Shown: one piece after another, positions 1 through 38,851 of the stretch
How positions within the stretch are numbered: the stretch's first letter is position 1
Layout: each line of letters begins with the position of its first letter
From: an uncultured Clostridia bacterium
GTDB lineage: Bacteria > Bacillota > Clostridia > Oscillospirales > Acutalibacteraceae
DNA: 38,851 bases
Assembly: GCA_944384995.1 (NCBI GenBank)
Contig: CALWVN010000019.1
Location: 1 to 38,851, forward strand
Reading direction: 5' to 3'
Program-made: the position numbers and the translations under genes
The notes under the pieces: generated by a model
What the model was told of the DNA's origin: nothing
Database searches by the model: none
Seen by the model: the letters and a program-made list of their open reading frames with translations, nothing else

Positions 1-73
1 TATGGCTTGAGTATATCAAAAACTGTAAACCATGTCCTTACACAATCTGTAAAGGATGTTACTACTCTAAACA
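1..73. mobile_element. End of an insertion sequence (IS21-like), partial
   Basis: Read on the minus strand from 73, the sequence begins TGTTTAGAGTAGTAACATCC and carries two spaced copies of a word close to ACATGGTTTACA. The sequence entering the right window edge at 38776 starts TGTCAAGAGCAACATGG with the same spaced words, so the two are opposite ends, or two copies, of one IS type. Multiple short terminal repeats with TG at the tip are typical of the IS21 family, but no transposase is visible, so the family is inferred. The flank at 74 continues directly into the second half of a GTAGGGGCGGG-type hairpin repeat, so the element sits in that hairpin. Confidence 0.55.
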
Positions 74-215
74 TCTCTGCGCCCGCCCGAGCAAAGTGCG
101 GAAAGAAAACAATTCGTGTCTGTTATGAAAGTTGTGGTTCTGATATTCGCCTTAACCAATTTCAAAACCCGCCTTTCTTGCGGGCGGGCATGGAAACCCG
201 CCCCTACGGCTGCAA
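74..215. repeat. REPIN-like element, GTAGGGGCGGG family, IS-interrupted copy
   Basis: The right hairpin is complete (about 180-211, arms GGGCGGG and CCCGCCC, ending CCCCTAC). The left hairpin keeps only its distal arm CCCGCCCG, because the insertion sequence ending at 73 replaces the GTAG-side arm. The interior of about 90 bp (GTGCGGAAAGAAAACAA then TGTCTGTTATGAAAGTTGTG) matches the copies at 8261-8406 and, inverted, 16015-16221, so the three are homologous elements and not chance palindromes. Confidence 0.8.
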
Positions 216-530
216 ACAAATTGTTTCTGCGAAGCCGTAACTTTGCTGAAACCCTGTCCATACCGCATCTGTCTTCTAATCTCTAATTTCTGCTTTCTGT
301 CCGCGGGCGGGCGTGGAAGTCCGCCACTACGCGGGTTTGATCGAAATTTCGGCTTGCCGCACAGCTGCGGCTTTACACAAACCTCCCCGTCCCATGTCTA
401 ACCTCTAATAGCTAACATCTAAAACGGACAGCCGCAAGGGCTGTCCCTACGGGTTTGCTGATTTTCGGCTTCGGGGAAACTCGCCCCGCCCGTTTCTGAC
501 TTCTAACCTCTGTATTCTGAACTCTGAAAA
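216..530. repeat. Intergenic mosaic: heptad arrays and GTAG hairpins
   Basis: This gene-free stretch holds three heptad arrays of the TCTAANN/TCTGANN type: 268-302 (five units), 397-424 (four) and 495-529 (five). Between them lie two GTAG-footed hairpins read on the minus strand: one near 304-334 with arms like GGCGGAC and GCCCGCC, and a GGACAGCC/GGCTGTCC hairpin near 428-451. The last array runs directly into the terminator of the lipoprotein operon. No coding sequence is supported; short ORFs here are translations of repeats. Confidence 0.8.
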
Positions 531-567
531 GCGGGTATGTGTCATCTACGACACATACCCGCTTTTT
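525..567. terminator. Rho-independent terminator of the lipoprotein operon
   Basis: A perfect inverted repeat, AAAAGCGGGTATGTGT and its complement around the loop CATCTACG, is followed by a T-run in both directions. It lies 18 bp past the stop of the SurA/PrsA-like lipoprotein gene and ends the minus-strand operon that starts at 4838. Confidence 0.9.
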
Positions 568-584
568 GCTTAGGCTTTCGCCGC

Positions 585-1490
585 TCACACCCGTGTGACC
601 GCGTAGCTTTCCGCCCATGCGGCAACGACCGCATCGAATTCCTCGCCCTTGAGCGTCCGCAGACAGTCGGTGCGGTAATCGGCGAACAGGTTGCGTTCGG
701 CATCGGTGATGTCCTCACGCAGCACGAGAAATACATAGTCGCCGTCGGTAAAGACCGAAGTGGTGTTGTTTTCCATGGCGAAAACGTGCTCGAAAAACGC
801 ATCGGAATAATTTTCGTCCGCGCGCGAAACGACGACCGTCTCCGTATTGGAAATGGTGTTGCTCGCCGATGCCGCTTCCTCGGCGACGGACGACCCGCCC
901 GCGATCGCACTCGCCATATTCTCAAACGACGTGACGATGTTCGCGCGCTCCGAATCCGACAGCGCGACCGCATTGCCGCTGTCATCCACCGTGGTCAAAA
1001 AGCCCGTGATGGATTGGAACGCGATATAATTTGCGCTGAAATACGCCTGCAGCGTTGCTTCGTCCACCGGCTCGTCGCCGTCGGCGGCGTAGTAGTCGGT
1101 CATGACCGCATCCTTATAGGCTTCCGAGGTTTTGACCTTCCAAAGATCCTGCTTGGTAACGCCCAAATTCGTATAATAATCGCCGAACAGCCGCCAAAGG
1201 TCGTTGACCGTCTGCGACACCTCGGATTTCTGCGCGACCGTAAGCGAAAGTCCCCGCCCCGTGAAGGCGGAGTTGATCGCGACATACTCGGCGAGCATTT
1301 CGTTTGCCGACGCCGTGCGCGCGGCTTCATCCGCATCCGGGGCCTCGCTGCGCGCAAGGTCGTCAAAATACAGGCAAACGCCCTCGCCCACGGGCGACCC
1401 GTTCACCTCTGCGCCCGCATCCGTTCCACACGCCGAAAGCGAAGCGAGCAAAAGCACGAGCGCCGCGCACGCGCCTATCCATCGTTTCAT
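585..1490 (-). CDS. SurA/PrsA-like lipoprotein (SurA N-domain type)
   Basis: This 301-residue protein has a signal peptide ending in the lipobox LASLSACG, so it should be an outer-leaflet lipoprotein. After the lipobox come helices resembling the SurA/PrsA N-terminal chaperone domain (around residues 60-150), then a segment starting VDEATLQAYFSANY that resembles the entry into a PrsA parvulin domain. The His-Ile-Leu signature of active parvulins is absent, so prolyl isomerase activity is doubtful. The start at 1490 follows GGAGG by about 7 nt; an in-frame ATG 18 nt earlier lacks such a site. It is the last gene of the operon, 14 nt after degV, and is followed by a terminator. A role in folding exported proteins is inferred. 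Confidence 0.75.
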   Translation of the reverse strand: MKRWIGACAALVLLLASLSACGTDAGAEVNGSPVGEGVCLYFDDLARSEAPDADEAARTASANEMLAEYVAINSAFTGRGLSLTVAQKSEVSQTVNDLWRLFGDYYTNLGVTKQDLWKVKTSEAYKDAVMTDYYAADGDEPVDEATLQAYFSANYIAFQSITGFLTTVDDSGNAVALSDSERANIVTSFENMASAIAGGSSVAEEAASASNTISNTETVVVSRADENYSDAFFEHVFAMENNTTSVFTDGDYVFLVLREDITDAERNLFADYRTDCLRTLKGEEFDAVVAAWAESYAVTRV

Positions 1491-1504
1491 CCGAACGCCT
1501 CCGA

Positions 1505-2356
1505 TCATTTGAGCATGAATTCCAGCGTAAACGTCCGCTCGCCGCAGTGCGTGGTGATGGTGCAGCCCACGGTCGAGACGAAATATTCCTTGAACTTCAC
1601 GGTTTTATGGACTTCCTTTTGCAGCGCGCGCAGCTGCGCATCGGAAACGCCCGCCGTGTGCGAAAAAAAGGCGCGGTCGGTGTCGATCTGCCCTTCGTAT
1701 TGCTTCAAAAGATCGCGCACATACTGCATCTGGCACGCTTCCAGCTTCCCGCGGTACTTTTTGCCGACGACAAGCGCCCCGTCGCGCATAACGATGGAGG
1801 GCTTGATGCCCAGCACGTTCGCGCCGAGCGCCGTAAGGCCTGAGCAGCGCCCGCCTTTGTGGAGGAATTCGAGCTTGTCCAGAATAAAGCTCGTCACGAC
1901 CTTTTCACGCTTGTATTCGAGCTCGTGGGCGATCGTTTTCGCATCCATGCCCGCCCGGGCGAGCTCGCACGCCTTGATGCACAGCAGCGTGATACCCGTT
2001 GTGAGGCTCTTGGAGTCCACGACATAGACGTTTTCAAACTGCGCGGCGGCAAGGCAGGCGTTCTGGTACGTCACGGAAAGCTTCGAGGTAAACGCCACAT
2101 GCACCACCGCGCTGCCGTCCGCCGTCAGCGCGCCGAAAAAGTCCATATATTCGGGGATCGAAACCGCCGCGGTCTTCGGCAGCCTGCCCTTTTCGCGGTA
2201 AAAGGCGTAGAGGTCGTCGGGCGTGATATTTACGCCGTCTTCATAGCTCTTGTCGTCGAGCGTGATGTGCAGCGGGATAACATGGATCCCGTAACGCTCC
2301 CGAAGCTCTGCCGGCACATCCGCAGGGCTGTCAGTTGTGATGATGGTCTTGCTCAT
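1505..2356 (-). CDS. DegV family fatty-acid-binding protein
   Basis: This 283-residue protein has the DegV fold signature: an N-terminal IITTDSPADVP motif, the central TSKLSVTYQNA and VVDSKSLTTG segments, LHKGGRCSG, and the C-terminal HCGERTFTLEFML. DegV (FakB-type) proteins bind a fatty acid for phosphorylation by FakA kinase; no kinase gene is in the window. Two closely spaced ATGs are available, and the one at 2356 lies 9 nt after GGGAGG and gives MSKTIITTDS, the usual family start. It overlaps the upstream membrane-protein gene by 26 nt, suggesting coupled translation. Confidence 0.88.
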   Translation of the reverse strand: MSKTIITTDSPADVPAELRERYGIHVIPLHITLDDKSYEDGVNITPDDLYAFYREKGRLPKTAAVSIPEYMDFFGALTADGSAVVHVAFTSKLSVTYQNACLAAAQFENVYVVDSKSLTTGITLLCIKACELARAGMDAKTIAHELEYKREKVVTSFILDKLEFLHKGGRCSGLTALGANVLGIKPSIVMRDGALVVGKKYRGKLEACQMQYVRDLLKQYEGQIDTDRAFFSHTAGVSDAQLRALQKEVHKTVKFKEYFVSTVGCTITTHCGERTFTLEFMLK

Positions 2357-3059
2357 GCACATAGGCCTCCCAAAGCTGCTGCTTGATCTCGTTTTCACGC
2401 TTCTCGCGGGCGATTCGTTCCCGTATCTGTTTTTTATTTTTACCGAATTTTCCGTTTCTATAAAAGGCGACTAAGAACATCCCGACAAGCGCGCCCGCCG
2501 CCGAAATGATAAAATCGCCCATGGTGTCCAAAAGCCCTGCTTCCGAGGTGGGCGTGGAGCATTGCAGGTGCATCCCGTAAAGCCGGTCCATGGTGAATTC
2601 ATAAATCTCCCACCCGACGGAGATCCCAAGCGAAAAGCACAGCGCGAACAGCGACGCGAGCGCCGGTGAGAGCCGCCCGTACCGTCCCTGGATGATCACG
2701 GCAAAGTCATAGGCGAACCACGCGGCGATAAAGCCCGCAAAAAAATGCGTCACGACGTCGAAGCCGTGGAAGTCGGTGCGATTGTTGAGCGTAGTACCCA
2801 CGACCACCCCGACAAAAATAAACAGATTCAGCATCGTGCCCGACAGATAATCCACGCGGGTGATGAACGACCTGCCGCCGAACACCTGAAAGAAATCCCA
2901 CAGGTGGGTAAACAGGATGGCGAAGATCGCCTCTAAGAATTCCACGACCGAGCCGTGAAAAAGGCCGTAAATGCCCCAGAGCATGATCCCCGCGCGCAGC
3001 ACGAGCCAGAGGATCTGGTGACGCCGCGGCAGGTAGCCGGGCAGTTGCGTTTCCGTCAT
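2331..3059 (-). CDS. Polytopic membrane protein, DUF2238/YjdF-like
   Basis: This 242-residue protein has about six hydrophobic segments between residues 15 and 205 and a highly charged, probably helical, cytoplasmic tail ending in EQDHHHN. The conserved-looking motifs DVVTHFFAGF, GWEIYEF and DTMGDFIISAAGALVG resemble the YjdF/DUF2238 family, whose function is not established. It follows the beta-propeller lipoprotein gene by 21 bp and overlaps degV, so it belongs to the same four-gene operon. An AAGGAAA ribosome binding site precedes the ATG. Function unknown. Confidence 0.72.
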   Translation of the reverse strand: MTETQLPGYLPRRHQILWLVLRAGIMLWGIYGLFHGSVVEFLEAIFAILFTHLWDFFQVFGGRSFITRVDYLSGTMLNLFIFVGVVVGTTLNNRTDFHGFDVVTHFFAGFIAAWFAYDFAVIIQGRYGRLSPALASLFALCFSLGISVGWEIYEFTMDRLYGMHLQCSTPTSEAGLLDTMGDFIISAAGALVGMFLVAFYRNGKFGKNKKQIRERIAREKRENEIKQQLWEAYVHEQDHHHN

Positions 3060-3080
3060 AGTTTTCCGTTTCCTTTTTGT

Positions 3081-4838
3081 TTAATCTTTCGCCGCTTCAA
3101 AGCGCGCGATCATGCCGACCGTGTTTTTCCCGTCGGAGGCAGGCGCAGAGCCGCCAAGGTCCCCGTCTGTCGAAAGTGTGGCGCCGCAGGCGACGAGCTC
3201 GCCGCTTTCCAGCGCGCAGATCCCGTTAAAGCGGTCGTCACGCGTGCCGCCGTAGCTTTGCAGCGTGTTTTCCAGCACCTTGCCGGAGGCGTCCGTGCGC
3301 ACGAGAAAGGCGTCCGTGCCGCCGCGGTTGCCGACCTTGCGGAAGTCGCTGTTGGAGGAATTCGTATACCCTGCCAGCGCGTAGCCGTCCTCCGTCGCGC
3401 AGACGCCGGTGAAGCAGTCGTCCAAAAGCCCGTGCACAACGCTTTGCCAGGCTATGGAGCCGTTGGCGTTGTACTTGACCATAATGGCGTCATAGCCGCC
3501 GTTGTTGGAAAGCTTCGACATTGTCCGGTCGCGCGAAGCCGAGCGCCCCACCGCAACACAGCCGCCGTCCGAAGCCGCCGTCACCGCTAAGAAGTTGTCC
3601 ACCCGCGAACCGCCGAACTGCTGCACCCACTGCTGCTCGCCGGACGAAGAGAACTTCACGAGCCCTGCGTCCGCACGGCCGTAGCTTGTAAACAGGCTGT
3701 TTGCGCCCGACGATGTGAAGCTGCCTGCGGCATACACGCTGCCGTCCGTATCCACCGCAACGCTCGTCAAGGTGTCGCCGGTCGCGCCGACGGCGCGCTG
3801 CCAGGCGATCGAACCGTCCGCACCGAATTTTACGACGATCGGCGCCGAGCGCGCGGCGGAAAGCCCGAGCGAAGCGCCGGTACCGTCCGAAGAGCTCGAA
3901 TACCCGACCGCGACGAACCCGCCGTCGGGGGCGGCGGCGATCTGCTCGAAGCCGTCGGCACGGCTGCCGCCGAAGTTCTTCGTCCACTGCAATTCGCCGT
4001 CGTCGTTGAATTTGAATACGACCGCGTCATAGTCGCCCGCCGCCGCAAAACCGAGATTCGTCGCGCGCGTCAAACCGCAGACGGCGATATTGCCGTTCTC
4101 GTCCACCGCAAGCCCCATGGCCTGCACGCCGCTGTCGGAGGAGACGATCTGCCGCCATTCGAGCCTCCCGCGGCGGGAGTATTTGATCAAAACAGGGATG
4201 GGCGCTGCCGAATCGCCCGCAAGAGAAGCCATGCTGCCGTCCTTGGAATTGGCCTGCACAAGCGCCGCAAAGCCGCCGTCGGGCGTCGCCGCCGCATCCA
4301 CGAACGCGTCGCCGCCCGTGCCGCCGAAGGTCGAGCTCCAATTCACGGTGTTCTGCCCCGGCAGGGCGGGCGTGACCGTGTACGTTGCGGTATAGGTCAG
4401 CGGATCCCCGTTCGGACGGGTGACGATGTTGCCGTTTGAGTCCGTAATGGGGATGCCCGTGATGCCGCCGCTGCCCACCGTGGTAGTCGTGTAGGCCACC
4501 AGCGTGGTCACGAGGTTGCCCGCTTCGTCATACACAAGGTTGCCGTTTTCGTCTGTGACGGGCACGGCGATCTGCTGTTCGCCGTAGATCACGGTGGTTC
4601 GGACCTCGCCGTTTTCGTCATAGATCTTTTCGCCGTTCGCGTTGGTGAGCTCCACGATCTCGCCTTGGAGCACCGCCGTAATCGGGTTCCCGTTCGCGTC
4701 GGTCAGCACTTCGCCGTTTTCGTCGGTGACCGCCACCGTCGAGCTTGTCGTCTTATTCCCGCCGCACGCCGAAAGCCCGGCGAATACCGATACGAGCAGC
4801 AGCGCCGCTATAAGGATCAGCCATTTTTCTTTTTTCAT
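3081..4838 (-). CDS. Lipoprotein with DxNG repeats and a seven-blade beta-propeller
   Basis: The 585-residue product starts with a signal peptide and lipobox (LSACGG). Residues about 35-155 are repeats of the form TDENGxxxTDANGxP, seen at least six times; such Asp/Asn-Gly loops resemble calcium-binding turns, though this is inference. From about residue 165 to the end there are seven repeats of roughly 55 residues with the pattern DGGFVAVG and KFxxDGxxxW, predicting a seven-bladed propeller of the SBBP/WD40-like type. It opens the operon; GGAGGC lies 7 nt before the ATG. It is probably a cell-surface binding protein, ligand unknown. Confidence 0.75.
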   Translation of the reverse strand: MKKEKWLILIAALLLVSVFAGLSACGGNKTTSSTVAVTDENGEVLTDANGNPITAVLQGEIVELTNANGEKIYDENGEVRTTVIYGEQQIAVPVTDENGNLVYDEAGNLVTTLVAYTTTTVGSGGITGIPITDSNGNIVTRPNGDPLTYTATYTVTPALPGQNTVNWSSTFGGTGGDAFVDAAATPDGGFAALVQANSKDGSMASLAGDSAAPIPVLIKYSRRGRLEWRQIVSSDSGVQAMGLAVDENGNIAVCGLTRATNLGFAAAGDYDAVVFKFNDDGELQWTKNFGGSRADGFEQIAAAPDGGFVAVGYSSSSDGTGASLGLSAARSAPIVVKFGADGSIAWQRAVGATGDTLTSVAVDTDGSVYAAGSFTSSGANSLFTSYGRADAGLVKFSSSGEQQWVQQFGGSRVDNFLAVTAASDGGCVAVGRSASRDRTMSKLSNNGGYDAIMVKYNANGSIAWQSVVHGLLDDCFTGVCATEDGYALAGYTNSSNSDFRKVGNRGGTDAFLVRTDASGKVLENTLQSYGGTRDDRFNGICALESGELVACGATLSTDGDLGGSAPASDGKNTVGMIARFEAAKD

Positions 4839-4876
4839 GCGCCTTGCCTCCGGGAAAACATCGTATAGATATTGTT

Positions 4877-4905
4877 AGTCTATCATAAAATTCGGCCCTT
4901 TTCAA
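4877..4905 (-). promoter_or_regulatory. Candidate sigma-A promoter of the lipoprotein operon
   Basis: On the minus strand, TTGAAA (4900-4905) and TAGACT (4877-4882) are separated by 17 bp, about 40 bp upstream of the lipoprotein start. The -10 matches four of six positions, so strength is uncertain. It is divergent from the promoter at 4950. Confidence 0.5.
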
Positions 4906-4949
4906 TCGGGAATTTATACGCCGCCGCGTTTTGCGGCGGGAAAAACCCC

Positions 4950-4978
4950 TTGAAACGCATTTTTCTTTCCTGTATAAT
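4950..4978 (+). promoter_or_regulatory. Strong sigma-A promoter of the NUDIX-DUF951-prfA operon
   Basis: TTGAAA (4950-4955), a 17-bp spacer and a perfect TATAAT (4973-4978) lie 33 bp upstream of the NUDIX ATG. AAGGAG sits about 10 nt before that start. A small stem-loop (CCGCCGC/GCGGCGG, 4921-4939) lies just upstream, between the two divergent promoters. Confidence 0.85.
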
Positions 4979-5011
4979 AGGGGTAGTTAAACGTAAGGAG
5001 TCGTAAGACAG

Positions 5012-5755
5012 ATGTTGGGTAAATTTGTCAGAGTGCGGGTCACCAAGCCCCTCGGCCGCTTTGACAGCGAAACCAATACGAAATATCTGCTGAACTTCGG
5101 CGTTGTCGAAAGCGGGCTGGATGCGCGCTTTCCGGTTGCGGGCGCCTATATCATGGGCGTAAATCATCCCGTTCGCCGCTTTGACGGGCGCGTCATCGCC
5201 GTCATTCGGGACAAGCAGGCACACGCCGTCTTTTTGGTGGTTTCGCCGAAATCCAAGCGGTTCATCATCCACGATATCCGCCCCGCCGTCGCTTTTCGGC
5301 ACAAGGGCAAGGGCGTGAAGATCGAATGCTTTTATGAACGTTCCTGCGGGGCGGTCGTGTTCCGCGGCGATGCGCACGAACGCCGTTTTCTGCTCATCAA
5401 AAACAAGCGCAGCACGCATTGGGGTTTCCCCAAGGGCCATGTGGAGGCGGGCGAGACCGATCTCGATACCGCCAAGCGCGAGGTGCTCGAGGAAACGGGC
5501 CTGCACATCGATGTGCTCGACGGCTTTTGCGAGCGTTCCTCCTACACCATCCAGGGGCGCATAGACAAGACCGTTTTGATTTTTCTTGCCACCACCGCCG
5601 ACACGAAGACCGTCATCCAGCAAAGCGAGATCGAGGACTATATCTGGCTGCCGTATGCGCGCTGCCTTGCCACGCTCAACTATGAAAACGACAAGGCCAT
5701 TTTGCAAAAGGCGCAGGCGTTCTTGACCGAGCGCAGCGCGTTTGAGGTGCTTTAA
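5012..5755 (+). CDS. NUDIX hydrolase with N-terminal pyrophosphatase-like domain
   Basis: This 247-residue protein has two parts. Residues 1-105 resemble the inorganic-pyrophosphatase-like module (GKFVRVRVTKPLG, YIMGV, RVIAVI). Residues 106-247 are a NUDIX domain with a complete box at about 142-164: GHVEAGE then REVLEETGL, fitting GX5EX7REUXEEXGU with all metal ligands. Such enzymes hydrolyse nucleoside diphosphates linked to another moiety, often dinucleoside polyphosphates; the substrate here is not defined. It is first in an operon with DUF951 and prfA; its stop codon directly abuts the next ATG. Confidence 0.88.
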   Translation: MLGKFVRVRVTKPLGRFDSETNTKYLLNFGVVESGLDARFPVAGAYIMGVNHPVRRFDGRVIAVIRDKQAHAVFLVVSPKSKRFIIHDIRPAVAFRHKGKGVKIECFYERSCGAVVFRGDAHERRFLLIKNKRSTHWGFPKGHVEAGETDLDTAKREVLEETGLHIDVLDGFCERSSYTIQGRIDKTVLIFLATTADTKTVIQQSEIEDYIWLPYARCLATLNYENDKAILQKAQAFLTERSAFEVL

Positions 5756-5953
5756 ATGGATGTGCGCGTGGGGGATACCCTCGAAATGAAAAAGCCGCAC
5801 CCCTGCGGCGGCAAGACCTTTCTCGTCCTGCGCACGGGGATGGATTTCCGCCTGCGCTGCACGACCTGCGGCAGGGAATTCATGGCGCCGCGCGTGAAGA
5901 TCGAAAAGCGCGTGAAAAAAATTCTGCGGGAAGATGGGAACACGGATGCTTGA
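5756..5953 (+). CDS. DUF951 family small protein
   Basis: This 65-residue protein shows the DUF951 pattern: [14 protein letters not shown] near the start, then [11 protein letters not shown] and CGREFMAPR. Cysteines 17, 35 and 38 are arranged as a likely zinc site. DUF951 members are widespread in Firmicutes with unknown function. The ATG directly follows the NUDIX stop codon, and the gene's end overlaps the prfA start by 8 nt, so all three are probably translationally coupled. Confidence 0.88.
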
Positions 5954-7031
5954 AAAATTACAGGGGATCACGGCGCGCCTTAGCGAGCTCGAGCGCGCTT
6001 TGTGCGCGCCGGAGACGGCGGCGGATCCCAAGCGCTTTGCCGCGCTCATGCGCGAAGCAAAGCAGCTTCGCCCCATTGCGGACGCTTACAATGCTTATCA
6101 AAAGGCCGAAGCCGACCGCGACGCGGCGCGCGAGCTGCTCGCAGAGGGCGGCGCGGATCGGGAAATGCGGGACATGGCGACCGAAGAGCTGCATGCCACC
6201 GAGGAAAAACTCGAACAACTCGACCGGGAGCTGCGCGTGCTGCTTTTGCCGCGCGACCCGAACGATGAGAAAAACGTCATTATGGAGATCCGCGCGGGCG
6301 CAGGCGGCGACGAGGCCGCATTGTTCGCCGCGCGGCTTTTCCGTATGTATTCGATGTATGCGGAAGCGCGCGGCTGGAAGCTCGAGGTCGTCAATGCCTC
6401 CGAAACGCAGCTCGGCGGGCTCAAAGAGATCAGCTTTATGATCGAGGGCGAGGGCGCGTATTCGCGCACGAAATTCGAAAGCGGCGTGCACCGCGTCCAG
6501 CGCGTGCCCGAAACGGAAAGTCAGGGGCGTATCCACACCTCCACCGCCACCGTCGCGGTGCTGCCCGAGGCCGAGGAGGTCGAATTCGAGCTTGATCCTG
6601 CGGATCTGCAGATCGACGTGTTCCGTTCCTCCGGCGCGGGCGGGCAGAAGGTCAACAAGACCTCTTCCGCCATCCGCGTGACGCACCTGCCCACGGGGAT
6701 GGTCGTGGAGTGCCAGGACGAGCGCAGCCAGTACCGCAACAAGGACAAGGCGCTTGCCGTCCTGCGCGCGCGCCTTTACGAAATCGAGCGCAAAAAGCAG
6801 GAGGCCGAGATCGCGGGCGAGCGCCGTTCGCAGGTCGGCACCGGCGACCGCAGCGAGCGCATCCGCACTTACAATTTCCCGCAGGGGCGCGTGACCGACC
6901 ACCGCATCGGCTTGACGCTCTATCGGCTCGAAGCCGTGCTCGACGGCGACCTTGACGAGATTATCGACGCGCTTCTCGCCGCCGACGCCGCCGAGAAGCT
7001 GCAAGCCACAGGGGAAACAAGCAAAGAATAG
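5946..7031 (+). CDS. prfA: Peptide chain release factor 1
   Basis: This 361-residue protein recognises UAA and UAG stop codons on the ribosome. The PxT tripeptide is PET at residues 188-190, the same position as PAT in E. coli RF1, and separates it from RF2 (SPF). The catalytic GGQ (residues about 232-234, [10 protein letters not shown]) lies in the peptidyl-hydrolysis domain, followed by [17 protein letters not shown]. The start at 5946 gives MLEKLQGI, the usual RF1 N-terminus, and fits the PxT numbering; an in-frame ATG at 5934 would add four residues. Last gene of the operon, with a terminator 15 bp downstream. prmC is not next door. Confidence 0.96.
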
Positions 7032-7045
7032 ACAGAGTAAACAGG

Positions 7046-7087
7046 GGACGGCTCTGCGCCTTTGCGGGGCGCAGCGCCGTCCTTTTT
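7046..7087 (+). terminator. Rho-independent terminator after prfA
   Basis: A long stem (GGACGGCTCTGCGCC pairing with GGGCGCAGCGCCGTCC with one bulge) is followed by TTTTT at 7083-7087. Confidence 0.9.
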
Positions 7088-7125
7088 CTCTTCCGCCGCA
7101 GGTAAACTACCGGTCGAGCCGGCTA

Positions 7126-7140
7126 AACCGACGGTCGGTT
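7126..7140. promoter_or_regulatory. Perfect palindrome, candidate autoregulatory operator
   Basis: AACCGAC-G-GTCGGTT has perfect 7-bp arms. Its last two bases are the first two of the -35 element TTGCGA of the XRE regulator gene, an ideal position for repression. A second, weaker dyad (CCGGTCGAGCCGG) lies just upstream at about 7110-7122. That the XRE protein binds here is inferred from position. Confidence 0.55.
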
Positions 7141-7167
7141 GCGAAAGATTCAGCGGTCTGCTAAGAT
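7139..7167 (+). promoter_or_regulatory. Sigma-A promoter of the XRE regulator
   Basis: TTGCGA (7139-7144), 17 bp, TAAGAT (7162-7167); AAAGGAG follows at 7182-7188 before the ATG at 7198. It overlaps the palindrome at 7126-7140. Confidence 0.65.
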
Positions 7168-7197
7168 GCAAGTATCCCAACAAAGGAGCGAAAACGC

Positions 7198-7596
7198 ATG
7201 AAAAAAACATTCGGAACGAAGATCGCAGAGATGCGCAAGGAAAAGGGCATGACACAGCTTGAACTTGCCGAAAAAATGGGCGTTACAGATAAAGCCGTTT
7301 CCAAATGGGAACGCGACTTATCCTTCCCGGATGTCAATTCCATTCCCAAGCTCGCCGAGATCTTCGACGTGACCGTCGACGAGCTCATGCAGGGGAAAGC
7401 GGCTGCGAAAGGGACGGCTGCCGCCGGCCGAGTTTCGGCGTTTGTCCGGCTCGCCTTAAAGGGCGTCGCGCTGGCGATGGGGATCGCCGTCGCCGTGCTG
7501 TCGTTTCTGGGTGAGATTGAAACCGCCGACGCCGTCGGTATGCTGGGCATCGGCCTCGCCGCGCTCGCGATCACACAGCTTTCCGAAAAGGACTAA
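7198..7596 (+). CDS. XRE-family regulator with hydrophobic C-terminus
   Basis: This 132-residue protein has a Cro/CI-type helix-turn-helix at residues about 5-62 (MTQLELAEKMGVTDKAVSKWERDL, then IPKLAEIFDVTVDELM). Residues about 80-128 are two hydrophobic stretches joined by GEIETAD, suggesting a membrane-anchored or membrane-sensing regulator. It is transcribed alone, between two terminators, from its own promoter with an overlapping palindrome, so autoregulation is likely. No target gene is adjacent in the same direction. Confidence 0.87.
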   Translation: MKKTFGTKIAEMRKEKGMTQLELAEKMGVTDKAVSKWERDLSFPDVNSIPKLAEIFDVTVDELMQGKAAAKGTAAAGRVSAFVRLALKGVALAMGIAVAVLSFLGEIETADAVGMLGIGLAALAITQLSEKD

Positions 7597-7606
7597 CAGC
7601 CAATGC

Positions 7607-7645
7607 AAAACCGCCCGGTTCCGTAAGGGAGCCGGGCGGTTTTTG
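7607..7645. terminator. Bidirectional terminator between XRE and TSCPD genes
   Basis: AAAACCGCCCGG and its complement CCGGGCGGTTTT flank a short inner stem (TTCC/GGGA). It carries T-runs on both strands and serves the convergent genes ending at 7596 and 7663. Confidence 0.88.
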
Positions 7646-7662
7646 TTTCGTGCGTCAGCGCG

Positions 7663-7926
7663 TTATTCCGCCGACTGCTGCGCCTTCTGCGCTTCTCTGA
7701 GCGCGTGCGCGAGCTGGTCGGGGCAGGAGGTCGGGCGCATTCCGCAGCGAATGCCCGAAAGCGTGTCGATCACTTCATCGACTTTTCTGCCGCACACCAA
7801 GCGCGCCACGCCCTGCGTGTTGCCGTTGCAGCCGCCGTAGAACTTTACATTTTTGATCACGTCGCCGTCGAGCTCGACTTCGATCTGCTGCGAGCACGTC
7901 CCGCGCGTGCGATAGGTATAGGTCAT
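7663..7926 (-). CDS. TSCPD domain protein
   Basis: This 87-residue protein ends in the domain-naming motif TSCPD (residues 66-70) and has cysteines 11, 33, 45, 61 and 68, with GGCNGNTQGV in the middle. The domain also occurs at the C-terminus of B12-dependent ribonucleotide reductases, where it is a cysteine/zinc module; stand-alone copies have no assigned function. AAGGAG precedes the ATG. It is monocistronic, with a terminator on its 3' side and a repeat-rich insert upstream. A clear promoter was not found. Confidence 0.85.
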   Translation of the reverse strand: MTYTYRTRGTCSQQIEVELDGDVIKNVKFYGGCNGNTQGVARLVCGRKVDEVIDTLSGIRCGMRPTSCPDQLAHALREAQKAQQSAE

Positions 7927-8026
7927 GGTAAAAACTCCTTTTTGCTAAATATCTCTGTGTGCCTGCCTTAGATGGGAAAACAGGCAGTACGCATTTTCGG
8001 CTGCGATAAAACCGAAGAGTCGCGGT
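7927..8026. other. Leader region of the TSCPD gene and edge of the repeat insert
   Basis: This stretch holds the ribosome binding site for the TSCPD gene, a weak stem-loop (TGCCTG/CAGGCA, about 7959-7987) and a linker-like sequence (TTTTCGGCTGCGATAAAACCGAA) related to the module that precedes GTAG hairpins elsewhere. No convincing promoter is visible. Confidence 0.4.
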
Positions 8027-8164
8027 GTAGGGCGGGGGCTTGCTCCCGCCGCAAAAATATAGATTTTGTCCTTCCCGGGGAACTCGGGCAAAAATTTTTT
8101 TAGGATAAACAAGAAATGGTTTGGTCGAACCATTGCCCACGGCGGGAGCGAGCCCCCGCCCTAC
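8027..8164. repeat. REPIN-like element, GTAGGGCGGGGGC family
   Basis: Two facing hairpins with GTAG feet (8027-8050, and on the other strand 8141-8164) enclose about 90 bp. Arms are GGCGGGG and CTCCCGCC. The interior shares words with the copies at 33381-33520 and, inverted, 38509-38706: AGATTTT near one end and GGTTTGGT near the other. The whole unit can fold into a single long cruciform. Confidence 0.85.
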
Positions 8165-8611
8165 GGTTTCTGCAAAGTTTCGGCTGTGCTAAAACCGAAG
8201 GATCTCTGTTGACGGCAGGAAAATAACTTGCTGCTATTCTGAAACTTAATGCATCCTCCCGTAGGGGCGGGGCTTAAGTGCCCGCCCGAGCAGAGTGCGG
8301 AAAGAAAACAACTTGTGTCTGTTATGAAAGTTGTGATTCTGATATTCGCCGTAACCGATTATAAGATCCAACTTTCTTGCGGGCGGGCACGGAGACCCGC
8401 CCCTACGGCGATAAACAAATTGTTTCTGAGAAGCCGTAGCCTTGCTGAAACCTGCCCATATCGCTTCTGACCTCTGACCGCTGAAATCTGACTTCTGTCC
8501 GCGGGCGGGCACTTAAGCCCCGCCCCTACCACTACAGATTATATTTTTTCTGCGCAGCCGCAACTATGCGCAAACCGCCTCATCCCGCGTCCAATGTCTA
8601 TCGTCCGGAAT
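8165..8611. repeat. Intergenic mosaic upstream of the TSCPD gene
   Basis: After a linker (8165-8260) comes the GTAGGGGCGGG-family element at 8261-8406, another linker, a five-unit heptad array at 8466-8500, a solo GGGCGGG/CCCGCCC hairpin at 8501-8527 (minus strand foot GTAG), a linker, and the six-unit heptad array 8590-8631 that runs into the end of rsmA. No gene is supported. Confidence 0.8.
8261..8406. repeat. REPIN-like element, GTAGGGGCGGG family, intact copy
   Basis: The left hairpin GTAGGGGCGGG-GCTTAA-GTGCCCGCCC and the right hairpin (minus strand GTAGGGGCGGG-TCTCC-GTGCCCGCCC) face each other across about 90 bp. The interior is about 90% identical over its first 60 bp to that of the IS-interrupted copy at 74-215. 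This copy gives the uninterrupted form of the site into which both insertion sequences have gone. Confidence 0.85.
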
Positions 8612-8631
8612 CTAACCTCTGATATCTAAAA
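8590..8631. repeat. Six-unit heptad array overlapping the 3' end of rsmA
   Basis: Units are TCCAATG, TCTATCG, TCCGGAA, TCTAACC, TCTGATA, TCTAAAA in unbroken 7-bp phase. The rsmA stop (8612-8614) and its last six codons (LLDIRG) are inside the array. Confidence 0.85.
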
Positions 8632-9481
8632 GCCGATTTGCAAGTTGGGCGAGCTTTTCCATCGGGATCTTTTCCGCGCGCACGTCGGCGGGCAGGCCTG
8701 TATCGGCGATCGCCTCGGCAACCGCCGCTTTCGGCAGATTCAAGCCCGCCGAAATACCGTTCACCGCCGTCTTGCGCCGCTGGGCGAACGCCGCACGCAC
8801 CATTTGGAAGAAATACGCTTCGTCGCGCAATTCGATTTCGGGGGCTTTGCGCACGCACAATTCGATCACGGCGCTGTCCACCTTCGGCGCAGGCAGAAAG
8901 GCTTCACGCCCGACCGTAAAGAGCGTGTGTGCCTCGGCGTAATAGCGCACCGCCACCGTGACCGCGCCCGCTTCCCGCGAACCGACCTCGGCGCAGAGGC
9001 GCTCGGCGGCCTCCTTTTGCACCATGACGACCAATTTCTCGATCGGCAGCCGGCTCTCCAAAAGCCGCATGAGCAGCGGGGACGTGATGTAATACGGCAA
9101 ATTTGCGCACACCGCGATGCGCGCGCCCGGTCCAAAGTGTTCTTGCAGAAGCGCGTGGAGGTCGAGCTGCATGGCGTCGCCCTCGACAAGCTCGACGTTG
9201 TCATAGTCCGCGAGCGTCTCCCGAAGCACAGGGAACAGCCTGCGGTCAAGTTCGACGGCGACGACGTTTTTTGCCTGTTCGCAAAGGCTCGCGGTCAAAA
9301 CGCCGATGCCGGGACCGATCTCCAAAACGCAGTCCGCGCCCTCCCGCGTCGCTGCCCGCGCCATTTCGGGGCAGACGGTCGGGTCGATCAGGAAATTTTG
9401 CCCGAGCGCTTTCGAAAACGAAAAGCCGTGGCGCGAAAGGACGGCGCGCACCGTCCTTTCGTCGGAAAGATCAAAACGCAT
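8612..9481 (-). CDS. rsmA: 16S rRNA dimethyladenosine transferase
   Basis: This 289-residue enzyme (KsgA) dimethylates two adjacent adenosines (A1518, A1519) in helix 45 of 16S rRNA using S-adenosylmethionine. Visible motifs are GQNFLID (27-33), the SAM-binding EIGPGIGVLT (54-63), acidic VELD (76-79), EGDAM (100-104) and the catalytic NLPYYIT (127-133). The start at 9481 gives MRFDLSDERTV and overlaps the aminotransferase stop by 11 nt; no strong ribosome binding site precedes it, so translational coupling is likely. The last residues LLDIRG are encoded by a heptad repeat array, so the native terminus may have been replaced. Confidence 0.95.
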   Translation of the reverse strand: MRFDLSDERTVRAVLSRHGFSFSKALGQNFLIDPTVCPEMARAATREGADCVLEIGPGIGVLTASLCEQAKNVVAVELDRRLFPVLRETLADYDNVELVEGDAMQLDLHALLQEHFGPGARIAVCANLPYYITSPLLMRLLESRLPIEKLVVMVQKEAAERLCAEVGSREAGAVTVAVRYYAEAHTLFTVGREAFLPAPKVDSAVIELCVRKAPEIELRDEAYFFQMVRAAFAQRRKTAVNGISAGLNLPKAAVAEAIADTGLPADVRAEKIPMEKLAQLANRLLDIRG

Positions 9482-10655
9482 GGCGCAGCTCGCCGAGGAT
9501 ATCCATCCCCTTGACGATGTTCTCATCCGAGGGCGTGGTGAAGTTCATGCGGAAGCAGTTGGTCGTTTCACCCTCCTCGACGGTGAACGCGCTGCCGGGC
9601 ACGACCGCGACCTTCTTCTCGACGGCGCGCGCACAGAAATCAAGCATATTGACCGAATCGGGCAGCTTGCACCAGACGAACATGCCGCCCTCGGGGCGCA
9701 CATACTCGACAAAGCCGCCGAGCTTTTCGTCAATGAGGTCGCACATCAAATTCAGCTTGCGGCGGTAAATTGCGCGGATCTTTTGGATGTGCGCTTCAAA
9801 ATCGGTGGTTGCCATCCATTCGTACACGAGCATCTGGGTAAACATGGGCGTGTGGGTGTCCGCCGCCTGCTTGCCGACGGTCATTTTCGCGACGATCGGC
9901 GCGGGGGCGATCGTGTACCCGACGCGCACGCCCGGCGCGAGCACCTTGGAGAACGAACCCGCGTAAATGACGATGCCGTCTTCATCCATGCTCTTGATGC
10001 TCGGCAGCGACTCGCCCGCCACGCGCAGCTCGCCGTAGGGGTTATCTTCGAGGATCAGCACGCCGTACTGCTTTGCGAGCGCATACAGCTTCTTGCGCTT
10101 TTCCAGCGACATCGTCGCGCCCGAGGGATTCTGGAAATTCGGGATGGTGTAGATGAAGCGGACGTTTTGGTTCTCTTTGAGCTTCTGCTCTAAAATCTCC
10201 ATGTTCATGCCGTCCGCTTCGACCGGCACGCCGCGCAGCTGCACGCCGTAGGAGCGGAAGCAGTTGAGCGAGCCGATGAACGACGGCGATTCGCTGATGA
10301 CAACGTCGCCGAAGTTGCAAAGGGTCTTGGTCGCGAGGTCCATGACCTGCGTCGCGCCCGAGGTGATGATCAGGTCGTCAAAATCGCGCCCGATGTTGTG
10401 CTTGTCTTTCATATATTGCTTAACACGTGCGCGAAGCGGCGCATAGCCTTCCGTCACGCCGTATTGCAGGGCGGTGACGGGCGCTTCTTCGAAAATGCGC
10501 TTCGAAATGGCGCGCACCTCCTCCACGGGGAACGCCGCGGCATCCGGGTTGCCCGCCGCGAAAGGGATGACCGAGGGGTCGGCGGTGGCTTTTAAAATCT
10601 CGCGGATCGCCGACGGCTGCAGCGAAGAAATGCGTTTGGAAAATGTATATTCCAT
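9471..10655 (-). CDS. PLP-dependent aminotransferase, class I/II (2-aminoadipate type)
   Basis: This 394-residue protein resembles the LysN/2-aminoadipate and MocR-related aminotransferases but has no regulatory domain. It shows FAAGNPDAAAFPV near the N-terminus, YGVTEGYAPLR, IITSGATQVMDL, PNFQNPSGATM (cofactor Asn), EDNPYGELR, and the Schiff-base lysine in AGSFSKVLAPGVRVGY (K237). It probably transfers amino groups to 2-oxoglutarate; the substrate cannot be assigned. AAGGGAG lies about 8 nt before the ATG. It is first in a two-gene unit with rsmA, from a good promoter at 10686-10714. Confidence 0.9.
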   Translation of the reverse strand: MEYTFSKRISSLQPSAIREILKATADPSVIPFAAGNPDAAAFPVEEVRAISKRIFEEAPVTALQYGVTEGYAPLRARVKQYMKDKHNIGRDFDDLIITSGATQVMDLATKTLCNFGDVVISESPSFIGSLNCFRSYGVQLRGVPVEADGMNMEILEQKLKENQNVRFIYTIPNFQNPSGATMSLEKRKKLYALAKQYGVLILEDNPYGELRVAGESLPSIKSMDEDGIVIYAGSFSKVLAPGVRVGYTIAPAPIVAKMTVGKQAADTHTPMFTQMLVYEWMATTDFEAHIQKIRAIYRRKLNLMCDLIDEKLGGFVEYVRPEGGMFVWCKLPDSVNMLDFCARAVEKKVAVVPGSAFTVEEGETTNCFRMNFTTPSDENIVKGMDILGELRHAF

Positions 10656-10685
10656 GAGAACACTCCCTTTTCAAAATCAACAGCT

Positions 10686-10714
10686 ATTGTAGCACACTGC
10701 GCAAAAAAGCGCAA
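10686..10714 (-). promoter_or_regulatory. Sigma-A promoter of the aminotransferase-rsmA unit
   Basis: On the minus strand, TTGCGC (10709-10714) and TACAAT (10686-10691) are separated by exactly 17 bp, 30 bp upstream of the ATG. Confidence 0.75.
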
Positions 10715-10737
10715 CCGTTCGGTATAACTGCGAAAGC

Positions 10738-10767
10738 GAATACGCGCACAGAAAACGGGGCATACTG
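10738..10767 (+). promoter_or_regulatory. Candidate forespore (sigma-F/G type) promoter of the M23 gene
   Basis: GAATA (10738-10742), 15 bp, then GGGCATACTG (10758-10767) fits the published sigma-F form GGNNANAHTR and, read as GHATR-18-CATNNTR, the sigma-G form. The predicted transcript would start within or just before the GGAGG at 10773, giving a very short leader, which is a caution. The match is meaningful mainly because the gene is SpoIIQ-like. Confidence 0.4.
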
Positions 10768-10785
10768 CTTTCGGAGGTGTCCCGT

Positions 10786-11526
10786 ATGGAAAACCGTGAA
10801 CCGAGAAAAACAAGGAAAAGGAAAAAGCTGACGCGGCGCGCCGCAGTGCTGTATCTCACACTGGCGGTCTGTGTTTTGGGCGTAGGCGTTGCCGCGCGAA
10901 CAGCGATGAATTTCCAGATGAAGCCGCAAAGCGACGAAGCCGAGACGACCGAAGCACAGACCGAGGCGCAGACGGTGCGCTTTTCCGCAGAGGAGCTGAC
11001 CGCACCGGCATTCCCCGACAGCGGCAGTAATACCGAAACGCCCGAAGAGACGGGCGGCGTCTATGTGCCCGAGGAGGAAGAAGGTCTCGCGGTCGCCGCG
11101 CAGGAGGACGGCATCGAGCGTGCGGCATCGTTTGTCACGCCGCTGGACGGCGACAGGGATAAGGGCTTTTCTAACGGCGAAATGGTGCAGTCCGCGACCA
11201 TGGGCGACTGGCGTGTGCACAACGGCGTGGATTTCCGCGGCGCAGTGGGCGACCCCGTGAAGGCGATCAACAACGGGGTGGTCAAGGCGGTGTATGACGA
11301 CGTGCTGTGGGGCACGGTCGTGGAGATCGACCACGGCGACGGGCTGATCGCGAAATACTGCGGGCTCGGTAAGGGCAGCACCGTGGAAGTCGGCGCGAGG
11401 GTCAGTGTCAACGACAAGGTCGGGAATCTCGGCACGATCCCCATTGAAGCCGCAGACGAAACGCATTTGCATTTGGAACTGTGGCAGGACGATGCGGCGA
11501 TTGACCCGATGACGGCGCTTGGATAA
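10786..11526 (+). CDS. M23 (LytM) peptidase domain protein, SpoIIQ-like
   Basis: This 246-residue protein has a basic N-terminus, one membrane segment (about residues 18-38), an acidic Thr/Glu-rich linker (45-105) and a LytM domain. Both zinc motifs are intact: HNGVD (145-149) and HLHLE (227-231). The single-anchor architecture and the GDWRVHNGVDF context resemble SpoIIQ, the forespore protein that meets SpoIIIAH across the engulfment septum; clostridial SpoIIQ keeps the zinc site that Bacillus has lost. GGAGG lies 8 nt before the ATG at 10786; an upstream GTG at 10777 overlaps that site and is rejected. No spoIID is adjacent, so the assignment to SpoIIQ is probable, not certain. Confidence 0.8.
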   Translation: MENREPRKTRKRKKLTRRAAVLYLTLAVCVLGVGVAARTAMNFQMKPQSDEAETTEAQTEAQTVRFSAEELTAPAFPDSGSNTETPEETGGVYVPEEEEGLAVAAQEDGIERAASFVTPLDGDRDKGFSNGEMVQSATMGDWRVHNGVDFRGAVGDPVKAINNGVVKAVYDDVLWGTVVEIDHGDGLIAKYCGLGKGSTVEVGARVSVNDKVGNLGTIPIEAADETHLHLELWQDDAAIDPMTALG

Positions 11527-11904
11527 ATTTTCGTTGCCGGATTCCGGACGTCGGACATGGAATTGGCAGGTTTTTGCAAGCCGCGGCGACAAAGTAAGCC
11601 AACCATACCCCGCGTAGTGGCAGGCTTCCATGCCTGCCTAGGGTATGTATAGGTTTCCAAACAACCTGCGGCTATACCGAAAACTTGATTCTTTCTGTTG
11701 TAGGGGCGGGTCTCTGCGCAGCCGCGGCAAGGCGTGAAACCTGCCCGCACCGCATCTGATATCTGATTTCTATTTTCTGACATCTGAGCGGAGCCCCGCC
11801 CCTACGACTACAGATTTTATTGTTCCTGCGTAGCCGCAAGTCTTTTCTTATCATACTCTGCAACGCCATCGTTTACGCTCGCTTTTTTGAATTTTATTTT
11901 TGCA
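11527..11904. repeat. Intergenic mosaic between the M23 gene and aspS
   Basis: It contains linker sequence, a solo GTAGTGGCAGGC hairpin at 11614-11638 (arms GGCAGGC/GCCTGCC), more linker, and a composite at 11700-11805. In the composite the two arms of a GTAGGGGCGGG hairpin are split by a linker and a five-unit heptad array (11755-11789). No gene is supported. Confidence 0.8.
11700..11805. repeat. Split GTAG hairpin with a heptad array in its loop
   Basis: GTAGGGGCGGG (11700-11710) and CCCCGCCCCTAC (11794-11805) are the two arms of one hairpin. Instead of a 6-nt loop they enclose a linker (GCGCAGCCGCGGCAAGGCGTG) and the heptads TCTGATA, TCTGATT, TCTATTT, TCTGACA, TCTGAGC. This looks like insertion of a linker-heptad module into a hairpin loop. 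Confidence 0.75.
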
Positions 11905-11940
11905 CAAAACTCGACCCGAACAGGTTCCTGTTCGGGTCGT
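11905..11940 (-). terminator. Terminator of the mgsA-hisS-aspS operon
   Basis: The inverted repeat CGACCCGAACAGG/CCTGTTCGGGTCG (11912-11939) is followed on the minus strand by AGTTTTGTG. The T-run is short, but the position 19 bp after the aspS stop fits. Confidence 0.75.
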
Positions 11941-11958
11941 TCGCGTAATATTCGATTT

Positions 11959-13761
11959 TTACAAATCTGTTGATTCGCCTTTTTCCGTTTCCTTTGCGGC
12001 GAGGCCCAATTCGGCAAGCTGCATTTCGTCCACGGGAGAGGGGCATTCGGTCATGGGCTCGGAGGCGTTCTGCACCTTCGGGAACGCGACCACATCGCGC
12101 AGGCTCGCGCAGCCCAAAAGCTGCATGCAAAGGCGGTCGAGCCCGATGCCCATGCCGCCGTGCGGAGGCGCGCCGAAGCGGAATGCGTCGAGAAGGAAGC
12201 CGAATTTTTCCTTTGCCTCTTCGTCCGACAGCCCCAAAAGCGAGAAGATGCGGCTTTGCAGCTGCGGGTCCGTGATCCGGATGGAGCCGCTTGAAAGCTC
12301 GATGCCGTTGAGCACGAGGTCATACGCCTTGGCGCGCACGCGCGCCTTGTCGGTCTCGAGATAGGCAAGACATTCATCCATGGGCGCGGTAAAGGGGTGG
12401 TGCATTGCCACATATTCGCCCGTTTCCGCGTCGTACTCAAAGAAAGGGAACTCCGTGATCCAAAGCAGGTCGAAGCGGTCTTTCGGCACAAGGTCGAGCT
12501 TTGCGGCGACCTCCTGGCGCAGCGCGCCGAGGACGGAGAGCGCAAGGGCTTCGTTCGCGTCGGCGACGATCAGCAGCGCGTCGCCCGTTTCGGCGTCCAT
12601 TCTGTTGCAGAGCGCCTGCATTTGCTCGGTAGTTAAAAACTTGCTAAACGACGCCGCCGTGCCGTCTGCGTTCAGCCGCGCCCAGGCAAGGCCCTTTGCG
12701 CCGATGCCGCGCACGAACTCGGTGAGCTTGTCCATCTCCTTGCGCGAAAGCTTGGACGCCGCACCCTTGACATTGATGCCGCGCACGGTGCCGCCCGCTT
12801 CCACTGCGGCGCGGAACACGGCAAACTCCGTTTCGCGCGCGATGTCGGTCAAATCCACCAGCTCCAACCCGTAACGGGTATCGGGCTTGTCCGAGCCGTA
12901 GCGCTCCATCGCCTCGCGGTAGGTAAGCCGCGGCAGCGGGGTCGTGAGTTCGATCCCGAGCATCTCGCGGAACACGCGGCGCATATACCCTTCGCCGATC
13001 TCCAGCACGTCCTCCATATCGACAAAGGACATTTCGAGGTCGATCTGCGTGAATTCCGGCTGGCGGTCGGCACGCAGGTCCTCGTCGCGGAAGCAGCGCG
13101 CGATCTGCATATAGCGGTCGAAGCCCGCCACCATGGAAAGCTGCTTGTAAAGCTGCGGCGACTGCGGCAGGGCGTAAAAGCTGCCCTTATGAAGCCGCGA
13201 GGGCACGAGGAAATCGCGCGCGCCCTCCGGCGTAGAACGGATAAGCATCGGCGTTTCGATCTCGATAAACCCGTTTTCGTCAAAATAATCGCGCGTGATC
13301 TTTGTAAGCCGATGGCGCATCAGAATATTTTTCTGCAAGTCGGGGCGGCGCAGGTCAAGATAGCGGTATTTTAAGCGCGTGAGCTCCGCCGTCTGCGAGT
13401 TTTCGACAATTTCGAAAGGCGGCGTGTCGCTGAGCCCCAAAATGCGAATCTCGGAGACCTCCAATTCCACGTCGCCCGTGGGGATCTCGCTGTTTTTCGC
13501 CGCGCGCTCACGCAAAACGCCCTTTGCCGCGACGACGTATTCCGAGCGAAGCGTCCCCGCCTTTTCCATGACGGCAGGGTCTGTGCTTTCCGTAAAGGCA
13601 AGCTGTAAGATCCCCGTGCGGTCGCGCAGGTCGACGAAGATGAGCGCACCCAAGTCCCGCTGCTTCTGCACCCAGCCGCACACGGTCACCTCGCGCCCGA
13701 TGTCGGACGCGCGAAGCGTCCCGCAGTAGTCCGTCCGTTTGATCCCTTGCATCGTATCCAT
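11959..13761 (-). CDS. aspS: Aspartyl-tRNA synthetase
   Basis: This 600-residue class II synthetase has the bacterial layout: an OB-fold anticodon domain (1-110, GWVQKQRDLGALIFVDLRDR), catalytic motif 2 (about residue 220, FRDEDLRADRQPEFTQIDLEMS), the bacterial GAD insertion, and motif 3 near the C-terminus (GMGIGLDRL). The residue after RRRD/KQRD in the anticodon domain is Leu, as in the discriminating E. coli enzyme, not His as in non-discriminating ones. The enzyme may therefore charge only tRNA-Asp, leaving GatCAB here for Gln-tRNA; this is inference. Its ATG overlaps the hisS stop (TGATG). Confidence 0.96.
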   Translation of the reverse strand: MDTMQGIKRTDYCGTLRASDIGREVTVCGWVQKQRDLGALIFVDLRDRTGILQLAFTESTDPAVMEKAGTLRSEYVVAAKGVLRERAAKNSEIPTGDVELEVSEIRILGLSDTPPFEIVENSQTAELTRLKYRYLDLRRPDLQKNILMRHRLTKITRDYFDENGFIEIETPMLIRSTPEGARDFLVPSRLHKGSFYALPQSPQLYKQLSMVAGFDRYMQIARCFRDEDLRADRQPEFTQIDLEMSFVDMEDVLEIGEGYMRRVFREMLGIELTTPLPRLTYREAMERYGSDKPDTRYGLELVDLTDIARETEFAVFRAAVEAGGTVRGINVKGAASKLSRKEMDKLTEFVRGIGAKGLAWARLNADGTAASFSKFLTTEQMQALCNRMDAETGDALLIVADANEALALSVLGALRQEVAAKLDLVPKDRFDLLWITEFPFFEYDAETGEYVAMHHPFTAPMDECLAYLETDKARVRAKAYDLVLNGIELSSGSIRITDPQLQSRIFSLLGLSDEEAKEKFGFLLDAFRFGAPPHGGMGIGLDRLCMQLLGCASLRDVVAFPKVQNASEPMTECPSPVDEMQLAELGLAAKETEKGESTDL

Positions 13762-15107
13762 CAGTTTTGCACGCCCCCTAAAATCGTCGAAATATCCGCC
13801 TCGTCCAGATCCGATGTGTCTAAGGCGGCGAGCGCCTCGCGAAGGACGATGGATTGGAACGCGCCGACGAAATCGTCTAAGCCAAGCCCGGTCTGCGTGC
13901 CGTCACGCATATTCTTAAGGTTGACACGGCGGCTCTCCAGCTCCGCGTCGCCGAGCACAACGGTGTATGCCGCGCCGATCTTATCGGCATATTTCATCTG
14001 CGCTTTAAGCCCTCTGCCGACGGTGTCGAACTGTGCGGAAAGGCCTTCTTCGCGAAGCTGTTCGGCAAGGGCGGCGGCCTTCAGCCCGGCTTCTTCGCCC
14101 ATGGAGACCAGATAGACGTCACATTTCTTCGGCTCGGGGAACGGCACGCCCTGCGCTTCCATCAAGAGAAGCAGACGTTCGATCCCCATCCCGAAGCCGC
14201 ACGCGGGCATCGGCTTGCCGCCGAGCTCCTCCAAAAGCCCGTCGTACCGCCCGCCGCCGCAGACCGTACCCTGCGCGCCGATCTCACTCGAAACAAATTC
14301 AAATACCGTGCGCGTGTAGTAGTCCAAGCCCCGCACAATGGTCGGGTTGACGGTGAATGCAATGTCCATCGCCTGCAAATACTTCTGCACCGCGTCAAAG
14401 TGGGCGCGGCAGTCGTCGCACAAATAGTCGAGGATCTTCGGTGCGCCGGCGGCGATTTCGGAGCAGACGGGGCTTTTGCAGTCGAGGATACGCATGGGGT
14501 TGCGTTCGAGCCTCGATTTGCAGGTATCGCAAAGCTGCTCGCGGTAGCTCTCAAAATAGGCTTTGAGCGCCTCTTGGAATTTCTTCCTGCATTCCGGGCA
14601 GCCGATGGAGTTGATCTCGAGCGTCAGGTTTTGCACGCCGAGATAGCGGAACACCGCGTGCGCGAGGGAGATGATCTCTGCGTCCGCTGCGGGCGTGCCC
14701 GCGCCGAAGGATTCCACGCCGAACTGGTGGAATTCGCGCAATCTGCCCGCCTGCGGCTTTTCGTAGCGGTAGCAGGAGGTCAGATAGTAGATCTTCTGCG
14801 GCAGGGCGTCGTTAAAAAGCCCGTGCTCTAAAAACGCGCGCGCCGCGCCCGCCGTGCCCTCGGGGCGCAGGGTGATGGAGCGCCCGCCCTTGTCTTCAAA
14901 GGTATACATTTCCTTTTGCACGACGTCGGTCGTTTCGCCGACCGAGCGTTGGAACAGCTCGGTGTGCTCAAAAACGGGCGTGCGCATTTCTAAAAAGCCG
15001 TAATTTTCGGCGATCTCGCGCACAGCTGCTTCGATATACTGGGTTTTGCAGCTCTCTTTCGGGAGCAGGTCGAGCGTCCCTTTGATCGCGTTGGTGATAA
15101 GTGCCAT
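13761..15107 (-). CDS. hisS: Histidyl-tRNA synthetase
   Basis: This 448-residue class II synthetase has KGTLDLLP at the start, motif 2 (SCYRYEKPQAGRLREFHQFGVE), the histidine-specific VRGLDYYTRTVFE and GGGRYDGLLEELGG, and motif 3 (ACGFGMGIERLLLL). The C-terminal anticodon domain is followed by about 20 extra residues (REALAALDTSDLDEADIST). AAGGAAG precedes the ATG. hisS-aspS is a common Firmicutes pair. No T-box leader fits in the 68 bp upstream, so expression probably comes from the mgsA promoter. Confidence 0.96.
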   Translation of the reverse strand: MALITNAIKGTLDLLPKESCKTQYIEAAVREIAENYGFLEMRTPVFEHTELFQRSVGETTDVVQKEMYTFEDKGGRSITLRPEGTAGAARAFLEHGLFNDALPQKIYYLTSCYRYEKPQAGRLREFHQFGVESFGAGTPAADAEIISLAHAVFRYLGVQNLTLEINSIGCPECRKKFQEALKAYFESYREQLCDTCKSRLERNPMRILDCKSPVCSEIAAGAPKILDYLCDDCRAHFDAVQKYLQAMDIAFTVNPTIVRGLDYYTRTVFEFVSSEIGAQGTVCGGGRYDGLLEELGGKPMPACGFGMGIERLLLLMEAQGVPFPEPKKCDVYLVSMGEEAGLKAAALAEQLREEGLSAQFDTVGRGLKAQMKYADKIGAAYTVVLGDAELESRRVNLKNMRDGTQTGLGLDDFVGAFQSIVLREALAALDTSDLDEADISTILGGVQN

Positions 15108-15134
15108 AGTCGTTCTTCCTTACATGGGATAGAA

Positions 15135-15161
15135 GCGCCCCCTCCCTTGGGAGGGGGACGC
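15135..15161. repeat. GC-rich hairpin between mgsA and hisS
   Basis: GCGCCCCCTCCC and GGGAGGGGGACGC form a stem with a 2-4 nt loop. There is no T-run on the minus strand, so it is not a standard terminator. It could slow polymerase or act as a processing barrier between mgsA and hisS; its GC-rich palindromic style recalls the other intergenic hairpins. Confidence 0.6.
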
Positions 15162-15175
15162 CTTGTATTCCGGGT

Positions 15176-15577
15176 TTATTTTGGGTTGACGATGTCGCGC
15201 CAATCAAGGTCGCCGCGCTCGAGCGAATGAATGATCGCTTCGGCGGTGGCGATATTGGTCGCCACAGGGATGTTGTGCACATCGCAAAGGCGCAGCAGGT
15301 TATTCTCCTTGGGTTCGTGGGGCTTGGGGTTCAAGGGGTCACGGAAAATCAAAAGCAAATCGATCTCGTTGCAGGCAATGCGCGCGCCGATCTGCTGATC
15401 GCCGCCCTGCGAGCCGTTAAGAAAGCGTGTGATCTTTAAGCCTGTCGCTTCCGCGATCAGCTTGCCCGTCGTACCGGTCGCGCAGAGGTTGTGGCGGGAC
15501 AGGATCCCGCAGTAGGCGATGCAGAACTGCGTAAGCAATTCTTTTTTGGAATCGTGCGCCATCAGGGCAATGTTCAT
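15176..15577 (-). CDS. mgsA: Methylglyoxal synthase
   Basis: This 133-residue enzyme converts dihydroxyacetone phosphate to methylglyoxal and phosphate. Motifs are ALMAHDSKK (His8), [10 protein letters not shown], and [14 protein letters not shown], where D60 corresponds to the catalytic Asp71 of E. coli, plus FRDPL and [11 protein letters not shown]. The ATG at 15577 follows AGAGAGG by 6 nt; an upstream in-frame GTG overlaps that site and is rejected. It has its own promoter and leads into hisS and aspS. Confidence 0.95.
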
Positions 15578-15671
15578 AGCGTTCCTCTCTTTCACAAAAA
15601 TTCAAGACACAAAACCCGCGTTTGCCGGGGAAATGCCGTCAACCGCGGTCCGAAACAATACACCGTTATAT

Positions 15672-15700
15672 AGCATACCAAACTTTTGCCGAAATTTCAA
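15672..15700 (-). promoter_or_regulatory. Sigma-A promoter of the mgsA-hisS-aspS operon
   Basis: On the minus strand, TTGAAA (15695-15700) and TATGCT (15672-15677) are separated by 17 bp. The leader to mgsA is about 90 nt with no recognised riboswitch. Confidence 0.7.
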
Positions 15701-15763
15701 CTGCTGTTTAGCGTTTTTTTACAAAATTTTTCAAATTCGTGCAAATCGGGGGCGAAGCAGGGG

Positions 15764-15826
15764 GCAGCTTTCAGAAATCAGAAGGCAGCTTTCAGAAATC
15801 AGAAGTTAGAAAACAGCGGACAGAAG
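15764..15826. repeat. Nine-unit heptad array with an exact 21-bp tandem duplication
   Basis: Nine 7-bp units in strict phase: GCAGCTT, TCAGAAA, TCAGAAG, then the same three again, then TTAGAAA, ACAGCGG, ACAGAAG. The three-unit block is duplicated exactly, suggesting growth by slippage or unequal exchange in multiples of seven. Confidence 0.9.
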
Positions 15827-16411
15827 GTGCATAGGAAGGTTTCATTGAAGCTGTATGTTTGCAGAAACTTTCGGCTGCGAAAGCAAATAAATTTCTGCTT
15901 AAACCTGTAGGGGCGGGCGGAACAGAGCACAGAAGTCAGAGCTTAGACAGCAGATGCGGAAGATTCAAATTTTTGCGAAGCCACAGCTGTACAGCATTCC
16001 AAATTTTCGCAGTCGTAGGGGCGGGTGATTCCCCTGTTAGGGGAAATGTCCGCGTAAGCGGACAAAAGGGTGCCGCGTTCGGAGGATTTCTGTGCCCGCC
16101 CGCAGGAAAGTTGGATTTTATAATCGGTTTCGGCGAAAAACAGATTTACGGTTTTCATAACAGACGCAAGTCGTTTTGCTTTCGCACATTGCTCGGGCGG
16201 GCACTTAAGCCCCACCCCTACAAGAGGTGCTTTTTTCCTTTTCTACACAGCCGCGGCAATGCGTGAAATCCACCTGCCCCACGTCTAACATCTAATATCT
16301 AACGTCTAAAATCTAAAACGGCCAGCCGCAAGGGCTGTCCCTATGGATTACGCGTTCCGCGGCTTCACACAAAACTTCCCTGTCCCGCGTCCAGTATCTA
16401 GCATCCAGCAT
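15827..16411. repeat. Intergenic mosaic between mgsA and the minD-like gene
   Basis: Order: linker; a half hairpin GTAGGGGCGGG (15908) fused to a five-unit heptad array (15922-15956); linker; the composite REPIN-like element 16015-16221; linker; a five-unit array 16284-16318; a GGACAGCC-type hairpin at 16319-16344 with one mismatch; linker; and the array 16390-16424 that enters the minD-like gene. An ORF of 135 codons at 15859-16266 is made wholly of these repeats and is not called. Confidence 0.8.
16015..16221. repeat. REPIN-like element, GTAGGGGCGGG family, with a nested hairpin block
   Basis: This is the inverse of the copies at 74-215 and 8261-8406, with the interior around TTTTCATAACAGACGCAAG recognisably the same. 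Its GTAG-side hairpin at the left has a block in its loop: GTGATTCCCCTGTTAGGGG, then the stem GTCCGC-GTAA-GCGGAC and AAAAGGGTGCC. The same block occurs at 20908-20973 and 38519-38570 with altered but still paired stems. Confidence 0.8.
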
Positions 16412-16424
16412 CTAACATCTGACT
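16390..16424. repeat. Five-unit heptad array overlapping the 3' end of the minD-like gene
   Basis: Units TCCAGTA, TCTAGCA, TCCAGCA, TCTAACA, TCTGACT. The stop (16412-16414) and the last codons (VRC) of the minD-like gene are inside it. Confidence 0.85.
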
Positions 16425-17149
16425 TTCTTCACCTTGAACTCCACGTCCTCGCCCAAAAGGCGGGCGGCGACGCGTGCGAACGCTTCGCGGGTGGACGCAA
16501 GCGGGCGGTCGCCCTCGGCAAGGCGCTTGAGGTGCGGGTCGTCGGGGATCGCGCCGATAAGACGCATCCCGCTTTGCGTGACCGCACTGTCCGGCGACAG
16601 GCACTCGTGTGCGCGAAGCTGAAAATAATCAAACCGGTTGAGCAGCAGGCGCACCTCCTGCTCGGGGATGTGCGCAAACAAAAGCGCGCCGAGCGCCGAT
16701 GCGGCACGCACGCAGACCGCATCGGGGGTAGCGACTGCCACCGCCGCGTTCGAAACGCTGCAAAGCGTCGGCACAAAGCCCGCAAGCCCTGCCGGCGCGT
16801 CCAGCAGGCAGAAATCAAAATCCTTTTCCACTGCGCCGAGCACGGCGGAAAAAGCAGTTTCGTCCGGCAATGCCGCATCCGCCGGCGGCGGCAGCATGAG
16901 CCCCAGCCGCCCGTCCTCGGTTTTCAGCAGCGCGTCGGACGGCGCACAAACACTTTCAGCGGCGTCCAGCCAAGTGTATACCGCCTCGGCGCCGAGACCC
17001 GTCAGCAGGTCGAGCGTGCGCAGCCCCGCGTCGCAGTCGATGAGCAGTACCCTTTGCCCGCGTGCCGTCAGGGCATGTGCCAGGCACACGGCGGTGGTAG
17101 ACTTCCCCGCGCCGCCCTTGCCGGAGCAGATCAGGATGCGTTTCGCCAT
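16412..17149 (-). CDS. MinD-like P-loop ATPase
   Basis: This 245-residue protein has the deviant Walker A motif GKGGAGKST (10-18), LLIDCDAGLRTLDLL, and DAPAGLAGF, which resembles the MinD signature DSPAG more than that of chromosome-partition ParA. In Firmicutes MinD recruits MinC to block polar division. Neither minC nor minE is beside it, and the C-terminus (EDVEFKVKKVRC) shows no clear MinD amphipathic membrane-targeting helix, so a classical Min role is uncertain. It lies 20 bp after mrdA in the mre cluster. Its last codons derive from a heptad repeat array. Confidence 0.82.
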   Translation of the reverse strand: MAKRILICSGKGGAGKSTTAVCLAHALTARGQRVLLIDCDAGLRTLDLLTGLGAEAVYTWLDAAESVCAPSDALLKTEDGRLGLMLPPPADAALPDETAFSAVLGAVEKDFDFCLLDAPAGLAGFVPTLCSVSNAAVAVATPDAVCVRAASALGALLFAHIPEQEVRLLLNRFDYFQLRAHECLSPDSAVTQSGMRLIGAIPDDPHLKRLAEGDRPLASTREAFARVAARLLGEDVEFKVKKVRC

Positions 17150-17169
17150 TTTCCGTTCCCCTTTCCGGT

Positions 17170-19263
17170 TCAGCCGAGCACGCTGTTGTAGCCCTGCTCG
17201 GTATCCAGCTGTGTCTCGGCGGCAAAATAGGCTTCGTAGATCTGTGCGACGAGCGTGGCCGTCGCCGTACCGCTGTTTAGGTTTTCGATTGCCACGGCGA
17301 CGGCGATTTCGGGGTCTTCATACGGCGCAAAAGAGATCATAAAGCCGTTTAAGCCTTCGACAATGTCGCCGTCTACCTTTGCTTTGGATTCCGCCGTACC
17401 ACTCTTCGCGGCGACCGCTACGGGAAGGTTGCGCAGCGCCGAAACGCGTGCGCCGTAGCGGCGCATACCCTCGCGCACAATGCGCAGGGTGTTGTCGGAC
17501 ACGTTCAGTTCCTGCGCGACTGTGCCGGTGTTTTCGAGGATCGTCTCGGAATAGTCGGCAGTCTTGATGCTTTTCACGAAATGTGCCTGATAGCGCGTCC
17601 CCGTGGCAAGCGCAGCGGCGTAGTTCGCAAGCTGGATGGGCGTGAACAGGTTGTCGGACTGCCCGATCGCCGCCTGCACGGTATCGCCGGGGTACCAGGT
17701 GCCGCCGTGGGATTCGCGGTATTCGATGCTGGCGAGCACGCCCGTGGATTCGCCCACCTCCACGCCGGTCTTCTGCCCGAGCCCGAAGCGCGAGCAGTAT
17801 TCGTTCATGCGCTCGATCCCCAAAAGCCTGCCCGTCTCATAGAAAAAGATGTTGCAGGACTGGTTGAGCGCCTCTTTGACGTCAATGTTGCCGTGATAAC
17901 CGGTGCAGCGGAAGACGGTATCCGTGAAATAGGTATAGTACCGCGTGCAGCGGAAGGTGGAGGTCTCGGTGATGACGCCCTCCTCTAAGCCCGCAACAGC
18001 GATAGCAGGCTTCATCGTGGAGCCGGGCGCGTAGGTCGAAAGCAGCGCGCGGTTCCACAGCGGCGAATCCGTATCTGCCGCAAGCGCCGCGTAATTGTCG
18101 TAATAGGTCGAAAGGTCATAGCTCGGGTAGGTCGCGCAGGCGAGCACGCCGCCCGTTTTCACGTCGAGGACGACCGCGGAGCCGACCGCAGGGATGGCTT
18201 CCTTGTCACGGTACTCCTCCACAAATGCCGCAAGCGCGTCCTGCACCTGCTTTTGGAAGCCTGAATCGATCGTCAGGATCACGGCGTCGCCCGCTTCGGG
18301 TGCTGTGGTGATCTCGGAGGTCTTGTTGCCGTCGGCGTCGGTCGTTGTGGTCATAACGCCGTTCGTCCCGCGCAGATACTCCTCCATGGCGCTTTCAATG
18401 CCGAATTTACCGATGGTGTCGTCCATGGCGTAGGCGCGTAAGGACAGGGTCTGCCTCTCGGCGTCGGTCAGCGACTCGTCGGCGGACGCCGTTTTGTATT
18501 CTTCGGAAAGCGACGCATATTCCTCCGCGTCGAGCGCCCCCGTCACCCCGATGATGTGCGGGGCAATGGTGCCGTCCGTGTAGCTGCGGCGCGTCGTGAC
18601 TTCAACATCCACGCCGACATACGTCGCGCTGTTTTCCTTGATAATCGCGGCGACCTCGGTCGAGACCTCGTCCGCGAAGGTGAAAGGGTTCACCGCCGAG
18701 AACGAGATGCGCTTGAGCGAATAGCACACGGAGCCGATCTTACGCGCCGTCTGCGGATCGTAATCCTGTAATTTGAATTTCTCAACCAGCGCGTCAAAGC
18801 AGTTTTGCGCTGTGGCATAAGAGTTCAAATGCAGCACATCGCGCGATTTCAAAAACGCGATATCGGAATCGGCGTTTTCCTTATATCGGATGTTGCCGTT
18901 CGCATCAAATTCCAGCGGCAGGTCGTCGTTCCATTCTACGCCGTGTTCCTCGCACAGCGCGATGAGCGCCGCCAGGATCTCGTTGCGCCGTTCCTGCTCG
19001 GCGGTCGGCGGGAAATATGAGGCGTTGAGCACGATCGTGTTGACCTGTTCGTTCGTGACAAGCGGTACGCCGTTGCAGTCGAGGATCTCGCCGCGCGCCG
19101 CCTCGATGGTGCTGTTCACGGAATTGAGCGCGACGCCGTCGGTGGAATACTCGCCGGCGTTGACGACCTGCACGCGGAACAGCTCCACTAAGAACACGGA
19201 GAAAAACAGCGCGATGGCAACCAAAAACGCCATAGTGCGCAGCCGCAGGCTTTTTTCTTTCAT
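17170..19263 (-). CDS. mrdA: Penicillin-binding protein 2 (elongasome transpeptidase)
   Basis: This 697-residue class B PBP cross-links peptidoglycan during cell elongation. It has an N-terminal membrane anchor (about 10-30), the class B dimerisation domain (ARGEILDCNGVPL), and a transpeptidase domain with STMK (about 415-418), SCN (in NQSCNIFFYE) and KSGT (in AAKSGTAES). A large region between residues 100 and 300 is longer than in E. coli PBP2. It lies directly downstream of mreD, the usual place for mrdA. No rodA is in the window. Confidence 0.92.
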   Translation of the reverse strand: MKEKSLRLRTMAFLVAIALFFSVFLVELFRVQVVNAGEYSTDGVALNSVNSTIEAARGEILDCNGVPLVTNEQVNTIVLNASYFPPTAEQERRNEILAALIALCEEHGVEWNDDLPLEFDANGNIRYKENADSDIAFLKSRDVLHLNSYATAQNCFDALVEKFKLQDYDPQTARKIGSVCYSLKRISFSAVNPFTFADEVSTEVAAIIKENSATYVGVDVEVTTRRSYTDGTIAPHIIGVTGALDAEEYASLSEEYKTASADESLTDAERQTLSLRAYAMDDTIGKFGIESAMEEYLRGTNGVMTTTTDADGNKTSEITTAPEAGDAVILTIDSGFQKQVQDALAAFVEEYRDKEAIPAVGSAVVLDVKTGGVLACATYPSYDLSTYYDNYAALAADTDSPLWNRALLSTYAPGSTMKPAIAVAGLEEGVITETSTFRCTRYYTYFTDTVFRCTGYHGNIDVKEALNQSCNIFFYETGRLLGIERMNEYCSRFGLGQKTGVEVGESTGVLASIEYRESHGGTWYPGDTVQAAIGQSDNLFTPIQLANYAAALATGTRYQAHFVKSIKTADYSETILENTGTVAQELNVSDNTLRIVREGMRRYGARVSALRNLPVAVAAKSGTAESKAKVDGDIVEGLNGFMISFAPYEDPEIAVAVAIENLNSGTATATLVAQIYEAYFAAETQLDTEQGYNSVLG

Positions 19264-19293
19264 GGGGACTCCTTTTCAGCTTCTGCCGGGAAA

Positions 19294-19812
19294 CTACTCC
19301 GGCACGCGCGTGCGGCGCATACCTTCGCGCACGAGCAGATAAAACAGAGGGGTAAACAAAACGGAAAACACGGCCGCGGGCAGGTAGTAGCGGACATACA
19401 GCCAGCCGGCGCTGTCCACGCCCTCGGCGACCACAAAAAAGATCACATACAAAGATACATACAAAACGTGCGCGAGCACCGACAGCAGCATGGCGGTGAT
19501 CAGGTTGTTGCGCATGATCGTGTTGATGAGGATGCCGCACGCCGCGCCGATAAGCATAAATAACAGCGCATGGAACCCGTCGCCCAGGGGCGAGACGCTG
19601 TCCCAAAGGATGCCTGCAAACGCACCGAACAGCGCGCCTGCGATCTCGCGCTCAAAAAGCCCCAAACAGACCGTCAGCGACAAAAGGAAAAACGGCCGTA
19701 CGCCGAACACCGACGGGAACGCGCCGGGCGTGTTTTGCAGCAGGTGCGCGCCTAAGATCAGCAGCGCGAAGATCGCGCGGCGCAATAGCAAAATCCTTGT
19801 CCGCTTACGCAT
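19294..19812 (-). CDS. mreD: Rod shape-determining protein MreD
   Basis: This 172-residue, very hydrophobic protein has five to six membrane spans and a positively charged start (MRKRTRILLLRRAI), with the family-like GALFGAFAGILWDSVSPLGDGFHALLFMLIG. MreD is a membrane partner of MreC in the elongasome. The ATG at 19812 lies just after GAGGGGAAAGG and overlaps the mreC stop by 8 nt; an in-frame start 30 nt earlier lies inside mreC and is less likely. Confidence 0.88.
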   Translation of the reverse strand: MRKRTRILLLRRAIFALLILGAHLLQNTPGAFPSVFGVRPFFLLSLTVCLGLFEREIAGALFGAFAGILWDSVSPLGDGFHALLFMLIGAACGILINTIMRNNLITAMLLSVLAHVLYVSLYVIFFVVAEGVDSAGWLYVRYYLPAAVFSVLFTPLFYLLVREGMRRTRVPE

Positions 19813-20650
19813 CGCCTTTCCCCTCAAAATCCGTGATGACAAAGGCGTCCTGCACCTCGCCGATGTCTACACCGGGCCGGATCTCGGCACAGTAGGAGAC
19901 GTCGCCTTCCTCCTGATACACCTGCGTAACCGTGCCGATAATGAGGTTGCGCGGGAACACGCCGCCCACGCCGGAGGTGCAGACGATCCCGCCCGGGGCG
20001 ACCGTTGTGCTCTGTGACAGCCCCGTGAGCTTCACCAGCCCTTCGGCGGCAAGCGCAGAGGTCGTTTCGGTATAGCCCGTCTCGCCCGTGTGGATCTCAT
20101 ATGCAGCAGCGCTGACCTTCGGGTCGCAGATCGACAGCACTACACAGGTGGTGGGGGCGACCTCGGACACGATGCCGATCAGATATTCGCCGCTGATGAC
20201 CGGGTCACCGACGGAAACGCCGTCGGTCTCACCGCAGCTTAAAGTAAACGAGCCGAACACATCGGCGGCGTCGCGCCCGATGAGCGTACCCGCGACGAAT
20301 TGGAAGTCGGGATTCTCCTCTTTGACCCCAAGGAAGTTTTCATAGCTTTCTACCCGGCGCTGCAGTTCCTCATAGTCCACAAGCATCCCCTGGTATTCGG
20401 CGATCTGGCTTTCGAGCTCCTCTACGCGGTCGCGGTACGCGCCCGCCGAAACAAAGCCGCCCGCCGCGTCGCCCACCTTGTCCGCTATGTAGGTGCAGGC
20501 GCGCTCCAAAGGTGAGAGCACCGTGCTCACCGCAGACGTCAGCACGGAAGTGCCGCCGGAAAACGCCGCCGCGGCAATCACGCACGCGAGCAGCACCACG
20601 GCTACGGTCAGCAAAACTTTGAATGCGGTGGATTTGAAAAAGTTACGCAT
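19805..20650 (-). CDS. mreC: Rod shape-determining protein MreC
   Basis: This 281-residue bitopic membrane protein has one N-terminal membrane span (about 10-30), a coiled coil (about 70-110, YRDRVEELESQIAEYQGML) and the extracytoplasmic beta-domains with GTLIGRDAADVFGSFTL and GGIVCTSGVGGVFPRNLIIGTV. It links MreB to the cell-wall synthases. The ATG at 20650 follows AAAGGAG by 4 nt. It is separated from mreB by a 465-bp repeat insert, although these genes are normally adjacent. Confidence 0.92.
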   Translation of the reverse strand: MRNFFKSTAFKVLLTVAVVLLACVIAAAAFSGGTSVLTSAVSTVLSPLERACTYIADKVGDAAGGFVSAGAYRDRVEELESQIAEYQGMLVDYEELQRRVESYENFLGVKEENPDFQFVAGTLIGRDAADVFGSFTLSCGETDGVSVGDPVISGEYLIGIVSEVAPTTCVVLSICDPKVSAAAYEIHTGETGYTETTSALAAEGLVKLTGLSQSTTVAPGGIVCTSGVGGVFPRNLIIGTVTQVYQEEGDVSYCAEIRPGVDIGEVQDAFVITDFEGKGDA

Positions 20651-20775
20651 AGTTCTCCTTTGGGCAGACACACAAAAAGGCAGAGGGCGGGGGGTAGATT
20701 TCAGAGATCGGCGGTCAGAAGCAAGACGGGCGGGTTTCCGCTTGGGCTTTTACCGCCTGCTATTCGCCGGTTTTT

Positions 20776-20908
20776 TCTCTCCCCCAGGCTTGCTTCGCTC
20801 GCCTTCCCCCTCGTCAGAGGGGGAAACGCTTGACCGAAAGTTTGCTGAAACCCTTTCCTCCCTCTGAGGAGGGAGGTGGCACGGCGGAACGTCGTGACGG
20901 AGGGAGAG
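20776..20908. repeat. CTCTCCC-family hairpin pair (BIME-like), copy 1
   Basis: One hairpin has the frame CTCTCCCCCAGG...CCTTCCCCCTCGTCAGAGGGGG, with inner arms GGCTTGC and GCTCGCC. The facing hairpin has the frame CCTCCCTCTGAGGAGGGAGGTG...CGGAGGGAGAG, with inner arms CACGGCG and CGTCGTG. Frames match copies at 28356-28481 and 34597-34721, while the inner stems are different sequences that still pair. Confidence 0.85.
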
Positions 20909-20973
20909 CCCCAAGCGGCACCCTTTTGTCGCTTCGCGACATTTCCTCTGACAGGGGAATCACCCGCCCCTAC
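20908..20973. repeat. Hairpin block with GTAG foot and covarying inner stem
   Basis: Read on the minus strand it is GTAGGGGCGGGTGATTCCCC, then CTGTCAGAGG, the stem GTCGC-GAA-GCGAC, and AAAAGGGTGCCGCTT. The related blocks at 16015 and 38509 have GTCCGC-GTAA-GCGGAC and GTCCGC-GTA-GCGGAC. Confidence 0.8.
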
Positions 20974-21054
20974 AGGATTGTACTGATTTTTTATTGCCTT
21001 CGCAGCCGAAAGGTTGTACAAACACGCGGTTTTGATAGAACCGACCGCACCGAT

Positions 21055-21110
21055 TCTGACTTCTGCCTTTTAACTTCTAATTTCTGAAAGCTGCCCGCTG
21101 AAATCTGATT
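21055..21110. repeat. Eight-unit heptad array next to the mreB stop
   Basis: Units TCTGACT, TCTGCCT, TTTAACT, TCTAATT, TCTGAAA, GCTGCCC, GCTGAAA, TCTGATT in unbroken phase, ending 5 bp from the mreB stop codon. Confidence 0.88.
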
Positions 21111-21115
21111 TTTTC

Positions 21116-22135
21116 TTAATCGTAGTTCCGTTTGCCGGTCACGGCGAGCACGGCGTCGTTCTCCAGACACTTGCCGCAGCCGTCCACCACGCAGTCCAGC
21201 GGATTTTCCGCGACGTGCACGGGGATCTTCGTCTCAATGGAGATCAGCTTGTCGAGCCCGCGCAGCAGCGCGCCGCCGCCCGTGAGCATGATGCCGCGGT
21301 CGATGATGTCGGCGGAAAGCTCGGGCGGGGTCTTCTCGAGCGTCGAACGGATGGTGTCAAGGATCTGGTTGACCGGGTCGGAAAGCGCCTCGCGCACCTC
21401 TTCGGAGGTGATCTCAATGTTCTTCGGCAGGCCGTCGAGCAGATTTCTGCCCTTGACGTCCATGGCGCCCTCGCCGTCGTAGGGGTAAGCAGAGCCGATC
21501 TTGATCTTGATATCCTCCGCCGTGCGCTCGCCGATGAGCAGGTTGTGCTTTTTGCGGATGTAAGCGATGATGGCTTCGTCAAAATTGTCGCCCGCCACGC
21601 GCGCGGACTGCGCGGTAACGATGTCGCCGAACGAAATGACCGCGACCTCGCTGGTACCGCCGCCGATGTCCACGACCATGGAGCCGACTGCTTCGGAAAC
21701 GGGCAGCCCCGCGCCGATCGCTGCCGCCATGGGTTCTTCGATGAGGCTGACATACTTCGCGCCCGCCGAACGCGCCGCGTCATGCACCGCCTTGCGCTCT
21801 ACTTCGGTAACGCCCGAGGGGATGCAGATGAGCACGCGCGCTTTCGAAAACGGGGATTTGTTGATCGCCATGCGGATGAATTCCTTGAGCATGTCCGAGG
21901 TGATCTCAAAGTCAGCGATAACGCCGTCCTTCAAGGGGCGTACCGCCGTGATGGAACCGGGCGTTCTGCCGATCATCTGCTTCGCTTTGTCGCCGACGGC
22001 GACGACCTTCTGCGGGTAGGCGCTCACGTCCACCGCAACGACCGAGGGCTCACGGATCACAATGCCCTTGCCTTTAACGAAAACAAGGGTATTGGCGGTG
22101 CCGAGGTCGATCCCAATATCCTGTGAAAACAACAT
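21116..22135 (-). CDS. mreB: Rod shape-determining protein MreB (actin homologue)
   Basis: This 339-residue protein forms cytoplasmic filaments that steer elongasome wall synthesis. Actin-fold ATP motifs are visible: [14 protein letters not shown] (phosphate 1), [15 protein letters not shown] (phosphate 2), [24 protein letters not shown] and [15 protein letters not shown] (adenosine). The start at 22135 gives [15 protein letters not shown] and follows AAGGAAGAG; an upstream in-frame ATG adds 22 unrelated residues and is rejected. It has a strong promoter and opens the cell-shape cluster mreB-mreC-mreD-mrdA-minD-like. Confidence 0.96.
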
Positions 22136-22189
22136 AGGACTCTTCCTTTCTTTCCAAGCGCAGTGCGCGCAATTTTCCAATATGTAGTT

Positions 22190-22218
22190 ATTATAACCCA
22201 CGCCTTAAAAATTCTCAA
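22190..22218 (-). promoter_or_regulatory. Strong sigma-A promoter of mreB
   Basis: On the minus strand, TTGAGA (22213-22218), 17 bp, and a perfect TATAAT (22190-22195), with a leader of about 50 nt to the mreB start. Confidence 0.85.
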
Positions 22219-22280
22219 CCGCCAAATCGTTAAAACTTTCTGAATTCTGTCGTAATTTTTTTGTAAAAGTCCGCGCGATT

Positions 22281-22704
22281 TTAGATGCTGGATGCTGGAC
22301 GCTGGATGTGCGCGCCGGCGGGCAGAGGACAGACGGCAGAGTGCAGAGGCGGCATGGTAGATTTATTCGAAGCCGTAGCTGCACAGAATACCGAAAAATC
22401 GATCAAACGCGTAGTGGCAGGCTTCCATGCCTGCCAAAGGGTGGTCGAAAAACGGAACTACTTTCTGCTGTCTCGAAAATTTCCTGTCCCTTTTCTCGGA
22501 AAATGAAAACAAAATTCTACTCTTTCCGGCAGGCGTGGAAGCCTGCCACTACGCGGAAACATTTCATTCATCATAGACATGGGTTATTATTTTGCCCGCC
22601 TCTGCTTAGGCAGAGCCTTTCGATTTACGGCGAACCCGCAGCTTTGCGCAACCCCCGCCCCATCCCGCTTCTGACTTCTAACCTCGGCCATCTGATATAT
22701 AAAA
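22281..22704. repeat. Intergenic mosaic upstream of mreB
   Basis: Order: four-unit array TTAGATG, CTGGATG, CTGGACG, CTGGATG (22281-22308); a second four-unit array of GCAGANN type (22322-22349); linker; the GTAGTGGCAGGC element (22411-22552); linker; and a five-unit array (22670-22704) that ends inside the terminator at 22701. No gene is supported. Confidence 0.8.
22411..22552. repeat. REPIN-like element, GTAGTGGCAGGC family
   Basis: Facing hairpins with GTAG feet have arms GGCAGGC and GCCTGCC, separated by about 90 bp. Read on the minus strand, the interior (AGAATTTTGTTTTC, then GGAAATTTTC) resembles that of the GTAGGGCGCGGGC copy at 38509-38706, so elements with different stems share a common interior ancestry. 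Confidence 0.82.
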
Positions 22705-22730
22705 AGCCGAGGCGTACGCCCCGGCTTTTT
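22701..22730. terminator. Terminator after the M18 aminopeptidase gene
   Basis: AAAAAGCCGAGGCG and CGCCCCGGCTTTTT form a stem with one mismatch around TA, with T-runs on both strands, 11 bp past the stop at 22742. Confidence 0.88.
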
Positions 22731-22741
22731 GCTCCCGCTGT

Positions 22742-24151
22742 CTATTTTTCTTCGAAAAACGCCTTGCACGCGCGGTAGGTCATGAACACGTCGAGCTTCG
22801 AGACGATCTCGAACGGCGCGTGCATGGAAAGCACCGGCACGCCGATGTCCACGACATCAATATCCATGCCTGCCAAGAACATCGCGACCGTGCCGCCGCC
22901 GCCCGCGTCCACCTTGCCGAGCTCTGCGCACTGCCAAACGACGCCGTTTTCATCCAGCATGCGGCGCACAGCCGCCATATATTCCGCAGACGCATCCGAC
23001 GTGCCGCTTTTGCCGCGTGCGCCGGAGTACTTCATGAACGCGGCGCCCCCGTTTAGGAACGCGGCGTTGTTGCGTTCGCAGACGTCCGGATAGGTCGGGT
23101 CGAATGCTGCCGTCACGTCCGCCGAAAGGCTTTTCGTATGGTGCAGCGCCGTGCGGACGTTTTCGCCGCGCGCTAAGCACAGATCCGTGATGAAGTGCTC
23201 CAGATACGCGGAATTAAGCCCCGTATTGCCCTCCGAACCGATCTCCTCCTTGTCCGTGAGCACGGTCACCGCCGTGTAAGCAGGCGTGCCCTCCAGCGCA
23301 AAGATCGCCTCGGCCGCCGGGTAGGCGCACACGCGGTCGTCGTGGCCGTAGGAACCGATCATGCTGCGGTCAAAGCCGATGTCGCACGCTTGAAACGCCG
23401 GGACGATTTCAAGCTCCGCACTTAAGAAATCGCTTTCCGTCACGCCGTATTTTTCAAACAGGATGTTCAGAATATTCAGCTTGACCTGATCGCTGCTCTC
23501 GTCGGCGGAAAACGGGCGGCTGCCCACGAGCACGTTGAGCTCCTCGCCGCGCACGCCGTCGGCGAGCGTGCGCTTCATCTGCTCGTTCGCCAGGTGCGGC
23601 AGCAGGTCCGTTACCGCAAAACGCGGTTCATCCGCTTCTTCGCCGACGCGCACCTCTATCTTTTCGCCGTCCTTTTTGACGAGCACGCCGTGCAGCGCAA
23701 GCGGCAGGCACGTCCACTGGTATTTCTTGATGCCGCCGTAATAATGCGTTTTGAAAAGCGCCAAGCCGGCGTCCTCGTAAAGCGGGCTGGGCTTTAAGTC
23801 AAGCCGCGGCGAGTCGATGTGCGCCGCCGTCAGCCGCAGGCCCGCTTCGAGCGGCTTTTCGCCGATCACCGCAAGGATGATCGCCTTGCCGCGATTGTTG
23901 TAATAGACCTTGTCGCCCGCGGTATACGCCTTTTTCGGGTCGAATTCGGCGAAGCCGTGCGCCTTCGCGCGCACCTCCATGAACGACGCCGCTTCACGCT
24001 CGGTCTTGGCGCGGTTGAGGAAATCCTTGTACCCTTCGCAGAATGCGTCCGCTTCGGCGATCTCGGGTTGCGTCAGCTTTTTCGCCGCATTTTCCCGCTT
24101 GTGAAACAGCTTTTCCTTAAGCTCGTCCGCCTTGCTTTTTTCTTCAGCCAT
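22742..24151 (-). CDS. M18 family aminopeptidase
   Basis: This 469-residue zinc aminopeptidase (aspartyl aminopeptidase/aminopeptidase I family) removes N-terminal residues from peptides in the cytoplasm. Metal and catalytic motifs are AAHIDSPRLDLKP (His about 111), SYGHDDRVCAY, VLTDKEEIGSEGNTG and VLSMHAPFE. The start at 24151 follows AGAGGAG and overlaps the transglycosylase stop by 8 nt; earlier in-frame codons lie within that gene. It is last in the coaE-slt-M18 unit and is followed by a terminator. Confidence 0.92.
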   Translation of the reverse strand: MAEEKSKADELKEKLFHKRENAAKKLTQPEIAEADAFCEGYKDFLNRAKTEREAASFMEVRAKAHGFAEFDPKKAYTAGDKVYYNNRGKAIILAVIGEKPLEAGLRLTAAHIDSPRLDLKPSPLYEDAGLALFKTHYYGGIKKYQWTCLPLALHGVLVKKDGEKIEVRVGEEADEPRFAVTDLLPHLANEQMKRTLADGVRGEELNVLVGSRPFSADESSDQVKLNILNILFEKYGVTESDFLSAELEIVPAFQACDIGFDRSMIGSYGHDDRVCAYPAAEAIFALEGTPAYTAVTVLTDKEEIGSEGNTGLNSAYLEHFITDLCLARGENVRTALHHTKSLSADVTAAFDPTYPDVCERNNAAFLNGGAAFMKYSGARGKSGTSDASAEYMAAVRRMLDENGVVWQCAELGKVDAGGGGTVAMFLAGMDIDVVDIGVPVLSMHAPFEIVSKLDVFMTYRACKAFFEEK

Positions 24152-24740
24152 TGCTGTCCAGCTCCTCTTTGTAAAGATTTTGATATATGCGCATCGCCCT
24201 TTGCACCTTGTAGACATAGTGGTTAGTGGCGCTTGTGGGGATGACGTCAAGCGTTTTGCCGTCCGCAGAATAGCGCGTATCGGAAAGCCAGTTGTTTACC
24301 TGCCCGCGCCCTGCATGGTAGGCGGCGACTGCGGTGGGGATGTCGCCGTTGAATTCTGTCAGCAGCAGATCCAAAAACACTGCCGCGTAGCGGATAGCGG
24401 TCTCGGGCTCATAGAGCGCCTCGGTCGGGAGCGTCTCATCCGTGCGCGTTTGCAGCCATTCGAACGTCTCGGGCGTGATCTGTGCGATGCCGAGCGCCCC
24501 GGCATGGGATTCGGCATTCGGGTCAAAGCCGCTTTCGGTATGCAGCACGGCGTACAGCAGCGCGCGCGGCACGTCGTATTCGTCCGCCGCCGCTTCGACC
24601 TCCATCGTATATTCCAGTGGGAACACGGCGCGAAATACCGCACGCCCGCCGAGGAAGACGACCGAGCCGATCACGAGCACAAAGCATAAAGTCAGTGCCG
24701 CAAGCTTGCCTGCGGCAATGCGTTTTCGTCTGTTTTTCAT
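24144..24740 (-). CDS. Lytic transglycosylase, SLT family, membrane-anchored
   Basis: This 198-residue protein has a basic start, one membrane anchor (about 13-31) and an SLT goose-lysozyme-like domain. Catalytic Glu69 lies in HTESGFDPNAES, followed by GALGIAQITPETFEWL and AVAAYHAGRGQVNNWL. It cleaves the MurNAc-GlcNAc bond of peptidoglycan with 1,6-anhydro product formation. The ATG at 24740 overlaps the coaE stop (ATGA). Confidence 0.92.
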   Translation of the reverse strand: MKNRRKRIAAGKLAALTLCFVLVIGSVVFLGGRAVFRAVFPLEYTMEVEAAADEYDVPRALLYAVLHTESGFDPNAESHAGALGIAQITPETFEWLQTRTDETLPTEALYEPETAIRYAAVFLDLLLTEFNGDIPTAVAAYHAGRGQVNNWLSDTRYSADGKTLDVIPTSATNHYVYKVQRAMRIYQNLYKEELDSNG

Positions 24741-25318
24741 AGCGGGAACACCCTTCCGATCTCCTCTGCAAGCGTATAAGGCGGGTAGTTGCGGATGACC
24801 GCGTCGCACCGCGCACAAAACCAAGCTTCCGAATGCTGGGCGCGGATGCGCCGCAGCGCGTCTTCTTCGGAAAGTCCGTCTCGCTCCAAAATGCGCGCGA
24901 GCCGCACGCTTTCGGGCGCGACAACGGCAACGGTACGCGCGCAGAGCGCGTCCTCGCCGCTTTCAAACAGAGCGATCGCGTCGAGCAGAACAACCGGGAC
25001 GCGAGCGCGCTCGAATTCAGCCAGACGTCCGCGCACGGCCTCGGTCACGGCGGGGTGGACGATCCGGTTGAGTGTTTCGGTCGCCTCGGGCGAAGCAAAA
25101 GCCGCCTTGGCGAGCGCGGCGCGGTCGACTTCTCCGCTTGTAGTTAAAATCCGACTGCCGAATGCCGCCTGCAATTTTTCGAGCAGCGGAGAACGGGGCG
25201 TATACAGAGATTTTGCCACGCGGTCGGCATCAATATGCGCCCAGCCGCGCGCGCAAAGCATTTTGCACACGGTGCTTTTGCCCGCGCCGGTTTGCCCGGT
25301 GATGCCGATGACCTGCAT
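24737..25318 (-). CDS. coaE: Dephospho-CoA kinase
   Basis: This 193-residue enzyme phosphorylates the 3' hydroxyl of dephospho-CoA, the last step of coenzyme A synthesis. It has the P-loop GQTGAGKST (8-16), the family motif HIDADRVAKSLY, VHPAV, and VPVVLLDAIALFESG. GGAGG lies about 9 nt before the ATG. Upstream, an array of five heptads begins 17 bp from the start, so any promoter would have to lie in the repeat insert or upstream gene. Confidence 0.95.
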   Translation of the reverse strand: MQVIGITGQTGAGKSTVCKMLCARGWAHIDADRVAKSLYTPRSPLLEKLQAAFGSRILTTSGEVDRAALAKAAFASPEATETLNRIVHPAVTEAVRGRLAEFERARVPVVLLDAIALFESGEDALCARTVAVVAPESVRLARILERDGLSEEDALRRIRAQHSEAWFCARCDAVIRNYPPYTLAEEIGRVFPL

Positions 25319-25335
25319 AGCAAAGCGCCTCCATT

Positions 25336-25509
25336 TTAGATATTAGATGTTAGATGCTGGATTCTGGATGTGGGGTTGGGCAGATTCTGCGAAGCCGAAA
25401 ATTTGTACAAACCGTAGGGACAGCCCGATGTGAGATATTAGAAGTTAGACGCGGTGCAGGGAAGGATTGTGCAATGCCGCAGCTGCGCGGAAAACCAGCT
25501 TGCCGCACT
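25336..25509. repeat. Intergenic mosaic between GH13 and coaE
   Basis: A five-unit array (25336-25370: TTAGATA, TTAGATG, TTAGATG, CTGGATT, CTGGATG) is followed by linker (TGGGGTTGGGCAG, AAGCCGAAAATT), half of a GGACAGCC hairpin broken in its loop, a three-unit array (25431-25451) and another linker. Bases 25433-25480 are identical to 33303-33350. Confidence 0.82.
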
Positions 25510-25544
25510 TCTAGCGTCTAGAATCTAATATCCAGCATCCAGAA
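25510..25544. repeat. Five-unit heptad array overlapping the 3' end of the GH13 gene
   Basis: Units TCTAGCG, TCTAGAA, TCTAATA, TCCAGCA, TCCAGAA. The GH13 stop (25525-25527) and its last codons (LDAGY) are encoded by the array. Confidence 0.87.
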
Positions 25545-27393
25545 CCGCACAATCCATCGCCCCGACGCGCACGCACGAGGTCACGGGGCTTTCGTGCAAC
25601 CGTTCGCGGGCGAAATGCCAGTTTTCGTGCAGGTTGTAAACGATGTCGTGCTCGTTACGGTTGGCGATGACCAGAATCGCGCCGTCCGTGCTTTCGCGCG
25701 TATAGGCGACGCAGCCGAGCACGGCGGAGACAAAGCGCATCTCGCCGTCGCGCAAGGCAGGCAGCGCATGCCGCAAAGCGCCGAGCTTTTTGTAGAACGC
25801 CAAAAGCCCCTGATTTTCGCGCCCCCACGGGTAATACCCGCGGTTGAACGGGTCCTTATAACCCTGCATGCCGGCCTCGTCGCCGTAATAGACGCAGGGC
25901 ACGCCGGGCAGGGTGTATTGCAGCACCGCCGCGAGCTTTAACAGCTGCACGCCTTTTTGATACGCTTCGTCGGAAAGCGTTTGCTGCGCCTGCCACGCGC
26001 GGTCGTGGAACCGTGCGCTCTCGCCGGCAAGGCGCGTAACCGCGCGCTCGGTGTCGTGCGTGCCGATGTGGTTCATCAAAACGTCGAGAACGGGTTTCGG
26101 ATAATGCTCTAAGATCGGCGTAACCGCACGCTGAAAAGCCTCGGCTGCCCCGCCGCGCGCAAATTCGAGCACCGCTTCGGCAAAGGGATAGTTCATCACG
26201 CTGTCGAGCTGCCCGCCGAGCAGATACCGCCGCCGCACGCCGTATGCCCATTTGGTCGTGGCGTCCTCCCAGACCTCGCCGAGTACGAGCGCGTCCGGCT
26301 TTTCCGCCTTGGCGGCTTTTGTAAGCGCGTCTAAAAACGCATCGGGCAGCTCGTCGGCGACATCCAGCCGCCAGCCCGCAGCGCCCGCGCGCAGCCAGCG
26401 GCGCACGATACCGTCTCGCCCTGTGATGAAATCGAGGTATGCGGGGCTTTCCTCGTTGACCTCGGGGAGCGTTTCAAAGCCCCACCAGCTTTTGTATTTG
26501 TCCGGGTATTCCGAAAAGGTATACCACGGATAATAAGGAGATGCCTTCGAATTGTAGGCGCCGAGCGTCGGGTAGCGGTTCTCGCGGTTGAAATAGCGGC
26601 TGTCGGAGCCCGTGTGCGAGAACACGCCGTCCAACACCACGCGGATGCCGTATTTTTCCGCTTCGGCGCAAAGGGATCTGAAATCCGCTTCGGTGCCCAA
26701 AAGCGGGTCGATCTTTTCGTAATCCGCCGTGTTGTAGCGGTGGTTGGAATGCGCTTCGAAAATGGGGTTCAGATACAGGCACGTCACCCCGAGGCTTTTC
26801 AGATACGGCAGCTTTTCGCGGATTCCCGCAAGGTCGCCGCCGAAATAGTCGTTGTTGCGTACTTCGCCCGTTTCGTCGGGCTTCCAGTACGGCGGGTTTT
26901 CGGTGTCCGTGCGCAGGATACGGTCATCGGGCACGTCCGTCTTTTTTTTGCCGGAATTATAAAACCGGTCGGGGAAGATCTGATAAAAGATGCCGCCCTT
27001 GAGCCAGTCGGGCGTGCGAAGATTTTTGTCATAGACGGTCAGCTGCCAGCTTTGGCGCGCGCCGGCGCTCGGAAGCGCCCCGATGCCGTCGCCGCTGTGG
27101 AACACGGACCCGCGCCCCCAGGAGGAGTCGTAGTCGAAGTGGTAAAAATATAAGCCCTTTTCCGGCACAGAGAGCTCGATATCCCAGATTTCTTTATCGT
27201 CGCCGTCCATGCCCGCCCAGTACATCGGGTGATCCGCCGTCTCGCCGCCGTCTCGCTGTAAAACAAAGTGCGCGCCGGTCGCGCCGAACGCGCGCGGCAA
27301 AATCAGGCGCAGCCGAAACGGTCTGTCCGTTTCGACGGCGCCCGGCACGCTTTTATAAAACGCATCGGCGGGATTGTAAGGGATCCAATTCAT
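25525..27393 (-). CDS. Glycoside hydrolase family 13 (neopullulanase/amylase-like)
   Basis: This 622-residue protein has an N-terminal beta-sandwich starch-binding-like domain (about 1-125), a catalytic barrel (about 130-540) and a C-terminal domain. Catalytic residues are D344 in GWRLDVADE, E373 in LVLGEVWE and D447 in NHIGTHDTER; region I is LDGVFSHTG. No signal peptide is visible, so it probably acts in the cytoplasm on maltodextrins or glycogen, hydrolysing alpha-1,4 and perhaps alpha-1,6 bonds. The ATG at 27393 is preferred to a TTG two codons earlier; its ribosome binding site is weak. The C-terminal residues come from a heptad array. Confidence 0.88.
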   Translation of the reverse strand: MNWIPYNPADAFYKSVPGAVETDRPFRLRLILPRAFGATGAHFVLQRDGGETADHPMYWAGMDGDDKEIWDIELSVPEKGLYFYHFDYDSSWGRGSVFHSGDGIGALPSAGARQSWQLTVYDKNLRTPDWLKGGIFYQIFPDRFYNSGKKKTDVPDDRILRTDTENPPYWKPDETGEVRNNDYFGGDLAGIREKLPYLKSLGVTCLYLNPIFEAHSNHRYNTADYEKIDPLLGTEADFRSLCAEAEKYGIRVVLDGVFSHTGSDSRYFNRENRYPTLGAYNSKASPYYPWYTFSEYPDKYKSWWGFETLPEVNEESPAYLDFITGRDGIVRRWLRAGAAGWRLDVADELPDAFLDALTKAAKAEKPDALVLGEVWEDATTKWAYGVRRRYLLGGQLDSVMNYPFAEAVLEFARGGAAEAFQRAVTPILEHYPKPVLDVLMNHIGTHDTERAVTRLAGESARFHDRAWQAQQTLSDEAYQKGVQLLKLAAVLQYTLPGVPCVYYGDEAGMQGYKDPFNRGYYPWGRENQGLLAFYKKLGALRHALPALRDGEMRFVSAVLGCVAYTRESTDGAILVIANRNEHDIVYNLHENWHFARERLHESPVTSCVRVGAMDCAVLDAGY

Positions 27394-27430
27394 AGGCAAA
27401 AATCATTCTTTCTGAAACGCGGGTTTGGGG

Positions 27431-27559
27431 GTAGGGCGGGGGCTTGCCCCCGCCGTTTAACTTTGTGAAAATCCATTTCTGTGCCGTGTTTCCATAACGG
27501 CAGACGTTATTCTACCGAAACCGTAACCTCATCGCGGCGGGAGCAAGCCCCCGCCCTAC
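27431..27559. repeat. REPIN-like element, GTAGGGCGGGGGC family, between UDG and GH13
   Basis: Facing GTAG hairpins (27431-27454 and 27536-27559) enclose about 80 bp. In the left hairpin the wobble position of the stem is a G-C pair (GGGGGC-TTG-CCCCC) where the other copies have G-T, a structure-preserving change. It fills most of the 230 bp between the two genes. Confidence 0.85.
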
Positions 27560-27623
27560 GGTTTGTGCGTTCTTTTGGAAAAGGATTTTCGTGCGCAGCC
27601 CGCCGTTTGCGGACAACGCATTT

Positions 27624-28187
27624 TTATATCCCGAGCTCTTTGATCTTCTCCCGCAGGGCGCAGAAATCGGAAAGGGCGTCCGGCTTTTGCGCGGGGTTGC
27701 GCAGCAGTGCCGCAGGATGGTAGGTGCCCATGAGCAGCGTGCCGTTGCGCTCGTAAAACACGCCGTGCTCTTTCGTGACACGGAAGTCGGGGCGGATGAT
27801 GTACTGCGCCGCGATGCGCCCTAAACACACGATAATCTTCGGGCGCAGAAGCTTTACCTGCTCGCGCAGCCACGGCGTGCACGCCGTCTGTTCCTCCTCG
27901 CGCGGGTCGCGGTTTTTCGGCGGGCGGCACTTAACGATGTTCGCGATATAGATATTTTCGTCGCGCGAAAGATCGATATGCGCAAGGTATTTGTCCAGAA
28001 GCTGCCCGCCGCGCCCGACGAACGGCTCGCCCTGCAAATCCTCATTTTCGCCCGGCCCTTCGCCGATGAACATGACCTTCGCATCTGTTTTGCCCACGCC
28101 GAACACAACGTTGCGCCGCGTTTCGCACAGCTCGCAGTTGCGGCAGGCGAGGCATTCGGTTTTTAAGGTTTCCCAGGTGTACGGCAT
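27624..28187 (-). CDS. Uracil-DNA glycosylase, family 4 (iron-sulfur type)
   Basis: This 187-residue protein removes uracil from DNA. It has GEGPGENEDLQGEPFVGRGGQLLD (active-site motif; the usual GRAGQLLD is GRGGQLLD here), NIVKCRPPKNRDP, and TYHPAALLRNP. Cysteines at 12 and 15, about 87 and about 103 fit the four ligands of the family's 4Fe-4S cluster. The start gives MPYTWETLKTECLACRNC, with a GGTGAA site upstream. It is flanked by repeat inserts on both sides, and no promoter was recognised. Confidence 0.9.
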   Translation of the reverse strand: MPYTWETLKTECLACRNCELCETRRNVVFGVGKTDAKVMFIGEGPGENEDLQGEPFVGRGGQLLDKYLAHIDLSRDENIYIANIVKCRPPKNRDPREEEQTACTPWLREQVKLLRPKIIVCLGRIAAQYIIRPDFRVTKEHGVFYERNGTLLMGTYHPAALLRNPAQKPDALSDFCALREKIKELGI

Positions 28188-28582
28188 GGCGGTTCACCTT
28201 TTCAGAATTCAGAGGTTAGACATTAGAGGTCAGAAGCGGTATAGGCGGGTTATTCCCAAAGCCGTGATTACGCAGAATATCAAAAATTTGTTGTCGTAGG
28301 GGCGGGTGATTAGATGGAAGGAAAGCATTCGCACAGATTGCCGGCGGTTTTCCTTGCCCCCTCTGACGAGGGGGCTGTCTGCGATAGCAGACTGGGGGAG
28401 AGATAAACCTGCGCCCCGTTCTACCTTGTCTCTCCCTCCGACACGCGCAAAGCGCGTGCCACCTCCCTCGTCAGAGGGAGGAAAGGGTTTGTGCAAAAGC
28501 TTTCGGTTTTTGCGGATTCCCCCACTGCACATCTGCTCTCAAATATCTAACAGCTGCTCTCTGAACGGCAACCATCCGGCAT
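28188..28582. repeat. Intergenic mosaic between gatB and the UDG gene
   Basis: Order: five-unit array TCAGAAT, TCAGAGG, TTAGACA, TTAGAGG, TCAGAAG (28202-28236); linker; a half GTAGGGGCGGG hairpin broken after GTGATT (28296); the CTCTCCC-family pair (28356-28481); linker; and a longer, slightly slipped array (28532-28596) that enters the end of gatB. The two outer arrays are in opposite orientation. Confidence 0.8.
28356..28481. repeat. CTCTCCC-family hairpin pair (BIME-like), copy 2
   Basis: First hairpin: CCCCTCTGACGAGGGGGCT, inner stem GTCTGC-GATA-GCAGAC, TGGGGGAGAG. Second, facing: CTCTCCCTCCG, inner stem CACGCGC-AAA-GCGCGTG, CACCTCCCTCGTCAGAGGG. Both inner stems are perfect and differ from the other two copies. 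Confidence 0.88.
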
Positions 28583-28596
28583 CTAAGAATCCAGCA
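28532..28596. repeat. Heptad array overlapping the 3' end of gatB
   Basis: TCTGCTC, TCAAATA, TCTAACA, GCTGCTC, TCTGAAC, an 8-bp irregular unit, TCCGGCA, TCTAAGA, one extra base, TCCAGCA. The gatB stop (28583-28585) is inside TCTAAGA. This is one of the few arrays with phase slips. Confidence 0.75.
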
Positions 28597-30016
28597 TCTC
28601 GTGCAGGAGCTTCTGCACCTCCTGCGCCGGGGCTTTGCCCTTAAGCGCGCGCATCGCCTGACCCATGATGTAGCCCATGGCCTGCGTTTTGCCGCCCTTA
28701 TACTCGGAAACGCTCTTTTCGTTCGCCGCGATGACCTCTTCGAGCACGGGGCGCAGCGCAGACAGGTCGGTGATCTGCGCAAGGTTGTTTTCCTTGACAT
28801 ACGTTTCGGGATCGACATCCTGTGCGAACACCTTTTCAAGCACGGTCTTGCCCGTGCCGCGGTTGATCTTGCCCGCTTTCACCATGTTGATGACCGCCGC
28901 GAGCTTTTCGGGGGAAAGGGTCATGTCCTCAGGGAGCGTGCCGCTGTCGTTTAAGAGCTTCATGACCTCGCCCATGATCCAGTTCGCCGCATCCTTGGGG
29001 CTTTGGCAAAGCTCCACCGTCGCCTCGAACAGCCGCACGAACGCAAGATCGCTCGTGAGGATGGACGTATCGTATTCGGGAAGCCCCAATTTCTCGATAT
29101 ACCGGCGCTTTTTCGCTTCGGGCAGTTCCGGCATTTCCGCTTTCACTTTTTCAATGAACGCGTCCGAAATTTCAATGGGCGGGAGATCCGGCTCGGGGAA
29201 ATATTTGTAGTCCTGCGCGTCCTCTTTCGAGCGCATGGCGTAGGACACCCCGCGGTTGTCGTCCCAGCGGCGCGTCTCCTGCACGACCTTGCCGCCGTCC
29301 TCCAGAATGTCGATCTGGCGGCGCGCCTCGTATTCGATGGCGCGCGCGATGGCGCGGAAGGAGTTTAAGTTCTTCATTTCCGTGCGCGTGCCGAATTCCG
29401 CCTGCCCCTTGGGGCGGACGGAAAGGTTCACGTCGGCGCGAAGTGACCCCTCCTGCATTTTGCAGTCGGAAACGCCCGTGAACTGCAGGATCGCGCGCAG
29501 CTTTTCGAGGTAGTCCACGACCTCCTCGGCGGAACGGAAATCCGGCTCGGAGACGATCTCCAGAAGCGGCACGCCGCAGCGGTTGTAGTCCACCAGCGTG
29601 CAGTCGGAAAATTCGTCGTGCACAAGCTTGCCCGCGTCCTCCTCCATGTGGATCTCATGGATGCCGATCTTTTTCGTGCCGCCGTCCGCCGCCTTGACTT
29701 CGATAAAGCCGCCCCGGCAGATGGGCAGGTACAGCTGCGAAATTTGATACGCTTTCGGCAGGTCGGGATAGAAATAGTTTTTGCGGTCGAATTTATTTTT
29801 GCGCGTGATCTCGCAGTTCGTTGCAAGACCCGTGCGCACGGCAAATTCCACGACGCGCCGATTAAGAAGCGGGAGCGTACCGGGCATGCCGGAGCAGATC
29901 TCGCAGACGTGCGTATTCGGTTCGCCGCCGAATTCGGTGGAGCAGCCGCAGAAAATTTTGGTCTTTGTAGCGAGCTCGGTGTGCACCTCAAGCCCCATGA
30001 CGATTTCCCATTCCAT
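28583..30016 (-). CDS. gatB: Asp-tRNA(Asn)/Glu-tRNA(Gln) amidotransferase subunit B
   Basis: This 477-residue subunit binds the misacylated tRNA and performs kinase-assisted amidation in the GatCAB complex. Family signatures are WEIVMGLEVHTEL at the start, FCGCSTEFGGEPNTHVCEICSGMPG with zinc-type cysteines, RKNYFYPDLPKAYQISQ, HMEEDAGKL, VDYNRCGVPLLEIVSEPD, and the tRNA-binding YqeY-like tail (GYIMGQAMRALKGKAPAQEVQKLL). AAGGAGG precedes the ATG, 12 bp after gatA. Confidence 0.97.
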   Translation of the reverse strand: MEWEIVMGLEVHTELATKTKIFCGCSTEFGGEPNTHVCEICSGMPGTLPLLNRRVVEFAVRTGLATNCEITRKNKFDRKNYFYPDLPKAYQISQLYLPICRGGFIEVKAADGGTKKIGIHEIHMEEDAGKLVHDEFSDCTLVDYNRCGVPLLEIVSEPDFRSAEEVVDYLEKLRAILQFTGVSDCKMQEGSLRADVNLSVRPKGQAEFGTRTEMKNLNSFRAIARAIEYEARRQIDILEDGGKVVQETRRWDDNRGVSYAMRSKEDAQDYKYFPEPDLPPIEISDAFIEKVKAEMPELPEAKKRRYIEKLGLPEYDTSILTSDLAFVRLFEATVELCQSPKDAANWIMGEVMKLLNDSGTLPEDMTLSPEKLAAVINMVKAGKINRGTGKTVLEKVFAQDVDPETYVKENNLAQITDLSALRPVLEEVIAANEKSVSEYKGGKTQAMGYIMGQAMRALKGKAPAQEVQKLLHEMLDS

Positions 30017-30028
30017 AGCGACGCCTCC

Positions 30029-31492
30029 TTATCTTTCCTGCGGGGACTGTTTGTGGAAGTCCGTCGCCTGCTGGAACGCCGCTGCGGCGGACAAAATTTC
30101 CGCCTCGCAGAACGGCTTGCCGATAAACTGCATCCCGACAGGCAGCCCCGCCTTGTCAAATCCGCAGGGCAGCGCCATGGAGGGCACGCCCGCGATGTTG
30201 ATCATGACGGTATAGATGTCGCCGAGATACATTTTTAAGGGGTCTGAAAGGCTTTCGCCTAATTTCAGCGCCGTGGTGGGCGCGACGGGCCCCAAAAGCA
30301 TGTCGTATTTTTCGAACGCTTCGAAGAACGACTGCTGGATGAGCTTTTTCGCCTTGAGCGCCTTGTTGTAGTATGCGTCGTAATAGCCGGAGCTCAAAAC
30401 GAAGTTGCCGAGCATGATGCGGCGCTTGACCTCCATGCCGAAGCCCTCGGAACGGGTCTTGACATAGGTTTCCATCAAATTCTCCGCGTGTTCGCTGCGG
30501 TAGCCGTATTTGATGCCGTCGTAGCGCGACAGGTTCGAGCACGCCTCGGCGCAGGCGATGATGTAATAGGCGGGCACGGCGTATTTGACGATCGGCATGG
30601 GGAAGGTCTCGACTTTAGCGCCGAGTTCCTCACAGGTTTTCGCCGCCGCTTCCACCGCCGCGCGCACTTCCGAAGAGAGCCCTTCGCCGAAATAGTCGGC
30701 GGGAAGCCCAATGGTTTTGCCGGCAAGGGAAGCTGTTGTCGCCGCCGTGAAATCAAACTTCGGGTTTTCCATGGACGTGCCGTCCATTTTATCCTTGCCC
30801 TCGATCTCCGCGAACAGCGCGGCGCAGTCCGCCGCATCGTGGGCAAGCGGGCCGATCTGGTCAAGCGAGGACGCATACGCCACAAGCCCGTAGCGCGACA
30901 CCGCGCCGTAGGTGGGCTTTAAGCCCGACACGCCGCAGAACGACGCGGGCTGGCGGATCGAGCCGCCCGTATCCGACCCCAAGGTGATGGGCGCAAGACG
31001 CGCCGCGACGGCTGCCGCCGCCCCGCCCGAGGAGCCGCCGGGGACGCGGCTTACATCCCACGGGTTGTGCGTCGGGCCGGTAAAGGACGTTTCGGTGGTA
31101 CTGCCCATGGCGAACTCGTCCATGTTCAGCTTCCCTAAGGGCACAAGCCCCGCGTCGCGAAGCTTTTGCACGACGGTCGCATCATAGGTCGGCACAAAAT
31201 TCGAAAGGATCTTGGAAGAGCAGGTCGTTTTGATGCCCTTGGTGCAGATATTATCCTTGATGCCGACGGGCACGCCCGCCAAAGGCGAGGTGTAAGTGCC
31301 GTTGTCAATACCCTTTTGCACCTCGTCCGCACGTTTCAGCGCTTCCTCGCGGCAGACGGTATTATAGCAGTGCAATTCGCTGTCTTTCGCTTCGATCGCG
31401 TCTAAATAGCTTTGCGCCGCCTCGCGCACACCGATCTCCCGCCTGCGGATGGCGCTGCCGAGCGCAAGCGCGCCCATTTCAATGATTTCCAT
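30029..31492 (-). CDS. gatA: Asp-tRNA(Asn)/Glu-tRNA(Gln) amidotransferase subunit A
   Basis: This 487-residue amidase releases ammonia from glutamine for GatB. The Ser-cisSer-Lys triad is present at K79 (GIKDN), S154 (VPGGSSGG) and S178 (DTGGSIR), the same numbering as S. aureus GatA, which supports the start at 31492. It lies between gatC (14 bp) and gatB (12 bp). A GGAG site precedes the ATG. Confidence 0.97.
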   Translation of the reverse strand: MEIIEMGALALGSAIRRREIGVREAAQSYLDAIEAKDSELHCYNTVCREEALKRADEVQKGIDNGTYTSPLAGVPVGIKDNICTKGIKTTCSSKILSNFVPTYDATVVQKLRDAGLVPLGKLNMDEFAMGSTTETSFTGPTHNPWDVSRVPGGSSGGAAAAVAARLAPITLGSDTGGSIRQPASFCGVSGLKPTYGAVSRYGLVAYASSLDQIGPLAHDAADCAALFAEIEGKDKMDGTSMENPKFDFTAATTASLAGKTIGLPADYFGEGLSSEVRAAVEAAAKTCEELGAKVETFPMPIVKYAVPAYYIIACAEACSNLSRYDGIKYGYRSEHAENLMETYVKTRSEGFGMEVKRRIMLGNFVLSSGYYDAYYNKALKAKKLIQQSFFEAFEKYDMLLGPVAPTTALKLGESLSDPLKMYLGDIYTVMINIAGVPSMALPCGFDKAGLPVGMQFIGKPFCEAEILSAAAAFQQATDFHKQSPQER

Positions 31493-31506
31493 AATAACAG
31501 CACTCC

Positions 31507-31794
31507 TTATTCCACGGTTTTCGGCACGGCGAAGCAGCCCTCACGGCTGTCCGGCGCGTTTTGCAAGATCTCTTCCGCGCGTGCAGTGTTCGTCACTTCG
31601 TCCTCGCGCACAACGTTCGCCACGGGGAACGAATGGGACGCAGGCTCCACGCCGTCGGTGTCCAACTCGTTGAGCGTGTCGATATAATCCAGAATGCTTT
31701 GCAAGTCCTTTTCCGTCTCGGCGCGCTGTTCCTCGGAAAGCGCAATGCGCCCGAGCGTTTCGAGGTAGGTCACAAGCTCTTTATCTATCTGCAT
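31507..31794 (-). CDS. gatC: Asp-tRNA(Asn)/Glu-tRNA(Gln) amidotransferase subunit C
   Basis: This 95-residue subunit wraps around GatA and GatB and stabilises the complex. It shows the family pattern LETLGRIALSEEQR, LDYIDTLNELDTDGVEPASH, VREDEV and the C-terminal FAVPKTVE. GGAGG precedes the ATG. It follows dapL by 21 bp, so gatCAB is transcribed with dapL. Confidence 0.95.
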   Translation of the reverse strand: MQIDKELVTYLETLGRIALSEEQRAETEKDLQSILDYIDTLNELDTDGVEPASHSFPVANVVREDEVTNTARAEEILQNAPDSREGCFAVPKTVE

Positions 31795-31815
31795 AACTGT
31801 CCTCCGCAGTCGGTC

Positions 31816-33036
31816 TTATTTTGCGAAATACGCCTTGATGCGCTCCACGGCTTTTTCGGTATTTTCCGCAGAGCCGAACGCGGTCAGGCGGAAATACCCC
31901 TCGCCCGACGGACCGAAGCCCTCGCCCGGGGTGCCCACGACCTGCATCTTTTCGAGCAAAAGGTCAAAGAATTCCCAGCTGCCCATGCCGTTCGGCGTTT
32001 TGAGCCACACATAGGGGGAATCCACCGCGCCGTACACGGTGAAGCCGCAGGCTTTGAGCCCTTCATAGATCGTTTTCGCGTTGCGCTGATAATAGGCAAT
32101 GGTCTCGCGGATCTGCTGCTTGCCCTGGGATGAGTAGCAGGCCTCGGCGGCGCGCTGGGTGATGTAGGAAACGCCGTTGAACTTCGTCGCCTGACGGCGC
32201 GCCCACATGGCGTTTAATTCCACACCGTCCGCCTTCAGGTCATGCGGCACAACCGTGTAGCCGCAGCGCACGCCGGTAAAGCCCGCCGTTTTCGAGAAGC
32301 TGCGGAACTCGATGGCGCAGGTCTTGGCGCCCTCGACCTCATAGATCGAGTGCGGCACACCGGGCGTCGTGATGAACGCCTCATACGCCGAGTCGAACAA
32401 AATCACCGCGCCCTCGCGGTTTGCGTAATCGACCCAAGGCTTTAGCTGTTCCTTTGTCGCCGCCATGCCGGTAGGGTTGTTCGGAAAGCATAGATAAATA
32501 ATATCTACGTGGCAGTCCGGGATCTGCGGCAAAAAGCCGTTTTCTGCCGTGCAGGGCATATAGACGATGTTCGACCAGCCGTTTTCGGTCTTGTCGCCGG
32601 CGCGGCCACTCATGACGTTCGTATCCACATATACGGGGTAAACGGGGTCGCACACCGCAACGACATTGTCGTTCGAAAAAATGTCGCCGATGTTGCCGCA
32701 GTCGGATTTTGCGCCGTCGGAAACAAAAATTTCCGATTTGTCAAGCGCGATGCCGCGCGCCAAATAATCGTTTTGTAAAATGGCTTCCAGCAGAAAATCC
32801 TGACCGTACTCCGGCGGATAGCCGCGGAAGGTTTCGGCGTTCGCCATTTCGTCCGCCGCCTTGTGCATGGCTTCGATGCAAGCCGGTGCTAACGGGCGCG
32901 TCACGTCGCCGATGCCCAGGCTGATGACCGAATTCGCTTTGTCGGGATTCGCCGCCTTGTATTCGCGCACCTTTTTGGCAATGCCGGAAAACAGGTAGCT
33001 GCTTTCGATCTTCTGGAAGTTTTTGTTGATCTGCAT
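31816..33036 (-). CDS. dapL: LL-diaminopimelate aminotransferase
   Basis: This 406-residue PLP enzyme converts tetrahydrodipicolinate directly to LL-diaminopimelate, bypassing the DapDEC acyl route. DapL features are [71 protein letters not shown] and the Schiff-base lysine in [19 protein letters not shown] (K249). Its product is the substrate of DapF, encoded just upstream but separated by a 559-bp repeat insert. GGAGGT precedes the ATG. No promoter was recognised in the insert. Confidence 0.96.
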
Positions 33037-33380
33037 ATATTTTACCTCCGCTGTTGTGCTGGATGATATACTAGATATTAGATATTAGACGCTGGATGTT
33101 AGATGTGGGGTGGGCGGGTTTTTCACAAAGCCGAAAATTCGTATAAGCCCGTAGGGACAGCCCTTGCGGCTGTCCGTTTTAGATTTCAGACGTTAGATAT
33201 TAGATGTTAGACGTGGGGCAGGTGCGTTTCCGCAAAGCCGAAAATTCGTACAAGCCCGTAGGGACAGCCCTTGCGGCTGTCCGCTGTTAGATTTTAGATG
33301 TTAGATATTAGAAGTTAGACGCGGTGCAGGGAAGGATTGTGCAATGCCGCGGTTGCGCTGAAAAATCTGTATAAACCATG
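33037..33380. repeat. Intergenic mosaic between dapF and dapL, tandem modules
   Basis: Three modules of heptad array plus linker follow one another: array 33071-33105, linker, GGACAGCC hairpin 33151-33175; array 33179-33213, linker, hairpin 33257-33281; array 33287-33321, linker. Each array has exactly five units. Bases 33148-33218 are identical to 38400-38470 and 33303-33350 to 25433-25480. Confidence 0.87.
33151..33175 (+). repeat. Solo GTAG hairpin, GGACAGCC family
   Basis: GTAG, then arms GGACAGCC and GGCTGTCC around the loop CTTGC. The same hairpin recurs at 33257-33281 and 38403-38427, and inverted near 428-451; a mismatched copy lies at 16319-16344. None of these is paired with a facing copy. 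Confidence 0.87.
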
Positions 33381-33520
33381 TAGGGCGGGGGCTTGCTCCC
33401 GCCGTTAAAAAGTACAGATTTTTAATTTCGTTTCCGGCGGTTCTGGCAGGAATTTTTCAGGCTTTACAAAATCGGTTTGGTTGACCTGCTGTCCTCGGCG
33501 GGAGCAAGCCCCCGCCCTAC
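33381..33520. repeat. REPIN-like element, GTAGGGCGGGGGC family, upstream of dapL
   Basis: Facing GTAG hairpins (33381-33404 and 33497-33520) enclose about 92 bp. The interior aligns with that of 8027-8164: AGATTTTT, a CCGG-rich middle, GAATTTTT, ACAAAATCGGTTTGGTTGACC. Confidence 0.86.
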
Positions 33521-33595
33521 GGGCATGTGCAAACTTTCGGCGCTCCGCAGGATTCCCCATCTCACATCTGGAATCTAATGTCCAGAATTTAAAAT
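33521..33595. repeat. Linker and heptad array at the 3' end of dapF
   Basis: A linker is followed by six heptads (33560-33601): TCTCACA, TCTGGAA, TCTAATG, TCCAGAA, TTTAAAA, TCTAAAA. The dapF stop codon (33596-33598) lies in the last unit. Confidence 0.85.
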
Positions 33596-34432
33596 CTAAA
33601 ATTCGATCTCCCCCGAAAAGACCTCTTCGGCGGGGCCGGTCATATAGACGTCGCCATCCTTTGACCAGCGGATGACAAGCTGCCCGCCGCGCAGGTTCAC
33701 GCGGATGTCCCTGTCGCGCTCGGCGCGCCCGTTTAAGACCGAGGCGACCGCCGCCGCGCACGCGCCCGTGCCGCAGGCAAGCGTTTCGCCCGAGCCGCGC
33801 TCCCACACGCGCATGTCAAATTCGGTGGGGCTTACGGTGCGGACAAACTCTGTATTGATGCGGTCGGGGAAGCGTTCGTGGTGCTCAAACTTCGGGCCGA
33901 GCCGTTCGAGTTCGAGCCCTTTCACATCGTCCACGAACAGCACACAGTGCGGGTTGCCCATGGAAACACAGGTCACGAAAACATCTGTTTCGCCGATAGT
34001 TAATTTCTGACTAACGACGCTTTCGCCGTCAAATGTGGTCGGAATTTCGCGGGCGGCAAGGATCGGCGCGCCCATGTTAACGCGTGCGGCTGTGACCCTG
34101 CCGTTTTCGGTATATACCCGAATGGTCTTGATGCCGCTTAAGGTCTCGATCGCGATTTCCGTTTTGTCGGTCATTCCGCGGTCATACACATATTTCGCCA
34201 CGCAGCGGATCGCGTTGCCGCACATTTTCCCGCGCGAGCCGTCGGCGTTATACATATCCATAAAAAAGTCGGCGTTTTCGGAAGGGCAGATCAGCACCAA
34301 GCCGTCCGCGCCGATGCCGAAATGGCGGTCGCTGACGCGAATTGCCGTTTGCGCGGGATCTTCCACCTGTTCTTCGAAGGCGTTCACATAAACATAATCG
34401 TTGCCTGCGCCCTGCATTTTGGTGAATTTCAT
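33596..34432 (-). CDS. dapF: Diaminopimelate epimerase
   Basis: This 278-residue, cofactor-free epimerase converts LL- to meso-diaminopimelate for lysine and peptidoglycan synthesis. The two catalytic cysteines are C71 (GKMCGNAIRC) and C220 (ETLACGTGACAAA); KMQGAGNDYVYV is the usual N-terminus. GGAGGG precedes the ATG by about 7 nt. It is followed, after the repeat insert, by dapL. Its stop codon is supplied by a heptad unit. Confidence 0.97.
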   Translation of the reverse strand: MKFTKMQGAGNDYVYVNAFEEQVEDPAQTAIRVSDRHFGIGADGLVLICPSENADFFMDMYNADGSRGKMCGNAIRCVAKYVYDRGMTDKTEIAIETLSGIKTIRVYTENGRVTAARVNMGAPILAAREIPTTFDGESVVSQKLTIGETDVFVTCVSMGNPHCVLFVDDVKGLELERLGPKFEHHERFPDRINTEFVRTVSPTEFDMRVWERGSGETLACGTGACAAAVASVLNGRAERDRDIRVNLRGGQLVIRWSKDGDVYMTGPAEEVFSGEIEF

Positions 34433-34754
34433 CGCTGCCCTCCTGCTGTAGATGGTTTTTGACTATTGCTTGTCGCTCAAACGTTTTCAGGTTTCCGCCG
34501 CGAGCCCCTCGCGCACGCCAATCCTTTGTCCGCAGTGCGGGAAATCGCTCTCAAAAACGGAAGGATCGGTATTGCGCAAACGCTCGATTCTGCGTTGCCC
34601 CCTCTGACGAGGGGGCTGCCGCCGTAAGGCGGCTGGGGGAGAGACTAAGCCTGTGCTGATTTTTCTCTCCCTCCGCCAAACGACGAATACGCCGTTTGAC
34701 ACCTCCCTCATCAGAGGGAGGAAAGGGTTTGTGCAGACTTGTAGTTTCTGCCGT
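34433..34754. repeat. Intergenic region between the ANTAR gene and dapF
   Basis: It holds the dapF ribosome binding site and about 150 bp of unassigned sequence, then the CTCTCCC-family pair (34597-34721) and a short linker. No heptad array is present, unlike most other inserts. No confident dapF promoter or terminator was found. Confidence 0.65.
34597..34721. repeat. CTCTCCC-family hairpin pair (BIME-like), copy 3
   Basis: First hairpin: CCCCTCTGACGAGGGGGCT, inner stem GCCGCC-GTAA-GGCGGC, TGGGGGAGAG. Second: CTCTCCCTCCGC, inner arms CAAACG and CGTTTG, CACCTCCCTCATCAGAGGG. Frames match copies 1 and 2; inner stems do not. Confidence 0.88.
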
Positions 34755-35288
34755 TCATTCGCCCGGCTTCTCCAGCACCTGCCGCGCCGCTTCGATAAGC
34801 TTTTGCCCCGCACGCATGGCGCGGCGCTGCAATGCGCGGTGCGCCTCGCGTTCCGAAATGCCGTCTTTTTGCATCAGGATCTCCTTTGCCTTGCGCAACA
34901 GCACCTCTTCTTCCGGGGCGCGTGCAGCGCGCGGACGGCTCTGTTCGCGCACGGAGGCGGCAAGCATGCGCACCGTGTCGAGCAGCTCGGCGCGATCCAC
35001 GGGCATTTGCAAAGGGACTAAGTTGCTGTAAAACCCCGGCTGCGGTTCGCCAGACGGCAGCAACCACACCACGTCAAAGCCGTTCGGCAAAAGGTGTGCA
35101 AGCTCCGTCGCGGGCATATCGGAAAGCCGCCCGCAGACCACAACCGCCTCCGGGCGGATGCTCGCGTACGAAAGCACCTCTGCGCCCGACGACAGAACGG
35201 TCTGCACAAAAACCTGCCCGCTTTGTAAGATCGCGCGCACGCGCTCGGCGGCACGGGGGTTGTGGCTTGCAAGGATTACATCTCTCAT
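34755..35288 (-). CDS. ANTAR domain RNA-binding regulator with pseudo-receiver domain
   Basis: This 177-residue protein has an N-terminal receiver-like domain (DVILASHNPRAAERVRAIL, then VVVCGRLSDM) in which the phospho-acceptor Asp is replaced by Cys-Gly, and a C-terminal ANTAR domain (about 125-172, LLRKAKEILMQKDGISEREAHRALQRRAM). ANTAR proteins bind paired hairpins in nascent RNA and prevent termination. Without the Asp, control by phosphorylation is unlikely. The start at 35288 gives MRDVILASHN; an ATG five codons earlier is directly abutted by a ribosome binding site and is less likely. It is the last gene of the guaB-glyA unit; its RNA target is unknown. Confidence 0.82.
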   Translation of the reverse strand: MRDVILASHNPRAAERVRAILQSGQVFVQTVLSSGAEVLSYASIRPEAVVVCGRLSDMPATELAHLLPNGFDVVWLLPSGEPQPGFYSNLVPLQMPVDRAELLDTVRMLAASVREQSRPRAARAPEEEVLLRKAKEILMQKDGISEREAHRALQRRAMRAGQKLIEAARQVLEKPGE

Positions 35289-35416
35289 GCGAAAGGCAGG
35301 CATCCTTTCCGGCGGTTTTTGCCTTTTTGCGGCAGCAGCCGCGCAAAATCGAAGCAGCTGCCCAAAACCGCCAATCCGACCGCAGGCGCGCCCGCGATCG
35401 GATACGGCAGATTCAA
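35285..35416 (-). CDS. Candidate small ORF between glyA and the ANTAR gene
   Basis: A 43-codon frame starting at TTG (35416-35414) reads LNLPYPIAGAPAVGLAVLGS and ends in a basic tail (KGKNRRKGCLPFA). Its stop overlaps the ANTAR start as ATGA, the arrangement expected for coupled translation. It is in frame with glyA, two codons past the glyA stop codon. There is no strong ribosome binding site and no recognised family. It could instead be leader sequence for the ANTAR gene. Confidence 0.28.
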   Translation of the reverse strand: MNLPYPIAGAPAVGLAVLGSCFDFARLLPQKGKNRRKGCLPFA

Positions 35417-35422
35417 ATCAGA

Positions 35423-36676
35423 TCACTCGTACAGCGGGTGCTTTTTGCAGATCGCGGTCACGCCTTCGCGGATCTTGTCGGCGTTCGCTTCGAAGTCCGT
35501 CGCGGCAAGCGCGATGTATTCGGCAACCTTATCCATGTCGCCGGTATCCAAGCCCCGCGTGGTGACGGCGGGGGTGCCAAGTCTTACGCCGCTTGTGACG
35601 AACGGCTTTTCGGGGTCGTTGGGGATGGCGTTCTTGTTGACGGTGATATACACCTCGTCGAGCCGGTGCTCAAGCGCCTTGCCCGTGATACCCGTCGAGC
35701 GCAGGTCCACAAGCAGCAGGTGGTTGTCGCTGCCGCCGGAGACAAGCTGGATGCCGCGCGACAAAAGCCCGTTGGCGAGCGCCCGGCAGTTGTCGAGCAC
35801 ACGCTGCTGGTAAGCCTTGAATTCGGGTTTCAGCGCCTCGCCGAAGCAGACCGCCTTGCCCGCGATGACGTGCATAAGCGGGCCGCCCTGCGTGCCGGGG
35901 AAGATCGCCTTGTTCATCTTCTTGGCAAGCTCTTCGTCGTTTGTGAGGATCAAGCCGCCGCGCGGGCCGCGCAGCGTCTTATGCGTGGTGGTGGTCACCA
36001 CGTCCGCATACGGCATCGGCGAGGGGTGCAGCCCCGCCGCAACGAGCCCCGCAATGTGCGCCATATCTACCATAAGATATGCGCCGACCGACTTCGCGAT
36101 CTCAGAGATCCGCTTGAAATCGATCACGCGCGGATACGCCGACGCGCCCGCGACGATCAGCTTCGGGCGGCATTCCTGCGCCTTTTTCTCAAATTCGTCA
36201 TAATCGATGAAGCCCTCGGCGTTCACGCCGTAGGGGACGAAATGAAAGTATTTGCCCGACATATTGACAGGCGAGCCGTGCGTCAGATGGCCGCCCTCGG
36301 CAAGGTTCATGCCCATGACCGTGTCGCCGGGGGTAAGTAAAGCAAAGTAGACCGCCATGTTCGCCTGCGCGCCCGAGTGGGGCTGGACGTTGGCAAAGCC
36401 CGCACCGAACAGCTCCTTTGCGCGCGCAACGGCGATGTCCTCGACCATATCCACGCATTCGCAGCCGCCGTAATAGCGCTTGCCCGAATAGCCCTCGGCG
36501 TATTTGTTGGTCAGCACGCTGCCCATGGCCGCCATGACGGCGGGGGAAACGATGTTTTCGCTGGCGATGAGCTCCAGATTGCGCCGCTGGCGCGAAAGCT
36601 CTGCCTGCATGGCGTCGCCGACCTCTTTATCGTGTGCGGCAACGAACCCGATGGTATCCATCAAATCTGCGTACAT
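35423..36676 (-). CDS. glyA: Serine hydroxymethyltransferase
   Basis: This 417-residue PLP enzyme interconverts serine and glycine with transfer of a one-carbon unit to tetrahydrofolate. Motifs are [57 protein letters not shown], and the Schiff-base lysine in [15 protein letters not shown] (K233). AAGGAG lies 11 nt before the ATG. It is 32 bp after guaB, so one-carbon supply is cotranscribed with guanine nucleotide synthesis, which uses 10-formyl-THF. Confidence 0.97.
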
Positions 36677-36708
36677 ATCGTGTTGTGCTCCTTCTCTGTT
36701 TTTGCGCG

Positions 36709-38175
<1,467 letters not shown>

Positions 38176-38204
38176 TTACTATCCTCCCATTTTAATTATC
38201 CATT

Positions 38205-38234
38205 ATTATACCATTCCCGCATGCGGGTTTTCAA
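38205..38234 (-). promoter_or_regulatory. Sigma-A promoter of guaB with a palindrome in the spacer
   Basis: On the minus strand, TTGAAA (38229-38234), 18 bp and TATAAT (38205-38210). The spacer holds the perfect 12-bp palindrome CCCGCATGCGGG (38216-38227), directly against the -35, a typical repressor position. The regulator is unknown. Confidence 0.75.
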
Positions 38235-38775
38235 TAGATTTTTGCGAAAAACCGCCGCTTTGGGCAGTTCGCTCGCTCGCGCACCGCTTTTCGACGGCTT
38301 TTGGGTGAAATAGACGGTAGATTTTAGATGCCGGATGCTGGATGCCGGATTCTAGATGTGGGGCGGGGCAGTTTCTGCGCAACCGAAAATCAGCACACAC
38401 CCGTAGGGACAGCCCTTGCGGCTGTCCGTTTTAGATTTCAGACGTTAGATATTAGATGTTAGACGTGGGGTAGGCAAGTTTCATGCAAAGTCGAAATTTG
38501 CACAAACCGTAGGGCGGGGGTGATTCCCCTGACAGGGGAAATGTCCGCGTAGCGGACAAAAGGGTTCGGGATTCGGAGAATCTGCTCGCGCCGAGGGCAG
38601 TTGGGCGGCAAAACCAGTTTTGTTTATTCTGAAAATTTCCCGCCAGAAACCCCGAAAGCAAAATCAAAATCTGGACTTTAAGCGGCGCGAGCAAGCCCGC
38701 GCCCTACAGTACAGGTCTGTGAAAACTTTAAGGTCTTCTGCGAAACGGATGCTCCCCTTGTAGGGGCGGGGCTTA
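38235..38775. repeat. Intergenic mosaic upstream of guaB
   Basis: Order: six-unit array (38317-38358), linker, GGACAGCC hairpin (38403-38427), five-unit array (38431-38465), linker, the composite element 38509-38706, linker, and a half GTAGGGGCGGGGCTTA hairpin (38760-38775) cut by the insertion sequence. Bases 38400-38470 are identical to 33148-33218. Confidence 0.85.
38509..38706. repeat. Composite REPIN-like element with GTAGGGCGCGGGC variant stem
   Basis: The right hairpin, read on the minus strand, has arms GGCGCGGG and CTCGCGCC: relative to GGCGGGGG/CTCCCGCC, one base has changed in each arm so that pairing is kept. The facing hairpin near 38583-38600 keeps CTGCTCGCGCCG. Its GTAG side is occupied by the nested block with stem GTCCGC-GTA-GCGGAC (38519-38570). 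The interior is inverted relative to 8027-8164. Confidence 0.8.
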
Positions 38776-38851
38776 TGTCAAGAGCAACATGGTTTACAAA
38801 ATGTGCAACAACATGGTTTACACATTTTGCCTTGGGTCGTTCTCCAAAAGG
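38776..38851. mobile_element. End of an insertion sequence (IS21-like), entering from the right
   Basis: It begins TGTCAAGAGCAACATGG and carries two direct copies of ACATGGTTTACA about 20 bp apart, matching the words in the end at 1-73. The flank just before it is GTAGGGGCGGGGCTTA, the first half of the hairpin seen whole at 8261, so this copy also lies in a hairpin loop. The transposase lies outside the window. Confidence 0.6.

Follow-up and report, generated by a model that had tools for sequence, protein, structure and literature searches.

Triplex-type repeat units with exchangeable hairpins and their association with DUF559/YcjD-family nuclease genes in the genus of an uncultured Clostridia bacterium and beyond

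Intrastrand-triplex motifs are also named PIT elements. According to the accessible part of PMC4666352, through which the triplex motifs of Hoyne et al. are also taken, the E. coli motifs (TM_ECO) have a purine-motif layout of Y-loop-R-loop-R′, are intergenic and lie at unusually rearranged loci; the search rule allows loops of 1–6 nt, and all five inverted TM pairs of E. coli K-12 combine type A with type B. The same part states that mobility functions were never found nearby and calls the mechanism unclear, and ycj, sapF, fabI, endonuclease and DUF are not mentioned in its main text. REPs, as far as the available part of PMC3733652 goes, are defined by GTAG/CGTC tags. As for the nucleases discussed below, DUF559 has been placed in the EDxHD homing endonuclease family (PMC9403480), YcjD is a PD-(D/E)XK member (PMC1189080), and Caulobacter VsrA, which has a DUF559 domain, is required for a DNA-damage response in a methylase mutant (PMC12907096), each in the part of the source at hand.

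The window, that is, the whole analysed stretch of 38,851 nt, contains six units of two types, A and B (Table 1), in which constant frames enclose a central hairpin whose sequence is nearly free. On the purine-rich strand each unit runs as Y arm, 4-nt loop, R arm, central hairpin and R′ tail, so the frame has the grammar Y-R-loop-R′ with the hairpin in the loop position and with R′ as the mirror of R. In 54 frame strings (overlapping 7- and 8-mers counted separately), R′ was identical to the mirror of R at 0.731, against 0.637 with shuffled tails, a value reached by 0 of 2000 shuffles. Because of this mirror relation, a hairpin together with an intrastrand triplex is a possible fold of the constant frame.

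Table 1. The six units of the window, with the stem arms as named in the initial annotation
Site	Unit	Positions	Strand	Stem arms	Layout or central hairpin
1	A	20777..20824	+	GGCTTGC/GCTCGCC	CTCTCCCCCA - hairpin GGCTTGC(TTC)GCTCGCC - TCCCCCTC(GTCA)GAGGGGGA; two internal mismatches (TT x TC)
1	B	20857..20908	-	CACGGCG/CGTCGTG	CTCTCCCTCCG - hairpin CACGACG(TTC)CGCCGTG - CCTCCCTC(CTCA)GAGGGAGG
2	A	28356..28402	-	GTCTGC/GCAGAC	GTCTGC(TATC)GCAGAC
2	B	28430..28481	+	CACGCGC/GCGCGTG	CACGCGC(AAA)GCGCGTG
3	A	34597..34643	-	GCCGCC/GGCGGC	GCCGCC(TTAC)GGCGGC
3	B	34665..34721	+	CAAACG/CGTTTG	CAAACGACG..CGCCGTTTG

The units share with TM/PIT motifs the layout, the intergenic place, the inverted pairing of A with B and the mirror tail beside a Y-R hairpin. 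The loops differ: loop 2 of the TM/PIT motifs is 3 nt long, whereas here it is a hairpin (centres of 12–38 nt, outside the 1–6 nt rule) that is exchanged wholesale and for which a nuclease partner is proposed. Judged from their sequence, the units belong with the published intrastrand-triplex repeats as a variant in which the loop has turned into a hairpin. They also resemble REP/RAYT systems: the palindromes are short, dispersed and frequently paired in inverted orientation, and copies of them stand on either side of an enzyme gene; the differences are that the units lack a 5′ tag and have two hairpins and a mirror tail, and that the enzyme is not a tyrosine transposase but a Vsr-like one (PD-(D/E)XK).

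All three unit pairs (20777-20908, 28356-28481 and 34597-34721) and every stem listed for them by the initial annotation, including the mismatched stems of site 1, were found in the window. Site 1 is the mreC-mreB gap, where a related genome of the genus (G025) has a TTTTGCC/GGCAAAA hairpin at the place of the B unit. The A-B pair of site 2 is missing from the gatB-UDG gap of another (G038, gatB 94% identical), and the gap of G025 retains the outer hairpin alone; the site 3 pair is missing, by eye, from the corresponding gap of both genomes. An Rfam scan of the window gave no match at the gathering threshold.

The central claim of the initial annotation, that stems change while near-constant frames and pairing are kept, is confirmed far above chance. 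The mean stem score of 157 distinct centres (220 occurrences) is 6.75, against 3.33 when halves are swapped between units (SD 0.10, maximum 3.56 among 200 swaps), and 91% of these centres score at least 5, against 14% after swapping. Of 164 distinct centres, the 38 that are 22 nt long could be aligned without gaps, and 92.5% of their 266 cells pair (59.1±2.2 after shuffling; 0 of 500 shuffles attain the observed value). The covariation check that had been proposed was run with structure-pair counts and an APC-corrected G statistic in place of R-scape, and gave 0.764 for this set, against 0.136 when shuffled and at most 0.239 with the partner slid. Since pairing is maintained while stem identity changes, the folded single strand matters. 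The freedom of stem identity stands overall, with 157 distinct centres, but within one genome the stems form a few multi-copy classes among the matches listed; in the source genome, CACGCGC or a one-base variant occurs in 13 of 27 B units. Of the two outcomes named beforehand as counting against the claim, the first is contradicted, since the inner stems do pair, and the second is partly seen, since each genome re-uses a small number of stems among the matches listed.

How such hairpins change is best seen where units share flanks. In 19 same-flank unit pairs from 11 locus pairs, pooled from loci picked for differing reasons and including two viral contigs, the centre is either identical (7/19) or 5–14 edits apart (12/19), with nothing between, and the flanks of replaced centres diverge by 4–26%. 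In the clearest case (G009 against G015), the G015 hairpin is one base away from a class that has at least three other copies in G015. Two of the 12 replaced pairs differ by just 5 edits and could instead represent several compensated changes. The loci L003, L069 and L301 supply six of the 12 replaced pairs; the DUF559 element itself is part of their flanks, so these loci may not be chromosomal orthologues. Taken as a whole, the pattern looks less like drift or arm-by-arm rewriting than like an exchange of whole hairpins (cassettes), and simple drift through compensatory mutation was rejected on the zero intermediate states among the 19 pairs.

The B frame pattern, which leaves 10–40 central bases free, matched in 19 of the 39 genomes of the genus, and the reversed pattern, used as a control, had no match; individual units are known for the matches listed, which are part of the total. 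At least 10 exact B units occur in 7 of the 19 genomes with a strong DUF559 match and in 1 of the 20 without (p=0.02; rank test p=0.015), so that 7 of the 8 copy-rich genomes have a strong match; mere presence of B units is not significantly associated with DUF559 (12/19 vs 7/20, p=0.11). Seven strong-DUF559 genomes have no exact B unit, and the tested genes there have hairpins of other frames. Six genomes (G001, G025, G026, G030, G033 and G038) have 1–9 B units and no DUF559 match, G011 has 17 with a weak match only, and in two of the seven copy-rich strong-match genomes the gene is broken (in-frame stop in G009, truncation in G017). On viral contigs, B units lie on 13 stretches, and no DUF559 was found in these loci at E 1e-5. 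One compilation of sequence stretches holds at least 116, with titles for 80 of 116, and a further one gives 29 loci from a longer list. An array of ~155 nt in C12 mixes hairpins and linkers, and units stand at the ends of many contigs.

Each of the 27 stand-alone DUF559 genes tested in the genus has a polypurine/polypyrimidine hairpin (stem of 7 bp or more) no farther than 200 nt away, and 19 of 27 have one on both sides. These genes, three of them truncated, come from loci obtained for 30 of 36 places (L307 and L309 without a profile match and L308 not stand-alone), and distances start at the domain ends for DUF559 and at the first M or the stop for comparison genes. Control genes gave 13/94 on either side and 1/94 on both; two more sets of other genes gave 7/21 and 1/21, and 6/24 and 0/24. 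Other genes inside the DUF559 loci often have a hairpin on one side (8/11) and never on both (0/11), and dinucleotide shuffles across all sets gave 8/335 and 0. Among 38 distinct DUF559 genes, a mixture of genus loci and loci selected for having units, a purine tail lies near the start of 24 and the reading frame ends inside the 3′ unit in 6 (strict pattern). Beyond the genus, the test was positive for 10 of the 12 plasmid and phage records entered (38 had been found, and the two E. coli records H3 and H4 were left out) and for 3 of 5 Bifidobacterium genes. Similar flanks, with different frames, are seen in other phyla. E. coli ycjD failed the strict test, and its adjoining motifs are imperfect. 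Hairpins were found at only 2 of 15 divergent, weaker-scoring DUF559 proteins of the phylum sample and at 1 of 11 DUF559-like segments within larger or partial frames; a link of DUF559 as a whole was rejected on these counts, and the claim is restricted to YcjD-like proteins.

At the argJ-argB junction, the gene and its units behave as a single block: unit-gene-unit is inserted in G013 and G017 and missing at all 23 other readable junctions, the gap of G012 being 15 nt. As regards a comparison with MITEs, terminal inverted units are present at the element, and inspection of argJ-argB by eye showed no target-site duplication. The modelled protein (pLDDT 82.5) has the Vsr-like catalytic fold, with fold matches to 3hrl (E 3.5e-6), to I-Bth0305I (3r3p, E 1.2e-4) and, more weakly, to Vsr (E 0.04-0.07), and its sequence profile matches I-Bth0305I at E 0.0053. 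It is related to the homing endonuclease I-Bth0305I and, at a greater distance, to Vsr. Unlike I-Bth0305I, the DUF559 gene is intergenic and bracketed by hairpin units. Homing endonucleases of that family cut a defined site and are copied into it; empty and filled sites are seen at argJ-argB. Vsr/VsrA and YcjD belong to the same superfamily and have no repeat linkage in the available parts of PMC12907096 and PMC1189080, whereas DUF559 is linked to repeats here.

We consider it somewhat probable (roughly 55%) that the six window units are non-autonomous copies of a mobile element composed of a unit, a DUF559 (YcjD-family) nuclease gene and an inverted unit, whose nuclease cuts units so that the break is repaired from another unit. 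In this reading the constant frame could adopt the hairpin-and-triplex fold described above, the hairpin in the triplex loop being free in sequence. The nuclease would most likely recognise the frame or its folded form, as triplex or single-stranded DNA, and cut at units, whereupon another unit would serve as the repair template by way of the frames that both have in common. Such copying would spread units while conserving their frames, and would exchange the central hairpin as a whole from copy to copy; the hairpin would thus change wholesale and yet stay self-complementary.

An unlikely alternative needs no dedicated enzyme: dispersed frames would undergo ordinary homologous recombination, and DUF559 genes would lie only by coincidence where such repeats collect. 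The frames common to all copies could misalign, and the mixed C12 array, the contigs terminating at units and the broken genes of G009 and G017 fit with it; however, flanking on both sides is specific to DUF559 (19/27 vs 1/94) and is seen again, with other frames, in other phyla, and gene and units act as one block at argJ-argB.

Selection at the RNA level, by which the units would be transcribed hairpins (terminators or ribosome-binding leaders) with stems drifting by compensatory mutation, is rather improbable. The strong covariation agrees with it, as does the strand bias of the central loops, which on the purine strand are mostly GNA/GNNA (66 vs 5, manual count). Of the mismatches compatible with wobble on one strand, six are A-C and none is G-T, i.e., wobble on the purine strand only, some of the six stemming from near-identical copies. 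Against it, no cell has a one-sided standard pair (G-T) on the aligned strand. An ATG follows the purine tail by 2–14 nt in 17/216 B units and lies on the other side in 2/216, but this rate of 7.9% is close to the 5.8% at random positions, and ribosome binding as a general unit function was rejected for this reason. The replaced centres, which lack intermediates of 1–4 edits, are unlike compensatory drift, and the Rfam result also counts against this reading.

REP/RAYT-type movement, in which a Y1 (IS200-like) transposase would excise and insert units as single strands, is quite improbable. The units are REP-like and the source genome has one Y1_Tnp match, but the hairpin adjoining that gene begins GTAGGG and differs from the units, so Y1 was rejected as the mover of A/B units. 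No unpaired GTAG/CGTC end tag exists in the A/B sequences, CGTC arising solely at the junction of the final arm base with the 4-nt loop, and the units adjoin DUF559 instead. Hairpin-templated correction (quasi-palindrome repair), the arm-by-arm rewriting that the initial annotation offered beside a selected fold, is very improbable as the main process. A modest excess of loops that are reverse-complementary on the same 5-nt arm (5 observed vs 1.76 expected, reached in 33 of 2000 shuffles) speaks for it, and such correction may add to cassette exchange; but it would account for single-arm fixes, not for the arrival of a hairpin class already elsewhere in the same genome, and partial states between sites are absent.

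What is new here is that triplex-type hairpin units bracket DUF559/YcjD-family nuclease genes; in the open-access literature no link of DUF559 or ycjD to repeats was found, including the accessible parts of PMC9403480, PMC12907096, PMC1189080 and PMC12817139, and papers elsewhere may exist. More broadly, there is about an even chance that cutting and repair of this kind define an unnamed, phylum-spanning class of mobile element, in which a Vsr-like (DUF559/YcjD) homing nuclease lies within inverted triplex-hairpin units and spreads by cutting folded units and repair from another copy; the triplex repeats already published for E. coli and cyanobacteria would then descend from it as non-autonomous members, and the interchangeable hairpin would be a trace of repeated homing. 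A YcjD-family partner would supply the mobility function for triplex repeats, which were described without one nearby in the available part of PMC4666352, and would suggest a role for an E. coli K-12 gene of unknown function. The spread of such palindromes, and the rearrangement of their loci, would become directly testable, in a natural system in which structure is preserved while sequence is swapped.

The window makes up contig 19 of a draft genome of 1.89 Mb, and at each of three intergenic sites it carries one unit of type A and one of type B, mutually inverted (as listed in the table). The architecture is common to both types, and on the purine strand it runs in the order of pyrimidine (Y) arm, loop, R arm, variable hairpin and R′ tail. 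The R′ tails fit the mirror of their own R arm (0.731) better than a direct repeat of it (0.657), while shuffled tails give 0.637 and none of 2000 reaches the observed value, counted over 54 R-arm strings from all loci, in which overlapping strings are included separately. Intrastrand-triplex motifs, as described in PMC4666352, are laid out in the same way, except that loop 2 is enlarged to a hairpin in the units.

Repeat units and other repeats in the genome carrying the window
Feature	Position	Order or sequence
A unit		CTCTCCCCCA, hairpin, A, GCCCCCTC(GTCA)GAGGGGGC
B unit		CTCTCCCTCCG, hairpin, CC, ACCTCCCTC(GTCA)GAGGGAGG
C unit, third type	same genome, outside the three window sites	CTACCCCTCA..AGGGGAGC
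7-nt tandem repeats	window 263-529, 16279-16424, 33070-33332, 38320-38535	TCTAACA/TTAGATG type
GTAGGG hairpins	window, near 425-457 and 33251-33283	
Y1 transposase match (L031)	contig C6:12833-13144	hairpin GTAGGGACAGCCC..GGCTGTCC immediately upstream
A/B array (L003, L010, L022)	contig C12:52893-54088	

The initial annotation held that the inner stems are replaced wholesale while pairing is largely kept, and this is borne out: a stem score of at least 5 is reached by 91% of 157 distinct centres (the variable hairpins) versus 14% with the halves swapped, and the top four APC-corrected covariation pairs are all stem pairs. The B frame pattern, with 10-40 free central bases, was matched in 19 of 39 genus genomes, and the reversed pattern used as control in none; it occurs in at least 116 stretches of named genomes, and the 80 matches listed by title come mainly from drafts of Oscillospiraceae and other Clostridia, plus some from Bifidobacterium. 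Among 38 ungapped centres, both sides vary at six of seven stem positions and all four Watson-Crick pairs occur at four; none of the 266 cells contains a one-sided standard pair, and 20 are unpaired. GNA/GNNA central loops are favoured on the purine strand, and the central-hairpin mismatches include six A-C and no G-T, which suggests that the purine strand may be the one that folds.

As to whether the fold is selected or one arm is rewritten from the other, the choice that the annotation had left, the pattern found is exchange of the whole cassette, not drift. Nineteen unit pairs from 11 locus pairs lie between homologous flanks of 150 nt or more on both sides; seven have identical centres, 12 differ by 5 to 14 edits, and none of the 19 is intermediate. 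The weaker cases are six of the 12 replaced pairs, those among loci L003, L069 and L301, since a DUF559 element lies inside their flanks, and two others (L026/L099 and L230/L282), since they are only 5 edits apart. Between genus genomes G009 and G015 the frame is identical and the flanks, of 345 and 349 nt, share 85% identity, with CAACGC-TAAT-GCGTTG opposite CATTTCC-TTGC-GAAAATG; the latter is one base off a class with at least three other G015 copies among the matches listed. Likewise, the B hairpin of window site 1 is wholly unlike its counterpart in G025.

Whole units and blocks also differ in presence between genomes. G038, with a gatB of 94% identity, lacks the A-B pair at window sites 2 and 3. 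A unit-DUF559-unit block lies between argJ and argB in G013 and G017; in 26 further argJ-argB loci, 24 junctions could be read by eye, and the block is present in that of G017 and absent from the other 23. Without it the gap is 15 nt in G012 and 56-151 nt in G015, G011 and G016, and no target-site duplication was seen at argJ-argB. G033 (L338) has a lone outer hairpin, TTCCTCCCTCGTCAGAGGGAGC, where two other genomes have the full element, perhaps as its scar.

Other repeats accompany the units. Six loci of the same genome (L009, L011-L014, L016) hold a ~175-nt composite element that combines a single B unit and a single C unit and has inverted, TGTCAAA-type ends; in L014 and L016 an entire host terminator hairpin of 22-30 nt flanks it at either end, as though the insertion had duplicated it. 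A hairpin family, GATTCCCC..GGGGAA, lies inside the R arm of an outer hairpin upstream of DUF559 in L003/L300 and at window sites 1 and 2 in G025, followed in L003 by ATGTCGCGAAGCGACA and AAGGGGACGG; it follows GAGGG in all three cases seen, as a nested insertion whose position is fixed. The genome probably also has a separate REP/RAYT-like system, because a hairpin adjoins its sole Y1 transposase match and the window contains further GTAGGG hairpins of similar kind. In addition, degenerate 7-nt tandem repeats fill many intergenic regions.

The small gene that starts a few bases from some units encodes DUF559 (PF04480), which is present in 22 of 39 genus genomes. Under a strict flank test (a perfect hairpin, 7 bp or longer, with a polypurine or polypyrimidine arm, no more than 200 nt away), all 27 stand-alone genus genes, three of them truncated (L304, L306, L317), pass on one side or more, and 19 of them pass on both. 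The corresponding figures for either side and both sides are 13/94 and 1/94 for control genes of the genus, 7/21 and 1/21 in the window, 6/24 and 0/24 in two relatives, 8/11 and 0/11 for other genes in DUF559 loci, and 2/5 and 0/5 in phylum loci. In contig loci chosen for units, a loose pattern places eight of 11 DUF559 frames next to units. In 24 of 38 distinct genes the start is near the purine tail of the 5′ unit, and six of the 38 stop within the 3′ unit, giving C-termini such as SLPQSASQTAPSSEG. The C12 array, ~155 nt with alternating A and B units, adjoins a DUF559 gene, and its hairpin and linker vary together from repeat to repeat.

Beyond the genus, 12 plasmid and phage records were tested, from hits in Cyanobacteria, Deinococcota, Alpha-, Beta- and Gammaproteobacteria and gut phage contigs; ten pass the strict test, five of them on both sides, and by eye the other two (Azospirillum and Novosphingobium) carry hairpins that are imperfect. 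DUF559 occurs in three of four Bifidobacterium genomes, which were chosen for B units, and among the five stand-alone genes of these genomes three have qualifying hairpins on both flanks, whereas the remaining two have none. In a phylum-wide sample of stand-alone proteins, hairpins accompany 5/7 of the best-scoring versus 2/15 of the weaker, so the link lies with the YcjD-like part of DUF559. E. coli ycjD itself is located between sapF and fabI, and at least 80% of the query from this locus is present in 3364 of 5426 genomes. No hairpin passes the strict test at K-12 ycjD; its frame has CCCTCTCCCTGA as its end, next comes AAGAGCGAGGGGGC, and then the triplex motif CCCCTCGCCCCTCTGGGGAGAGGGTTAGGGTGAGGGG. 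For K-12, PMC4666352 reports 23 such motifs, in whose five inverted pairs type A is always with type B, and no mobility function near them.

YcjD has already been used as a PD-(D/E)XK superfamily member in PMC1189080. A profile of 11 DUF559 proteins matches 3hrl and 3r3p, and a predicted model (pLDDT 82.5) matches 3hrl (E 3.5e-6) and the homing endonuclease I-Bth0305I (E 1.2e-4), with a weaker match to Vsr (E 0.04-0.07). We propose that this putative nuclease may cut the units, and that repair of the cut would use the shared frames to bring in a copy of another unit. Copy number fits this model only moderately: ten or more exact B units occur in 7 of the 19 genomes that have a strong DUF559 hit and in 1 of the 20 that lack one (p = 0.02; p = 0.015 by a rank test), and mere B-unit presence does not differ significantly (12/19 versus 7/20, p = 0.11). 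In two of the seven copy-rich genomes, G009 and G017, the gene is broken, so exchange there would be past, or would proceed via another copy or route. Cutting and copying repair, as proposed, would explain the constant frames, the whole-hairpin swaps and the few hairpin classes per genome.
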